A stretch of DNA of 40,461 bases, from the IMG/VR virus record IMGVR_UViG_3300046468_000948, positions 1 to 40,461 of that record; one strand, written 5' to 3'. A model generated the notes under the pieces. That model was not told the origin of the DNA and ran no database searches. It worked only from the letters and a program-made list of their open reading frames with translations. The position numbers and the translations under genes are program-made. Source of the DNA: a virus. This document shows, piece after piece, positions 1 through 40,461 of the stretch (the stretch's first letter is position 1; each line of letters starts with the position of its first letter).

Positions 1-391
1 TGCCTGTTTTTTCATCTTTACCGTTTTGTTTACCAAGAACGATATCATTATTCATTGAACCAATTAAGTCATATTCAAAATAATTGTAATCAACTTTATC
101 TAATAGAAACGATACACCGTTACCACCATGTGCAACCATGATTGTTTTGTCATCAAATCTTAGTGAGTTATGGAACTTGTTATATCCAGGAATATCTCTA
201 GCACCTGGAATGTGTCTAATAACAACTTTCTCTCCATCTGGTAAGAACTTTTCTAAGTTCTTAGCAATAATTTCGCCCCATACAGAAGTACCTTTACCAG
301 GCTCCTGAGGAACAATTAAGGTATAATCAGCCTGAGCTGATCCTGCCATTAAACCGAATGCAATTAATGCACTGACTAATAGTTTTTTCAT
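1..391 (-). CDS. tctC: TctC/Bug-type periplasmic solute-binding protein (3' part outside window)
   Basis: Only the first 130 residues are inside the window. My reading gives a signal peptide (MKKLLVSALIAFGLMAGSAQA, cleavage after AQA), then the start of a mature receptor with TLIVPQEPGKGTS, IRHIPGARDIPG and a D-DKTIMV stretch. This matches the N-terminal lobe of tripartite tricarboxylate transporter receptors (TctC/Bug family), where IVPfxaGGgtD and v-N-pGAgG are hallmarks. Family members bind carboxylates in the periplasm and deliver them to TctAB. An ORF with CGGAG placed 8 nt before ATG fixes the start. A late-type promoter and a hairpin lie upstream. It may be an auxiliary metabolic gene that boosts host uptake, as PstS does in cyanophages; no TctA or TctB is visible here. 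Family is likely; substrate unknown. Confidence 0.7.
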   Translation of the reverse strand, partial: MKKLLVSALIAFGLMAGSAQADYTLIVPQEPGKGTSVWGEIIAKNLEKFLPDGEKVVIRHIPGARDIPGYNKFHNSLRFDDKTIMVAHGGNGVSFLLDKVDYNYFEYDLIGSMNNDIVLGKQNGKDEKTG

Positions 392-520
392 CTTTATTCT
401 CCGTATTGTTTTTTTGAAAGTGTCAATTTGCTTTAAACAAAACTCATAAAAACCTATTGTAACTTATGAGATACTTGCTCCCTTGCACTCGCTTGGGTAT
501 TGTATATTGACGTTGGAAGG

Positions 521-542
521 AACAGTAAAGCTCTTTACTGTT
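521..542 (-). other. Perfect 10-bp hairpin at predicted 5' end of tctC mRNA
   Basis: AACAGTAAAG and CTTTACTGTT form perfect arms around a 2-nt centre. No U-tract follows on the minus strand, so it is a poor terminator for the methyltransferase gene ending at 593. Its first base (542) is exactly the +1 predicted from the late box at 548-555, so it would be a 5'-terminal stem-loop on the tctC transcript, possibly stabilising the mRNA. The remaining noncoding bases to 392 show no further structure I can support. Confidence 0.6.
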
Positions 543-547
543 ACATT

Positions 548-555
548 TATTTATC
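548..555 (-). promoter_or_regulatory. T4-type late promoter GATAAATA for tctC
   Basis: GATAAATA on the minus strand matches the T4 late consensus TATAAATA in 7 of 8 positions. T4 late boxes span -13 to -6, which puts +1 at 542, the first base of the hairpin at 521-542. The tctC start codon is about 150 nt further on, giving a long leader. Confidence 0.6.
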
Positions 556-592
556 ATCTGTAGGATTTAATACCTACATAATGATGAATTTC

Positions 593-1279
593 TTATAGTT
601 TCTTTAATACAAAATAGTATCGTGAGCCTCTTTCGCCCATATCCTGGTTCAACGTAACTAGTTCACAACCTAATCGTTCTGCACTATTGATAATGAATTC
701 GGTTGTCCACTCGAAAAACTCAATCCATTTTGCTTCAGGTGCTTCGTGTTGTGTTCCTGGATTTGCTCTAAAATATAGTAACCCACCTTGCTTTGTTAGG
801 TTTACTGTGTGTTCTAATTCAGAATAAATCTTATCTACGGTACCAAAGTTTATACTACCTAAACATATTACAACATCAAAATTGGTCTGTGCATTGTACT
901 CTAATATTCCAGATTGCACATCTGCCTTATCATTATAAGGATCAATTCCAATAAGGTTGTTGACTTTGCCTTTAAATTCATTGTAACCACAGCCCAAGTC
1001 TAATACTTTCTTGGGCTGTAGGTTGTTTACTTCATCAATTATTGATAACCCACTATACTTGTACCTCTTTGTTTGTGGTTGCCACACCTTACTAAAATAG
1101 TTCTTAAGTACTTCATGATCAATTATTTTTGTAAGGTTTTCTACATTATCAAAAGAGCTAATATTAATATCAACACCAAATGTTCCATTAATAGCCTTTC
1201 TCAATAAGTCAGTGTCTCGCATCAGCTGAGGACTTGCGGTGAACATGACTTGTAATTGTTTTATGATCTTACTGTTCAT
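593..1279 (-). CDS. Class I SAM-dependent methyltransferase
   Basis: 228 residues. Motif I (VLDLGCGY, about residues 92-99) and the following acidic strand end (IGIDPY, about 111-116) are those of a Rossmann-type SAM methyltransferase, with a motif IV-like region FDVVICLGS near 134. The N-terminal 80 residues are not recognisable and may hold a substrate-binding part. The start overlaps the end of the lipoprotein gene by 11 nt, so it is the last gene of the long leftward cluster. The substrate is not readable. A DNA, protein or small-molecule target are all possible; it lacks an NPPY/DPPY motif typical of N6-adenine methyltransferases. Confidence 0.7.
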   Translation of the reverse strand: MNSKIIKQLQVMFTASPQLMRDTDLLRKAINGTFGVDINISSFDNVENLTKIIDHEVLKNYFSKVWQPQTKRYKYSGLSIIDEVNNLQPKKVLDLGCGYNEFKGKVNNLIGIDPYNDKADVQSGILEYNAQTNFDVVICLGSINFGTVDKIYSELEHTVNLTKQGGLLYFRANPGTQHEAPEAKWIEFFEWTTEFIINSAERLGCELVTLNQDMGERGSRYYFVLKKL

Positions 1280-1457
1280 TAGTTATTAGTGCCTTCTTCT
1301 CGTTTTCGTTTTTAATGATTTCTTTTCTTATCTTATTCTTAGCTGGAATAGATGCTATATCAACTGCGGTTACTGTTAGTCCTCCTACATACATTATAGG
1401 TGGCCCAAAACAACCAGTTAGCATCAAACAAGTAACAATTAATAAAACAGTTCTCAT
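1269..1457 (-). CDS. Small predicted lipoprotein
   Basis: 62 residues. The N-terminus is a short type II signal peptide ending in a lipobox (LMLTGC), so Cys16 would be lipidated and the protein anchored to a membrane facing the periplasm. After a second apolar stretch the C-terminal third is highly charged (KNKIRKEIIKNENEKK). It starts inside the stop codon of the gene before it (TAATG) and overlaps the methyltransferase start. A small outer-membrane spanin subunit is conceivable because those are short lipoproteins, but I see no partner inner-membrane spanin or lysis genes alongside, so this is a guess. Confidence 0.6.
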   Translation of the reverse strand: MRTVLLIVTCLMLTGCFGPPIMYVGGLTVTAVDIASIPAKNKIRKEIIKNENEKKALITNEQ

Positions 1458-1651
1458 TATTTTTCTTTAGGTATCTTAACCCATCTGTCTACGGCAGTTC
1501 CTTTACGATTTGTATACTCCACTCTTAACTCTTTTGTTCCTTTTGGAGCTGAATGACAAACTGATTTAAATATCTTCTTTAAACCTAATCCTTCTTTCTC
1601 TTCGTTAAACTCTTTGCCGTCGGAGATCTTTATATTAATCTTTCTACCCAT
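1457..1651 (-). CDS. Hypothetical small basic protein
   Basis: 64 residues from ATG at 1651. A longer reading from TTG at 1660 overlaps the previous stop. I chose the ATG because GGAG lies about 10 nt upstream of it. The protein has 16 Lys/Arg spread throughout, a single Cys, and ends IPKEK. I recognise no domain. It sits between two small genes in the leftward cluster with overlapping ends, so it is very likely translated as part of that operon. Confidence 0.5.
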   Translation of the reverse strand: MGRKINIKISDGKEFNEEKEGLGLKKIFKSVCHSAPKGTKELRVEYTNRKGTAVDRWVKIPKEK

Positions 1652-1652
1652 A

Positions 1653-1853
1653 TTAATCAAACTCCGATCTGACTATATGTTTTCTTAATGCTCTGACAAG
1701 TTCTTCTATCTTATCTACTACTGAAATCATATCTTTGTCAGTAATATACTTTTGTTTTTCTCTTAACTTGTCATACTCTTTTAAGGGTATTGTTACTGTG
1801 CTTTGTTCGTTTTCAAACGACTTGTCATTATCGTAATCATCTACACTTGTCAT
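1653..1853 (-). CDS. Hypothetical acidic/coiled-coil small protein
   Basis: 66 residues. The first 18 residues are acidic and polar. The rest (roughly residues 22-62) is helical with a heptad-like spacing of apolar residues (IPLKEYDKLREKQ, VVDKIEELVRALRKHI), suggesting a short coiled coil and oligomerisation. No known domain recognised. Spaced 21 nt from the upstream Hc1-like gene, with GGAGG in the gap serving as a ribosome binding site. Confidence 0.5.
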   Translation of the reverse strand: MTSVDDYDNDKSFENEQSTVTIPLKEYDKLREKQKYITDKDMISVVDKIEELVRALRKHIVRSEFD

Positions 1854-1874
1854 AACCCTCCTTGGTTACTGTTG

Positions 1875-2072
1875 TTACATTACTGCTTTTTTAGACGTCA
1901 TTTCATTCTTCTTATCTTGAATTTCTTTACGTCTAGCTTTTGATAACTTGCCCATTTCACCTAATGCTTTTCTTGCTCTAGATGCGGCCGCTTTTACGCC
2001 TTTAGTTTCAAATGCTTCTTGCTCACTTAGATAAGTTTCATAGTGTGCCATTATCTGTTCATGTGTGTTCAT
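1875..2072 (-). CDS. Histone H1-like (Hc1-type) small basic protein
   Basis: 65 residues. The central stretch KAAASRARKALGEMGKL followed by SKARRKEIQDKK resembles the Hc1 family of bacterial H1-like proteins (the chlamydial protein has a similar A-A-R-x-R pattern followed by K-L and YRKE). Such proteins bind DNA non-specifically and condense it. Short Hc1-like proteins occur in marine T4-like phages. The first 25 residues are a neutral helix. It may act in host nucleoid remodelling or phage DNA packing; that role is inference. AGGAAA lies about 5 nt before the ATG. Confidence 0.55.
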   Translation of the reverse strand: MNTHEQIMAHYETYLSEQEAFETKGVKAAASRARKALGEMGKLSKARRKEIQDKKNEMTSKKAVM

Positions 2073-2084
2073 AGTTTCCTTTCC

Positions 2085-2219
2085 TTACCCAAAATGTTTT
2101 GTAATACTTTCAGGTAGTTTAGCCTTAATTGGAGCCCAAATAGTAGACTCGATTTTTCCAACGTAAATTGGTCTTGGAATTAACCATCCTATTAATATTC
2201 CTATAATTAAAGTAGTCAT
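2085..2219 (-). CDS. Small single-pass membrane protein (44 aa)
   Basis: Found by direct reading. It starts MTTLIIGILIGWLIPRP and ends SITKHFG. Residues 3-14 are a short apolar segment bounded by PRP, then an amphipathic tail, the pattern of very small inner-membrane proteins. It fits neatly between the nucleotidyltransferase stop (2223) and the Hc1-like start (2072), with the same strand and tight spacing, which supports it being real. No function can be assigned. Confidence 0.55.
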   Translation of the reverse strand: MTTLIIGILIGWLIPRPIYVGKIESTIWAPIKAKLPESITKHFG

Positions 2220-2222
2220 ATT

Positions 2223-2627
2223 TTATAGTTCTCCGTTCTTTCGCATTCCTTCGCGAATGCCTGTAGCACTAATCTTATGGATATCTTCTCCTAGATCATG
2301 CTGGGTAAATGTATACCCTACTCCCCTTCCATAGCTTATATCAACTATGTTAGGAACAATCATTATAACATATTCCTCGTTATATGTAAAGCCTTCTTTT
2401 GCTAGTTCTTTCTTGATATTTTCTTCAACATCGGTAACAATAAAAGGATTATCATCTTGTTTCATAGTACGTCCACCTGACGCATCTGTGTCTTGTGGTA
2501 CAGTTCTAATCTGAATACATACTTGCCCTGTTTCAGCAAGAGCTTTCTTAAATAATTCTGTGTGTCCAGGATGCCAAGGTTGCCATCTGCCTAACATTTG
2601 TGTTGTAGGTTTAAATTGATCAAACAT
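2223..2627 (-). CDS. HxGH-type nucleotidyltransferase
   Basis: 134 residues. GRWQPWHPGHTELF (about residues 13-26) contains the HxGH motif of the nucleotidylyltransferase superfamily, and ISATGIRE near residue 119 is the matching ISxTxIR motif that contacts ATP phosphates. The family includes NMN adenylyltransferase, pantetheine-phosphate and glycerol-3-phosphate nucleotidyltransferases, and, more distantly, ATP sulfurylase. It transfers a nucleotidyl group from an NTP to a phosphate-type substrate. The GRxQPxHxGH form is closest to NMN adenylyltransferases. An APS-kinase-like protein is encoded 430 nt upstream in the same operon. Overlaps the preceding gene by 8 nt. Substrate unproven. Confidence 0.7.
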   Translation of the reverse strand: MFDQFKPTTQMLGRWQPWHPGHTELFKKALAETGQVCIQIRTVPQDTDASGGRTMKQDDNPFIVTDVEENIKKELAKEGFTYNEEYVIMIVPNIVDISYGRGVGYTFTQHDLGEDIHKISATGIREGMRKNGEL

Positions 2628-2808
2628 CTAATTCTCCTTGTCTTTCACTCTCTATAATCATTTCTTTTATTCTTATCATTTCATTTTTGTAGTGTTCATA
2701 TGCTCTCAAGTATCCTGGGTCTTGTGTCTCTACCCATTGTCTACTTGCTATATCGCAATTATTTTCTAAGTTAATTAAGATGTTTTTATAGTTCTGTCTT
2801 AGGCTCAC
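2620..2808 (-). CDS. Hypothetical small helical protein
   Basis: 62 residues, almost entirely predicted helix, with two tyrosine/charge-rich segments (LRAYEHYKNEMIRIKEMI). No domain recognised. It overlaps the gene before it by 23 nt and the nucleotidyltransferase by 8 nt, in line with the compressed organisation of this cluster. No signal peptide or membrane segment. Confidence 0.5.
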   Translation of the reverse strand: MSLRQNYKNILINLENNCDIASRQWVETQDPGYLRAYEHYKNEMIRIKEMIIESERQGELDV

Positions 2809-3079
2809 TGCTACTCTCTTTTAGTAAATCGTTTGGTTTATTGATTGGCATTCCACTTCTATCAAACCATCTTTCATCATCTGTTACATAACAATAACTT
2901 CTAAATCTAGATCCGTCAAGTCCTTTTTTTGATAATGCTCGTTTATGGATATTACCTTTATACTCGGTAAAGTCTTTATTGATTAATCTCATATGACCTC
3001 CACTTGCTGGAGAACCGTATAGTCTATCTATAGATTCACCATTTGGTCCCATTAGATTACTCACTACTTCTGTGTTCAT
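2786..3079 (-). CDS. Hypothetical protein, 97 aa
   Basis: Not recognised. The first 30 residues are rich in Gly, Ser and Pro (MGPNGESIDRLYGSPASGG). A basic middle (HKRALSKKG) leads to RSYCYVTDDERWFDRSGMPI, which looks like two beta-strands with a turn. It is soluble, with no membrane segment. It overlaps the kinase-like gene upstream by 23 nt and the next gene downstream by 23 nt. Confidence 0.5.
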   Translation of the reverse strand: MNTEVVSNLMGPNGESIDRLYGSPASGGHMRLINKDFTEYKGNIHKRALSKKGLDGSRFRSYCYVTDDERWFDRSGMPINKPNDLLKESSSEPKTEL

Positions 3080-3503
3080 TCTTCTCCTCTTGTATTTTAT
3101 CTCTTAATTCTTGTAATATTAAATATCCTAGTGTTGTTGCATCTTTATATTCACATACAAAGTTTGCTTCTTTTACAGGTTGAAACATTTTATTAGTATC
3201 TTCATACCTGCCTTCATTTATTGTGTTCATCCAAATTGTATAATCTGCATTAAAATCATCTCTTGTTTGTTGCGTTGGACATATAAAGTCTGCAACTACA
3301 ACTCTATTCTTTGCTACGGCTTCATCTGCCATAGTTTTCATTCTGTTGGCTTGTCTAGTTCTGCCTTCTGGACTAAAGTCCCAATCGTTGGCTTCTTCTC
3401 TAACTTTATCTGCATTAAGATGGACCGCATTCAATGCTGGTGCAATTCTTTCTGCTAATGTTGTTTTACCAGAGCCAGGTAATCCACATATTAATATTTT
3501 CAT
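3057..3503 (-). CDS. APS-kinase-like P-loop kinase
   Basis: 148 residues. A Walker A motif GLPGSGKTT (residues 7-15) is followed by LNADKVR (about 34-40), a DFSPEGRTRQ segment and VVVADFICPTQQTRDDF. The order and spacing match adenylylsulfate kinase (CysC), where G-x-x-GxGKST, LDGDnvR, gFs-edR-enirR and FISPyr--R are the equivalents. APS kinase phosphorylates adenylylsulfate to PAPS, the sulfate donor for sulfotransferases. It is shorter than bacterial CysC (about 200 aa), and the C-terminal third diverges, so another small-molecule or nucleotide kinase role is possible. The start overlaps the neighbouring stop as ATGA. A sulfotransferase is encoded at 16066-16776. Confidence 0.65.
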   Translation of the reverse strand: MKILICGLPGSGKTTLAERIAPALNAVHLNADKVREEANDWDFSPEGRTRQANRMKTMADEAVAKNRVVVADFICPTQQTRDDFNADYTIWMNTINEGRYEDTNKMFQPVKEANFVCEYKDATTLGYLILQELRDKIQEEKNEHRSSE

Positions 3504-3682
3504 TCCATCATACTCTTTCTAGGTGCTTTTGGTTTGTCTTCAATAGGGTATTGCATTTTGTATTCATCTGGATTGTTTTTTGCCCATTCTTTTTCTTTAT
3601 ACCAAGTGTATATAAGGTGATACCCTATTCCACCAAAGCATACCAAGAACAATCCTATTAGAATGTCTATGAATGTTGCCAT
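3500..3682 (-). CDS. Small membrane protein (60 aa)
   Basis: Starts MATFIDILIGLFLVCFGG; residues 3-27 form one transmembrane helix, followed by a charged tail with YKEKEWAKNNPDEYKMQYP. I prefer the ATG at 3682 over a TTG at 3694 because GGAAG lies about 7 nt ahead of it. The stop overlaps the kinase-like start as ATGA, so translation is probably coupled. Function unknown. Confidence 0.5.
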   Translation of the reverse strand: MATFIDILIGLFLVCFGGIGYHLIYTWYKEKEWAKNNPDEYKMQYPIEDKPKAPRKSMME

Positions 3683-3837
3683 TATATCTTCCAACTTTTT
3701 ACTTGGTCTTTAGTTGGCTTCATTGGTTCAAGTTTTTCTATCTTGCCACCCTTTGCCAAAAACTTTTTCATTGCCTCATCAAGTTTTCTTTGTAACTCTG
3801 CCGGTTCTGGTTTTGTGTAGTCTTTCTTATTGCTCAT
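3682..3837 (-). CDS. Small conserved-looking phage protein (51 aa)
   Basis: ATG at 3837 overlaps the upstream stop as ATGA, which decides the start over an upstream in-frame GTG at 3870. The sequence has a helical middle (AELQRKLDEAMKKFLAKGGKIEKL) and ends in Lys/Trp-rich residues. The FLAKGGKIEKL segment resembles a motif I associate with small orphan proteins of marine T4-like phages. Soluble, no enzymatic motif. Confidence 0.45.
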   Translation of the reverse strand: MSNKKDYTKPEPAELQRKLDEAMKKFLAKGGKIEKLEPMKPTKDQVKSWKI

Positions 3838-4076
3838 TTTATATATTTTTCTATTTGTTCTTTTGTCCACCTGTTGCCTTTGCGATCTCGTTCGCTAAAT
3901 GGTAGTGCTTGTCTGTCTACGTGTAGTGTTGTTGGACAACTGTATTGTTTTAAAGTTCTAGCAAACTCTTTTGTTGTGTCCATACATTGGTAAAAACAAA
4001 GTAACTCGTCTCTAACAATTATATCTTTTTTTAAATAACAAGACATCATTCCTGCTATTGCTAGTTCTAATATCAT
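3834..4076 (-). CDS. Hypothetical protein with hydrophobic N-terminus (80 aa)
   Basis: The N-terminus MILELAIAGMMSCYLKK could be a signal or membrane-anchor segment. The remainder has three further Cys (LLCFYQCMD, YSCPTT) and a basic end KGNRWTKEQIEKYIK. Not recognised. Start and stop both overlap neighbours by 4 nt (ATGA), so it belongs to a coupled run with the DUF2061-like gene upstream and the 51-aa gene downstream. Confidence 0.45.
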   Translation of the reverse strand: MILELAIAGMMSCYLKKDIIVRDELLCFYQCMDTTKEFARTLKQYSCPTTLHVDRQALPFSERDRKGNRWTKEQIEKYIK

Positions 4077-4306
4077 CTTCTTCTCTTTAATTGTTTATCT
4101 ATCCATAGTCTATCTAGTATATAAAACCATACTGCATTAACTAATGGTTCAACAATAGCATCTGTTACTGCAACCCACATTTCAATACCTGGATCAAGTA
4201 TCTTAAGTATTGTAGCCGCAATAATAAAATGACCAAGTGTAAAGACCAACGTCCTTAAAAATGATCCTTTATTTGCCTCTATGAATTCGTTTATTGTTAT
4301 TAACAT
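4073..4306 (-). CDS. DUF2061-like membrane protein
   Basis: 77 residues with two predicted transmembrane helices (about 20-37 and 45-66). SFLRTLVFTLGHFIIAATILKIL and EPLVNAVWFYILDRLW follow the DUF2061 pattern, where a first helix with R-x-x-x-F is followed by a second ending in a W- and charge-rich tail (here KQLKRRR). The family's function is unknown; members are small inner-membrane proteins. It is overlapped at its 5' end by a 40-aa membrane ORF. Confidence 0.5.
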   Translation of the reverse strand: MLITINEFIEANKGSFLRTLVFTLGHFIIAATILKILDPGIEMWVAVTDAIVEPLVNAVWFYILDRLWIDKQLKRRR

Positions 4307-4391
4307 ATTGTTTACCTGTTATAAATCCTAAACCAAAGCTGATTGCTATCACAGAAGTTATTGCTAACCCGTGCCATAATAAAAATTCCAT
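4269..4391 (-). CDS. Small membrane protein (40 aa)
   Basis: Found by direct reading. It starts MEFLLWHGLAITSVIAISFG, one transmembrane segment over most of residues 3-25, then a basic tail ending RIHRGK. The ATG is 2 nt from the GIY-YIG stop codon with GGAATT ahead. It overlaps the DUF2061-like start by 38 nt in another frame. Such overlaps are common for tiny phage membrane proteins, but translation is unproven. Confidence 0.4.
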   Translation of the reverse strand: MEFLLWHGLAITSVIAISFGLGFITGKQYVNNNKRIHRGK

Positions 4392-4392
4392 A

Positions 4393-4893
4393 TTATAATT
4401 CCTTTACTCGTTGTTTTGCTAAATGAATAGTTTCATCGTTTGCAAGTGGTAGTAGTTTTTCGATTAAGTTTGTTTCAAACTGTTCAAAGTAAAACTTGTT
4501 TGTAAGTTTACCCAAGTCAGTACCATAATCGTTCAATGCTTCATTGCTGAACTTTTCTAGTATTACTTCAGCATTATACATATCGTATTTAATCTTATTG
4601 CTATCAAATACCTCTCTTATGGTTCTATAACCGTGAGTTTGTCTGCCTGTACACTTAAATGTAAGATCTGCGTGTTCACATACTATTTCTTGACAATTAG
4701 GTCTGCCAGGATACTTTTTGTGTCCATAAAACTTTGCCATATGGGTTTTGAATCTGGCTTTAACACCTTTGAGTGTCATTCCAATATAGAATGGAACATT
4801 GTCATTATACATTATTCTATACACATATCCGCCTTGTGGATTGTCTGCTAGAACGTCTTTGACTGTTGTTTTATATTTTTTTATACTCTTCAT
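4393..4893 (-). CDS. GIY-YIG family endonuclease
   Basis: 166 residues. GYVYRI (about 22-27) and PFYIGMT (about 34-40) are the paired strands of the GIY-YIG catalytic fold, followed by the conserved helix Arg (ARFKTHM, about 46-52). A late acidic segment FEQFETNLIEKL supplies candidate metal-binding glutamates. The fold makes single- or double-strand DNA cuts in homing nucleases, repair enzymes and T4 SegA-type proteins. No intron or split gene is visible around it, so a free-standing homing (Seg-like) or DNA-processing role is likely. It lies 17 nt after the carbamoyltransferase. Confidence 0.65.
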   Translation of the reverse strand: MKSIKKYKTTVKDVLADNPQGGYVYRIMYNDNVPFYIGMTLKGVKARFKTHMAKFYGHKKYPGRPNCQEIVCEHADLTFKCTGRQTHGYRTIREVFDSNKIKYDMYNAEVILEKFSNEALNDYGTDLGKLTNKFYFEQFETNLIEKLLPLANDETIHLAKQRVKEL

Positions 4894-4910
4894 TTACTTT
4901 ATTATACACA

Positions 4911-6440
4911 TTATTTTGATTTTGTAAAGACTTTTACTTTATATTTTTCCTGCCAACGTTCTGCATCTTGTTCTGTGTCTACCATTGGCTCACCTTTTAT
5001 ATTCAAACTAGTATTAAGTAACATAGGACAACCTGTATCTTTATACCATTTCTGTAGTAGTTCATATAGGCCTGGGTGTTGTTGTTTGTTAACTGTTTGT
5101 ACTCTGCTTGTATTATCTATATGAGCAATAGCAGGAAACTCTTTGGGATATCTGCATTTACTTGTGTATTGCATATAAGGTCCAACTGGTCCATCAAAGT
5201 ATTCGTGTGCAAACTCTTCCATTATAACTGGTGCAAATGGTCTAAATGCTTCTCGCTTCTTAACTGTATTAACCAAGTCTTTTACATCTGCTCCACGTGG
5301 ATCTGCTAACAAACTTCTGTTACCCAATGCTCTTGGTCCAAACTCTGCTTGTCCATTTGCTACTCCAACTAATCTATTTGTTTTTAGTTCTTGTAGCAAT
5401 TCTTTAACCGGATAGTCTCCTCTAATGTTAAAACCTAAATAAGGACCTTTCCATTCAATGAATGTTTTGTATTTTGCAAGTACTGCTCCCAAACTGCTAC
5501 CAGCATCACCTGGGTTTGGCATTATCCAAACGTTTCCATCATAGGCTTCGTGTGCAATACTGTTGGCTACACAATTTAATGCACAACCTCCCATTACAAC
5601 TAAATTCTTACTGTTAACAAGTTTGCGAGTTTCTTTTACTATATGATTGAATACATATTCATAAACAATTTGTGTACCTGCTGAAATATCTGCATAGTCT
5701 TTTATTTTGTTTAATTCAGGTCTCCACCAACGACAACCTCTGTGTAGATTGTGTTTGAACTTGACTTTTAATGATCCATCTTTTAGTGGATAAAAGAAAT
5801 CATCATATATTTCTTTGTGTAATCTTTTAGGATCTCCTAATGCGGCCCAGCCCATTAAAATATACTCTTCTTCGTTTGGCTTTAGTCCTACTCGTTGTGT
5901 CATAGCTGAGTACCACAAGCCTAAACTGTGGGGATAGCTTTGACTGTAAACTTTTTTAAGTTTGGTTCCTACGCCATGCCAAACGGTGAAGGTATCCCAT
6001 TCACCAATGCTGTCAACAACTATTACTGCGGCATCAGTGTATGGGCTAGTATAATATCCAGCCGCGGCATGACTTTTGTGATGCTCTGTACTGGTTTCTC
6101 TAGACCCTACCCAAGGATAGAGTATAGATTCCTTGACATACCCTGGTAGGTAACTGCTCACTGATGGTTTCCGCAGAGCTGTTTTCCATTGTCTTGCCCA
6201 AAGCTGTCTAGTTCTTTTGTTGAGGTCTCTTTCGTAATACACAACTTCATTAGGAAGCCTAGCTCCATTGTGTGCTATCGCTTGTTGGAATATATCATGA
6301 CTTAATAGTTTGTCGTTTTTAATCCTAGAGCTACGTTCACCATGTGCGGCAAACACTAGATCTAATTCACTATTATTTTTGTTAAAAACACTGATACTAC
6401 TATCATGGGTGCCAACATTAATTCCCCATATGGTATTCAT
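4911..6440 (-). CDS. NodU/CmcH-family carbamoyltransferase
   Basis: 509 residues from the ATG at 6440. An in-frame start at 6506 would add 22 residues but lies upstream of likely promoter elements, and only the ATG at 6440 gives the usual N-terminus WGINVGTHDSSISV. The N-terminal Kae1-like domain has the EHHKSHAAAGYY metal/His motif; the C-terminal YrdC-like part has GRAEFGPRALGNRS-type residues (here AEFGPRALGNRSLL) and ADPR. The family transfers carbamoyl from carbamoyl phosphate, usually to a hydroxyl on a sugar or antibiotic. Marine T4-like phages often carry one, and a phage member carbamoylates 5-hydroxymethylcytosine in DNA. Target here unknown. First gene of the leftward cluster. Confidence 0.85.
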   Translation of the reverse strand: MNTIWGINVGTHDSSISVFNKNNSELDLVFAAHGERSSRIKNDKLLSHDIFQQAIAHNGARLPNEVVYYERDLNKRTRQLWARQWKTALRKPSVSSYLPGYVKESILYPWVGSRETSTEHHKSHAAAGYYTSPYTDAAVIVVDSIGEWDTFTVWHGVGTKLKKVYSQSYPHSLGLWYSAMTQRVGLKPNEEEYILMGWAALGDPKRLHKEIYDDFFYPLKDGSLKVKFKHNLHRGCRWWRPELNKIKDYADISAGTQIVYEYVFNHIVKETRKLVNSKNLVVMGGCALNCVANSIAHEAYDGNVWIMPNPGDAGSSLGAVLAKYKTFIEWKGPYLGFNIRGDYPVKELLQELKTNRLVGVANGQAEFGPRALGNRSLLADPRGADVKDLVNTVKKREAFRPFAPVIMEEFAHEYFDGPVGPYMQYTSKCRYPKEFPAIAHIDNTSRVQTVNKQQHPGLYELLQKWYKDTGCPMLLNTSLNIKGEPMVDTEQDAERWQEKYKVKVFTKSK

Positions 6441-6472
6441 TCGAAAAGCCTTTTCTCTTTTAATTATAATTG

Positions 6473-6506
6473 TATTTATTATAACATACTTTAACAAATT
6501 ATGCAA
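6473..6506 (-). promoter_or_regulatory. Composite promoter for the 593-6440 gene cluster
   Basis: On the minus strand TATAAT (6483-6478) is preceded at 17 nt by TTGCAT (6506-6501), giving a perfect -10 and a weak -35. A late-type AATAAATA (6480-6473) overlaps the -10. The untranslated leader then holds GAAAA-GGC-TTTTC, a small inverted repeat covering a possible AAGG ribosome site. Early and late transcription of the cluster are both plausible. Confidence 0.45.
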
Positions 6507-6513
6507 CTAAATA
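6506..6513 (+). promoter_or_regulatory. Late-type promoter box ACTAAATA
   Basis: ACTAAATA matches T4 TATAAATA in 6 of 8 positions. Predicted +1 at 6519 leaves a 13-nt leader holding AGGAAA before the ATG at 6532. It drives the plus-strand SGNH/radical SAM genes, divergent from the carbamoyltransferase promoter. Confidence 0.4.
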
Positions 6514-6531
6514 GTACAGTAGGAAAAATCA

Positions 6532-7185
6532 ATGAAAAAACTAGTATTATGTGGGTGTAGTCTTGGTAGATCTTGGATGCCATACTTTGATGGATACATA
6601 CCAACAACACACGATTCAACTCCAGACAAGGATTACGAACTTGGTAATTGGAAAAAAGTAACCAGAATACAACAATCAGGTGGTACTCATGGGTTAATGT
6701 TGTATAGACTTCTTAATCATTTTCTAGTAAACGAAATCAAAGATACAACTATTGTAGTACAATTAACTGGCTATCAGAGACCATGTAATGTTAACCAATA
6801 CCTAACCAAAGAAGATAATAGTAATGAAGTTAATACTTTTCAAAACAATATAACAGACAAAAATGAATTTATTATATGTGGTAGTAAAGTATTTCCATTG
6901 GAGCACTTATCTGGAGAAGCAGATACTGAGTGTTTAATTCAAGTTCTTTGTATGCTATCAAAACTTGGTGCTAAGGTATATGTATTCAGAGGCTGGCCAG
7001 GAGTGTGCAAACCTAAAGAATGGAACCGAACAAAGACAATGCTTAAAGATGCTGGTGTTATAACTACAGAATTAGATTACTTAACATTGGCCTATAACTC
7101 AACAACAGATGATTGGCTTGACGACAAACATCCAGGTGTTAAATTAGGTTGTGAGACGTTTGATAAAATCTGGAAAAGGTTGTAA
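6532..7185 (+). CDS. SGNH/GDSL-like hydrolase-fold protein
   Basis: 217 residues. The N-terminus KKLVLCGCSLGRSW places a Ser in a G-x-S turn after the first beta-strand, where SGNH hydrolases carry their nucleophile. The C-terminus DDKHPGVKLG supplies the D-x-x-H pair of block V. Central strands TTIVVQLTGYQR and AKVYVFRGWPG fit the flavodoxin-like core. SGNH enzymes deacylate sugars or lipids. The Asn of block III is not obvious, so activity is uncertain. Its stop overlaps the next gene's start as TAATG, so it is made with the radical SAM pair. Confidence 0.55.
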   Translation: MKKLVLCGCSLGRSWMPYFDGYIPTTHDSTPDKDYELGNWKKVTRIQQSGGTHGLMLYRLLNHFLVNEIKDTTIVVQLTGYQRPCNVNQYLTKEDNSNEVNTFQNNITDKNEFIICGSKVFPLEHLSGEADTECLIQVLCMLSKLGAKVYVFRGWPGVCKPKEWNRTKTMLKDAGVITTELDYLTLAYNSTTDDWLDDKHPGVKLGCETFDKIWKRL

Positions 7186-7841
7186 TGTACACAAATACTA
7201 TAGAACTTGAACTAACCACAATTTGTACATTGGGTTGTCCTGCTTGTCCACGTAACTATCAAAAACATTTGAAAAAGGAATGGCATACAGGAAATATGCC
7301 ACTAGAAAAAGTAAAATGGATTGCTGACAATACAGATTTCAAAGAGTATCTGTTTGTGGGTTGTTATGGAGATCCCATATATCATCCAGATATTGTAGAG
7401 ATACTAGACTATTATAATAGTAAAGGTAAAACAGTATTCATAGAAACAAATGCTAGTAATACCAAACCAGAATTATGGAATAAGATAGCTGAATTAGATT
7501 TAAGTTATACTACCTGGACTTTTAGTGTAGATGGATTACGAGATACAAATAGTACATATCGTATTCGTAGTAATTGGAAACATATAACCTATGCAATGCA
7601 AACCATATTGGCTATGCCAGAAGAACGTAGACCATATACATTGTGGAAGTGGATTGAATTCCCTTTCAATCAACATCAAACAGACAAGGCTAAAGAACTA
7701 GCAAAGGAATGGGGATTTAATAGTTTTGAAGCTCGTAAGAGTACACGTTGGCAACCCTATCCAGAAACAACTCATAATATAGAACAATACCTATTCCCTG
7801 AAGAATTAGCTAAATGGAAAGAGCATCGTTATGGAAAATAA
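7185..7841 (+). CDS. Radical SAM core protein, separated from its SPASM-like part
   Basis: 218 residues. CTLGCPAC (about residues 14-21) is the Cx3Cx2C motif that binds the catalytic [4Fe-4S] cluster and SAM. GDPIYHPD (about 62-69) and FIETNAS (about 85-91) are later core motifs; the GGEP motif reads GCYGDP. The barrel seems to end near residue 200, with no auxiliary-cluster domain in this frame. The next gene, in the +1 frame and overlapping by 11 nt, begins with cysteine motifs expected of a SPASM domain. Either two subunits are made by coupled translation or this is a frameshifted single enzyme. Substrate unknown; SPASM enzymes commonly modify peptides or sugars. Confidence 0.75.
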   Translation: MYTNTIELELTTICTLGCPACPRNYQKHLKKEWHTGNMPLEKVKWIADNTDFKEYLFVGCYGDPIYHPDIVEILDYYNSKGKTVFIETNASNTKPELWNKIAELDLSYTTWTFSVDGLRDTNSTYRIRSNWKHITYAMQTILAMPEERRPYTLWKWIEFPFNQHQTDKAKELAKEWGFNSFEARKSTRWQPYPETTHNIEQYLFPEELAKWKEHRYGK

Positions 7842-8148
7842 AAAACTATTTCCTAGATGTCTTCTTCTCAAAGGCAATAGTGTATTTGTTGGTCCAGATG
7901 GATATCTAAAACCCTGTTGTTTTGTAAACAATGCCAGAGACTGGAATGAATTCCTATTATGGGTAAACGATAACAATCTAAATGTAGAAGATCTAAATCT
8001 ATTTGATCAAGGATTAGATAATATAAAAGCCAGTCCTACCTGGCAACTATTAAAAAAGCAGTTAGAATCAAATGACTCCAACTGCCCTAGTATTTGTAAA
8101 AGAATGTGTAGTGAGCCTACTCAAAGAAACCTACACCCTAAAGTTTAG
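7831..8148 (+). CDS. SPASM-like iron-sulfur protein, partner of the radical SAM core
   Basis: 105 residues. It opens with FPRCLLLKGNSVFVGPDGYL followed by KPCC, and ends with CPSICKRMC. This is the layout of the auxiliary Fe-S (SPASM) domain that normally sits C-terminal to a radical SAM barrel: one Cys before a D-G turn, PCC after it, then a C-x3-C-x3-C cluster. There is no barrel of its own. The ATG lies inside the last codons of the core gene. Its 3' end overlaps the end of the opposite-strand gene at 8145 by 4 nt. Confidence 0.65.
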   Translation: MENKKLFPRCLLLKGNSVFVGPDGYLKPCCFVNNARDWNEFLLWVNDNNLNVEDLNLFDQGLDNIKASPTWQLLKKQLESNDSNCPSICKRMCSEPTQRNLHPKV

Positions 8149-8492
8149 TCTAAACGATCTCCTGCATAAGCAGTGAACCCATATTGTTTGAATACTTCAG
8201 CACAAGCTTCTGCACCTGCACTTTTAACTTCAACGTTTTGCACGTTTAAATTACCTGGATTCCAAATCTTATAGCTACCACTGTAATCTTTCTCAATACC
8301 TGCGGCCTTCATTGCACGACCCATTTTGGTATTGCCTTTGATTCCATAGATGTTAACCCAAGCAAATCCACAAGGAAAGTTATCTTCACCACCTAGTCGC
8401 TCGTCTAAATACTTCTGACTAGCATTCTGGGCTGAGATTTTAGCCTGTGTTAGTATTGTTTGGATTTCTTCTACCGTGTATTGCTTTTGCAT
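8145..8492 (-). CDS. Hypothetical conserved phage protein (115 aa)
   Basis: Not assignable to a function. The N-terminal 40 residues are helical (VEEIQTILTQAKISAQNA). A central segment GFAWVNIYGIKGNTKMGRAMKAAG and an end EACAEVFKQYGFTAYAGDRLD look like a compact alpha/beta fold. The combination resembles uncharacterised proteins I associate with marine phages and bacteria. It has a strong ribosome site (AAGGAG, 7 nt before ATG) and its own near-consensus sigma70 promoter carrying an operator-like spacer. Confidence 0.6.
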   Translation of the reverse strand: MQKQYTVEEIQTILTQAKISAQNASQKYLDERLGGEDNFPCGFAWVNIYGIKGNTKMGRAMKAAGIEKDYSGSYKIWNPGNLNVQNVEVKSAGAEACAEVFKQYGFTAYAGDRLD

Positions 8493-8520
8493 AATCGCTC
8501 CTTTTATTTAATATACTTAC

Positions 8521-8549
8521 AGTATACAGTAAGACTTCTTACTTGTCAA
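8521..8549 (-). promoter_or_regulatory. Sigma70 promoter with operator-like spacer
   Basis: TTGACA (8549-8544), 17-nt spacer, TATACT (8526-8521); start near 8514. The spacer holds AGTAAGA-CT-TCTTACT (plus strand), an interrupted 7-bp palindrome containing AAGACTTCTT at 8531-8540. The spacer is almost identical (16 of 17) to that of the next promoter at 8856-8884. The element also covers the end of the gene at 8539-8817. Drives the 115-aa gene. Confidence 0.75.
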
Positions 8550-8817
8550 CCTCTATTCCTAGATAATCTTTCTTCAATATATCCAACTGTTCTATGCTAT
8601 TGGGATACCGATCCAACAGATCTTCAGCATCTAATACTGATTGATCTACGTCCTCAAAGCGAATAGGGAATACATTTTTAACAACTGTAAATGGATCTCC
8701 AACCTTAAAGATCTGTGCTTCAATTCCTAGTGTAAGAGCATACTTTTCTGCTAGTTCTACTGAAGGGAATTGCTTTCCGAATATAGTTCCGGTTTGACTT
8801 GTGAATACATCATACAT
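8539..8817 (-). CDS. Hypothetical protein (92 aa)
   Basis: Not recognised. Predicted small alpha/beta protein: strand YDVFTSQTGTIFGKQF, helix SVELAEKYALTLG, strand AQIFKVGDPFTVVK, then an acidic helical end (DVDQSVLDAEDLLDRYPNSIEQLDILKKDYL). AGGAAT lies ahead of the ATG. It is under a sigma70 promoter (8856-8884) whose spacer is shared with that of the downstream gene, so the two are probably co-regulated. Confidence 0.55.
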   Translation of the reverse strand: MYDVFTSQTGTIFGKQFPSVELAEKYALTLGIEAQIFKVGDPFTVVKNVFPIRFEDVDQSVLDAEDLLDRYPNSIEQLDILKKDYLGIEVDK

Positions 8818-8855
8818 TATATTGTGATTCCTTATATGTTTCTAACTATGCTACT

Positions 8856-8884
8856 ACTATACAGTAAGACTTCTTGCTTGTCAA
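8856..8884 (-). promoter_or_regulatory. Sigma70 promoter with operator-like spacer
   Basis: TTGACA (8884-8879), 17-nt spacer, TATAGT (8861-8856). The spacer includes AAGACTTCTT at 8866-8875 flanked by CAGT and GCT, a near copy of the 8521-8549 spacer. Predicted start about 8849, giving a 30-nt leader to the ATG at 8817. Confidence 0.75.
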
Positions 8885-8900
8885 CCTTTTTCTAGTGATT

Positions 8901-9152
8901 TTATTGACTTTTTTTGATCTCTTTTAGTCTAAAGAAAGCTCGTATATCATGTTTTGTAAGTCCATAAACATCTGATCCAGGTTCCAATACATCTATAATC
9001 TCCCCATCATAATCTGAGGATTCTAATTGTGATTGTGCGTCTTGTTTGCTAATAGCTTTTATATAGTGTACATCAAACATTTTGTTACTACCTGTGCTTG
9101 TAGTGGGTCTAACTCTGATCATATAGTTTTGTTTTAGTGTGTTTAGTTCCAT
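8901..9152 (-). CDS. Hypothetical protein (83 aa)
   Basis: Not recognised. Strand-helix-strand pattern: NYMIRVRPTTSTG, FDVHYIKAISKQDAQSQLES, GEIIDVLEPG, then a basic helix HDIRAFFRLKEIKKSQ. The D-V-x-Y-I-K-A-x-S-K-Q-D-A segment followed by an I-D-V strand is typical of small ferredoxin-like folds that occur as phage accessory proteins. AAGGAA sits 9 nt ahead of the ATG, and a sigma70 promoter lies at 9186-9214. Confidence 0.55.
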   Translation of the reverse strand: MELNTLKQNYMIRVRPTTSTGSNKMFDVHYIKAISKQDAQSQLESSDYDGEIIDVLEPGSDVYGLTKHDIRAFFRLKEIKKSQ

Positions 9153-9185
9153 TGTTTAGTTCCTTTTCTTATTGTAATACTGTGT

Positions 9186-9214
9186 ATTATACACGAAAAG
9201 ATTACCAAGATCAA
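9186..9214 (-). promoter_or_regulatory. Sigma70 promoter
   Basis: TTGATC (9214-9209), 17-nt spacer, TATAAT (9191-9186), start near 9179; it drives the 83-aa gene at 9152. It is divergent from the ncRNA promoter at 9252-9280, with 37 nt between the -35 elements. No AAGA-NN-TCTT element in the spacer. Confidence 0.6.
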
Positions 9215-9251
9215 ACTTTATACCCTGGTTTATAATAGGGATTAATATAGG

Positions 9252-9280
9252 TTGACAAATAACCAAACCCCTTATATATT
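9252..9280 (+). promoter_or_regulatory. Sigma70 promoter of the structured RNA
   Basis: TTGACA (9252-9257), 17-nt spacer, TATATT (9275-9280). The expected start, 7 nt on, is 9287, which is the first base of the helix that opens the structured RNA. No ribosome site or credible ORF follows for over 300 nt. Confidence 0.75.
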
Positions 9281-9286
9281 AGCTAA

Positions 9287-9622
9287 CTAGGCGGTAATAA
9301 AGAGTCTTAGCAAAGCTCGTACCTTATTCGTAAGTAAGCAACCACCGATCCTAGATATTTTATAGCACCTGGATTATATAGCAGGCCAGGAAAACCTAAT
9401 TAGCTATTATTAGGGTAATATACTAATAGTTCGTAACAATACGTGTCAGCTTACAACCGTATGTAGTGCAGAGAAGTTACCTCGAACCTATATGTCCTAC
9501 TGTTGATAGTGACCAAAGGAGCACTTTGTTATTAACAGTAGTGTTTAGGGTTTTCAACACTCAGATTGCGGGTTTATTAACCCTCCTCAATCATCTGCGA
9601 AGCACGGCTCGCAAATTTTTTC
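9287..9622 (+). ncRNA. Candidate 336-nt structured noncoding RNA
   Basis: Bounded by a near-consensus promoter and a Rho-independent terminator. Helices visible by eye run through it: CTAGG-CGGT (9287-9295) with ACCG-(AT)-CCTAG (9344-9354), closing a domain with a CTTA-TTCG-TAAG hairpin; CCTGG/CCAGG (9368-9372/9386-9390); CCTAAT/ATTAGG (9395-9400/9409-9414); CTACTGTT/AACAGTAG (9497-9504/9534-9541) around CAAAG-GAGCA-CTTTG (9514-9528); GTGTT/AACAC (9541-9545/9556-9560); GGGTT-TATT-AACCC (9570-9583). The block 9415-9496 has no clear local helix and may pair at long range. I do not recognise the class; it lacks tmRNA and tRNA hallmarks. The 60-aa ORF within it has no ribosome site. Confidence 0.65.
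9597..9621 (+). terminator. Rho-independent terminator of the structured RNA
   Basis: Stem GCG-(A)-AGC / GCT-CGC around an ACG loop, then AAA and six T residues (9616-9621). It is GC-rich against an AT-rich background and correctly oriented for the plus strand. Confidence 0.75.
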
Positions 9623-9650
9623 TTGAAGCTTTAAAACAGGGTATATAACA

Positions 9651-9658
9651 TATAAATA
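9651..9658 (+). promoter_or_regulatory. T4 late promoter TATAAATA, leaderless spacing
   Basis: Exact T4 late consensus. Five nucleotides separate it from the ATG at 9664, so the predicted +1 is the A of the start codon. No Shine-Dalgarno sequence lies between them. Confidence 0.75.
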
Positions 9659-9663
9659 ACTAT

Positions 9664-10281
9664 ATGAAGGTATACTCAGTAAGCTACAATGCAGGAACTG
9701 GTGGAACATGGCTAACCTGGTTCATCAATCAGCATAAAGGCTTTCAGAACTACGACATACAATTTAATCCTCAACAACTAGACTGGGCTACATATGATGA
9801 TCTAATGTGGTACTATGATGAAGCTGATTGGCAAACAACTGTGAAGAATAACCAGTGGAATGATAAATCAAATGTGGTGTATAAACTGTTTCCCATTCAT
9901 AATTATTATGCTATAGACCGTGACATAGAACTGATCAGTGCTAGTAATACCATAAGTCTAATAGTTCCATACGTGAATGAAGAACTCAAACAACAGTTCG
10001 TTAAAAGGAATACTGTAGCATTCAATACAACTGTAGAACGTAGTGTACTAAACCTAGATTATACTAGAATAGCCTGTACTAGCAGTGATCCAGAACGTAA
10101 TAGCTACAGTAAGTACGATGGAGTATGTGCAGTAACAACTATTGATATAGGTAAATTGCTGATGTGTAACACTAATGAATATCATCAATTGTTAAAAACC
10201 ATACATTGTGATGAGTTATCAAACTGGAAACAACTGTGTGCAAACTATAGAGATAGTGTGTTTACTGTTCCCACAAGGTAG
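9664..10281 (+). CDS. Sulfotransferase-like P-loop protein
   Basis: 205 residues. The N-terminus MKVYSVSYNAGTGGTWLTWFIN has a beta-strand followed by a Gly/Thr-rich loop and W-containing helix, as in the 5'-phosphosulfate loop of sulfotransferases (S-P-R-S-G-T-T/S-W-L). A later strand ending SLIVPYVNEELKQQF could correspond to the region before the 3'-phosphate-binding site, but the R and S residues of that motif are not evident. Possibly a divergent or degenerate PAPS-dependent enzyme; a different P-loop role is equally open. Predicted to be a leaderless late gene. A canonical sulfotransferase is encoded at 16066-16776. Confidence 0.4.
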   Translation: MKVYSVSYNAGTGGTWLTWFINQHKGFQNYDIQFNPQQLDWATYDDLMWYYDEADWQTTVKNNQWNDKSNVVYKLFPIHNYYAIDRDIELISASNTISLIVPYVNEELKQQFVKRNTVAFNTTVERSVLNLDYTRIACTSSDPERNSYSKYDGVCAVTTIDIGKLLMCNTNEYHQLLKTIHCDELSNWKQLCANYRDSVFTVPTR

Positions 10282-10340
10282 CCGGCCGACACACATACAA
10301 CACTCCCATACACTAATAGCACTATATAGAGCATATAGCA

Positions 10341-10587
10341 CCTGCAGAGCAGGTTTATTCGGGGAATAGGTATTCCCCTCTAAGGTTTGGTCTATGCTTA
10401 AATATGGCTAATATTTTTCTAAAAGCATGGTTGGCAAAGGCGTCGAAAAAAAGAAAAGGGTGGTCAAAATGTATGGTTTTTCAGTCATAATGGTTCTGCA
10501 TAGTGTCATACAGTTCATACGGCACTATATGCGATTCGCATAGCACCACCACTTCTACCGTGTATAACCGCCCTTTTACGGTGTGGT
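10341..10587 (+). other. Hairpin-rich noncoding block
   Basis: The gap 10282-10603 holds no gene I trust. Hairpins in order: CCTGC-AGA-GCAGG (10341-10353); GGGGAATA-GG-TATTCCCC (10361-10378); AAATAT-GGCTA-ATATTT inside ATGCTT/AAGCAT (10394-10428); TATGCG-ATT-CGCATA (10528-10542); and ACCAC...ACCGT pairing with contiguous ACGGT-GTGGT (10545-10587). None is followed by a U-tract. The series ends 3 nt before the late box of the next gene. It could be a 3' extension of the upstream transcript or a separate RNA; I see no promoter for it. Confidence 0.45.
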
Positions 10588-10590
10588 CTG

Positions 10591-10598
10591 TGTAAATA
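10591..10598 (+). promoter_or_regulatory. Late-type promoter box TGTAAATA, leaderless spacing
   Basis: Matches TATAAATA in 7 of 8 positions. Exactly five nucleotides separate it from the ATG at 10604, the same as at 9651, 12276, 14223 and 40061. Confidence 0.55.
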
Positions 10599-10603
10599 GT
10601 GTT

Positions 10604-10792
10604 ATGGAAGAATCATACTATATAACAGAGAATCGTAATCAGTATACACTATATAAGGATCAGTATATAGTTCTACGCAGTACGAATAAGCATCTAGTTT
10701 ATCGCTATATGTATGAATGTATGGGAGTTCCTGTTCCTGATCAATACACAAAAAAGAATAGATTTCAAGACATTTCGGTTGACAAACCCTGA
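10604..10792 (+). CDS. Hypothetical protein (62 aa)
   Basis: Starts MEESYYITENRNQYTLYKDQ. A GTG at 10583 in frame would add 7 residues but lies inside the hairpin and upstream of the late box, so I use 10604. The protein is tyrosine-rich (9 of 62), beta then helical, and ends in a basic tail. Not recognised. Predicted leaderless: no ribosome site precedes the ATG. Its 3' end overlaps the next sigma70 promoter. Confidence 0.5.
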   Translation: MEESYYITENRNQYTLYKDQYIVLRSTNKHLVYRYMYECMGVPVPDQYTKKNRFQDISVDKP

Positions 10793-10807
10793 TGTTTAGT
10801 GTATATT
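10779..10807 (+). promoter_or_regulatory. Sigma70 promoter
   Basis: TTGACA (10779-10784), 17-nt spacer, TATATT (10802-10807); start near 10814. It drives the 69-aa membrane protein at 10830 with a short leader holding GGAGAG. Confidence 0.8.
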
Positions 10808-10829
10808 ATATAGATAATAGGAGAGTATT

Positions 10830-11039
10830 ATGAGTAATATTAATTGGGCCGGTGTGGCTCAGATGATCATTGTTGTAGTAGGTGTATTATGGGCCGCGAC
10901 CATAGTGTGTTTACTGTGGGAGATCCGAGAGGCTCTAAACTATATCAGCCTTTCAACAGATGCCCAGTTTCAAATGATGGATGCTATCTGGACCGAAATC
11001 AGCTGGATGATGCAGGATCTAGGATCAGACCAGAAATAG
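10830..11039 (+). CDS. Small single-pass membrane protein (69 aa)
   Basis: Residues 8-30 (AQMIIVVVGVLWAATIVCLLW) form one strong transmembrane helix. It is followed by an amphipathic helix ending in a Trp/Met-rich segment (AIWTEISWMMQDL). GGAGAG lies 6 nt before the ATG, and it has its own near-consensus sigma70 promoter, so it is probably an early gene. Early phage membrane proteins of this type often act in exclusion or host takeover, but nothing here shows that. Confidence 0.65.
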   Translation: MSNINWAGVAQMIIVVVGVLWAATIVCLLWEIREALNYISLSTDAQFQMMDAIWTEISWMMQDLGSDQK

Positions 11040-11040
11040 G

Positions 11041-11069
11041 TTGACAATTGGTATATATTCGTATATACT
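11041..11069 (+). promoter_or_regulatory. Sigma70 promoter
   Basis: TTGACA (11041-11046), 17-nt spacer, TATACT (11064-11069), start near 11076. The spacer is AT-rich with a GTATATA-TTC-GTATATA direct repeat near the -10. It begins one base after the stop codon of the membrane protein gene. Confidence 0.8.
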
Positions 11070-11103
11070 GTAAGTATAAAGTTAACAATGCAGAGGGATA
11101 ACT

Positions 11104-11388
11104 ATGAACTGCAAATGGGACATTGAATCAGAATTAACAGAGGCCCCCGATGGCCGATATCTAATCACCACAGAAATGTTTGACTACCGCAAGGAACAGA
11201 GTCCGGATTATGTATTCGAGACCTGGACATCTCCGGTTGTGGTCACTGTGGAGAATGGTAGGATCAATAAGCAAGAAGCCTTGAAGGCGGCCGATGATCT
11301 ATTAGCACAATGTGGATATTGGGGAACCTTCTTAGAAGAATTGGAATACAAGGGTGGCACTACATTGACCGCCTCATTTGGTTCCTAG
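11104..11388 (+). CDS. Hypothetical protein (94 aa)
   Basis: Not recognised. Beta-rich N-terminus (RYLITTEMFDYR, YVFETWTSPVVVTVENGRI), then helix KQEALKAADDLLAQCG and a C-terminal strand pair. Codon use is more GC-rich than the right side of the window. GAGGGA lies 7 nt before the ATG, behind a strong sigma70 promoter, so early expression is likely. A hairpin-rich noncoding stretch follows at once. Confidence 0.6.
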   Translation: MNCKWDIESELTEAPDGRYLITTEMFDYRKEQSPDYVFETWTSPVVVTVENGRINKQEALKAADDLLAQCGYWGTFLEELEYKGGTTLTASFGS

Positions 11389-11392
11389 AGAA

Positions 11393-11618
11393 TACTAGCG
11401 GGTCTTCGGGCCTAGTACAGAGGATTGTCCCTCCTATGTGTATACTCGCAGTAATACACAACTGTACACACAATCCAGGCCATAGAGATTAACCTGGAAT
11501 ATATGTTGGTCATGTTGCTAGTGTGGCCGGTATGTAAGAACGGACTATCAACCTAAGTGTTATTGGGTTGACTCCTTAACTAACTTAGATGGCCCTGTAT
11601 GTTTGTCCGTGTACAGGG
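11393..11618 (+). other. Hairpin-rich noncoding block between two small genes
   Basis: Helices read by eye: TACTA-(GCG)-GGTC-TTCG-GGCC-TAGTA with a UUCG-type tetraloop (11393-11417); GGATTGT/ACAATCC (11422-11428/11470-11476) enclosing GTGTAT/ATACAC (11438-11443/11454-11459); CCAGG/CCTGG (11475-11479/11493-11497), alternative to the previous one at two bases; and CCCTGTA/TACAGGG (11593-11599/11612-11618). No U-tract terminator is seen. It would form the 3' part of the transcript from 11041-11069 and the leader of the membrane protein gene at 11645. A cis-regulatory leader or trans-acting RNA are both possible. Confidence 0.45.
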
Positions 11619-11644
11619 TCATCGCACGTAGGATATATACTGTT

Positions 11645-11866
11645 ATGAATTGGGATGTAGAAGACTATAGGAACAAGGGAGAACCACCAGCTTGGATGGA
11701 GTGGACTCCTATTAGCAGTATAGCATATCTTGTACAGTGGTTCATGTATATATGGCTGGTTCCTTTTGCTCTAGGACTAGCATTAACACCCATGGGCATA
11801 CTGTTTACCACAGTACTGTTAGATTGGTTTCAGTATAGACGTGCAATCAGTAATGGTCATTACTAA
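11645..11866 (+). CDS. Small membrane protein (73 aa)
   Basis: From ATG 11645 (MNWDVEDYRNKG). The frame is open from 11603, but the upstream part overlaps the CCCTGTA hairpin and starts with GTG-type codons only; AGGATA lies about 9 nt before the ATG. Two apolar helices, about residues 24-42 and 44-60 (WFMYIWLVPFALGLALTP, GILFTTVLLDWF), with a basic end. Function unknown. Confidence 0.5.
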   Translation: MNWDVEDYRNKGEPPAWMEWTPISSIAYLVQWFMYIWLVPFALGLALTPMGILFTTVLLDWFQYRRAISNGHY

Positions 11867-11918
11867 AAAACTCAACAATATCAAACACTTATAGAGAATA
11901 ATTAAACCTTTGGTTGAA

Positions 11919-12092
11919 GATCAAATTTTTATTTTGATCGCATGGTCAGGGGGTTGTCTAATGGCACAGCTAGAGGTCGGTGAAATTCTGGCCAGGGGCC
12001 CAACGAATTTTTGGATTTTTTCCCATTTTCTACACAAGGTCAATCTGTGTACAACGTAGGGTTGCCGGATCCACTATGGGAAATCATAGTGG
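11919..12092 (+). other. Noncoding block with several hairpins (gap 11867-12288)
   Basis: About 420 nt without a credible gene. It contains GATCAAA/TTTGATC (11919-11939), TACACA/TGTGTA (12031-12036/12046-12051) and a perfect CCACTATG-GGAAAT-CATAGTGG stem (12071-12092). T-rich and A-rich tracts follow at 12011-12020, 12102-12110 and 12123-12130, but none sits directly behind a stem as a terminator should. From 12093 to 12275 I see only short CACTATA-type words and no clear structure. The gap ends in the late box of the next gene. Confidence 0.4.
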
Positions 12093-12275
12093 CACCACTG
12101 TTTAAAAAAATTACGCACAGCATTTTTTTCACAGATCTGCTACAAGGTCTTTCCATATAGTATCACTATAAGCTACTGTACACACTATACGCATACTGTT
12201 GACTTTGAACTCTACAGTTAATATCAACAACTTGTACGTTAGTTATAAACAGTTTTAACTTACCAAGACATCGTG

Positions 12276-12283
12276 GTTAAATA
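12276..12283 (+). promoter_or_regulatory. Late-type promoter box GTTAAATA, leaderless spacing
   Basis: Matches TATAAATA in 6 of 8 positions, with five nucleotides to the ATG at 12289. No ribosome binding site is present in between or just upstream. Confidence 0.5.
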
Positions 12284-12288
12284 ATGCT

Positions 12289-12660
12289 ATGGATTCGAAC
12301 ATATACATATACGGACTTAAACAAAATCACAACTTGATTAAACCCAAGCAGGAATACAGCTATGACTATATACTCAAAGATGCAGTACGTAGTGTTAAAG
12401 CTAAATGGGCTATTACGCCGTTTAACAACAACGATGTACTGGAGTATAAGGTAGCTTGTAGGGAGTTTGGACGTCCACTAGAAATGGTACATCATCATTG
12501 GAATTCAATAATGGATGTAGAACGTCTATGGTATATAGTGGAGCATATGGACTGGAGATATGCTCAAGAATCAAGTCATCACAAGTATCGTAACTGGTAT
12601 GACAGTTACTTCAAAGATATATATAGTTTAGAGGATTGGAATCGTATAACAGGACTATAG
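12289..12660 (+). CDS. Hypothetical protein (123 aa)
   Basis: Not recognised. Rich in Tyr, Trp and His (MVHHHWNSIMDVERLWYIVEHMDWRYAQESSHHKYRNWYDSYF is split by charged turns), mainly helical, no membrane segment. The His-Asp spacing HHHW...D...EH...D could bind metal, but there is no family match I know. Predicted leaderless late gene. A 9-bp hairpin overlaps its stop codon. Confidence 0.5.
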   Translation: MDSNIYIYGLKQNHNLIKPKQEYSYDYILKDAVRSVKAKWAITPFNNNDVLEYKVACREFGRPLEMVHHHWNSIMDVERLWYIVEHMDWRYAQESSHHKYRNWYDSYFKDIYSLEDWNRITGL

Positions 12661-12686
12661 GGCATACTGTTACATACGCCCTATAG
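12655..12686 (+). terminator. Hairpin terminator between convergent genes
   Basis: CTATAGGGC (12655-12663, including the stop codon) pairs perfectly with GCCCTATAG (12678-12686), loop ATACTGTTACATAC. It is followed by CACGTTTT on the plus strand, a short, offset T-tract. It lies between the plus gene ending 12660 and hsp20 ending 12709 on the minus strand. Confidence 0.55.
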
Positions 12687-12708
12687 CACGTTTTATGATC
12701 GAGAAGTC

Positions 12709-13149
12709 TTACTTGATTTCAATAGTTTTAGCTCGTTTAGCTTCTGGAATAATACGTTCCATGCTAACCTTAAGCAGTCCATCTTTCAATTCAGCACCTG
12801 TAATTTCTACATCGTCAGCTACTGTGAACACTTTACTGAACATACGTTGTGATATACCTTTGTGCAGTACATCATCCTTGTTGGTATCTTTAGCTTCTTT
12901 CTCTTTACTCTTGATAGTAAGCAGGTTATTTTCATAAGCTACATCAATATCATCTTTAGAGAAGCCAGCTAGTGCTACTTCAATGTCGTAAGTATTGCTA
13001 CCAGTCTTTACGATGTTGTATGGTGGGTAGTTTACTTGAGGTACTTGAAACACTTCATTGTCAAACATTGACTCAAAGTGATCAAATATGTTATCGAAAC
13101 CTACAGTTACAGGACGTAACTGGTTAAAAATAGATAAATGTTTATTCAT
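12709..13149 (-). CDS. hsp20: Small heat shock protein, Hsp20/IbpA type
   Basis: 146 residues, the usual length. The N-terminal arm (FDHFESMFDNE) leads to an alpha-crystallin domain starting YDIEVALAGFSKDDIDV (about 54-70), with the NLLTIKSKEKE strand, an F-x-K-x-F stretch and the A-x-L-K-D-G-L-L-K-V-S motif (about 120-130). A C-terminal IEI (I-x-I) motif docks neighbouring subunits. It is an ATP-independent holdase; marine T4-like phages commonly carry one, possibly for capsid or tail folding or host stress. AAAGGAG is 8 nt before the ATG. Both an early- and a late-type promoter lie upstream. Confidence 0.9.
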   Translation of the reverse strand: MNKHLSIFNQLRPVTVGFDNIFDHFESMFDNEVFQVPQVNYPPYNIVKTGSNTYDIEVALAGFSKDDIDVAYENNLLTIKSKEKEAKDTNKDDVLHKGISQRMFSKVFTVADDVEITGAELKDGLLKVSMERIIPEAKRAKTIEIK

Positions 13150-13186
13150 CTTTATACTCCTTTATTAAGCAAGTTAATTGTTATTA

Positions 13187-13207
13187 GTAGACCCTAATGG
13201 CATCTAC
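13187..13207 (-). other. Hairpin at predicted 5' end of late hsp20 mRNA
   Basis: GTAGA (13207-13203) pairs with TCTAC (13191-13187), with CC/GG possible inside the ATTA loop. Its first base, 13207, is exactly the +1 predicted from the GATAAATA box at 13220-13213. Confidence 0.5.
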
Positions 13208-13212
13208 AGTAT

Positions 13213-13220
13213 TATTTATC
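13213..13220 (-). promoter_or_regulatory. T4-type late promoter GATAAATA for hsp20
   Basis: 7 of 8 match to the T4 late consensus. Predicted +1 at 13207 coincides with the leader hairpin. The start codon lies 58 nt downstream, behind AAAGGAG. Confidence 0.6.
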
Positions 13221-13234
13221 ATAACACTATATAT

Positions 13235-13262
13235 AATATAAGCATTATTTACAAAAAGTCAA
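13235..13262 (-). promoter_or_regulatory. Sigma70-like promoter for hsp20
   Basis: TTGACT (13262-13257), 16-nt spacer, TATATT (13240-13235). An 18-nt reading to TATTAT is also possible. Upstream of the late box, so hsp20 may be transcribed throughout infection. The noncoding stretch 13263-13397 behind it holds AAAAAATTTTTT (13365-13376), a CACTATA-type repeat near 13310-13336 and nothing I can call a gene. Confidence 0.5.
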
Positions 13263-13397
13263 GGGCCAATTGACATCTTTTTTAACGTGACCCTACTATA
13301 TGTGCCTGTGTTCACTATGGCACTATACGTATTCGAAAGTTTACAAAGTTTACAAATGTAAGTGAAAAAATTTTTTAAGCTGAGCTTCGCTGAAATT

Positions 13398-13430
13398 AGA
13401 GGGGTTATGGACACGCAATCCACCCCCTCT
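13398..13430 (-). terminator. Possible terminator hairpin after the 92-aa gene
   Basis: AGAGGGG (13398-13404) pairs with CCCCTCT (13424-13430), with TGGA/TCCA stacked inside. It lies 14 nt beyond the stop of the minus-strand gene ending at 13445. The sequence after it on the minus strand (AATTTC) is not a good U-tract. The AAAAAATTTTTT block 22 nt further could serve, so the call is tentative. Confidence 0.4.
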
Positions 13431-13444
13431 AAAAATAAATCGTA

Positions 13445-13723
13445 CTAGTAAGTGTACTTGATTGACTTCTTCTTACCAACTGTACCGTTGATCTTCTCAA
13501 CAGTTATACCAAGTTTACCAGCTTCTAACTGAGCAAATACACCTTGGTTAAGAGTAATACCACTCTTTAGACCTTCATGAAACAACTGGCTTCTGCCTAT
13601 TTCGCTATTACCAGACTGTTTACTTTCAGCTAAAAACCTTTTGATCCACGTTCTAGCTGTCTCTTGTTTGTTTTCTTTCTTTACTGTAACAGTAGATTCT
13701 ACTGTATTTGTTGTATTTTCCAT
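13445..13723 (-). CDS. Hypothetical protein (92 aa), possible DNA binding
   Basis: Not recognised by family. The first 22 residues are Thr/Val/Glu rich and probably disordered. Then a helix with WIKRFLAES, a Ser/Gly turn, a helix ending LFHEGLKSGITLNQGVFAQLEAG, and a basic beta-hairpin TVGKKKSIKYTY. The helix-turn-helix-like spacing and basic end are compatible with DNA binding, but this is weak. Promoter at 13757-13785 contains a perfect palindrome, so it may be autoregulated. GGAG lies 5 nt before the ATG. Confidence 0.55.
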   Translation of the reverse strand: MENTTNTVESTVTVKKENKQETARTWIKRFLAESKQSGNSEIGRSQLFHEGLKSGITLNQGVFAQLEAGKLGITVEKINGTVGKKKSIKYTY

Positions 13724-13756
13724 TTTTACTCCTGTGTTTAATGGTTAATTAACTAT

Positions 13757-13785
13757 AATATACACTAATCAAGACGTCTTGTCAA
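13757..13785 (-). promoter_or_regulatory. Sigma70 promoter overlapped by a perfect operator palindrome
   Basis: TTGACA (13785-13780), 17-nt spacer, TATATT (13762-13757). CAAGACGTCTTG (13770-13781), a perfect 12-bp palindrome, overlaps the -35 and the first half of the spacer. Its core AAGACGTCTT fits the AAGA-NN-TCTT elements in the promoters at 8521 and 8856. Confidence 0.75.
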
Positions 13786-13828
13786 CCAGAATAACCAATT
13801 AAAAAACCCTTATAAATCAACAGTTTAG

Positions 13829-13840
13829 CAAGATGTCTTG
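13829..13840. promoter_or_regulatory. Operator-like near-palindrome CAAGATGTCTTG
   Basis: Differs from the perfect CAAGACGTCTTG at 13770-13781 by one base and lies 59 bp from it, about 5.6 helical turns. No good promoter overlaps it. Two sites bracketing the divergent region could allow cooperative binding. Confidence 0.45.
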
Positions 13841-13902
13841 GTTATTATAACTCAATATATCCAAAAAACCATTAAAATGATGTTTACTATGGGTTGTATT
13901 GT

Positions 13903-13910
13903 TCTAAATA
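13903..13910 (+). promoter_or_regulatory. Late-type promoter box TCTAAATA
   Basis: Matches TATAAATA in 7 of 8 positions. Predicted +1 at 13916 gives a 23-nt leader with GGGAGGAG before the ATG at 13939. Confidence 0.45.
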
Positions 13911-13938
13911 CTATACAAAATATAGGGAGGAGTCTATT

Positions 13939-14220
13939 ATGAAGAGTAATAAAAGACCTGTAACTGACAAGCAATGGAAAAATTACAAGCAAAGAGCTCC
14001 AAAAATTCCAGATTACACCTGCCCTCAAATCGATGACGTGTTAGAACGTATCGAAAAGATACACAAAAAACAAAAGCTCAGTGAGTTTCAGCATGATCAA
14101 CTGATGAAAAGAATGGAACGTCTACGTAAGGCCAACGACCTATTACGTGAAAGTGGAATCTATTGGTATGGAATAGCAAAGAAGATCAAAGGTGGCAACG
14201 ACAAGTACAGCGATCTTTAG
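13939..14220 (+). CDS. Conserved-type phage protein with coiled coil (93 aa)
   Basis: From ATG 13939 (MKSNKRPVTD), chosen because GGGAGGAG lies 7 nt ahead; an upstream in-frame start at 13894 precedes the late box's +1. CPQIDDVLERIEKI and LMKRMERLRKANDLLRESG form two helices in a coiled-coil hairpin. The C-P-x-I-D and L-R-x-A-N-x-x-L-R-E-x-G pattern resembles small uncharacterised proteins found widely in phages. Soluble, basic. Function unknown. Confidence 0.6.
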   Translation: MKSNKRPVTDKQWKNYKQRAPKIPDYTCPQIDDVLERIEKIHKKQKLSEFQHDQLMKRMERLRKANDLLRESGIYWYGIAKKIKGGNDKYSDL

Positions 14221-14222
14221 AA

Positions 14223-14230
14223 CATAAATA
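14223..14230 (+). promoter_or_regulatory. T4-type late promoter CATAAATA, leaderless spacing
   Basis: 7 of 8 match; five nucleotides to the ATG at 14236. No ribosome binding site. Confidence 0.65.
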
Positions 14231-14235
14231 CTAAT

Positions 14236-14805
14236 ATGAACAATAGTGTTAGTAATAAGAAAACAATACTATTACGTAGAAACAATCCACCATTCAAACT
14301 GTTAGGAGATATTAGTTCTGATTACTGTTTACAGTTTAGCAAACACATAAAGAACTGGACTCTCCGAGACACACTTCAACTTCGTGATAGTAACAATACC
14401 GATTATGATGCAAGTAGGATAAAAGGTTACAATCATAGTAACATACAATACACTACACATCAACAACCGGAAACCACAGATTACAATCTAACCTACAGCG
14501 AATACAATCCGTTGGTAGAACACGTACAGAATGTAATTGGTAATACCTATCGTATGCGTTGGGCAAAACTAAATGCTGATACAACATTGGATTGGCATCT
14601 AGATCCACCAACAGGAGATAGGTTTGTAATTGTGGTTCGGGGTTCACATCTATGTGAGGTTAAATTAAAGGACAGGATTGAAACTCAGGAAATGCTTCCT
14701 GGTGAGGTTTGGTATCTAAACAGTAATTGGTATCATAGAGTAATTAATCCCAATACACAAGATAGGTATGCTATACTAGGTTGTTTTGATTTTAATCATA
14801 GATAA
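14236..14805 (+). CDS. Aspartyl/asparaginyl beta-hydroxylase-like 2OG-Fe(II) oxygenase
   Basis: 189 residues. LDWHLDPPTGDRFVIVV (about residues 118-134) gives the H-x-D facial dyad and the strand leading to 2-oxoglutarate binding. GEVWYLNSNWYHRVINP (about 155-171) supplies the distal His, followed by RYAILGC with the Arg that would bind 2OG. This is the double-stranded beta-helix order of the Asp/Asn hydroxylase family. Such enzymes hydroxylate protein side chains; phage relatives have unknown targets. Predicted leaderless late gene. Its 3' end overlaps a 34-aa gene on the other strand. Confidence 0.7.
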   Translation: MNNSVSNKKTILLRRNNPPFKLLGDISSDYCLQFSKHIKNWTLRDTLQLRDSNNTDYDASRIKGYNHSNIQYTTHQQPETTDYNLTYSEYNPLVEHVQNVIGNTYRMRWAKLNADTTLDWHLDPPTGDRFVIVVRGSHLCEVKLKDRIETQEMLPGEVWYLNSNWYHRVINPNTQDRYAILGCFDFNHR

Positions 14806-14896
14806 AAGGATCTTTCTTTTGTATCTCTTTTAATCTACGTTTCATTCTTCTACGATATTTCCAAGCATGATATTTTTCTAATATCCATTTAAACAT
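14792..14896 (-). CDS. Small basic protein (34 aa), last gene of the modification operon
   Basis: Found by direct reading. It begins MFKWILEKYHAWKYRRR and ends KKDPFIYD, with 12 Lys/Arg. The ATG overlaps the radical SAM stop by 8 nt, with GGAAGGG about 8 nt before it, so translational coupling is likely. The RLKEIQKKDPFIY ending resembles short basic proteins I associate with marine T4-like phages. It overlaps the hydroxylase gene's end on the plus strand by 14 nt. Nucleic acid binding is plausible from charge only. Confidence 0.55.
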   Translation of the reverse strand: MFKWILEKYHAWKYRRRMKRRLKEIQKKDPFIYD

Positions 14897-16073
14897 TTGA
14901 GTTTCCCTTCCATGATTCCATATAGTGTAACAGCTCTGGACAACTTGAACCTATGTCTTGATTCCTACTGCTATCAACTTTACTAGTGAAGTCAACAAAC
15001 TCAGCTCTCAACTGTGATTGCTTGTGTCGATCAACTTTTCTAGTTAACATATGTATCACTTGATTGTATCCATCATCTTGATTGTTGTATGGTTTTAATT
15101 GTTCTACATATTTTTGTTTAACTTCTGTTGGCAGTAAATCTATACAAAGGTGTTCTGGAGTGTACAGTACATTACTATATATCACTTTATCTATTCCTTT
15201 GCGTTTGCACCATTCAAGTGTTTGTGCTAGATTGTCTATTGTGTAGATGCTGGTTGTAATACTTACGTGTGTCTTATCTCTAAAGTTTTCCAACAAACGA
15301 TCTATATTGTTTTCCAATACATTCCATTTGGTTCCGTGTCTAGCATACTCTGCTCTAGGACCAATGCAGTCCATACTAACAGTAACACCAACGTGACCAG
15401 TAAACTTCTTCCACTCATCTATTGCGTCTCTGCCTTTGTAATCAAGTTTAAGCATATTGGTATTGTATCTTAACTGTACATCTGATCTATTGTTATCCAA
15501 TAGCATTTGTAATATAACCCAATGGGTATCGTTTATCAAAGGCTCACCACCTGCCCAGTATACCAACTTAACGTCTTTGATATTTTTTCTAAATGTATCT
15601 ATAATATCCTGTTGTTTTAGTTCACCTACCTTTAGAACACTCTTATCACTTACAACAGGATTGAATTGTTGTAGCTCTGGATTCTTTTTTACTTCTTGAT
15701 TCCACATACTACTACAAAACGTACCACACATCCTACAAGCCATGTTACACAAGTTACTATCTCTAATGTCCCACAACACTATAGTATTTGTTTCTTCAGT
15801 GGTGTGTGTTTGATGTTTGCGGTTTAGTTCACTGCTATTGATATTGGTTCTACTGCTAGGCAACCCAACATTCTCTTTACGCCAACACCTTTCACATACT
15901 TTTGGTTGTTCGTTGTTTAGTAATTCTTTTCGTATAATTTTCATTTGTTTACTATTTGCAAAGTCTTGTATACTATTAAACTTACCAACAGGTGTCATAT
16001 CACAACAACTGCTATACTGACCTTTGGGGTTTATGTAAATACCTTCCCAAGCATACAAACAAAAATTATTCAT
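14889..16073 (-). CDS. Radical SAM protein with N-terminal cysteine (twitch/SPASM-like) module
   Basis: 394 residues. The N-terminal 65 residues carry a C-x16-SCC cluster (YSSCCD) and CERCWRKE, an auxiliary Fe-S-type module placed before the barrel. The core has CNMACRMC (about 112-119), the Cx3Cx2C motif, then YWAGGEPL (about 172-179), the SAM-binding GGEP, and VSMDCIG near 232. It ends in a helical tail with SCPELL. Family members (twitch/SPASM radical SAM) generate a 5'-deoxyadenosyl radical to modify peptides, sugars or cofactors. It overlaps the sulfotransferase gene by 8 nt. A paralogue with the same architecture is encoded at 17655-19199. Substrate unknown. Confidence 0.8.
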   Translation of the reverse strand: MNNFCLYAWEGIYINPKGQYSSCCDMTPVGKFNSIQDFANSKQMKIIRKELLNNEQPKVCERCWRKENVGLPSSRTNINSSELNRKHQTHTTEETNTIVLWDIRDSNLCNMACRMCGTFCSSMWNQEVKKNPELQQFNPVVSDKSVLKVGELKQQDIIDTFRKNIKDVKLVYWAGGEPLINDTHWVILQMLLDNNRSDVQLRYNTNMLKLDYKGRDAIDEWKKFTGHVGVTVSMDCIGPRAEYARHGTKWNVLENNIDRLLENFRDKTHVSITTSIYTIDNLAQTLEWCKRKGIDKVIYSNVLYTPEHLCIDLLPTEVKQKYVEQLKPYNNQDDGYNQVIHMLTRKVDRHKQSQLRAEFVDFTSKVDSSRNQDIGSSCPELLHYMESWKGNSNV

Positions 16074-16776
16074 TGTAGTTTACCATATCTCCTTCTAGTG
16101 TAGCTCTACCATGCAAGTCCTTGTCAGCTTGTTCATATGCAGAACGTAACTCGCTTAGGTTAACTATTACACTTTCTTTGTCTGGACTTTTCTTTACAGT
16201 ATTCTCCAATACCAATCTATTGCCAGTTATACTCTCATACAGGTCGCTTGGGTTATCAGTTAGTTCTTCAGTAAATATTATTTGATCAGGTTTGATATTA
16301 AAGTCGTTGTCTCCCCACAAATGATTAATGTTTCTTATTTGTACATCAAGCGAATTAAGAAACAACGGTGTATCTATAGTAACTTTAGTATCATCAAGAT
16401 CGTTTATCCATTGATTCTTATGAGTACTGATAGCTAAACTCAATGCACTCTCCCACAAGTTCTTTCGTAACAATAAAATATTATAGTGAGAGTTTTGATT
16501 TATTTCATGCCACCATCCCATTTCATTTGCGTTAAGCAAATCAATTAGATGAAATTTTGAAACACAATAGCTTTTAGGAAATATATTCCAACGTGTTCGC
16601 ATATCGTTGTTACGTCTAAATGGTTCACTTCCGTAACGTCTATGATTAAATTCTGTAGAATACTCTGGGTATTCAGATACAAGTCCAGTAATTATATTAT
16701 GAAAAACAAATGTACTTCCACTTCTTGGAGATCCAAAAACTGTTATATTGTTGTGTGTTTGACTAGGGGAGAACAT
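16066..16776 (-). CDS. Sulfotransferase (PAPS-dependent type)
   Basis: 236 residues. TVFGSPRSGSTFVFH (about residues 12-26) is the 5'-phosphosulfate-binding P-loop (SPRSGST), and ILLLRKNLWESALSLAIS (about 97-114) is the 3'-phosphate-binding motif with R and S positions in order. DQIIFTEEL matches the later strand that holds substrate residues. The family transfers sulfate from PAPS to hydroxyls or amines on sugars, lipids or proteins. It overlaps the SGNH gene by 14 nt and the radical SAM gene by 8 nt, so it acts with them. The APS-kinase-like protein at 3057-3503 could supply PAPS. Confidence 0.75.
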   Translation of the reverse strand: MFSPSQTHNNITVFGSPRSGSTFVFHNIITGLVSEYPEYSTEFNHRRYGSEPFRRNNDMRTRWNIFPKSYCVSKFHLIDLLNANEMGWWHEINQNSHYNILLLRKNLWESALSLAISTHKNQWINDLDDTKVTIDTPLFLNSLDVQIRNINHLWGDNDFNIKPDQIIFTEELTDNPSDLYESITGNRLVLENTVKKSPDKESVIVNLSELRSAYEQADKDLHGRATLEGDMVNYNE

Positions 16777-17662
16777 TTATATTCTCCAAATAAGGTATTA
16801 ACTGTGAATCAACATATTCTTTATAAAGTTCAGCACTATAATGACCTCCTGGACAATGTCTATTAATATTATACTTGTCTAAATTTTTAAATGCATCACA
16901 AAAGCCAGGAGCCATTGTTGGTGTAATATATTGGTCAACTGTATCAAGAATATTATGATGCTGATAAAAAATTGATTCGTCTAGCGATCCTTTTATATAA
17001 TTAAAACTCTTTCCACTATGCCATACGTCTTTGCTAAAGTTATTCATAGGGTCTACAAATACTAAATCAGCTCCTCTACTAACAACTAATTGTATAATAG
17101 CTCTCATATAAGCAAATGTTTCTAATACCAGTGCAGTACTATCGTTACCTAGTTCTAAGTCTAACAACTTATATTTTTTTAGGTCCGTATGGCCTTGTAC
17201 AAATGAATTCATACTTGTGATATAACCTGCTTCTGGTTGCCAAGGATTCTGATAATAACTTTTTCTAGTAGGTGCAGTAATTCCACATATAACCAAAGTA
17301 CCTTTGTTTATTCTGTATAACTGTTCTATAACTTTATAAAATATAATATTGTTGCTACTACCATTGAGTGCATGATTAGAACAAGGCACATCTAGTTTAC
17401 TGGCTAATACATTTCCTATGCTATTTGCATTACAGTTTTCTTTTTCATTTGGATCCAATGTTTCTAAAAAAGTAAACCATTTATAGTTATTATAATTCAT
17501 TCTAACTTTTCCGGAGTCACCGTTTTCTGTAATCTGTTTAAACTCTGATCCTGTAGCTTCTTTAAATTGTTTATGGAAGTCTTTGTTGTTAACAAAGTTA
17601 GTATAGTTTGTTTCGTGTCCGTACATAAAGCTATCACCAAATACTATAATGTCTTTAACCAT
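16763..17662 (-). CDS. SGNH/GDSL hydrolase family protein
   Basis: 299 residues from the ATG at 17662, chosen over 17668 because AAGGAG has better spacing. IIVFGDSFMYGHE (about 5-17) has the GDS nucleophile of block I. NHALNGSSNNIIFYKV gives the G and N of blocks II-III. NRHCPGGHYSAELY (about 268-281) supplies the His of block V, with the Asp position less clear. Central strand TLVICGITAPTR fits the fold. Likely removes or transfers acyl groups (acetyl, for instance) on a glycan. Sits between the radical SAM and sulfotransferase genes and overlaps both. Confidence 0.7.
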   Translation of the reverse strand: MVKDIIVFGDSFMYGHETNYTNFVNNKDFHKQFKEATGSEFKQITENGDSGKVRMNYNNYKWFTFLETLDPNEKENCNANSIGNVLASKLDVPCSNHALNGSSNNIIFYKVIEQLYRINKGTLVICGITAPTRKSYYQNPWQPEAGYITSMNSFVQGHTDLKKYKLLDLELGNDSTALVLETFAYMRAIIQLVVSRGADLVFVDPMNNFSKDVWHSGKSFNYIKGSLDESIFYQHHNILDTVDQYITPTMAPGFCDAFKNLDKYNINRHCPGGHYSAELYKEYVDSQLIPYLENINVLP

Positions 17663-19199
17663 AACCATTCTCCTTTTTACAAAACTCTACAAATCCTTTT
17701 AGCTCAGGAAACACAGAAACAAAATCTTTATTTCTACGTCTACTATTTTCTATAACCCACTGATAGAATCTCTTTCTATCACGTTTTCTTTCAGGGCTGT
17801 CATTGTATCTTACGTGTATCATTAAATCAAATACAATTCTTTTAAACTTATCAATCTCGTTAGCAGTAAACGCAATGTTATCATTCCAACCTGGGAATAC
17901 TGCATGGGCTATCATATAATCTAAAGCAGGCACAAGATAATCCTCAACTATATCTTTTGTTAAGTTTCTTGCGTCTAAAAATTCTGGGTGTCTAACGTAT
18001 GGAGTATCAATACCAACTCTTTCAAAACTTTTCTTTGTTGGTCTTTCGCTTTGTGGATTAGTTACTGTTTCAAACTTACCTAAGTCAATTAACGTCTCGT
18101 CTTTAATCCAATATTGTATGTTACAACTATTGTACTCTTGTTTAAGAGTAAACACATACTCTAAGAACGTTTTAAATGTTGGAGCACTTAATAAATTAAA
18201 TGCACTCATGAATGTTACTCTAGTATCTTTGGTATTATCTAAAAAGTATTTTACGTTATGAGTAAACTTATTCCAATCCATTCCATCTCTAATATAATTA
18301 CATTGTTCACCTGTTGCTTCTGCACTAGTAAACAATATAAACTTCTTAATACATTTGTTGCTTACCAATTGGTTAACTTTATCAACAAAACGTAACCATA
18401 GCTTGTCAGGAACACCTGCGTTGCTGTTTACAGCAAATTCTAAATCTGGATTTGGATTTTCTAACAAGTAATCTATAACCTTAAACGTATGTTTACTCAT
18501 TAGTGGCTCGCCGCCTGTAATTCTAAAGGTATGCATATTGTCTTTGGCTTTTGGAAACCATTCCCAAAATGCATCTGTATAAGGATTGTCTTCGCTGTTT
18601 TTAAAATGAGTTTGTACGTCTTGTCCACCATTGAACAACATTTTTTCTAACTTATATGGTCCGTGTTGTTTTATTTCTTCTACCCATTTAGTACTGAAGT
18701 TAGGACCGCAGTAAGCACATTTAAAGTTACACACATTGCTAAAACTTACTTCAACATAACGTGGGTAAACATCTTCGTGTCCTTTTAGTTTACTAATATC
18801 ATCGTGATCATCAATACTAAAGCTGTCTATACTTTTATATACTCTATCGCTGTATGTAGTTTTAGTACCGTTGTCTTCTACTCTCCAACAGTAGTCACAC
18901 TCTTTGGGACGCTCTCCATTGAGCATCTTTGTACGTTGTTGTTTTTTAAAACCAGTATTGTGTAACGCACTTGGATTATTTTTTAATTCTTCTAATGGAA
19001 TTTTATGAGGACTAGGGTGATGGCAACTGTGTGTTAAGCCATTGCCTAAATGCATAGTAACTTGAGTCCACTTGGCCAAACAGAATCCAGGGCCAGTCTG
19101 GTCCAGCAGTTTCTTCATACTGCTTTTGGTTTTATCGTTGACTGCTACTCTTCCTTGTTTGTCCGGAAATAATCCTGCATCATTAAGGGTTCTGGCCAT
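17655..19199 (-). CDS. Radical SAM protein with N-terminal cysteine (twitch/SPASM-like) module
   Basis: 514 residues. The N-terminal module has CLAKW, SCHHP and CDYCWRVEDNGTKTTYSD, paralleling the one at 14889. The core motif is CNFKCAYC (about residues 152-159); FRITGGEPLMSKHT (about 223-236) is the SAM-binding GGEP stretch. FAVNSNAG and FLFTSAEATGEQ are later barrel strands. The C-terminal 100 residues are helical and rich in Lys/Arg (ERKRDRKRFYQW). It is preceded by a 14-nt gap with an AGGATG ribosome site and overlaps the SGNH gene downstream. Substrate unknown; peptide or sugar modification is the family norm. Confidence 0.8.
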   Translation of the reverse strand: MARTLNDAGLFPDKQGRVAVNDKTKSSMKKLLDQTGPGFCLAKWTQVTMHLGNGLTHSCHHPSPHKIPLEELKNNPSALHNTGFKKQQRTKMLNGERPKECDYCWRVEDNGTKTTYSDRVYKSIDSFSIDDHDDISKLKGHEDVYPRYVEVSFSNVCNFKCAYCGPNFSTKWVEEIKQHGPYKLEKMLFNGGQDVQTHFKNSEDNPYTDAFWEWFPKAKDNMHTFRITGGEPLMSKHTFKVIDYLLENPNPDLEFAVNSNAGVPDKLWLRFVDKVNQLVSNKCIKKFILFTSAEATGEQCNYIRDGMDWNKFTHNVKYFLDNTKDTRVTFMSAFNLLSAPTFKTFLEYVFTLKQEYNSCNIQYWIKDETLIDLGKFETVTNPQSERPTKKSFERVGIDTPYVRHPEFLDARNLTKDIVEDYLVPALDYMIAHAVFPGWNDNIAFTANEIDKFKRIVFDLMIHVRYNDSPERKRDRKRFYQWVIENSRRRNKDFVSVFPELKGFVEFCKKENGYG

Positions 19200-19213
19200 A
19201 ATTATAAATCATC

Positions 19214-20200
19214 CTATTCAAGTGTATCTTCTACTTGATCCTCTCTAACTTGTGCTCCAAGTCTGCTAGGATTGATATATACTTCTTTAAAGAAACGAGA
19301 ACCTTCTTTACCTAAATCAGCAATTTCTAAATCAAGTTCTGATCTAATATCATACCCTAGTTTATTACTTTCATCTTGTAATTTTGTATAGTTCCATTTC
19401 ATTCCAGTTCTAGGACATAGCTGATCAGAATCTTGTTCAAAGTTTGGTAATACGTTTTCTTTAAAGTAATTAGATAACCAATCAAAGTCTCTAACGTTTT
19501 TCCAATCCCAACTTTCTCTTTGAATGTTTGTCATATGACAACCAAGTCTAGCACCATAGATTGCCCATAGTCCGTTCTCACTATCATCGCCAACACTCAT
19601 CCAAGTTAGTAGTCGTTTATAATTTTTATTGTGTACTTTTTGTTTTAAGTATAATGGATCTATTACATCACCGTCTACTAATCCCATCTTAACACCTTCA
19701 CGGAAACCCGCTCGCCATGCTTGTAAAGGACTAGCATTATTCATAACGTCACAGTAAATATTATTCATTTGTACATAATTAATATTCCAACAGAAATCAA
19801 CCTGAGCTCGTTTATCTCCTGCTGGTGCATTCTCGTGTGTTTGCATTCCGTACACAACTTGTTTTGGCCAACACTTAATACCACCGTTACCATATACAAG
19901 GCCGTTAACTATATTCTTACCAGCCCAACTTATTACGTCAGTATCTCTAATACGTTCCATATCTATTTCAATGCCAAAGAAATCTTCTTTAACAATGTTA
20001 TCAGCATCAATACCAATAAACCTATCTGTCTCTGCTAAATCTGCCGCGGCTTTGTGAGCGGCATCACTTCCAAATACACCATGACTTCTTTTAGCCCACG
20101 GTGCTTTCTCAATTAAATTATTGTAGTTTTCATCTGCGTTAGGCTCGTCATAGCTGATAAAAACAATATCAAATTCGTTGATACTAACCATTTTGCTCAT
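19214..20200 (-). CDS. Glycosyltransferase-like protein (GT-A, DxD)
   Basis: 328 residues. FDIVFISYDEPNADENYNNL opens a nucleotide-sugar-binding Rossmann-like half. RFIGIDADNIVKEDFF (about residues 61-76) carries the DxD metal motif (D-A-D) at the end of the fourth strand. GNGGIKCWPKQV fits the acceptor loop with G-N-G-G. This matches GT-A glycosyltransferases that use UDP- or GDP-sugars. Known only at family level; donor and acceptor unknown. It overlaps the 339-aa gene by 17 nt. In this operon it would glycosylate a glycan, a tail protein or DNA. Confidence 0.65.
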   Translation of the reverse strand: MSKMVSINEFDIVFISYDEPNADENYNNLIEKAPWAKRSHGVFGSDAAHKAAADLAETDRFIGIDADNIVKEDFFGIEIDMERIRDTDVISWAGKNIVNGLVYGNGGIKCWPKQVVYGMQTHENAPAGDKRAQVDFCWNINYVQMNNIYCDVMNNASPLQAWRAGFREGVKMGLVDGDVIDPLYLKQKVHNKNYKRLLTWMSVGDDSENGLWAIYGARLGCHMTNIQRESWDWKNVRDFDWLSNYFKENVLPNFEQDSDQLCPRTGMKWNYTKLQDESNKLGYDIRSELDLEIADLGKEGSRFFKEVYINPSRLGAQVREDQVEDTLE

Positions 20201-21203
20201 GTGTTACTCCATTATTTGTTGTGTTTACTGTTATGTAATTATTCTTATATATTACTAGTGGATTGTTTGGCCACTTAAAATTTAGATTAACTCTTGAATC
20301 TTCTTGTAGCAGACTACCAACCGGTACCTCAAAAGCACCAACTAGATTATCTATGCTGTTGTCGCATACTACAAACTTTAAGTGTTTACGTCCGTCAAAG
20401 TAATATAACTCTGAATCTTTAATATCACTACGTATATAAGCAACATTATCCACTACGTTAATATTTATGTTGGATTTTTGTTGCACATTTGTTTGTAGTA
20501 TTTTTTTAGTACCCAAGAAGTCTTGAGTTTGTATTATACTTTTAGACAACGACCAACCATAATTACTAAAGACAGTTTTTGCATATAAACTAATATTATT
20601 CCAATCAGCTGTTTTATTAACATCTATCGAAAGGTCAAGTAATTGCTTTCCGTTTTTAAATAACGTTAATGGGTCAACTTCTATACTACTAATTAAATAA
20701 TCTGGATCGTTTTTTCTAGTAATATAGATATCTAATAGCTTATTTTCTGATGAAGCTATTTCAGTTATATCACTTAAATTCTTTAATCCCCTGATGTTTC
20801 TTTTATTTGCTTCTATAAGAATCTTTGCATCTTCGTAAAATATTTTAGCAAATATTTCAGTACCAGTAGGATCAGCATCATATTCAAATGGAACTAGTTT
20901 ATTATGTTTAGCTTCAATAATTAATGTAGTACTACGAAAATCAATATCCCAGACTTCGTTTACTATATCCCATATCATTCCATATCTTTTTAAACTAGCT
21001 TTGCCTTTGATAATCCGTTTACAGACAGGATTCCAAGACTCTGTCTGCATATACCTTTCAGGATCAGTAACTTCTTTAGAACTGTTACTAATGCTTTTTA
21101 TCTTACCAGAATCTTTTTCAAAGATAATATAATACCGCCTTTTATTATAATGCGGATTAATCCCTTCGTTTCGCTGTGCTTGTAAATGCTTGTTGATGTC
21201 CAT
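20184..21203 (-). CDS. Unknown beta-rich protein (339 aa)
   Basis: No family recognised. The N-terminal 60 residues (RRYYIIFEKDSGKIKSI, then a P-E-R-Y segment) and later strands (RSTTLIIEAKHNKLVPF, YLISSIEVDPLTLFKNG, LKFVVCDNSIDN, NNPLVIYKNNYITVN) suggest a largely beta protein, perhaps virion-associated. Starts at ATG 21203, 46 nt inside the end of the glycosyltransferase-like gene, an unusually long overlap, with no strong ribosome site. Position between glycosyltransferase genes hints at an acceptor or scaffold role; that is speculative. Confidence 0.6.
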   Translation of the reverse strand: MDINKHLQAQRNEGINPHYNKRRYYIIFEKDSGKIKSISNSSKEVTDPERYMQTESWNPVCKRIIKGKASLKRYGMIWDIVNEVWDIDFRSTTLIIEAKHNKLVPFEYDADPTGTEIFAKIFYEDAKILIEANKRNIRGLKNLSDITEIASSENKLLDIYITRKNDPDYLISSIEVDPLTLFKNGKQLLDLSIDVNKTADWNNISLYAKTVFSNYGWSLSKSIIQTQDFLGTKKILQTNVQQKSNININVVDNVAYIRSDIKDSELYYFDGRKHLKFVVCDNSIDNLVGAFEVPVGSLLQEDSRVNLNFKWPNNPLVIYKNNYITVNTTNNGVTHEQNG

Positions 21204-22029
21204 CAAAAATTTCTTTTGTTAAGAACTCTTGTTCTCCGTAATATAAATTAGTATGCATAGCAAAGTTTTGAATTTTAACTTTAGCTCCGTTACTAATCCA
21301 AGTGTTTAGTCTATCAGTCCACTTAGGCCAAAATCCTACACAACCATCACTTAATGTTACTGGCATATTAACCAAGTTAATCATATCATTATGCATATTC
21401 TTATCTTCATATAATATTGCCGTATTAAGTATACTATGCATAACGTCGTTGTTATAATACTTTGGTCTGTGTTGTTCTTTAAAATATTTTGCAAACACAT
21501 CTCTCCAATTTTGTTGAAATGGATCTGCTAGTTTATGATATGCTAATGCTAAATCTGTGTCGTGTTTAAAATAATACATATTACCATATACAAGATCCAT
21601 ATCGTAATCTTGTTTGTATATTTGTAATTTTTTATTTTCTAATATTTCACCTTTAAAGTTATGAGACTTGTTAAAGAAACATATATCATATTGGTCAATT
21701 AAAAATTCCCATATACTAGTATGATCTTCTTTTACTAGACTTGCTGGGTCAATTACTATAGTATGTAGATAAGGTGTTGCCCAATACAACTGCCAATCGT
21801 TGCATCTAGTAATTTCGTTACTACCATAAGGAAGTTCTATCATGTGATCAAACGCATCATGAAAGTGGTGTGGAATTCTATCTGTGTAGTTAGTAACTAA
21901 TGTTACACTAGCATCTCTGTTATTTGTTTTAATACTGTATGCCAACGCCGTAGCTTGTTCATACTCAAAATCTTGCATTGCAGGTATTACGTAACCTTGA
22001 CCTTGTTTAGAAATTTGTTCTTTACTCAT
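21157..22029 (-). CDS. Glycosyltransferase-like protein with altered DxD
   Basis: 290 residues. GYVIPAMQDFEYEQATALAYSIKTNN and SVTLVTNYTDRIP follow the N-terminal pattern of GT8-like GT-A enzymes. The strand where DxD is expected reads TIVIDPASLVKEDHT: the first Asp is kept, the second is replaced by Ala. Its neighbour at 22022-22921 has LLLDIDYIVKTDV at the same place. The two are therefore likely paralogues and this one may bind metal poorly, acting as a partner or with altered chemistry. Overlaps that neighbour by 8 nt. Confidence 0.6.
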   Translation of the reverse strand: MSKEQISKQGQGYVIPAMQDFEYEQATALAYSIKTNNRDASVTLVTNYTDRIPHHFHDAFDHMIELPYGSNEITRCNDWQLYWATPYLHTIVIDPASLVKEDHTSIWEFLIDQYDICFFNKSHNFKGEILENKKLQIYKQDYDMDLVYGNMYYFKHDTDLALAYHKLADPFQQNWRDVFAKYFKEQHRPKYYNNDVMHSILNTAILYEDKNMHNDMINLVNMPVTLSDGCVGFWPKWTDRLNTWISNGAKVKIQNFAMHTNLYYGEQEFLTKEIFDGHQQAFTSTAKRRD

Positions 22030-22921
22030 GTATTGTCTCCAAGACTTTGTCTTTGATTCTACCTAATGCTCTTTTATTCATAACGTGTACATCTTGATTG
22101 TTATGTCTTACTAAAATATTCTTCCATTCTTCTTTTGGATCGTGTGCAATAAAAACCCACTCGTTGTCATTAATAGCTTCAATGACATCATCTTTCTGAC
22201 TCATATTAATTAATGGTGTTCCATTAAAGTTTCCAAACAAATCATCTTTACCAATCATTCCTGTAAGAACATGAACTGCTATACTAACACAATAGTCTGT
22301 TCTAAATAATTTACTTGGAAAGTTATACAAGTATTGATAGAACTCATAATTATCTGCTACATGAGCCCACGTATCAAAAAACATTTTACTGAATTCACTT
22401 CTATCAAAGTAAACTACAGTACTCCACCACATCTTAATACCTGCATCATATAACATTCGTTCTCGCTCAGCAGGAGGTTCGTTTCTTAAAGTTAGTGCAT
22501 TATCAAACATTATAATATGTTTGTCTGTATCAAAATATTTTAACAATACATCAGTCTTAACTATATAATCAATATCCAATAATAATGTTTGCTCAAATGG
22601 ACTGTATTCAAAAATTTTGTGTTTGTTGCTATTACTGAACTGAGCATTAAACTCTGTCCACGGACTATCAAAGTGACGTCTGTGGTTTTGCTTCATCTCG
22701 TCATTGGTTGTTATAATATAATCAAAGGCTTTATTGATTAATTTTTCATCTTGGCTTTGTTCAAGCCACTGTTCAGAGCCTTCATCTGTGATTAAAGCCA
22801 CAGGAAGTTTAAGATATTTTTTAACATATAAGGCGGCAGTTATTGCCATACTAACATAATCTAATTGATCATTGTTGTAAGCAAAGAAACATACGCCTTG
22901 TTTATCGGCATATTCTTTCAT
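22022..22921 (-). CDS. Glycosyltransferase-like protein (GT-A, DxD intact)
   Basis: 299 residues from ATG 22921, which overlaps the upstream stop as TAATG. YADKQGVCFFAYNNDQLDYVSMA begins the donor-binding half; FEQTLLLDIDYIVKTD (about residues 112-127) has the D-x-D metal motif. MFDNALTLRNEPP and TVVYFDRSEFSKMFFDTWA follow the GT8-like acceptor region. It would transfer a sugar from a nucleotide donor. Second gene of the ten-gene operon. A nearby paralogue lacks the second Asp. Confidence 0.65.
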   Translation of the reverse strand: MKEYADKQGVCFFAYNNDQLDYVSMAITAALYVKKYLKLPVALITDEGSEQWLEQSQDEKLINKAFDYIITTNDEMKQNHRRHFDSPWTEFNAQFSNSNKHKIFEYSPFEQTLLLDIDYIVKTDVLLKYFDTDKHIIMFDNALTLRNEPPAERERMLYDAGIKMWWSTVVYFDRSEFSKMFFDTWAHVADNYEFYQYLYNFPSKLFRTDYCVSIAVHVLTGMIGKDDLFGNFNGTPLINMSQKDDVIEAINDNEWVFIAHDPKEEWKNILVRHNNQDVHVMNKRALGRIKDKVLETIHE

Positions 22922-23268
22922 TACCAATCCATTATTTTCTTAATATTTCTTGCCTTCTTTAGACGTTCGTTCTCAATATCAAATTCTGTAGTAGCACTAG
23001 TGTAAGCATCAACAAGTTTATCCATAAGTTCTTTCAAACTCTTTACAGTAATAGGATTCTCTCTACTGTCAATTACAATAGCACTTTTCTTTTCCATATC
23101 CATTAGTGTTTTTATAAACGCAATCGTTTCGTGATTAGCAATAAACACACCACCAAGATAGTGTACAATTTGTAATTGTGCTACTCTGTTTCGGATATTT
23201 CGTTTTTGATTATTAATAGTTAAGGCATAGTTACTGAACTCTAATGCCTTTTCAAGTCTTTCATCCAT
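22921..23268 (-). CDS. Unknown helical protein, first gene of the operon (115 aa)
   Basis: Not recognised. Helical N-terminus (DERLEKALEFSNYALTINNQKRNIRNRVAQLQ), a small apolar strand YLGGVFIAN, a middle strand KSAIVIDSRENPITV, then a charged coiled coil ending IENERLKKARNIKKIMDW. No membrane segment. AAAGGAG lies about 11 nt ahead of the ATG, behind the dual promoter at 23311-23339. Position just after the tail genes could mean a tail assembly role. Confidence 0.6.
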   Translation of the reverse strand: MDERLEKALEFSNYALTINNQKRNIRNRVAQLQIVHYLGGVFIANHETIAFIKTLMDMEKKSAIVIDSRENPITVKSLKELMDKLVDAYTSATTEFDIENERLKKARNIKKIMDW

Positions 23269-23290
23269 ACAGGGTATACTCCTTTATTCG

Positions 23291-23314
23291 TAATATAATT
23301 ATATACGTATATTA
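23291..23314 (-). other. Hairpin at predicted late +1 of the operon
   Basis: TAATATA (23314-23308) pairs perfectly with TATATTA (23297-23291) around a 10-nt loop. Its first base is exactly the +1 predicted from the GATAAATA box (23327-23320). The stem is all A/T, so it is weak, and the region is AT-rich enough for chance. Confidence 0.4.
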
Positions 23315-23339
23315 TAAAGTATTTATCGACTTGTGTCAA
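23311..23339 (-). promoter_or_regulatory. Consensus sigma70 promoter with embedded late box, for the 14792-23268 operon
   Basis: TTGACA (23339-23334), exactly 17 nt, TATAAT (23316-23311): a perfect consensus promoter on the minus strand. The spacer contains GATAAATA (23327-23320), a T4-type late box. Host sigma70 transcripts would start near 23304 and late transcripts near 23314. It lies 7 nt past the stop of the last tail gene, so read-through from late tail transcription may also reach the operon. Confidence 0.8.
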
Positions 23340-23346
23340 TGGTTAA

Positions 23347-24462
23347 TTATGGAGTGGGATATTGTGGTCCACTTGCAACATCTACGGTAGTCCAAGCTTC
23401 ACTTAATGTAATTGTTGGTGCATTTCTAGCTAGGAATTGATATAAGTTAGAACCTATAGTAAAGTATGAGGCGTTACCATCTGATGGATTTGGTGTTGTT
23501 GCTGGAACAGAATATCCAGAAGTTAATGTTACTGGTTGTGTTATAGCAAAAGTATCATCTTCATCTTCTACTAGAATAACTTTAATATAAACATTAAACT
23601 TGCCACCAACTTCTTCGCCTTTTAATTGTAGTCTTATTCTTCTACTGTTGTATTCGCCATACACATAAACATACGCATATGCATACGCATAGTCGCCGTT
23701 TGCGTACCTAAACACACCAGCATCTAATATTGTATTCCAAGCACCATCGTTGGTTATTCCATTATAGAATCCCATTGGTGCTAGTGTACTTGTTGATAAT
23801 ATATCTTTAGGATCAGCATCGTCTTGTACTAACTTACAACCCTCAGCTCCAATTCTTATACTATCAAACTGTTCAAATATTTGTCTCCAAGTATCGTTAC
23901 CAGCTGTTCCTCCAGATTGCATACTTAATTCAATACTTAACTCTCCACCTGCATTAAAAAAGTGTCTAGCTTCGTTATAATTATTAAATTCAAATTTATG
24001 TACGCAATACAAGTCTTGATTCCAAGCTGTAGTATTTGTTGTTGATAAAACATCTAATGTCATGTCTGACCAGTCAACTTTAAACTTATCAGTTTCAAAT
24101 GTTGCAACTTTGTCAACTACTGCATTATATAGTACAGGTGAAACAGGATCTGTATGACCTGCCGCTAGTTTTGATAGCAATCTAGTAGGGTCATCACTAA
24201 TATGATATTGTCCAGCATTGACTTGTACAATAGCTTGGTTCATATCGTTTGCTTCAATAATTTTACCTGCTTGAACTGCTGGTGTTATTGTAGCACTAGA
24301 TTGACCCCATCCAAATCTTCTGTTGTCATTTTTTGTATTATGGTTTACGTCAAAGGTATAGGTGCCGCCATTCCAGATCTCATTATAATATGTAATAAGA
24401 TCATTTAAGTGAGAAGCTTTTATTTTCTCGCCTGTGTATACTGTAGCGGGCCTATTTAGCAT
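23347..24462 (-). CDS. Tail fibre-like structural protein (371 aa)
   Basis: N-terminal 60 residues (ATVYTGEKIKASHLNDLITYYNEIWN, about 5-30) resemble the start of T4-like tail appendage proteins with short helix then Gly/Asn-rich beta region. A middle strand-rich part contains FEFNNYNEARHFFNAGGELSIELSMQ (about 158-183), a motif seen in marine phage fibre-like proteins. A tyrosine/alanine repeat YAYAYAYVYVYG occurs near 260. Ends TVDVASGPQYPTP. Directly follows the gene at 24463 with no gap. Which appendage it builds cannot be read. Confidence 0.6.
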   Translation of the reverse strand: MLNRPATVYTGEKIKASHLNDLITYYNEIWNGGTYTFDVNHNTKNDNRRFGWGQSSATITPAVQAGKIIEANDMNQAIVQVNAGQYHISDDPTRLLSKLAAGHTDPVSPVLYNAVVDKVATFETDKFKVDWSDMTLDVLSTTNTTAWNQDLYCVHKFEFNNYNEARHFFNAGGELSIELSMQSGGTAGNDTWRQIFEQFDSIRIGAEGCKLVQDDADPKDILSTSTLAPMGFYNGITNDGAWNTILDAGVFRYANGDYAYAYAYVYVYGEYNSRRIRLQLKGEEVGGKFNVYIKVILVEDEDDTFAITQPVTLTSGYSVPATTPNPSDGNASYFTIGSNLYQFLARNAPTITLSEAWTTVDVASGPQYPTP

Positions 24463-25425
24463 TTACTTTACCCCAACTATAACTTCTATAACACCTTCGC
24501 CTTCAGTATTTTTCTTTTCTAAAGCTCTGCCAACAACGTGTGTCCATCTAATATCATCTTTACCTGCCATAGCATGACCAGGTACATTACTTGATACAAG
24601 TCTATCACCTTTGTTAACTATACCAGTAACCTTACAAGGAACTCTTCCAAGTAACGCAACAGCTATAGTAGATAAACCTTCTGGCGTTTCAATATTTGAG
24701 TTCATTAGTAATGCTGGGTTAGTAGTAACTACACCAAGCATCTTTGGATCTTTTTCGTGTAACGTTTCGCAAACTTCTTCACCTTTGTGTCCTTCAACTG
24801 AATCGTCACTGAACATAATTACTGTTCCAGGCTCGTGTTCTTTGTCTGCTGTATACATCTCTGCAACGTCAGCGTATTGTGCGTGTGTAGCAGTTCCACG
24901 AAACAAGTAAGTCTTGTTTACGTTTGATGCATCGGTTGTCATATTAATACCAGCTTTGATTGTTGCCGGTCCAGCAACTGATGGATTACCATTATCTCTG
25001 AATAAAGGTTCAATTACTGTTTCACTAGTGTTAATTATAAAATCTTCATATGAGCTTGTAATCGAAACTACTACTCCATTTGATCTAGTAATAAACACAT
25101 TCTTGTCTGTGTTGTCTGTTGCCTTAATAGTAGCAAAACTACTACCAGCATCCATACCCAGCCACTTATTTGTGCTTCGCACACTTAAGATTTTTGTTTC
25201 TGGGTTCCACCAAAGTTGACCCTCAGTTGGTTTAGTAGGTTCTGTTTCACTTGCAAAATTTTCTAACAAGCTAACAGAGTTCTGTGCAATAGTTTGTCCA
25301 TAGCCTACCCAATCTTTACCAACGAGTTTTAAATTGGTTGTCTCATTCAATGTATTGTCTGCTACACTGATATCAGCCGCACCACCGTAAGTAGTGTTGT
25401 TATATCTATCAATTGTATATGCCAT
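24463..25425 (-). CDS. Tail fibre/appendage protein with C-terminal peptidase_G2-like domain (320 aa)
   Basis: N-terminus MAYTIDRYNNTTYG, then a repeat-like QTIAQNSVSLLENFASETEPTKP and LWWNPETKILSV segment typical of phage tail-fibre shafts. The C-terminal 130 residues contain YADVAEMYTADKEHEPGTVI, GVVTTNPALLMN, ALLGRVPCKVTG and VGRALE. This matches the last domain of many phage fibre proteins, related to the peptidase_G2 intramolecular chaperone fold, which can assist trimerisation. The catalytic Ser/Asp pair cannot be confirmed here. Position next to the gp7 gene fits a tail appendage. Confidence 0.65.
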   Translation of the reverse strand: MAYTIDRYNNTTYGGAADISVADNTLNETTNLKLVGKDWVGYGQTIAQNSVSLLENFASETEPTKPTEGQLWWNPETKILSVRSTNKWLGMDAGSSFATIKATDNTDKNVFITRSNGVVVSITSSYEDFIINTSETVIEPLFRDNGNPSVAGPATIKAGINMTTDASNVNKTYLFRGTATHAQYADVAEMYTADKEHEPGTVIMFSDDSVEGHKGEEVCETLHEKDPKMLGVVTTNPALLMNSNIETPEGLSTIAVALLGRVPCKVTGIVNKGDRLVSSNVPGHAMAGKDDIRWTHVVGRALEKKNTEGEGVIEVIVGVK

Positions 25426-25427
25426 AT

Positions 25428-26033
25428 TTAAACTCCTGCTCTAATTCTTAGAGTGTATAGTACCTCTAATTTTCTGTTGTTACTTTTTTGGATAGGATGA
25501 AAAATTAAGTGTGTTAAAAACTCGCCGTTGTCAGTAATTAGTGCTATCTCGTCAAACACAAAACTATCAGCGTCATCAAAATCTGATGCGTTGTCTAATG
25601 CTGGACCACTTGCGTCCGGTTGGTTGTAATCTAATACAACTTTACATTCTAAGTCTGTGTATGGTTGATTCTTAGCATTGTTTACTGTAAATTCGGTTAC
25701 AGATACTTGTAGTGGTGTTGTTGTAGCATTGGCTCCTATCGTTGCCGGGCTTGGTGAATATAATCCACCAGTTGATCCAGAAACTTTAGGGTCTTTGTAT
25801 GTAACGTTGCCGTTAGCATCAATGGTAGTACCACCATAACCAAATGCCAATTTTGCAATAAAATGATTATTGCTATTAGTAGTCTGATTAGCCATAGAAT
25901 TTGCTACAGCCAATGCAAAGTTCTCAAAGTTAATTGCATTGTACTTGTTTAGTAGCACTTCTTGGGAATCAGCGTCTCTAATTACAACGTGACCTTCAAC
26001 TCCTAGATGTGATTTATCGTTTAATGTTTTCAT
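25428..26033 (-). CDS. Virion tail/baseplate-associated structural protein (201 aa)
   Basis: HLGVEGHVVIRDADSQEVLLNKYNAINFENFALAVANSMAN opens a compact region, followed by a Gly/Thr-rich linker with GYGGTTIDANGNV. The C-terminus DEIALITDNGEFLTHLIFHPIQKS followed by basic residues and YTLRIRAGV resembles small structural proteins next to baseplate wedge genes in marine T4-like phages. Exact role unknown; it holds the slot occupied in T4 by gp8. It has its own late promoter box (26052-26059) and AAGGATTAGGAT ahead of the ATG. Confidence 0.55.
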   Translation of the reverse strand: MKTLNDKSHLGVEGHVVIRDADSQEVLLNKYNAINFENFALAVANSMANQTTNSNNHFIAKLAFGYGGTTIDANGNVTYKDPKVSGSTGGLYSPSPATIGANATTTPLQVSVTEFTVNNAKNQPYTDLECKVVLDYNQPDASGPALDNASDFDDADSFVFDEIALITDNGEFLTHLIFHPIQKSNNRKLEVLYTLRIRAGV

Positions 26034-26051
26034 ATCCTAATCCTTATACAC

Positions 26052-26059
26052 TATTTATG
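26052..26059 (-). promoter_or_regulatory. T4-type late promoter CATAAATA
   Basis: 7 of 8 match. Predicted +1 at 26046 gives a 13-nt leader with TTAGGA to the ATG at 26033. It marks a new late transcript for the three genes beyond the giant gene. Confidence 0.6.
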
Positions 26060-26076
26060 ATATTCATAATCTAGTG

Positions 26077-29000
26077 CTATAACTCTATACCTCTACCAAA
26101 ATCTTGCAACTCTTGTGCAGGTTCTGATACAGGTGTACTCAATAATGAACCGCCTGTTTGATTATAACTTACAGTATCATTAGCAAATGTAAGTTGATAG
26201 TTTGATATTTGAACTACAGCATCTCCTGTATCTGCTGATACTATAAATGTCTGTCCTACTGCTCTTTTCATTATTTTCAATGTAGTAGCATCGGTTTTAG
26301 CATATTCAATTATCTCTCCACCAATATACACAAGTCCTGTGTCATCAAATGCGGTTGTACTTGCTAGTGATAAATCTGTACTATCTTCATCTATTGCAGA
26401 AGTTAGTGTAGATTTTCTAGATTCAAGTAAGGCATATGCTTTTACATTGCCTGCCGCATCTTGTATATGTGTAAACGTTCTTGAACTATTTGCTGTTGTA
26501 TTTCCTGTTTGATTTGTTTGAACATTAATACGCAACAATTCAAGTGGGTTTATGTTTACAAAACTATTTCGCTTCTCACCTTCATTGACATTAAAGTTAT
26601 ATGGTGATAAGAAGTTTATAGCTTCAATAGTATCTGCTGGAGTACTAGTAAAGTCTCCACCTGTTACTATGTCTGTGCTATCTGCTCCAACATATGTAGT
26701 TCCATTAAATGTTGGAGTAAAATCTTGTGTGTTCATTGTAATTACGTGTTTAGGTGTTTCCGTTACTGTTAAAGTAGCTTCATCAATAACTTTATAATTA
26801 GTTTTGACTGTACTTATCTTTGTATGGAACGGTTTAATATCTTGTATGTAACCTAACGCATTAACTAAATTATCTTTTTTATAAGCTCTTGAAGTAGTAT
26901 CAATTTGACTATCTATTTCAACTTTGACATATGTTGTTTTTCTAATCCAGTTTGTTTGTGCAAACGAACTTAATGTGTAATCAATTATACTAAAGAATAA
27001 CTTATTCATCTTTAATTTATGATATTGTACAAATATGTCTTTCTTTAATGCTTCAATAAGAGTTTGCCAGAACCCAGCTACGTTAGCATGGTCCCAACCT
27101 CTTGAGTCAAAAGGAACATTATCATATCCACCTGTTGGGCATAATAAATCTACATCAAATTCAACTGTACTATTTTTCTTGTGTACTAGAATCCATTTGT
27201 CTTCATTGTAGTAATAAATTTCACTTCTGTCAAGTTTTAAATCTGTATCATATATTGGTAACTGAACTACCTTATCTAATGTTTTATCTATTGTAGTTTC
27301 AAGTTGATCACTTGATGTAACTGTAGCTGTATAATTTAAATTACCTAAGTATGTTTCTAATTTATAGTCTTTCCACTTCCACAAGTATCTTGGAAAATTA
27401 TTTGCAACTAGTGTTTTGTTCCAACTATCTCTATACTCATCATACAGATTAACAGTAGTTAATAAATCATTAATTGTTATAATTGCATTACGTCTAGCAG
27501 TAATTAAATTATTAAACCAAGTTTGTCCAGAGTCTAAATCATCTCCGTACTTATTAAATTTATGTAAAGCTGTAAATGGAATTTTACTAGAATCTTTATC
27601 CCATCCTGATAAATTATATTTCATACCTTCAACATAATATTCTGGAATAGTATCTAAGTCTTTTGTTATCAACGTCCACTCGTTGTGAGATTTAAACTTG
27701 TCTCCTGCCTTATTAATTTGTAATACTGTACTTGTATCTTCTACATAAAAACTAACATTGTCAATAATAAATGTATTGTTATCTAATACTGCAAACCAAC
27801 TTATTCCATTCGCTGATGGGTTTTCAATAATATTAGCAACATCAAATGCTGATAAAGTTCTTGTATCATTTATAGTAGTTTTATTTTTAACCCAAAAATA
27901 ATATACATCATCATAGTTACCTGTGCTAACATTATACTCTTGTTCTTGTGTATAGTAATAGTTTGTCTCTTTAGCTACAGTATCATATATTATATATGCT
28001 TCGCCGGTAGCAGGAACACCAAACATTTCTTTTTGTTGCTCAACACTCTCTGCGTAATCATCTGGTGCTACTGTAGACTTAATCCATTCCCAAACTACAA
28101 TTTCACTACCTGGAAATAGTTTACCCCACATATCTTTTCTATATGAGTTATCACCTTGATCATAATCAAAGTAACGAACTTGACTTGTATCCCACCATCT
28201 AGTACCTACTTGTTCACTGCCCCAAGCATTATCATTGTCAGTGAAACGATTTTCATCTGTTGTTGTATTATAAATTGCATTATCATTTACATTACTATAA
28301 TCTAAATTTTGTTCAGCTATACCAGGTATAACTTTTCTCATTGGGTCAAATGCTTCTAGCTGTACCTTTGTTTGATTTGATTTATGATTGTATATAATAA
28401 TACTATCAATATCTGTATTGGTTGGTCTTGCTATTGTCTGTCTTACTTCATTTAGACCTGTACCAATAAGTGACGTACTTGAAACATATGTTCCACGTAC
28501 ATTGTTAGTATCTCTACTTGCTACAACTATTGTTCCTGTTGGTAAATTCCAATGTGTTTTTATTAGTGCTGAATCTCTCTGAGCCGTTGTTGCAAACCTA
28601 GTAGTTACTAATGGCATAACAGAAACTGCATTCCCACACTCTTTAATAAATTCGTCTATATAAAAAATTCTACCCGAGTTAGTTCCACTTCCTAATTTTG
28701 TAACTTTATGTATTCCATCTATATTAGGAGTAGTGGTTGTATTCAATAACATAACAAAGTCTCCAACTTGTAATCCATGATCGGTATTTGTTGTTACTTC
28801 TGCATCGTTACCATCTGATGTTGCTGTACCTGCACAAATTCCACAATGTGTTCCGTCTGTACTTTCTGAGTATAATGGAACATTGTTCTGTGTTACTTGG
28901 AATATATTGTACCCAAAGAATTTTGTGTTAATACTTTCAACTGAAGCATTTTCATATTCACTATCATCAGTGACTAGTATATTAAATGTTGCTGGGTCTA

Positions 29001-32000
29001 AACTTGAATCAACTGGTACTCCACCAAAGTCATTTATATCAAACGTATTTTGAATTGTTCCTGATGCGGCGTTCAATGTTCCTGTATTAATACCTGCTAT
29101 TGAATTAAAAGTAGTATCACCAAGTAATAATGAAGTTCCTTCTGATACTATTTTAATTCTGTTTGCATCTGCTGTAATTGTTACTTCAGTATTACTTGCT
29201 GAAGTTAACGCATTTTGAATTTGCGTAATAGCTGAATTCATTGTAGTATCAATTGGTGCTGTAACTGTTGTAGCAGTATATGCTGTACTTAATCCTAGTA
29301 TAGTTTGTGCAGAACCAGTTACTGATAATGTAATGTTTGTACTTGTTAATTTTAATCTATTTGAATCAGCTGATGCAACTACATTAGATAAATTTGTTGT
29401 ATTATTAATTTGCTGAACTATTTCTGATAAATTCAATGGAGTTGATTGCTGTCCAATTTCTGTAGGAGGTGCAACTACACTTCCACCTGCAAGAAATCCT
29501 AAATCTGTATTACTTGAACCTGATGCTAACGTTAATGTTGCTGTAGGATCTGTTGTAGTAAATATAATTTGAAGGAATCCAGAATTAGCAACTAAACCAG
29601 CTGTTACTCCAGTAATTCCTGCATTGTTAATTTGAGCTACTATCTGTGCAGTATTCATATTGTCTGGTACGTGGGTTAGTGTTATTACTACTGCATCATT
29701 CAATGATGGTGCTGACGTAAGAGTTAACACTTGTCCATTAACTGTCCAATTAGAAGTTACTACACCTGCAACTGTTACACTAGCAACACTATAGGTAGTG
29801 TTTGATAATGTTTGATTTATTGTATATGCTGTTTGAATAATAGGTTGGTGAGTTACAGTTATATCAACTGTCTCACCACCTACCATTGCTGGGTTGTTAA
29901 TTGTAACAACCTGTCCTGCCACGGTATAGTTTGTAGTTGGTGTACTGTCTACTTCCACTTTTAGAACACTCCAAGTACTTGGACTTAACTGGGCCGAAAC
30001 TGTAAAATCTGTTTGTGATGCTGTAGCTGTATTTGTTTCTGTAGCATCTGCTGGTGCTTGGTTTGTTGCTGACTTTGTTTCTACAACATCTGCTGGCGTT
30101 GTATCAAAGTCAACTATAGAACCATTAATTGTAATTTGCTTACCCGTTACATCATTAATACTTGGGTTAGCAACGTTACCTGTTATTACTGCATTACCTG
30201 TAACTATTGTAACGTTTTCTGTTTTAGTAAATCCAATACTTACTCCATCAATAATTAATGTCTCACTTGGTAAGAATGTTGGACTTACTACAGTACCTAC
30301 TGCTTCTATATCTTGATATTCTGTTGCTGTATCATTAAATGTAACCGTAGTACCTGCAATGTTTGCAACTGTTCCACTAGGAAATACTGGGTTAGTCACT
30401 GTACCTATTTCAGTTATATTAGGTGCCAGTTCAGTAAGTCCTGTAAAATTAACACTACATTTCCATAGTTGACCGTTGTGTCTTACTAGGTCATCTTTTT
30501 TATAACTTGTAGTTGAATTCCATGTTGGTATTGTTGCATATGAGTCTGTGGAATCAAAAACATATTTCATTTTTGTTAAATTTGCTATATGGTATTTTGT
30601 TTCTGTTGTTAATGTTTCTCCACCAGTTAATATGTCTGAACTTGAATCATCATAACTTAATGTTTCAAATGTTGTTGCTACATCATTTATAATTTTTGTT
30701 GTATCAACACTAGTTAGGTCAATAGCTAAAGGTAAGTTTATAATATCATTTGATACTAATTCCATTTCAAATGGTTCTTGTAAATCATCATTACCAAGTG
30801 TAGACTGTCTAAACATATATTGTTCAAAAACTGATAAACTTGTTTTACCACCGTCAAGTAATGTTGATCTTCCAAATCTTTCAACTGCACCTTTTGTACC
30901 TTGTTGTTTAATACTACCTTGGTGAAATCTTGTAATAGTATTTTTATTCAGTCCTAATCCATCTAACCAAACTTTATCTATATTACCAATAGCTAAATCT
31001 TTTGATTTAGTAATAGACTTATTAAATTCATCTACATCTGTTCTGTAAATATCGTCAACGGCTTGTACTGCACTATCAAAGTTTTCAACAATATGATCAC
31101 CAAACACTAGATAACCTGGTGCTTTCTTTTCACCATTCCATTCTTGTGTAAGTTGACCTCTAACTAATAATCTATGTTGTCTTTTATTTTTTACGTCATC
31201 ATATACAGTGACTCCTAATGCGGTTGTATTTTCAAATATCAATGCGTGTTCAAAGTTCGTACTAGCGGTAGTAATACTTCCAATAAGTTTTTGGTTTTTA
31301 GTTTCAACTGATACTATTCCATCTTTTCTTGATATGCTTAAATCAGTTTGTTCAATCTTATTGCTGAACATATCAAGTATGCTATTATTGTTATAGCTTA
31401 ATTCGTTGTAAGGATAAACCGATCCTGACTCAGGAGTATAAGTAAGTCTTCTTCCTATCTGTAATATATAAGTATCATTTTCTTCAGCAGTATTTGTCCA
31501 ATTAACAAAGTCAGCCGCGTTTTGATCACCTTCAAACTGTAGGTTATATCCTTGGCTTTCTAAATATTTCCAGTAACCTCTAACAAAACTATAAACATCT
31601 TGTATCTTACTAACCTTACTGCCAAACTCTAATGTGCTAGGTGTACTTACAAATTTATTATATCTTCTTACCGTAGCACCGTTAATAGTCTGTAATTCAA
31701 AATCTGTTCCATTGCTAATATTAGGTTCAAAGAATTTAAATTCTCTTTTATTATCTGCTACACCAGTTACAGTATATGCATCTGGAGTTTTAGTAATTAA
31801 TACTATAGATGCGTTAACAAAATCATTAGCTGTACCTTCATACATTGAGATATTATAATCACTATCGCCAAATTCAAAATCACCATAGTAACTAGTTTCT
31901 CCAAAGATGTTTAATAAATGTTTACTACTATACCCTTCAAGTTTTTGTAATAATTTTGTTGTTAGATTATTATACAACTCTTTAAAGTTTTTATCTAACT

Positions 32001-35000
32001 GTTTTCTTAAAATGTAATTATGTTGAGCCTGTGATATTCCGTTAGCTACATATGATACTTCTTTTAATTCTAATTCGTAACTAACTGTTACACCGCTCAT
32101 ACTATCACTATACGAAAGTATAGGTTCACCTGTAAAGTGTGTTCCTCTACCTACCATACTTGTTGCAGTAATTTTGCCACCTGTGGATTTAAATCTTGCA
32201 GTACCTAAAACACTATCGTAGCTATCTAATAAGTAAAACTCGTTTGTATCAGTTAATCCTGAACTACTTAATATCTTAATACTGTTAATAGTTTTATAAG
32301 TTTCACCAGGCATAGTAAAACAAGAACTATTTAAATATCTTTTAGTATATGATGTATAGTAATCTCTTACCTTGCCAGGTTGAAAATAATCTGACCATGC
32401 TCTAGTAGGATTTAATTTTAACATAGCATTAACAGTCATTGCCTGACCTAATGCAGATTGACGCCATTCTATTTCTACAGGACCCCAATCACCAAACACA
32501 AATTCTTGTGCGGCATCTGAAGCTGTAGGAGCACCTAGTACTGTATCGGGATTTACTAAATCACCGTTTGTATCTACAGGACAATTATTAGTAAAGTCCC
32601 AATAACGTCTTGCATATTTTATATCTTGTTCTGTATCTGGCGATGCTTGTGGTTTTACAATACCATTTGATAATGCATTAAGTAATGCAGTTCTTTTTGT
32701 AGCATCAGTCCAACTAAAGTAGGTATCCCACCAAGTAGGCTTAAATGAATAACCTAACATATGCCACGGTGTTAAGTGTGGTGTAGAGGTGCCAAATACC
32801 GTCATATAAGCACCTTTATAATGTCCTGGTAGTTTGTTAGTACCAAACTTATTACCTATGCTTAATGAGCTGTAATTCCAAGTAAATGGATCAGTTTGAT
32901 CATAATAGTTCGCAATATTTAAACTTGTCTTTTCATTTTTATTAGCCCAAGTTTGATAAAACTTTTCTAAATAATTATCAATGTCTGCTAACTTATACCA
33001 AGTAGATATATGTTGACTTGGCATATAATCTGTAGCACTTTTATATTTGTCTTTGATACAATAATCATCTCTATACATTAAATCTTGTACAGGTAGTCCT
33101 GCGTAAATTCTTTTTTCTAAATCAAACAATGCCGCGTGTACAGGATCAAAGTTAGCTCCAGTTACATCTGTAATTTGTCCAGTTAGTGTATAAGTATCAC
33201 CATCGTGTGTGTACAAGGTTGAACCAACTACTTGTGGTTGCATACCATAAGCTAATCCAAGTTTAACCATACTAGGTGGAATATAACATTTGTTATCCAT
33301 TTGGTTGTATACTACATTAAGTATTGGATTAGTGTTAACATTATCAAGTGCCGCATATGTAAGTTTTAAATATACAGTATCACCAATTATATCATAATCT
33401 GTGTCTTTTAATAATATTCTTTCTACTTGTTTATTATTTCCATCGTTTTCAGTTAGATATACATATACATGATCTCTGATATTTTGATCACCGTGTATAT
33501 CAAATTTTGTTTTAAATTCTTTTACAGTAGTATCTGTTATAGTAAATGTTTCAATATCATATGTGTTATGATATACCATATTAGAATTATTATAAAGTTC
33601 TGAATCTTTTTTATTTCTAATAATTTCTTTAATAGCAGATTCAGTTAAAAGTTTTATACTAGAATTATTTGATCCTACAGTATATAATCTTTTAACCTGT
33701 GCTAAAAATCTTTTTCTAAATGCATACCAATCATTAGCCTGTTCATTTAATATTGCAGTTATGTTTAAATCTTTATCTGAGTAATTTATATCATGCATTA
33801 TACTAATGTCTGGATGCACAAACATTGTACCTCCGTAATATGGAGTATGAACAATGCTAGAATAATTATTATCACCAAACATAGTTCCAGAGTAACCTGG
33901 ATTAACTGTAAGTTTGTCTAACCAATGATCGATTGTTTCACTCATAGTAAATTCATATATACGTTTGTTATTGGCATTATGTTCTAGTGTTTCTGGAAAA
34001 CTAATATTTGTTGTTGGATTACTTGCATCATTATTTGTCCAAACAAAGTCAACTAAATCTCCTGTAGTAAATAAACTTTGATCAATAACTAAAGTAGTAG
34101 CATTTGCACTTACCAAAGATGTTGGAACTGGATTACCGTTAACTTTAACATTGTAAAACAGTTCATCCCAATCTTTTGAAATTGTCATAGATGCTATTTC
34201 AGTATTGTCTGCAAGTATAGTAAAGTGATCACCATCGCTGTTTGATCCAGTAACTATTGTAATTTTGGAACCACTTCTAGTTATAGTCATATCTGGTATT
34301 GCATTACCTCCAGGATTCTCAATATCAACTGGTCCTGCTAGAAATGTAATAGTTTTTCCTGTTAAATTATTTAATGTAAATGTTTGTTCTACACCAACTA
34401 AATGTCTAGTCTTTTTAACAGACTCGTTGTAAGTGCCATCGTTGTTGCATTTAGCTAATACAGTTACATTACCTTTAACAATTACATTATATTCTTCTTC
34501 GGGTCTCCAATTATTTTTACCAACTGGTATAGTTAATGCTGTGTCGGGTATTGTAATTTCATACTGTTTAGTTTCTTTGGCGCCTGTTAAAGTTCCTGAT
34601 GGTTTATAAAATGTTTCTAAGTTTCCTGAGTTTTTAATATGATTATAACCTGCTAATGGTTTTGCATATCTTATATTTTGTATTGTATCGTCATATGATT
34701 TTTTGTAGTTTTTAGTTAGTAAGAAATTTTCAAATTCATACTCTGCACCCTTAGGTGTATCTTTATAACTTAATACATGATTAATTTCAGGATCAACAAA
34801 TGTTCCTGTTCCAACTTTATATCCAAAAATCTTTTCACCGGCAAATCCTGTAGAGTATATATCTTCTAAAGGAATACCTTCACAGTTATAAAATTTGTAT
34901 AATGGATACTGATTAATTTTTGTTTTTTGTTGACCTAATGTAATTGTATTATTTTTATAATAAACATCTGCATATCTCCAATCTGCGTAAGCAGGATTTG

Positions 35001-36564
35001 CTACAGAGTTAATTTGCATAACATCATTATCTGCTAAAGTTTTTATAGCAACAAAGTTCAAAGCTGTTTTTTGATAAACTTTAGTATCACTATTATCTAT
35101 ATAAACATATGTAGCATCAATTGGAAGAACAGATAAATCTTCTCCACTTACTACACCATAGTCAATTTTACCTACTTTATTTGCTACCAATGATTTTTCT
35201 GCATAGTTCCATAAATTTAATTCTTCATTGTATTCTATAATTGGTCTCTGTGCAATTCTATTTTCATTTAATATTTCAGTAAAATCATGTGTTGGAATTA
35301 ACTCTTGTACTTTATTAATAGTAGCAAAGTTAACCCAGCTATTTGTTCTACTCCAAGCAGTTTGATATACATCTCCTCTATCTATAACAATATAATCTTT
35401 GTTTGGTGTTAGTGGAGCCTGGTGATCCCATTTTTCGTTATCTTCATCGTGTCCATCTAGTGAATTAATTAAAGCAAGTTCGTTAGCAGTTATACCTGCT
35501 ACATTTGTTGCTGTCCATTTATTATTACTAAATGTAGCATCAACTAATTTTTTAAATGAAACATCTTTTGTTGATGCATCTACTTGTGTAATATAAATTG
35601 ATTCTGTGTTTGTAGTTTGACCATTGTGAACCCAACCAGCAGTAAATCTTATTAAAGTATTTTCTTTAAACTGTGCAGGATTGCTATCCTCGTTTCCAAA
35701 AATAAATCCGTCAAACAAAGGAAGTCTATTTGTATCAGCATTATAAGCATCTACTAATGCTTGTGGCGATTGATTACTAGTAGCCCAATAACTGTTTGCA
35801 GTATTTGGAGAAACTCTTACAGGTTCACCAGTATCCCATACACCATAGTTTCTTTTTGATAGTTTACTATAACTATTGTAAACTTTAACTCCATTTGAGT
35901 CTTTATATAATTCTAATTTTGTTTCTGGATTATTTGCAGTTACTAGATAAGTTTTATCTTTTACAGTTGAATCCCAACCTGTTCCACTAAATTTTATAAT
36001 CATGCCAACTTCTAGTACAAACGAATTATTATCGTCAGTTAGTTTATATGCTGGCACACGCAACATATCAATAAGAGGATCTTTGTTCGCTCCTGTATAA
36101 ACACTTTCGTATACAGGCATTTCTTCAACCCATCTATAATTTTTAAAGTTTAAAAATTTGTCAACATTAATTGGAGGACTAAATGTAAATTTACTTGATG
36201 AATAAGACGCATTATAATTGTAAGCATTAAAGTTTTGATTTATTGCATATGTTATATCATCAAAAGAAATTTTGTTAGTTAAGTCTTGGTTATTATTATA
36301 AGATACTATAGCAGGTGCTAGTTGAGTTTTGTTTCTTATAGTAGCATCAACACTAGGAGTTATATATTTGTCTGTAGATACTGAATACTTTCCACTATTA
36401 TTTCCTATGTATCCATTAACTTGTCCTAGCGGTCCTTTTGAAACCATTTGGTCAAGGGTACTATCTAACCAACTTTTATTAATGTCTGTTTGAAAAACAT
36501 TAGGTAAAAAGTTACTAGTTTTAATTTTGTTTACCTTGTTTGGGCCTGCTTTCTTTTTAGACAT
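26077..36564 (-). CDS. Giant baseplate-wedge protein in gp7 position (3495 aa)
   Basis: A single 10.5-kb frame directly after the gp6-like gene, the place of gp7 (1032 aa in T4), so about three times as long. No frameshift or stop. The N-terminal part (to about 1900) is an uninterrupted mix of short beta segments and Asn/Asp/Tyr-rich loops. Around 2015 lies a carbohydrate-binding-like segment (WNSTTSYKKDDLVRHNGQLWK). Residues about 2185-2295 hold two tandem beta-modules (TDFTVSAQL... and TYSVASVTV...). Residues about 2300-2500 hold three I-x-x-I-N repeats. Residues about 3375-3460 hold a second fibre-type module (STTAFDDTGLVYIGGEIIEY). It probably forms the baseplate periphery and may carry sugar-binding modules. 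Homology to gp7 is by position, not by motif. Confidence 0.65.
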   Translation of the reverse strand: MSKKKAGPNKVNKIKTSNFLPNVFQTDINKSWLDSTLDQMVSKGPLGQVNGYIGNNSGKYSVSTDKYITPSVDATIRNKTQLAPAIVSYNNNQDLTNKISFDDITYAINQNFNAYNYNASYSSSKFTFSPPINVDKFLNFKNYRWVEEMPVYESVYTGANKDPLIDMLRVPAYKLTDDNNSFVLEVGMIIKFSGTGWDSTVKDKTYLVTANNPETKLELYKDSNGVKVYNSYSKLSKRNYGVWDTGEPVRVSPNTANSYWATSNQSPQALVDAYNADTNRLPLFDGFIFGNEDSNPAQFKENTLIRFTAGWVHNGQTTNTESIYITQVDASTKDVSFKKLVDATFSNNKWTATNVAGITANELALINSLDGHDEDNEKWDHQAPLTPNKDYIVIDRGDVYQTAWSRTNSWVNFATINKVQELIPTHDFTEILNENRIAQRPIIEYNEELNLWNYAEKSLVANKVGKIDYGVVSGEDLSVLPIDATYVYIDNSDTKVYQKTALNFVAIKTLADNDVMQINSVANPAYADWRYADVYYKNNTITLGQQKTKINQYPLYKFYNCEGIPLEDIYSTGFAGEKIFGYKVGTGTFVDPEINHVLSYKDTPKGAEYEFENFLLTKNYKKSYDDTIQNIRYAKPLAGYNHIKNSGNLETFYKPSGTLTGAKETKQYEITIPDTALTIPVGKNNWRPEEEYNVIVKGNVTVLAKCNNDGTYNESVKKTRHLVGVEQTFTLNNLTGKTITFLAGPVDIENPGGNAIPDMTITRSGSKITIVTGSNSDGDHFTILADNTEIASMTISKDWDELFYNVKVNGNPVPTSLVSANATTLVIDQSLFTTGDLVDFVWTNNDASNPTTNISFPETLEHNANNKRIYEFTMSETIDHWLDKLTVNPGYSGTMFGDNNYSSIVHTPYYGGTMFVHPDISIMHDINYSDKDLNITAILNEQANDWYAFRKRFLAQVKRLYTVGSNNSSIKLLTESAIKEIIRNKKDSELYNNSNMVYHNTYDIETFTITDTTVKEFKTKFDIHGDQNIRDHVYVYLTENDGNNKQVERILLKDTDYDIIGDTVYLKLTYAALDNVNTNPILNVVYNQMDNKCYIPPSMVKLGLAYGMQPQVVGSTLYTHDGDTYTLTGQITDVTGANFDPVHAALFDLEKRIYAGLPVQDLMYRDDYCIKDKYKSATDYMPSQHISTWYKLADIDNYLEKFYQTWANKNEKTSLNIANYYDQTDPFTWNYSSLSIGNKFGTNKLPGHYKGAYMTVFGTSTPHLTPWHMLGYSFKPTWWDTYFSWTDATKRTALLNALSNGIVKPQASPDTEQDIKYARRYWDFTNNCPVDTNGDLVNPDTVLGAPTASDAAQEFVFGDWGPVEIEWRQSALGQAMTVNAMLKLNPTRAWSDYFQPGKVRDYYTSYTKRYLNSSCFTMPGETYKTINSIKILSSSGLTDTNEFYLLDSYDSVLGTARFKSTGGKITATSMVGRGTHFTGEPILSYSDSMSGVTVSYELELKEVSYVANGISQAQHNYILRKQLDKNFKELYNNLTTKLLQKLEGYSSKHLLNIFGETSYYGDFEFGDSDYNISMYEGTANDFVNASIVLITKTPDAYTVTGVADNKREFKFFEPNISNGTDFELQTINGATVRRYNKFVSTPSTLEFGSKVSKIQDVYSFVRGYWKYLESQGYNLQFEGDQNAADFVNWTNTAEENDTYILQIGRRLTYTPESGSVYPYNELSYNNNSILDMFSNKIEQTDLSISRKDGIVSVETKNQKLIGSITTASTNFEHALIFENTTALGVTVYDDVKNKRQHRLLVRGQLTQEWNGEKKAPGYLVFGDHIVENFDSAVQAVDDIYRTDVDEFNKSITKSKDLAIGNIDKVWLDGLGLNKNTITRFHQGSIKQQGTKGAVERFGRSTLLDGGKTSLSVFEQYMFRQSTLGNDDLQEPFEMELVSNDIINLPLAIDLTSVDTTKIINDVATTFETLSYDDSSSDILTGGETLTTETKYHIANLTKMKYVFDSTDSYATIPTWNSTTSYKKDDLVRHNGQLWKCSVNFTGLTELAPNITEIGTVTNPVFPSGTVANIAGTTVTFNDTATEYQDIEAVGTVVSPTFLPSETLIIDGVSIGFTKTENVTIVTGNAVITGNVANPSINDVTGKQITINGSIVDFDTTPADVVETKSATNQAPADATETNTATASQTDFTVSAQLSPSTWSVLKVEVDSTPTTNYTVAGQVVTINNPAMVGGETVDITVTHQPIIQTAYTINQTLSNTTYSVASVTVAGVVTSNWTVNGQVLTLTSAPSLNDAVVITLTHVPDNMNTAQIVAQINNAGITGVTAGLVANSGFLQIIFTTTDPTATLTLASGSSNTDLGFLAGGSVVAPPTEIGQQSTPLNLSEIVQQINNTTNLSNVVASADSNRLKLTSTNITLSVTGSAQTILGLSTAYTATTVTAPIDTTMNSAITQIQNALTSASNTEVTITADANRIKIVSEGTSLLLGDTTFNSIAGINTGTLNAASGTIQNTFDINDFGGVPVDSSLDPATFNILVTDDSEYENASVESINTKFFGYNIFQVTQNNVPLYSESTDGTHCGICAGTATSDGNDAEVTTNTDHGLQVGDFVMLLNTTTTPNIDGIHKVTKLGSGTNSGRIFYIDEFIKECGNAVSVMPLVTTRFATTAQRDSALIKTHWNLPTGTIVVASRDTNNVRGTYVSSTSLIGTGLNEVRQTIARPTNTDIDSIIIYNHKSNQTKVQLEAFDPMRKVIPGIAEQNLDYSNVNDNAIYNTTTDENRFTDNDNAWGSEQVGTRWWDTSQVRYFDYDQGDNSYRKDMWGKLFPGSEIVVWEWIKSTVAPDDYAESVEQQKEMFGVPATGEAYIIYDTVAKETNYYYTQEQEYNVSTGNYDDVYYFWVKNKTTINDTRTLSAFDVANIIENPSANGISWFAVLDNNTFIIDNVSFYVEDTSTVLQINKAGDKFKSHNEWTLITKDLDTIPEYYVEGMKYNLSGWDKDSSKIPFTALHKFNKYGDDLDSGQTWFNNLITARRNAIITINDLLTTVNLYDEYRDSWNKTLVANNFPRYLWKWKDYKLETYLGNLNYTATVTSSDQLETTIDKTLDKVVQLPIYDTDLKLDRSEIYYYNEDKWILVHKKNSTVEFDVDLLCPTGGYDNVPFDSRGWDHANVAGFWQTLIEALKKDIFVQYHKLKMNKLFFSIIDYTLSSFAQTNWIRKTTYVKVEIDSQIDTTSRAYKKDNLVNALGYIQDIKPFHTKISTVKTNYKVIDEATLTVTETPKHVITMNTQDFTPTFNGTTYVGADSTDIVTGGDFTSTPADTIEAINFLSPYNFNVNEGEKRNSFVNINPLELLRINVQTNQTGNTTANSSRTFTHIQDAAGNVKAYALLESRKSTLTSAIDEDSTDLSLASTTAFDDTGLVYIGGEIIEYAKTDATTLKIMKRAVGQTFIVSADTGDAVVQISNYQLTFANDTVSYNQTGGSLLSTPVSEPAQELQDFGRGIEL

Positions 36565-36567
36565 TTA

Positions 36568-39500
36568 TTATGTTCCTGCTCTAATGTTTTCATCTGTTAT
36601 ATTCTGAATAATGTCAATATCGTTAACACTTACGTCGGGAATAATAAGTTCGTCGCTGTTTGGTAAAAACTCAAACATATCACCAAATACACTACCTGAA
36701 CCCTGTGGCACAATAACAAAACTACTTAACACACCTGCAAGTTTTTTATGCACGTATGCCGCTAATTCTGTAAAGTAAAATGTTTCTCCAAAATCCCAAT
36801 TTGAAGAATCAAAAAATTCTTTAATAGACTCTACAGTCTTATTTTTTAAATCAGTGTCAGTTATATTTGATCCTATAAGTTTAATTACTCTGAATCTTGC
36901 TTTCAATGCATTTTCTGCATTTGCACCAAACAAACATTTGTATCTTATAGGTTTATAAACTATAGTATCACTCATAGCTTTCTTTTCACCACTTGACGCA
37001 AACATCTGTCCTAGTTCATAACTTGTTGGTGGTAAAGGCATATTTGGAATTGTACCTAATAGCCAATTTTTATATTCTGTATCATATGCTGTAGTTAAAG
37101 CAAATACATCAATAACGTTTGTAAAGCTAGGATCAACTACTTGGTTGTCAGAAGCAATATGCTCCCATTCAAAGTTCATATTTTCTTTACCTGTATAAAA
37201 AGTGTCGTCTACTGATATTTGCGTTGATCCTACTGTATCAAAAAATACTTCAGGATTATCTGGTCTACTATCTGCATTACCATCCACAAGTACTAATCTA
37301 TAAGTGTTTAGTCCTAACTGATCGTATCCATATACATAAAATTTTCCTAGTTTAGCAATAGCATTATTTGAAACACCTAATGCTTGTATGCAATCTCTTT
37401 TTGATTTTTTAGTAAAAGAACTAATTTCCATTTCGTTTTGAATATTACCAAGGCGAACAGAATTACTAGTAAAGTTAAATCTTATAGTTCTTAAATGTAT
37501 ATCATATTGTTGATTATTATAATTAAAATATATTGACCAACTAGCATCTTCTAAATCAAAGTTATCAGGAAATTGTGTATTGGTACTAAATGTTTCAGGG
37601 CTAGTATCTACTTCCCAACTTTTATTTTTATAATTATATTTTATACTAAATGATCTTTTAGAATCAATATAAGCAATAATAATATTTCTTTCACTTGTGC
37701 TAAAGTTTCTCGACAATGCTGGATATATAATATCTAATGTACTATTAGATGGAATGTCAGTATCAAGAATAATTGATCCTATACCATCGTTTTGAACACC
37801 AGTTGGTTCACCTGCACTTGTTCCTGTACCTTCTATACCTAAACCATAATTGAATACATCTGTAACCTTTGCCCATTTGCTACCACTTGATGTTGTAAAT
37901 TTAAGTAAAGCACCAGGGGTTATATATTGCATATATGAGTCTACTGTATCACCAACTCTAACAATATCATTATTAGTATCAGTTATGTATCCAGTCTTAA
38001 CACCACTTACGGTTTGACTTGGACTTTGCCATACAAAAGAATCTGCAGTATAGTTATGTTGTGTTCTTAGTCCACTAAATGCACTTCTATATTTTGTATA
38101 GTATAAATTTATATATTCGTCATTGTTAATAATATCTTTTACATATTTGTTAAACAGTTGACTTGAATTATATGAACCACTAGTCGAAGATGTATGTAAT
38201 CTTTCATCTTGATATAATCTAGCATCATCGCCTTGCAAGTATAAATTACTGTATTCACCTGTAGGATCAATAAATTTTGAATATCTGCTGTGTCCACTAA
38301 ATGTTCTGTTTACACTTTTTACTTTTACTACTCCACCTGTGTTATTAGATAATATAGTATTGTAGTCTTGAGCAGTAATCATTCTGTCTTGACTTGCATA
38401 ATTCTTAGGTGCATTTTCTCTTATACTATCTAGCGATTCACTTGATGTAGCATTTGTAATTGCTTGTTTTAATTGTAAAGTAAATACTGCATTATAAGTA
38501 TTACCATCACGTCCTGTATAGTTTACATTAATTTTTTTGTTAGTTAAATCATCTGGACGTACCACATAAGATGAGTTCTCACTTGGTCTATACCAAACTC
38601 TAATTGTGCCTTTTGGGATATTACCAAAAGTTCTATCAGGAAATAAAATTGATATTTCATTGTTCTCTCTAGTCTTAACACTAAAGATATCTCTAATACC
38701 TGATGCTAAATTATTATAAACTATATTGCTATTAACATCTTTAACTTTAGTCCATTCTTTAATAAGGTTTCCGGTTGTACTTATATTTTGTACAAAGCAA
38801 TCTGTGTTATTAATATTAGGGATAGTAATATCTAATACATTACTATCAATTGGATCTTCAATAGCAAAATCTTGATATGATAATTCACCTTGTTTTACTC
38901 CAAAGAAGAAACCTGTGTTAGCACTATTGATTCCTCTGCCGTCATTCTTAAAATACATTCCAATGTTAGAAACTGGATCTGGAGATTTTTCTTTGAATGT
39001 TAAATTAGTTTCATCATAATCACTGCTAATAATATTAAATGTTCTTGTAGAACCTGTTACTACACCTTCAACATCAAACTTAATTTGATTTGGTGTATTA
39101 TTTAAATCGTAAAAATCTGTTCTAATATTATTAAGTACTACACTTTTATTTGGACTACCATATTGATTACTATTTTGTAAAGTTGAATTTACTATGGTAA
39201 TAAAATCATCTAAGTTATTAACATCATTAGTAACTTCATATTTAATTTCTTTTCCACCTAAACTTGTTCCTGCACTACCAATAACTGCTTCGTTTGTTTT
39301 AACTGCAACAACTTTCATTTCACCATACGCAGGCACATTACGTCTTGGAGAGTATCCTAAAAATTCAGCTAATTTAAAAACTGATTCTTGTTTTTCTGCT
39401 GTTGTTAAAAAGTTATTTCTAGCATTAAGATCTACTCTGTATGCTAGGTTGTGTCCAAATTGAGCTACTACATCAAGTAGTGATACAAATTCAGCTGATT

Positions 39501-39669
39501 CAATCCAGTCATTATAATTTTCTGGATATGTGTTACGGACATAGTCAACCATTGCAGTTCTAATTGTATCATAATCAAATGCTTGAAAGTTAGCATTAAC
39601 GTAAGATTCATAAACTACAGTATAGTCTTCTGCCGCAAATATTTTATTTTGTCTAGTTTTTTGTGCCAT
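36568..39669 (-). CDS. gp6: Baseplate wedge protein gp6-like (1033 aa)
   Basis: N-terminal region FDYDTIRTAMVDYVRNTYPENYNDWI, SAEFVSLLDVVAQFGHNLAYRVDLNARNNFL and TAEKQESVFKLAEFLGYSP is the hallmark of T4-like gp6 (baseplate_J-type) proteins. gp6 forms the ring of heterodimers that joins the baseplate wedges and changes shape on contraction. T4 gp6 is 660 residues; this one has a longer insert-rich middle and C-terminus. It follows gp25 with a 1-nt gap and precedes the giant gene, the order expected for marine T4-like phages. Confidence 0.85.
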   Translation of the reverse strand: MAQKTRQNKIFAAEDYTVVYESYVNANFQAFDYDTIRTAMVDYVRNTYPENYNDWIESAEFVSLLDVVAQFGHNLAYRVDLNARNNFLTTAEKQESVFKLAEFLGYSPRRNVPAYGEMKVVAVKTNEAVIGSAGTSLGGKEIKYEVTNDVNNLDDFITIVNSTLQNSNQYGSPNKSVVLNNIRTDFYDLNNTPNQIKFDVEGVVTGSTRTFNIISSDYDETNLTFKEKSPDPVSNIGMYFKNDGRGINSANTGFFFGVKQGELSYQDFAIEDPIDSNVLDITIPNINNTDCFVQNISTTGNLIKEWTKVKDVNSNIVYNNLASGIRDIFSVKTRENNEISILFPDRTFGNIPKGTIRVWYRPSENSSYVVRPDDLTNKKINVNYTGRDGNTYNAVFTLQLKQAITNATSSESLDSIRENAPKNYASQDRMITAQDYNTILSNNTGGVVKVKSVNRTFSGHSRYSKFIDPTGEYSNLYLQGDDARLYQDERLHTSSTSGSYNSSQLFNKYVKDIINNDEYINLYYTKYRSAFSGLRTQHNYTADSFVWQSPSQTVSGVKTGYITDTNNDIVRVGDTVDSYMQYITPGALLKFTTSSGSKWAKVTDVFNYGLGIEGTGTSAGEPTGVQNDGIGSIILDTDIPSNSTLDIIYPALSRNFSTSERNIIIAYIDSKRSFSIKYNYKNKSWEVDTSPETFSTNTQFPDNFDLEDASWSIYFNYNNQQYDIHLRTIRFNFTSNSVRLGNIQNEMEISSFTKKSKRDCIQALGVSNNAIAKLGKFYVYGYDQLGLNTYRLVLVDGNADSRPDNPEVFFDTVGSTQISVDDTFYTGKENMNFEWEHIASDNQVVDPSFTNVIDVFALTTAYDTEYKNWLLGTIPNMPLPPTSYELGQMFASSGEKKAMSDTIVYKPIRYKCLFGANAENALKARFRVIKLIGSNITDTDLKNKTVESIKEFFDSSNWDFGETFYFTELAAYVHKKLAGVLSSFVIVPQGSGSVFGDMFEFLPNSDELIIPDVSVNDIDIIQNITDENIRAGT

Positions 39670-39670
39670 G

Positions 39671-40048
39671 TTAAATCTCTGCGTCCTGTTCCCTATCGAA
39701 CTTAATTTGCAAATCTATTGCTGTTGTAGTAGGTAGGTATGTTAAATTTACATTAACTGTAACATAATGGTCATCTTGTACTACACGAACATTTGTATCG
39801 TTAACTGTAAAACGAGGATCGTAGTTTACTACAGCAAATACTTCATTGCGTATAGACTCAATAGTATCATCATCTAATGGTTCAAATACATAAAAAGGCA
39901 AGTCACAACCAAAAGTAGGGTCGGTCCACTTCTCTCCTTTACGTATATGAAAATGGTTTAACAGGTCACGTTTAGCTAGTTCAAGACCAGAAAGTCCCTT
40001 GCTAGTATAAGCCTGTTCAACTGTTGTATATCCTATAATCTCGCTCAT
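39671..40048 (-). CDS. gp25: Baseplate wedge protein gp25 (GPW/gp25 family)
   Basis: 125 residues. LAKRDLLNHFHIRKGEKWTDPTFG and LPFYVFEPLDDDTIESIRNEV followed by YDPRF match the GPW/gp25 family, including its E-W-x-D-P-x-F-G pattern and the central acidic helix. It forms the inner baseplate core that starts sheath polymerisation. Length fits (T4 gp25 is 132). The late promoter CATAAATA ends 5 nt before the ATG, so it is predicted to be translated from a leaderless late mRNA; no ribosome site is seen. Confidence 0.9.
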   Translation of the reverse strand: MSEIIGYTTVEQAYTSKGLSGLELAKRDLLNHFHIRKGEKWTDPTFGCDLPFYVFEPLDDDTIESIRNEVFAVVNYDPRFTVNDTNVRVVQDDHYVTVNVNLTYLPTTTAIDLQIKFDREQDAEI

Positions 40049-40053
40049 ACAAC

Positions 40054-40061
40054 TATTTATG
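40054..40061 (-). promoter_or_regulatory. T4-type late promoter CATAAATA of gp25, leaderless spacing
   Basis: 7 of 8 match to TATAAATA. Exactly five nucleotides (GTTGT) to the gp25 ATG at 40048. It heads the baseplate transcript. Confidence 0.7.
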
Positions 40062-40108
40062 CGATTTATTCTGTTAGTAGTTTATGATTGTATAATTAGC
40101 TTGTAAAG

Positions 40109-40461
40109 CTATTGATTTAATTGATTTATTAGTGATCTCTTTCTACTTTCAGAAAGATTTGGCAAAAATCTACTAGTTTCTGCGTAGTATACATACTCAG
40201 CTTGAGCCTTTTGTTTATCCGTTAATTGAAATGTACTATACTCTTTTACCAGCTGTTGAATACCTTGTTCTTTAATTAAAGATCTATTTTTATATTGTCC
40301 ATAGTCTGCTAAGATAATTATTTTTGATTCAGCTTGTCTTTGTGTTCTTTGAGATCCACCTAAAATTAATGCAGTAGCAACATAATCCCATTTCTTTTCT
40401 TCAATAAATTCGTATATACGAAATTTTCTATCTTCAGTACCAACTGATGTAATATCATTAG
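40109..40461 (-). CDS. Unknown protein, C-terminal part (5' end outside window)
   Basis: 116 residues to a stop at 40109; the 5' end lies beyond the window. The translation contains FRIYEFIEEKKWDYVATALIL, GGSQRTQRQAESKIIILADYGQYKNR, KQKAQAEYVYYAETSRFLP and a final SRKRSLINQLNQ. It is helical and charged without a domain I know. Its place upstream of gp25 suggests a structural or assembly protein (gp53, gp5 and gp4-type genes lie near here in relatives), but identity is not shown. Confidence 0.6.
   Translation of the reverse strand, partial: NDITSVGTEDRKFRIYEFIEEKKWDYVATALILGGSQRTQRQAESKIIILADYGQYKNRSLIKEQGIQQLVKEYSTFQLTDKQKAQAEYVYYAETSRFLPNLSESRKRSLINQLNQ

Follow-up and report, generated by a model that had tools for sequence, protein, structure and literature searches.

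A candidate stand-alone structured RNA, bounded by a promoter and a terminator, in marine T4-like jumbo phages

The interval at positions 9252-9621 of the IMG/VR virus record IMGVR_UViG_3300046468_000948 (the window, 40,461 nt) probably holds a gene for a structured RNA that is expressed early, stands alone, and acts in trans, in a lineage of marine T4-like jumbo phages. Comparison with homologues in other viral contigs shows an independently evolving element, composed of its own promoter, a folded core (P1, P2, P4, P5, and P7), a variable 3' domain, and a terminator. As would be expected of a stand-alone structured RNA gene, the promoter and terminator are kept in the homologues, compensatory changes keep the helices, and there is no conserved reading frame. 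An earlier note on this DNA had proposed a new structured RNA encoded between a promoter and a terminator of its own. The kept boundaries, the compensatory changes in two lineages, and the lack of a conserved frame and of any Rfam or ARAGORN match all agree with that proposal.

Boundaries and homologues of the RNA

The transcription unit is delimited by the following predicted features.

9252-9280 (+): sigma-70-type promoter, TTGACA-N17-TATATT; 100% identical in the close homologue L005, with equal spacing and another spacer sequence in the distant homologues L102-L104
9286-9621 (+): structured RNA of ~333-336 nt, predicted start at 9286/9287, delimited by sequence comparison
9596-9621 (+): intrinsic terminator, hairpin 9596-9613 and T run 9616-9621; hairpin unchanged in L005

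The promoter is present where it had been proposed, with TTGACA at 9252-9257, a spacer of 17 nt, and TATATT at 9275-9280. Exact matches to TTGACA-N17-TATAWT occur four times in the 40 kb, the promoter of the RNA being one of them. The first base of P1, C9287, lies 35 nt after the start of TTGACA, and this distance, which is the same in 5/5 members, is consistent with the earlier placement of the RNA start at the first base of a 9-bp helix. The proposed terminator was likewise recovered as a hairpin followed by a T run, giving a predicted RNA of ~333-336 nt. In L102-L104, the RNA ends in its own hairpin and TTTTT. Promoter, start distance, and terminator are thereby kept in all five members.

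The four homologues comprise one close relative (L005) and three distant, near-identical ones (L102-L104). The close relative belongs to the syntenic contig IMGVR_UViG_3300026292_000623 (L004/L005), which was found with a divergent 83-aa gene as probe. Related contigs (80 in all) were collected with the baseplate protein (36568-39669) as query, and a distant homologue was identified in a 121-kb contig (L092/L102) by a DNA search of 50 records. Two independent DNA patterns, taken from different domains, both returned the same four true members, including L103 and L104 as new ones; the other loci that they matched were chance hits as judged by the covariance model. L006-L010 were chance matches of one DNA probe, for which L005 was the sole true match in viral contigs. 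A relaxed DNA pattern and a genome scan added no members, and BLASTN against phages and plasmids returned no match to the element. Covariance models R1 and R2 recovered no further member from the related contigs or from six cultured jumbo phages, the latter having been scored with Infernal's stricter filters, under which weak matches could be missed.

The five sequences form two lineages, A (the window and L005; ~335 nt) and B (L102-L104; ~275 nt), and the cores of A and B are ~59% identical to each other. Between the window and L005, identity is 100% in the promoter, 94.4% in the core, and 93.3% in the 3' domain. The surroundings are less alike: the upstream spacer is 87.9% identical, the flanking genes are 80.6% and 83.8% identical, and the stretch that follows the terminator is 71.8% identical. 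The RNA is thus more conserved than its flanks, and at the DNA level it is more strongly constrained than the coding DNA beside it.

Folding and covariation of the core

The single-sequence fold of the RNA (-78.1 kcal/mol) is not better than that of shuffled sequences (-74.3 kcal/mol, z -0.73), and so the helices claimed by eye are not significant on their own. The predicted helices and domains, with the changes observed among the homologues, are as follows.

9287-9354 (+): P1 domain, helix 9287-9295 / 9344-9354 enclosing P2 and P3; two compensatory pairs (A-U to G-C, G-C to U-A)
9302-9318 (+): P2 hairpin with the invariant loop UAGCAAA; compensatory changes in two pairs, of which one already separates the window from L005
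9323-9334 (+): P3 hairpin with a UUCG loop in the window; present in both groups, without covariation
9335-9339 (+): 5' strand (UAAGC) of a possible pseudoknot with partner 9449-9453; both strands invariant in 5/5 members, without covariation
9368-9390 (+): P4 hairpin, CCUGG/CCAGG; three compensatory pairs (CUGG/CCAG in the window, CGUA/UACG in L102)
9395-9414 (+): P5 hairpin, CCUAAU/AUUAGG, with the palindromic loop UAGCUA; five pairs changed on both sides, all pairing
9433-9480 (+): P6 helix, GUAAC 9433-9437 with GUUAC 9476-9480, enclosing P7; P6 invariant
9439-9443 / 9458-9462 (+): P7 helix, with GCUUAC 9449-9454 in its loop; one compensatory and one G-U change
9484-9554 (+): 3' domain, a long group-specific hairpin predicted by folding; this domain differs and is shorter in the distant group

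P1 consists of 9 bp with a 2-nt bulge (CUAGG-CGGU / ACCG-AU-CCUAG). Between the lineages, P4 changes from CCUGG/CCAGG to CCGUA/UACGU, with three pairs compensated and one lost, and P5 changes from CCUAAU/AUUAGG to GCAGUA/UACUGU. For the covariation analysis on homologues that the earlier note had suggested as a check, we used a hand alignment of the core (A4), which respects both folds and was built with the structure in mind, gaps being entered as N. Under a 41-pair structure that includes the pseudoknot, 99.2% of the cells are paired, and in 13 pairs both bases are replaced with pairing retained, compared with a mean of 4.5 after shuffling (0/500 shuffles reach 13). The covariation score is 0.439 versus 0.193, and sliding the partner by 1-3 columns lowers the paired cells from 99% to 20-42%. 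In a blind MAFFT alignment, which was not fitted to the structure, six double changes are kept. Relative to column shuffles, the consensus fold has a z of -4.4 on the hand alignment, and of -2.3 (three sequences) and -3.0 (two sequences) on MAFFT alignments.

The covariation is seen in P1, P2, P4, P5, and P7, with only two independent lineages behind it. The earlier count of at least seven further helices therefore stands in part: P2, P4, P5, and P7 are backed by covariation, whereas P3, P6, and the pseudoknot show no changes and support for the 3' hairpins is confined to the close pair (the window and L005). Being invariant, P3, helix P6 (GUAAC/GUUAC), and the pseudoknot GUAAGC/GCUUAC are compatible with the fold and may form part of it. 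The minimum-energy fold of the window core instead combines GGUAAU/GUUACC with the GUAAGC/GCUUAC helix and breaks P1; this alternative pairing of GGUAAU with GUUACC has lower energy and competes with both P1 and P6.

The RNA also has short invariant unpaired stretches, as a base-pairing regulatory RNA would if its exposed conserved stretches paired with host or phage messengers. By eye, UUACCUC could pair with ribosome binding sites resembling GAGGUAA. However, such small RNAs are usually smaller and conserve a seed rather than a multi-helix core, and we consider a base-pairing role rather unlikely for this element.

Neighbouring genes and other non-coding elements

Two genes flank the RNA in the window.

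8901-9152 (-): divergent gene for an 83-aa protein without a family match; the L004 protein is 79% identical
9664-10281 (+): downstream gene for a 205-aa protein, with its own late-type motif TATAAATA at 9651-9658; not beside the RNA in L102-L104

The structured RNA, its terminator, and the 205-aa gene follow one another on the same strand, 42 nt separating the T run from the ATG. This arrangement could also fit a leader acting in cis, namely a riboswitch or attenuator that regulates the downstream gene through its terminator. However, the gene that follows the RNA differs, being the 205-aa gene in lineage A (window, L005) and a gene for a DUF2061 membrane protein in lineage B (L102-L104). Further, the late-type TATAAATA between the terminator and the ATG of the 205-aa gene is its only exact copy in the window, where 9.7 would be expected, and L002 and L003, which carry relatives of the 205-aa protein, contain no such RNA. 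The constant link to one downstream gene or function that would mark a riboswitch or cis-acting leader was not found. With different genes downstream in the two groups, and a separate late-type promoter for the 205-aa gene, the RNA is unlikely to be a leader or riboswitch. The 205-aa family (9664-10281) has the N-terminal motif GTWLTWFINQHxGF and is present twice in tandem in L002 (2297-3675); the window copy has no Pfam or PHROG match.

The TTGACA-type promoter class is common to the RNA and to small genes at 8145, 8539, 10830, 11104, and 13445. A TAAATA-type late motif precedes the 205-aa gene and a gene of the structural region (39671-40048), beside the baseplate gene. The earlier suggestion that the RNA is probably early would fit the promoter class of these nearby small genes, as opposed to the TAAATA late motif used elsewhere. 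In several genes, TAAATA is located 5-6 nt before the ATG (9651-9658, 10594-10605, 12279-12289, 14225-14236, and 40049-40060 (-)), suggesting a T4-like late promoter almost on the start codon and implying leaders that would be very short or absent. Early-type promoters at 8521-8549 and 8856-8884 (-) share TTGACAAG(T/C)AAGAAGTCTTACTGTATA, their spacer containing an inverted repeat, and a related promoter is found at 13757-13785. They look like an operator of a common early regulator.

In the lineage B genome G020, short matches to window positions 10766-13392 keep their strand and order, and the RNA is located beyond this block, not before it. The RNA has thus stayed within one region of these genomes while moving locally. 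The 221-kb relative G014 begins at the equivalent of window position 10310, so that the absence of the RNA from it carries no weight. In G022, the region is present with no detectable copy of the RNA, which may be dispensable there or too divergent for detection.

A second conserved structured non-coding element is present at 11389-11640 (+), between two small genes, with a single-sequence fold z of -3.05 and no Rfam match. It is ~86-88% identical in the 221-kb relative (G014, L155 1210-1449), with eight pairs changed on both sides, none broken, and a consensus-fold z of -9.6. A piece of 29-47 nt from this element (a hairpin and CTCCTTAACTAACT) recurs in G020 and G022. The non-coding gap at 10285-10604 (+) has several GC-rich hairpins (fold z -1.98) and falls within a stretch that is ~80% identical in G014. 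The early region with the RNA and the 11389-11640 element may be a small non-coding-RNA locus. Elsewhere in this jumbo-phage contig, the stretches 4911-8148 and 14889-19199 include genes for a carbamoyltransferase and several radical SAM/SPASM proteins; in the closest cultured relatives of the contig, the baseplate protein is only 34% shared.

Comparison with known RNAs and possible role

In agreement with the earlier note, which could not match the element to tmRNA, tRNA, RNase P, or a group I intron from visible motifs, Rfam 15 gave no family match in the window at the gathering score, and ARAGORN detected no tRNA or tmRNA. At E values up to 10, the only Rfam match to the window element was an implausible microRNA model on the other strand, and a permissive search with the distant homologue L102 returned only another microRNA model. 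The GOLLD and ROOL family models gave no match, assuming that both are in the Rfam library searched. No retron, IscB/TnpB, or type III toxin-antitoxin partner gene was identified with PADLOC and Pfam among ten genes around the RNA of the window and of L102.

To our knowledge, structured RNAs of ~335 nt from phages are few, and most have no assigned function. 6S RNA is a stand-alone, trans-acting RNA that forms one long rod with a central bubble, whereas the window RNA has a multi-hairpin core and no Rfam match. The T4 RNAs C and D are stable non-tRNA transcripts with unknown roles, and their likeness to the window RNA is that they come from a T4-like phage. They are smaller than the window RNA and are located in a tRNA cluster, and they were compared with it here through Rfam only.

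GOLLD and ROOL, for which profiles have been taken from Rfam (PMC12286853), are stand-alone, highly structured phage or prophage RNAs with pseudoknots, no coding capacity, and unknown function (PMC12286853). The window RNA resembles them, its own pseudoknot being only possible. However, they measure ~600-800 nt or more and frequently lie close to tRNA genes (PMC12286853), whereas the RNA described here is ~275-336 nt across the lineages and matches nothing in Rfam, and the window has no tRNA gene. The kind of element, a stand-alone phage structured RNA of unknown role, is thus known from GOLLD and ROOL (PMC12286853), and the family is new. The wcaG, manA, glnA, and abiF regulatory RNAs, found through Rfam in T4-like cyanophages, are also structured RNAs carried by marine T4-like phages (PMC9964418). 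Three of these four are cis-regulatory. The window RNA, in contrast, has a promoter and a terminator to itself and neighbours that vary, and no Rfam family matches it.

Like OLE, ROOL, or GOLLD, the RNA could form a homo-oligomeric assembly through kissing loops such as that of P5. This 8-nt loop on a strongly covarying stem contains UAGCUA in the window and UAGCUG in L102, with the palindrome AGCU in both, and symmetric kissing loops with GGCC, GAUC, or AGCU palindromes have been described in OLE (PMC12286853). However, one conserved palindrome in two lineages is weak evidence, and ROOL is twice as large as the window RNA. UAGC is also present in the P2 loop, so that an internal loop-loop contact is as likely, and we regard oligomerization as improbable.

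A small protein gene with incidental structure is very improbable: its 60-codon GTG frame (9466-9648), the longest one and open in the window, begins inside the RNA, crosses the terminator, has no counterpart in L102-L104, and is interrupted in L005, where a 1-nt insertion causes a frameshift that rules out the coding reading. The earlier description of the element as lacking a credible open reading frame was thus inexact in that this frame exists, and holds in that the frame is unconserved. The differences between the window and L005 in the RNA are distributed 8/7/5 over the three codon phases and are not codon-phased.

As an early, stand-alone, trans-acting RNA, the element would be transcribed by the host RNA polymerase early in infection, as its promoter class suggests. 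The core would fold compactly, and the GUAAGC/GCUUAC pseudoknot may lock it in this shape. The stretches that are both unpaired and invariant (GUAAUAAAG, UAGCAAA, AGCUUACA, and GAGAAGUUACCUC) may act in trans by binding a protein or ribonucleoprotein of the host or the phage, and such binding would favour infection. More tentatively, the RNA could represent a new class of phage RNAs that act in trans, as the first of them to be recognised, located in an early multi-RNA locus (with 11389-11640) of uncultured jumbo T4-like phages and serving as an RNA-only or ribonucleoprotein device that acts on host machinery. Its promoter is defined, its core is supported by covariation, and its boundaries are clear; other viromes can be searched with its model. 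The second conserved RNA, 2 kb away, suggests an early RNA-based module in these jumbo phages.
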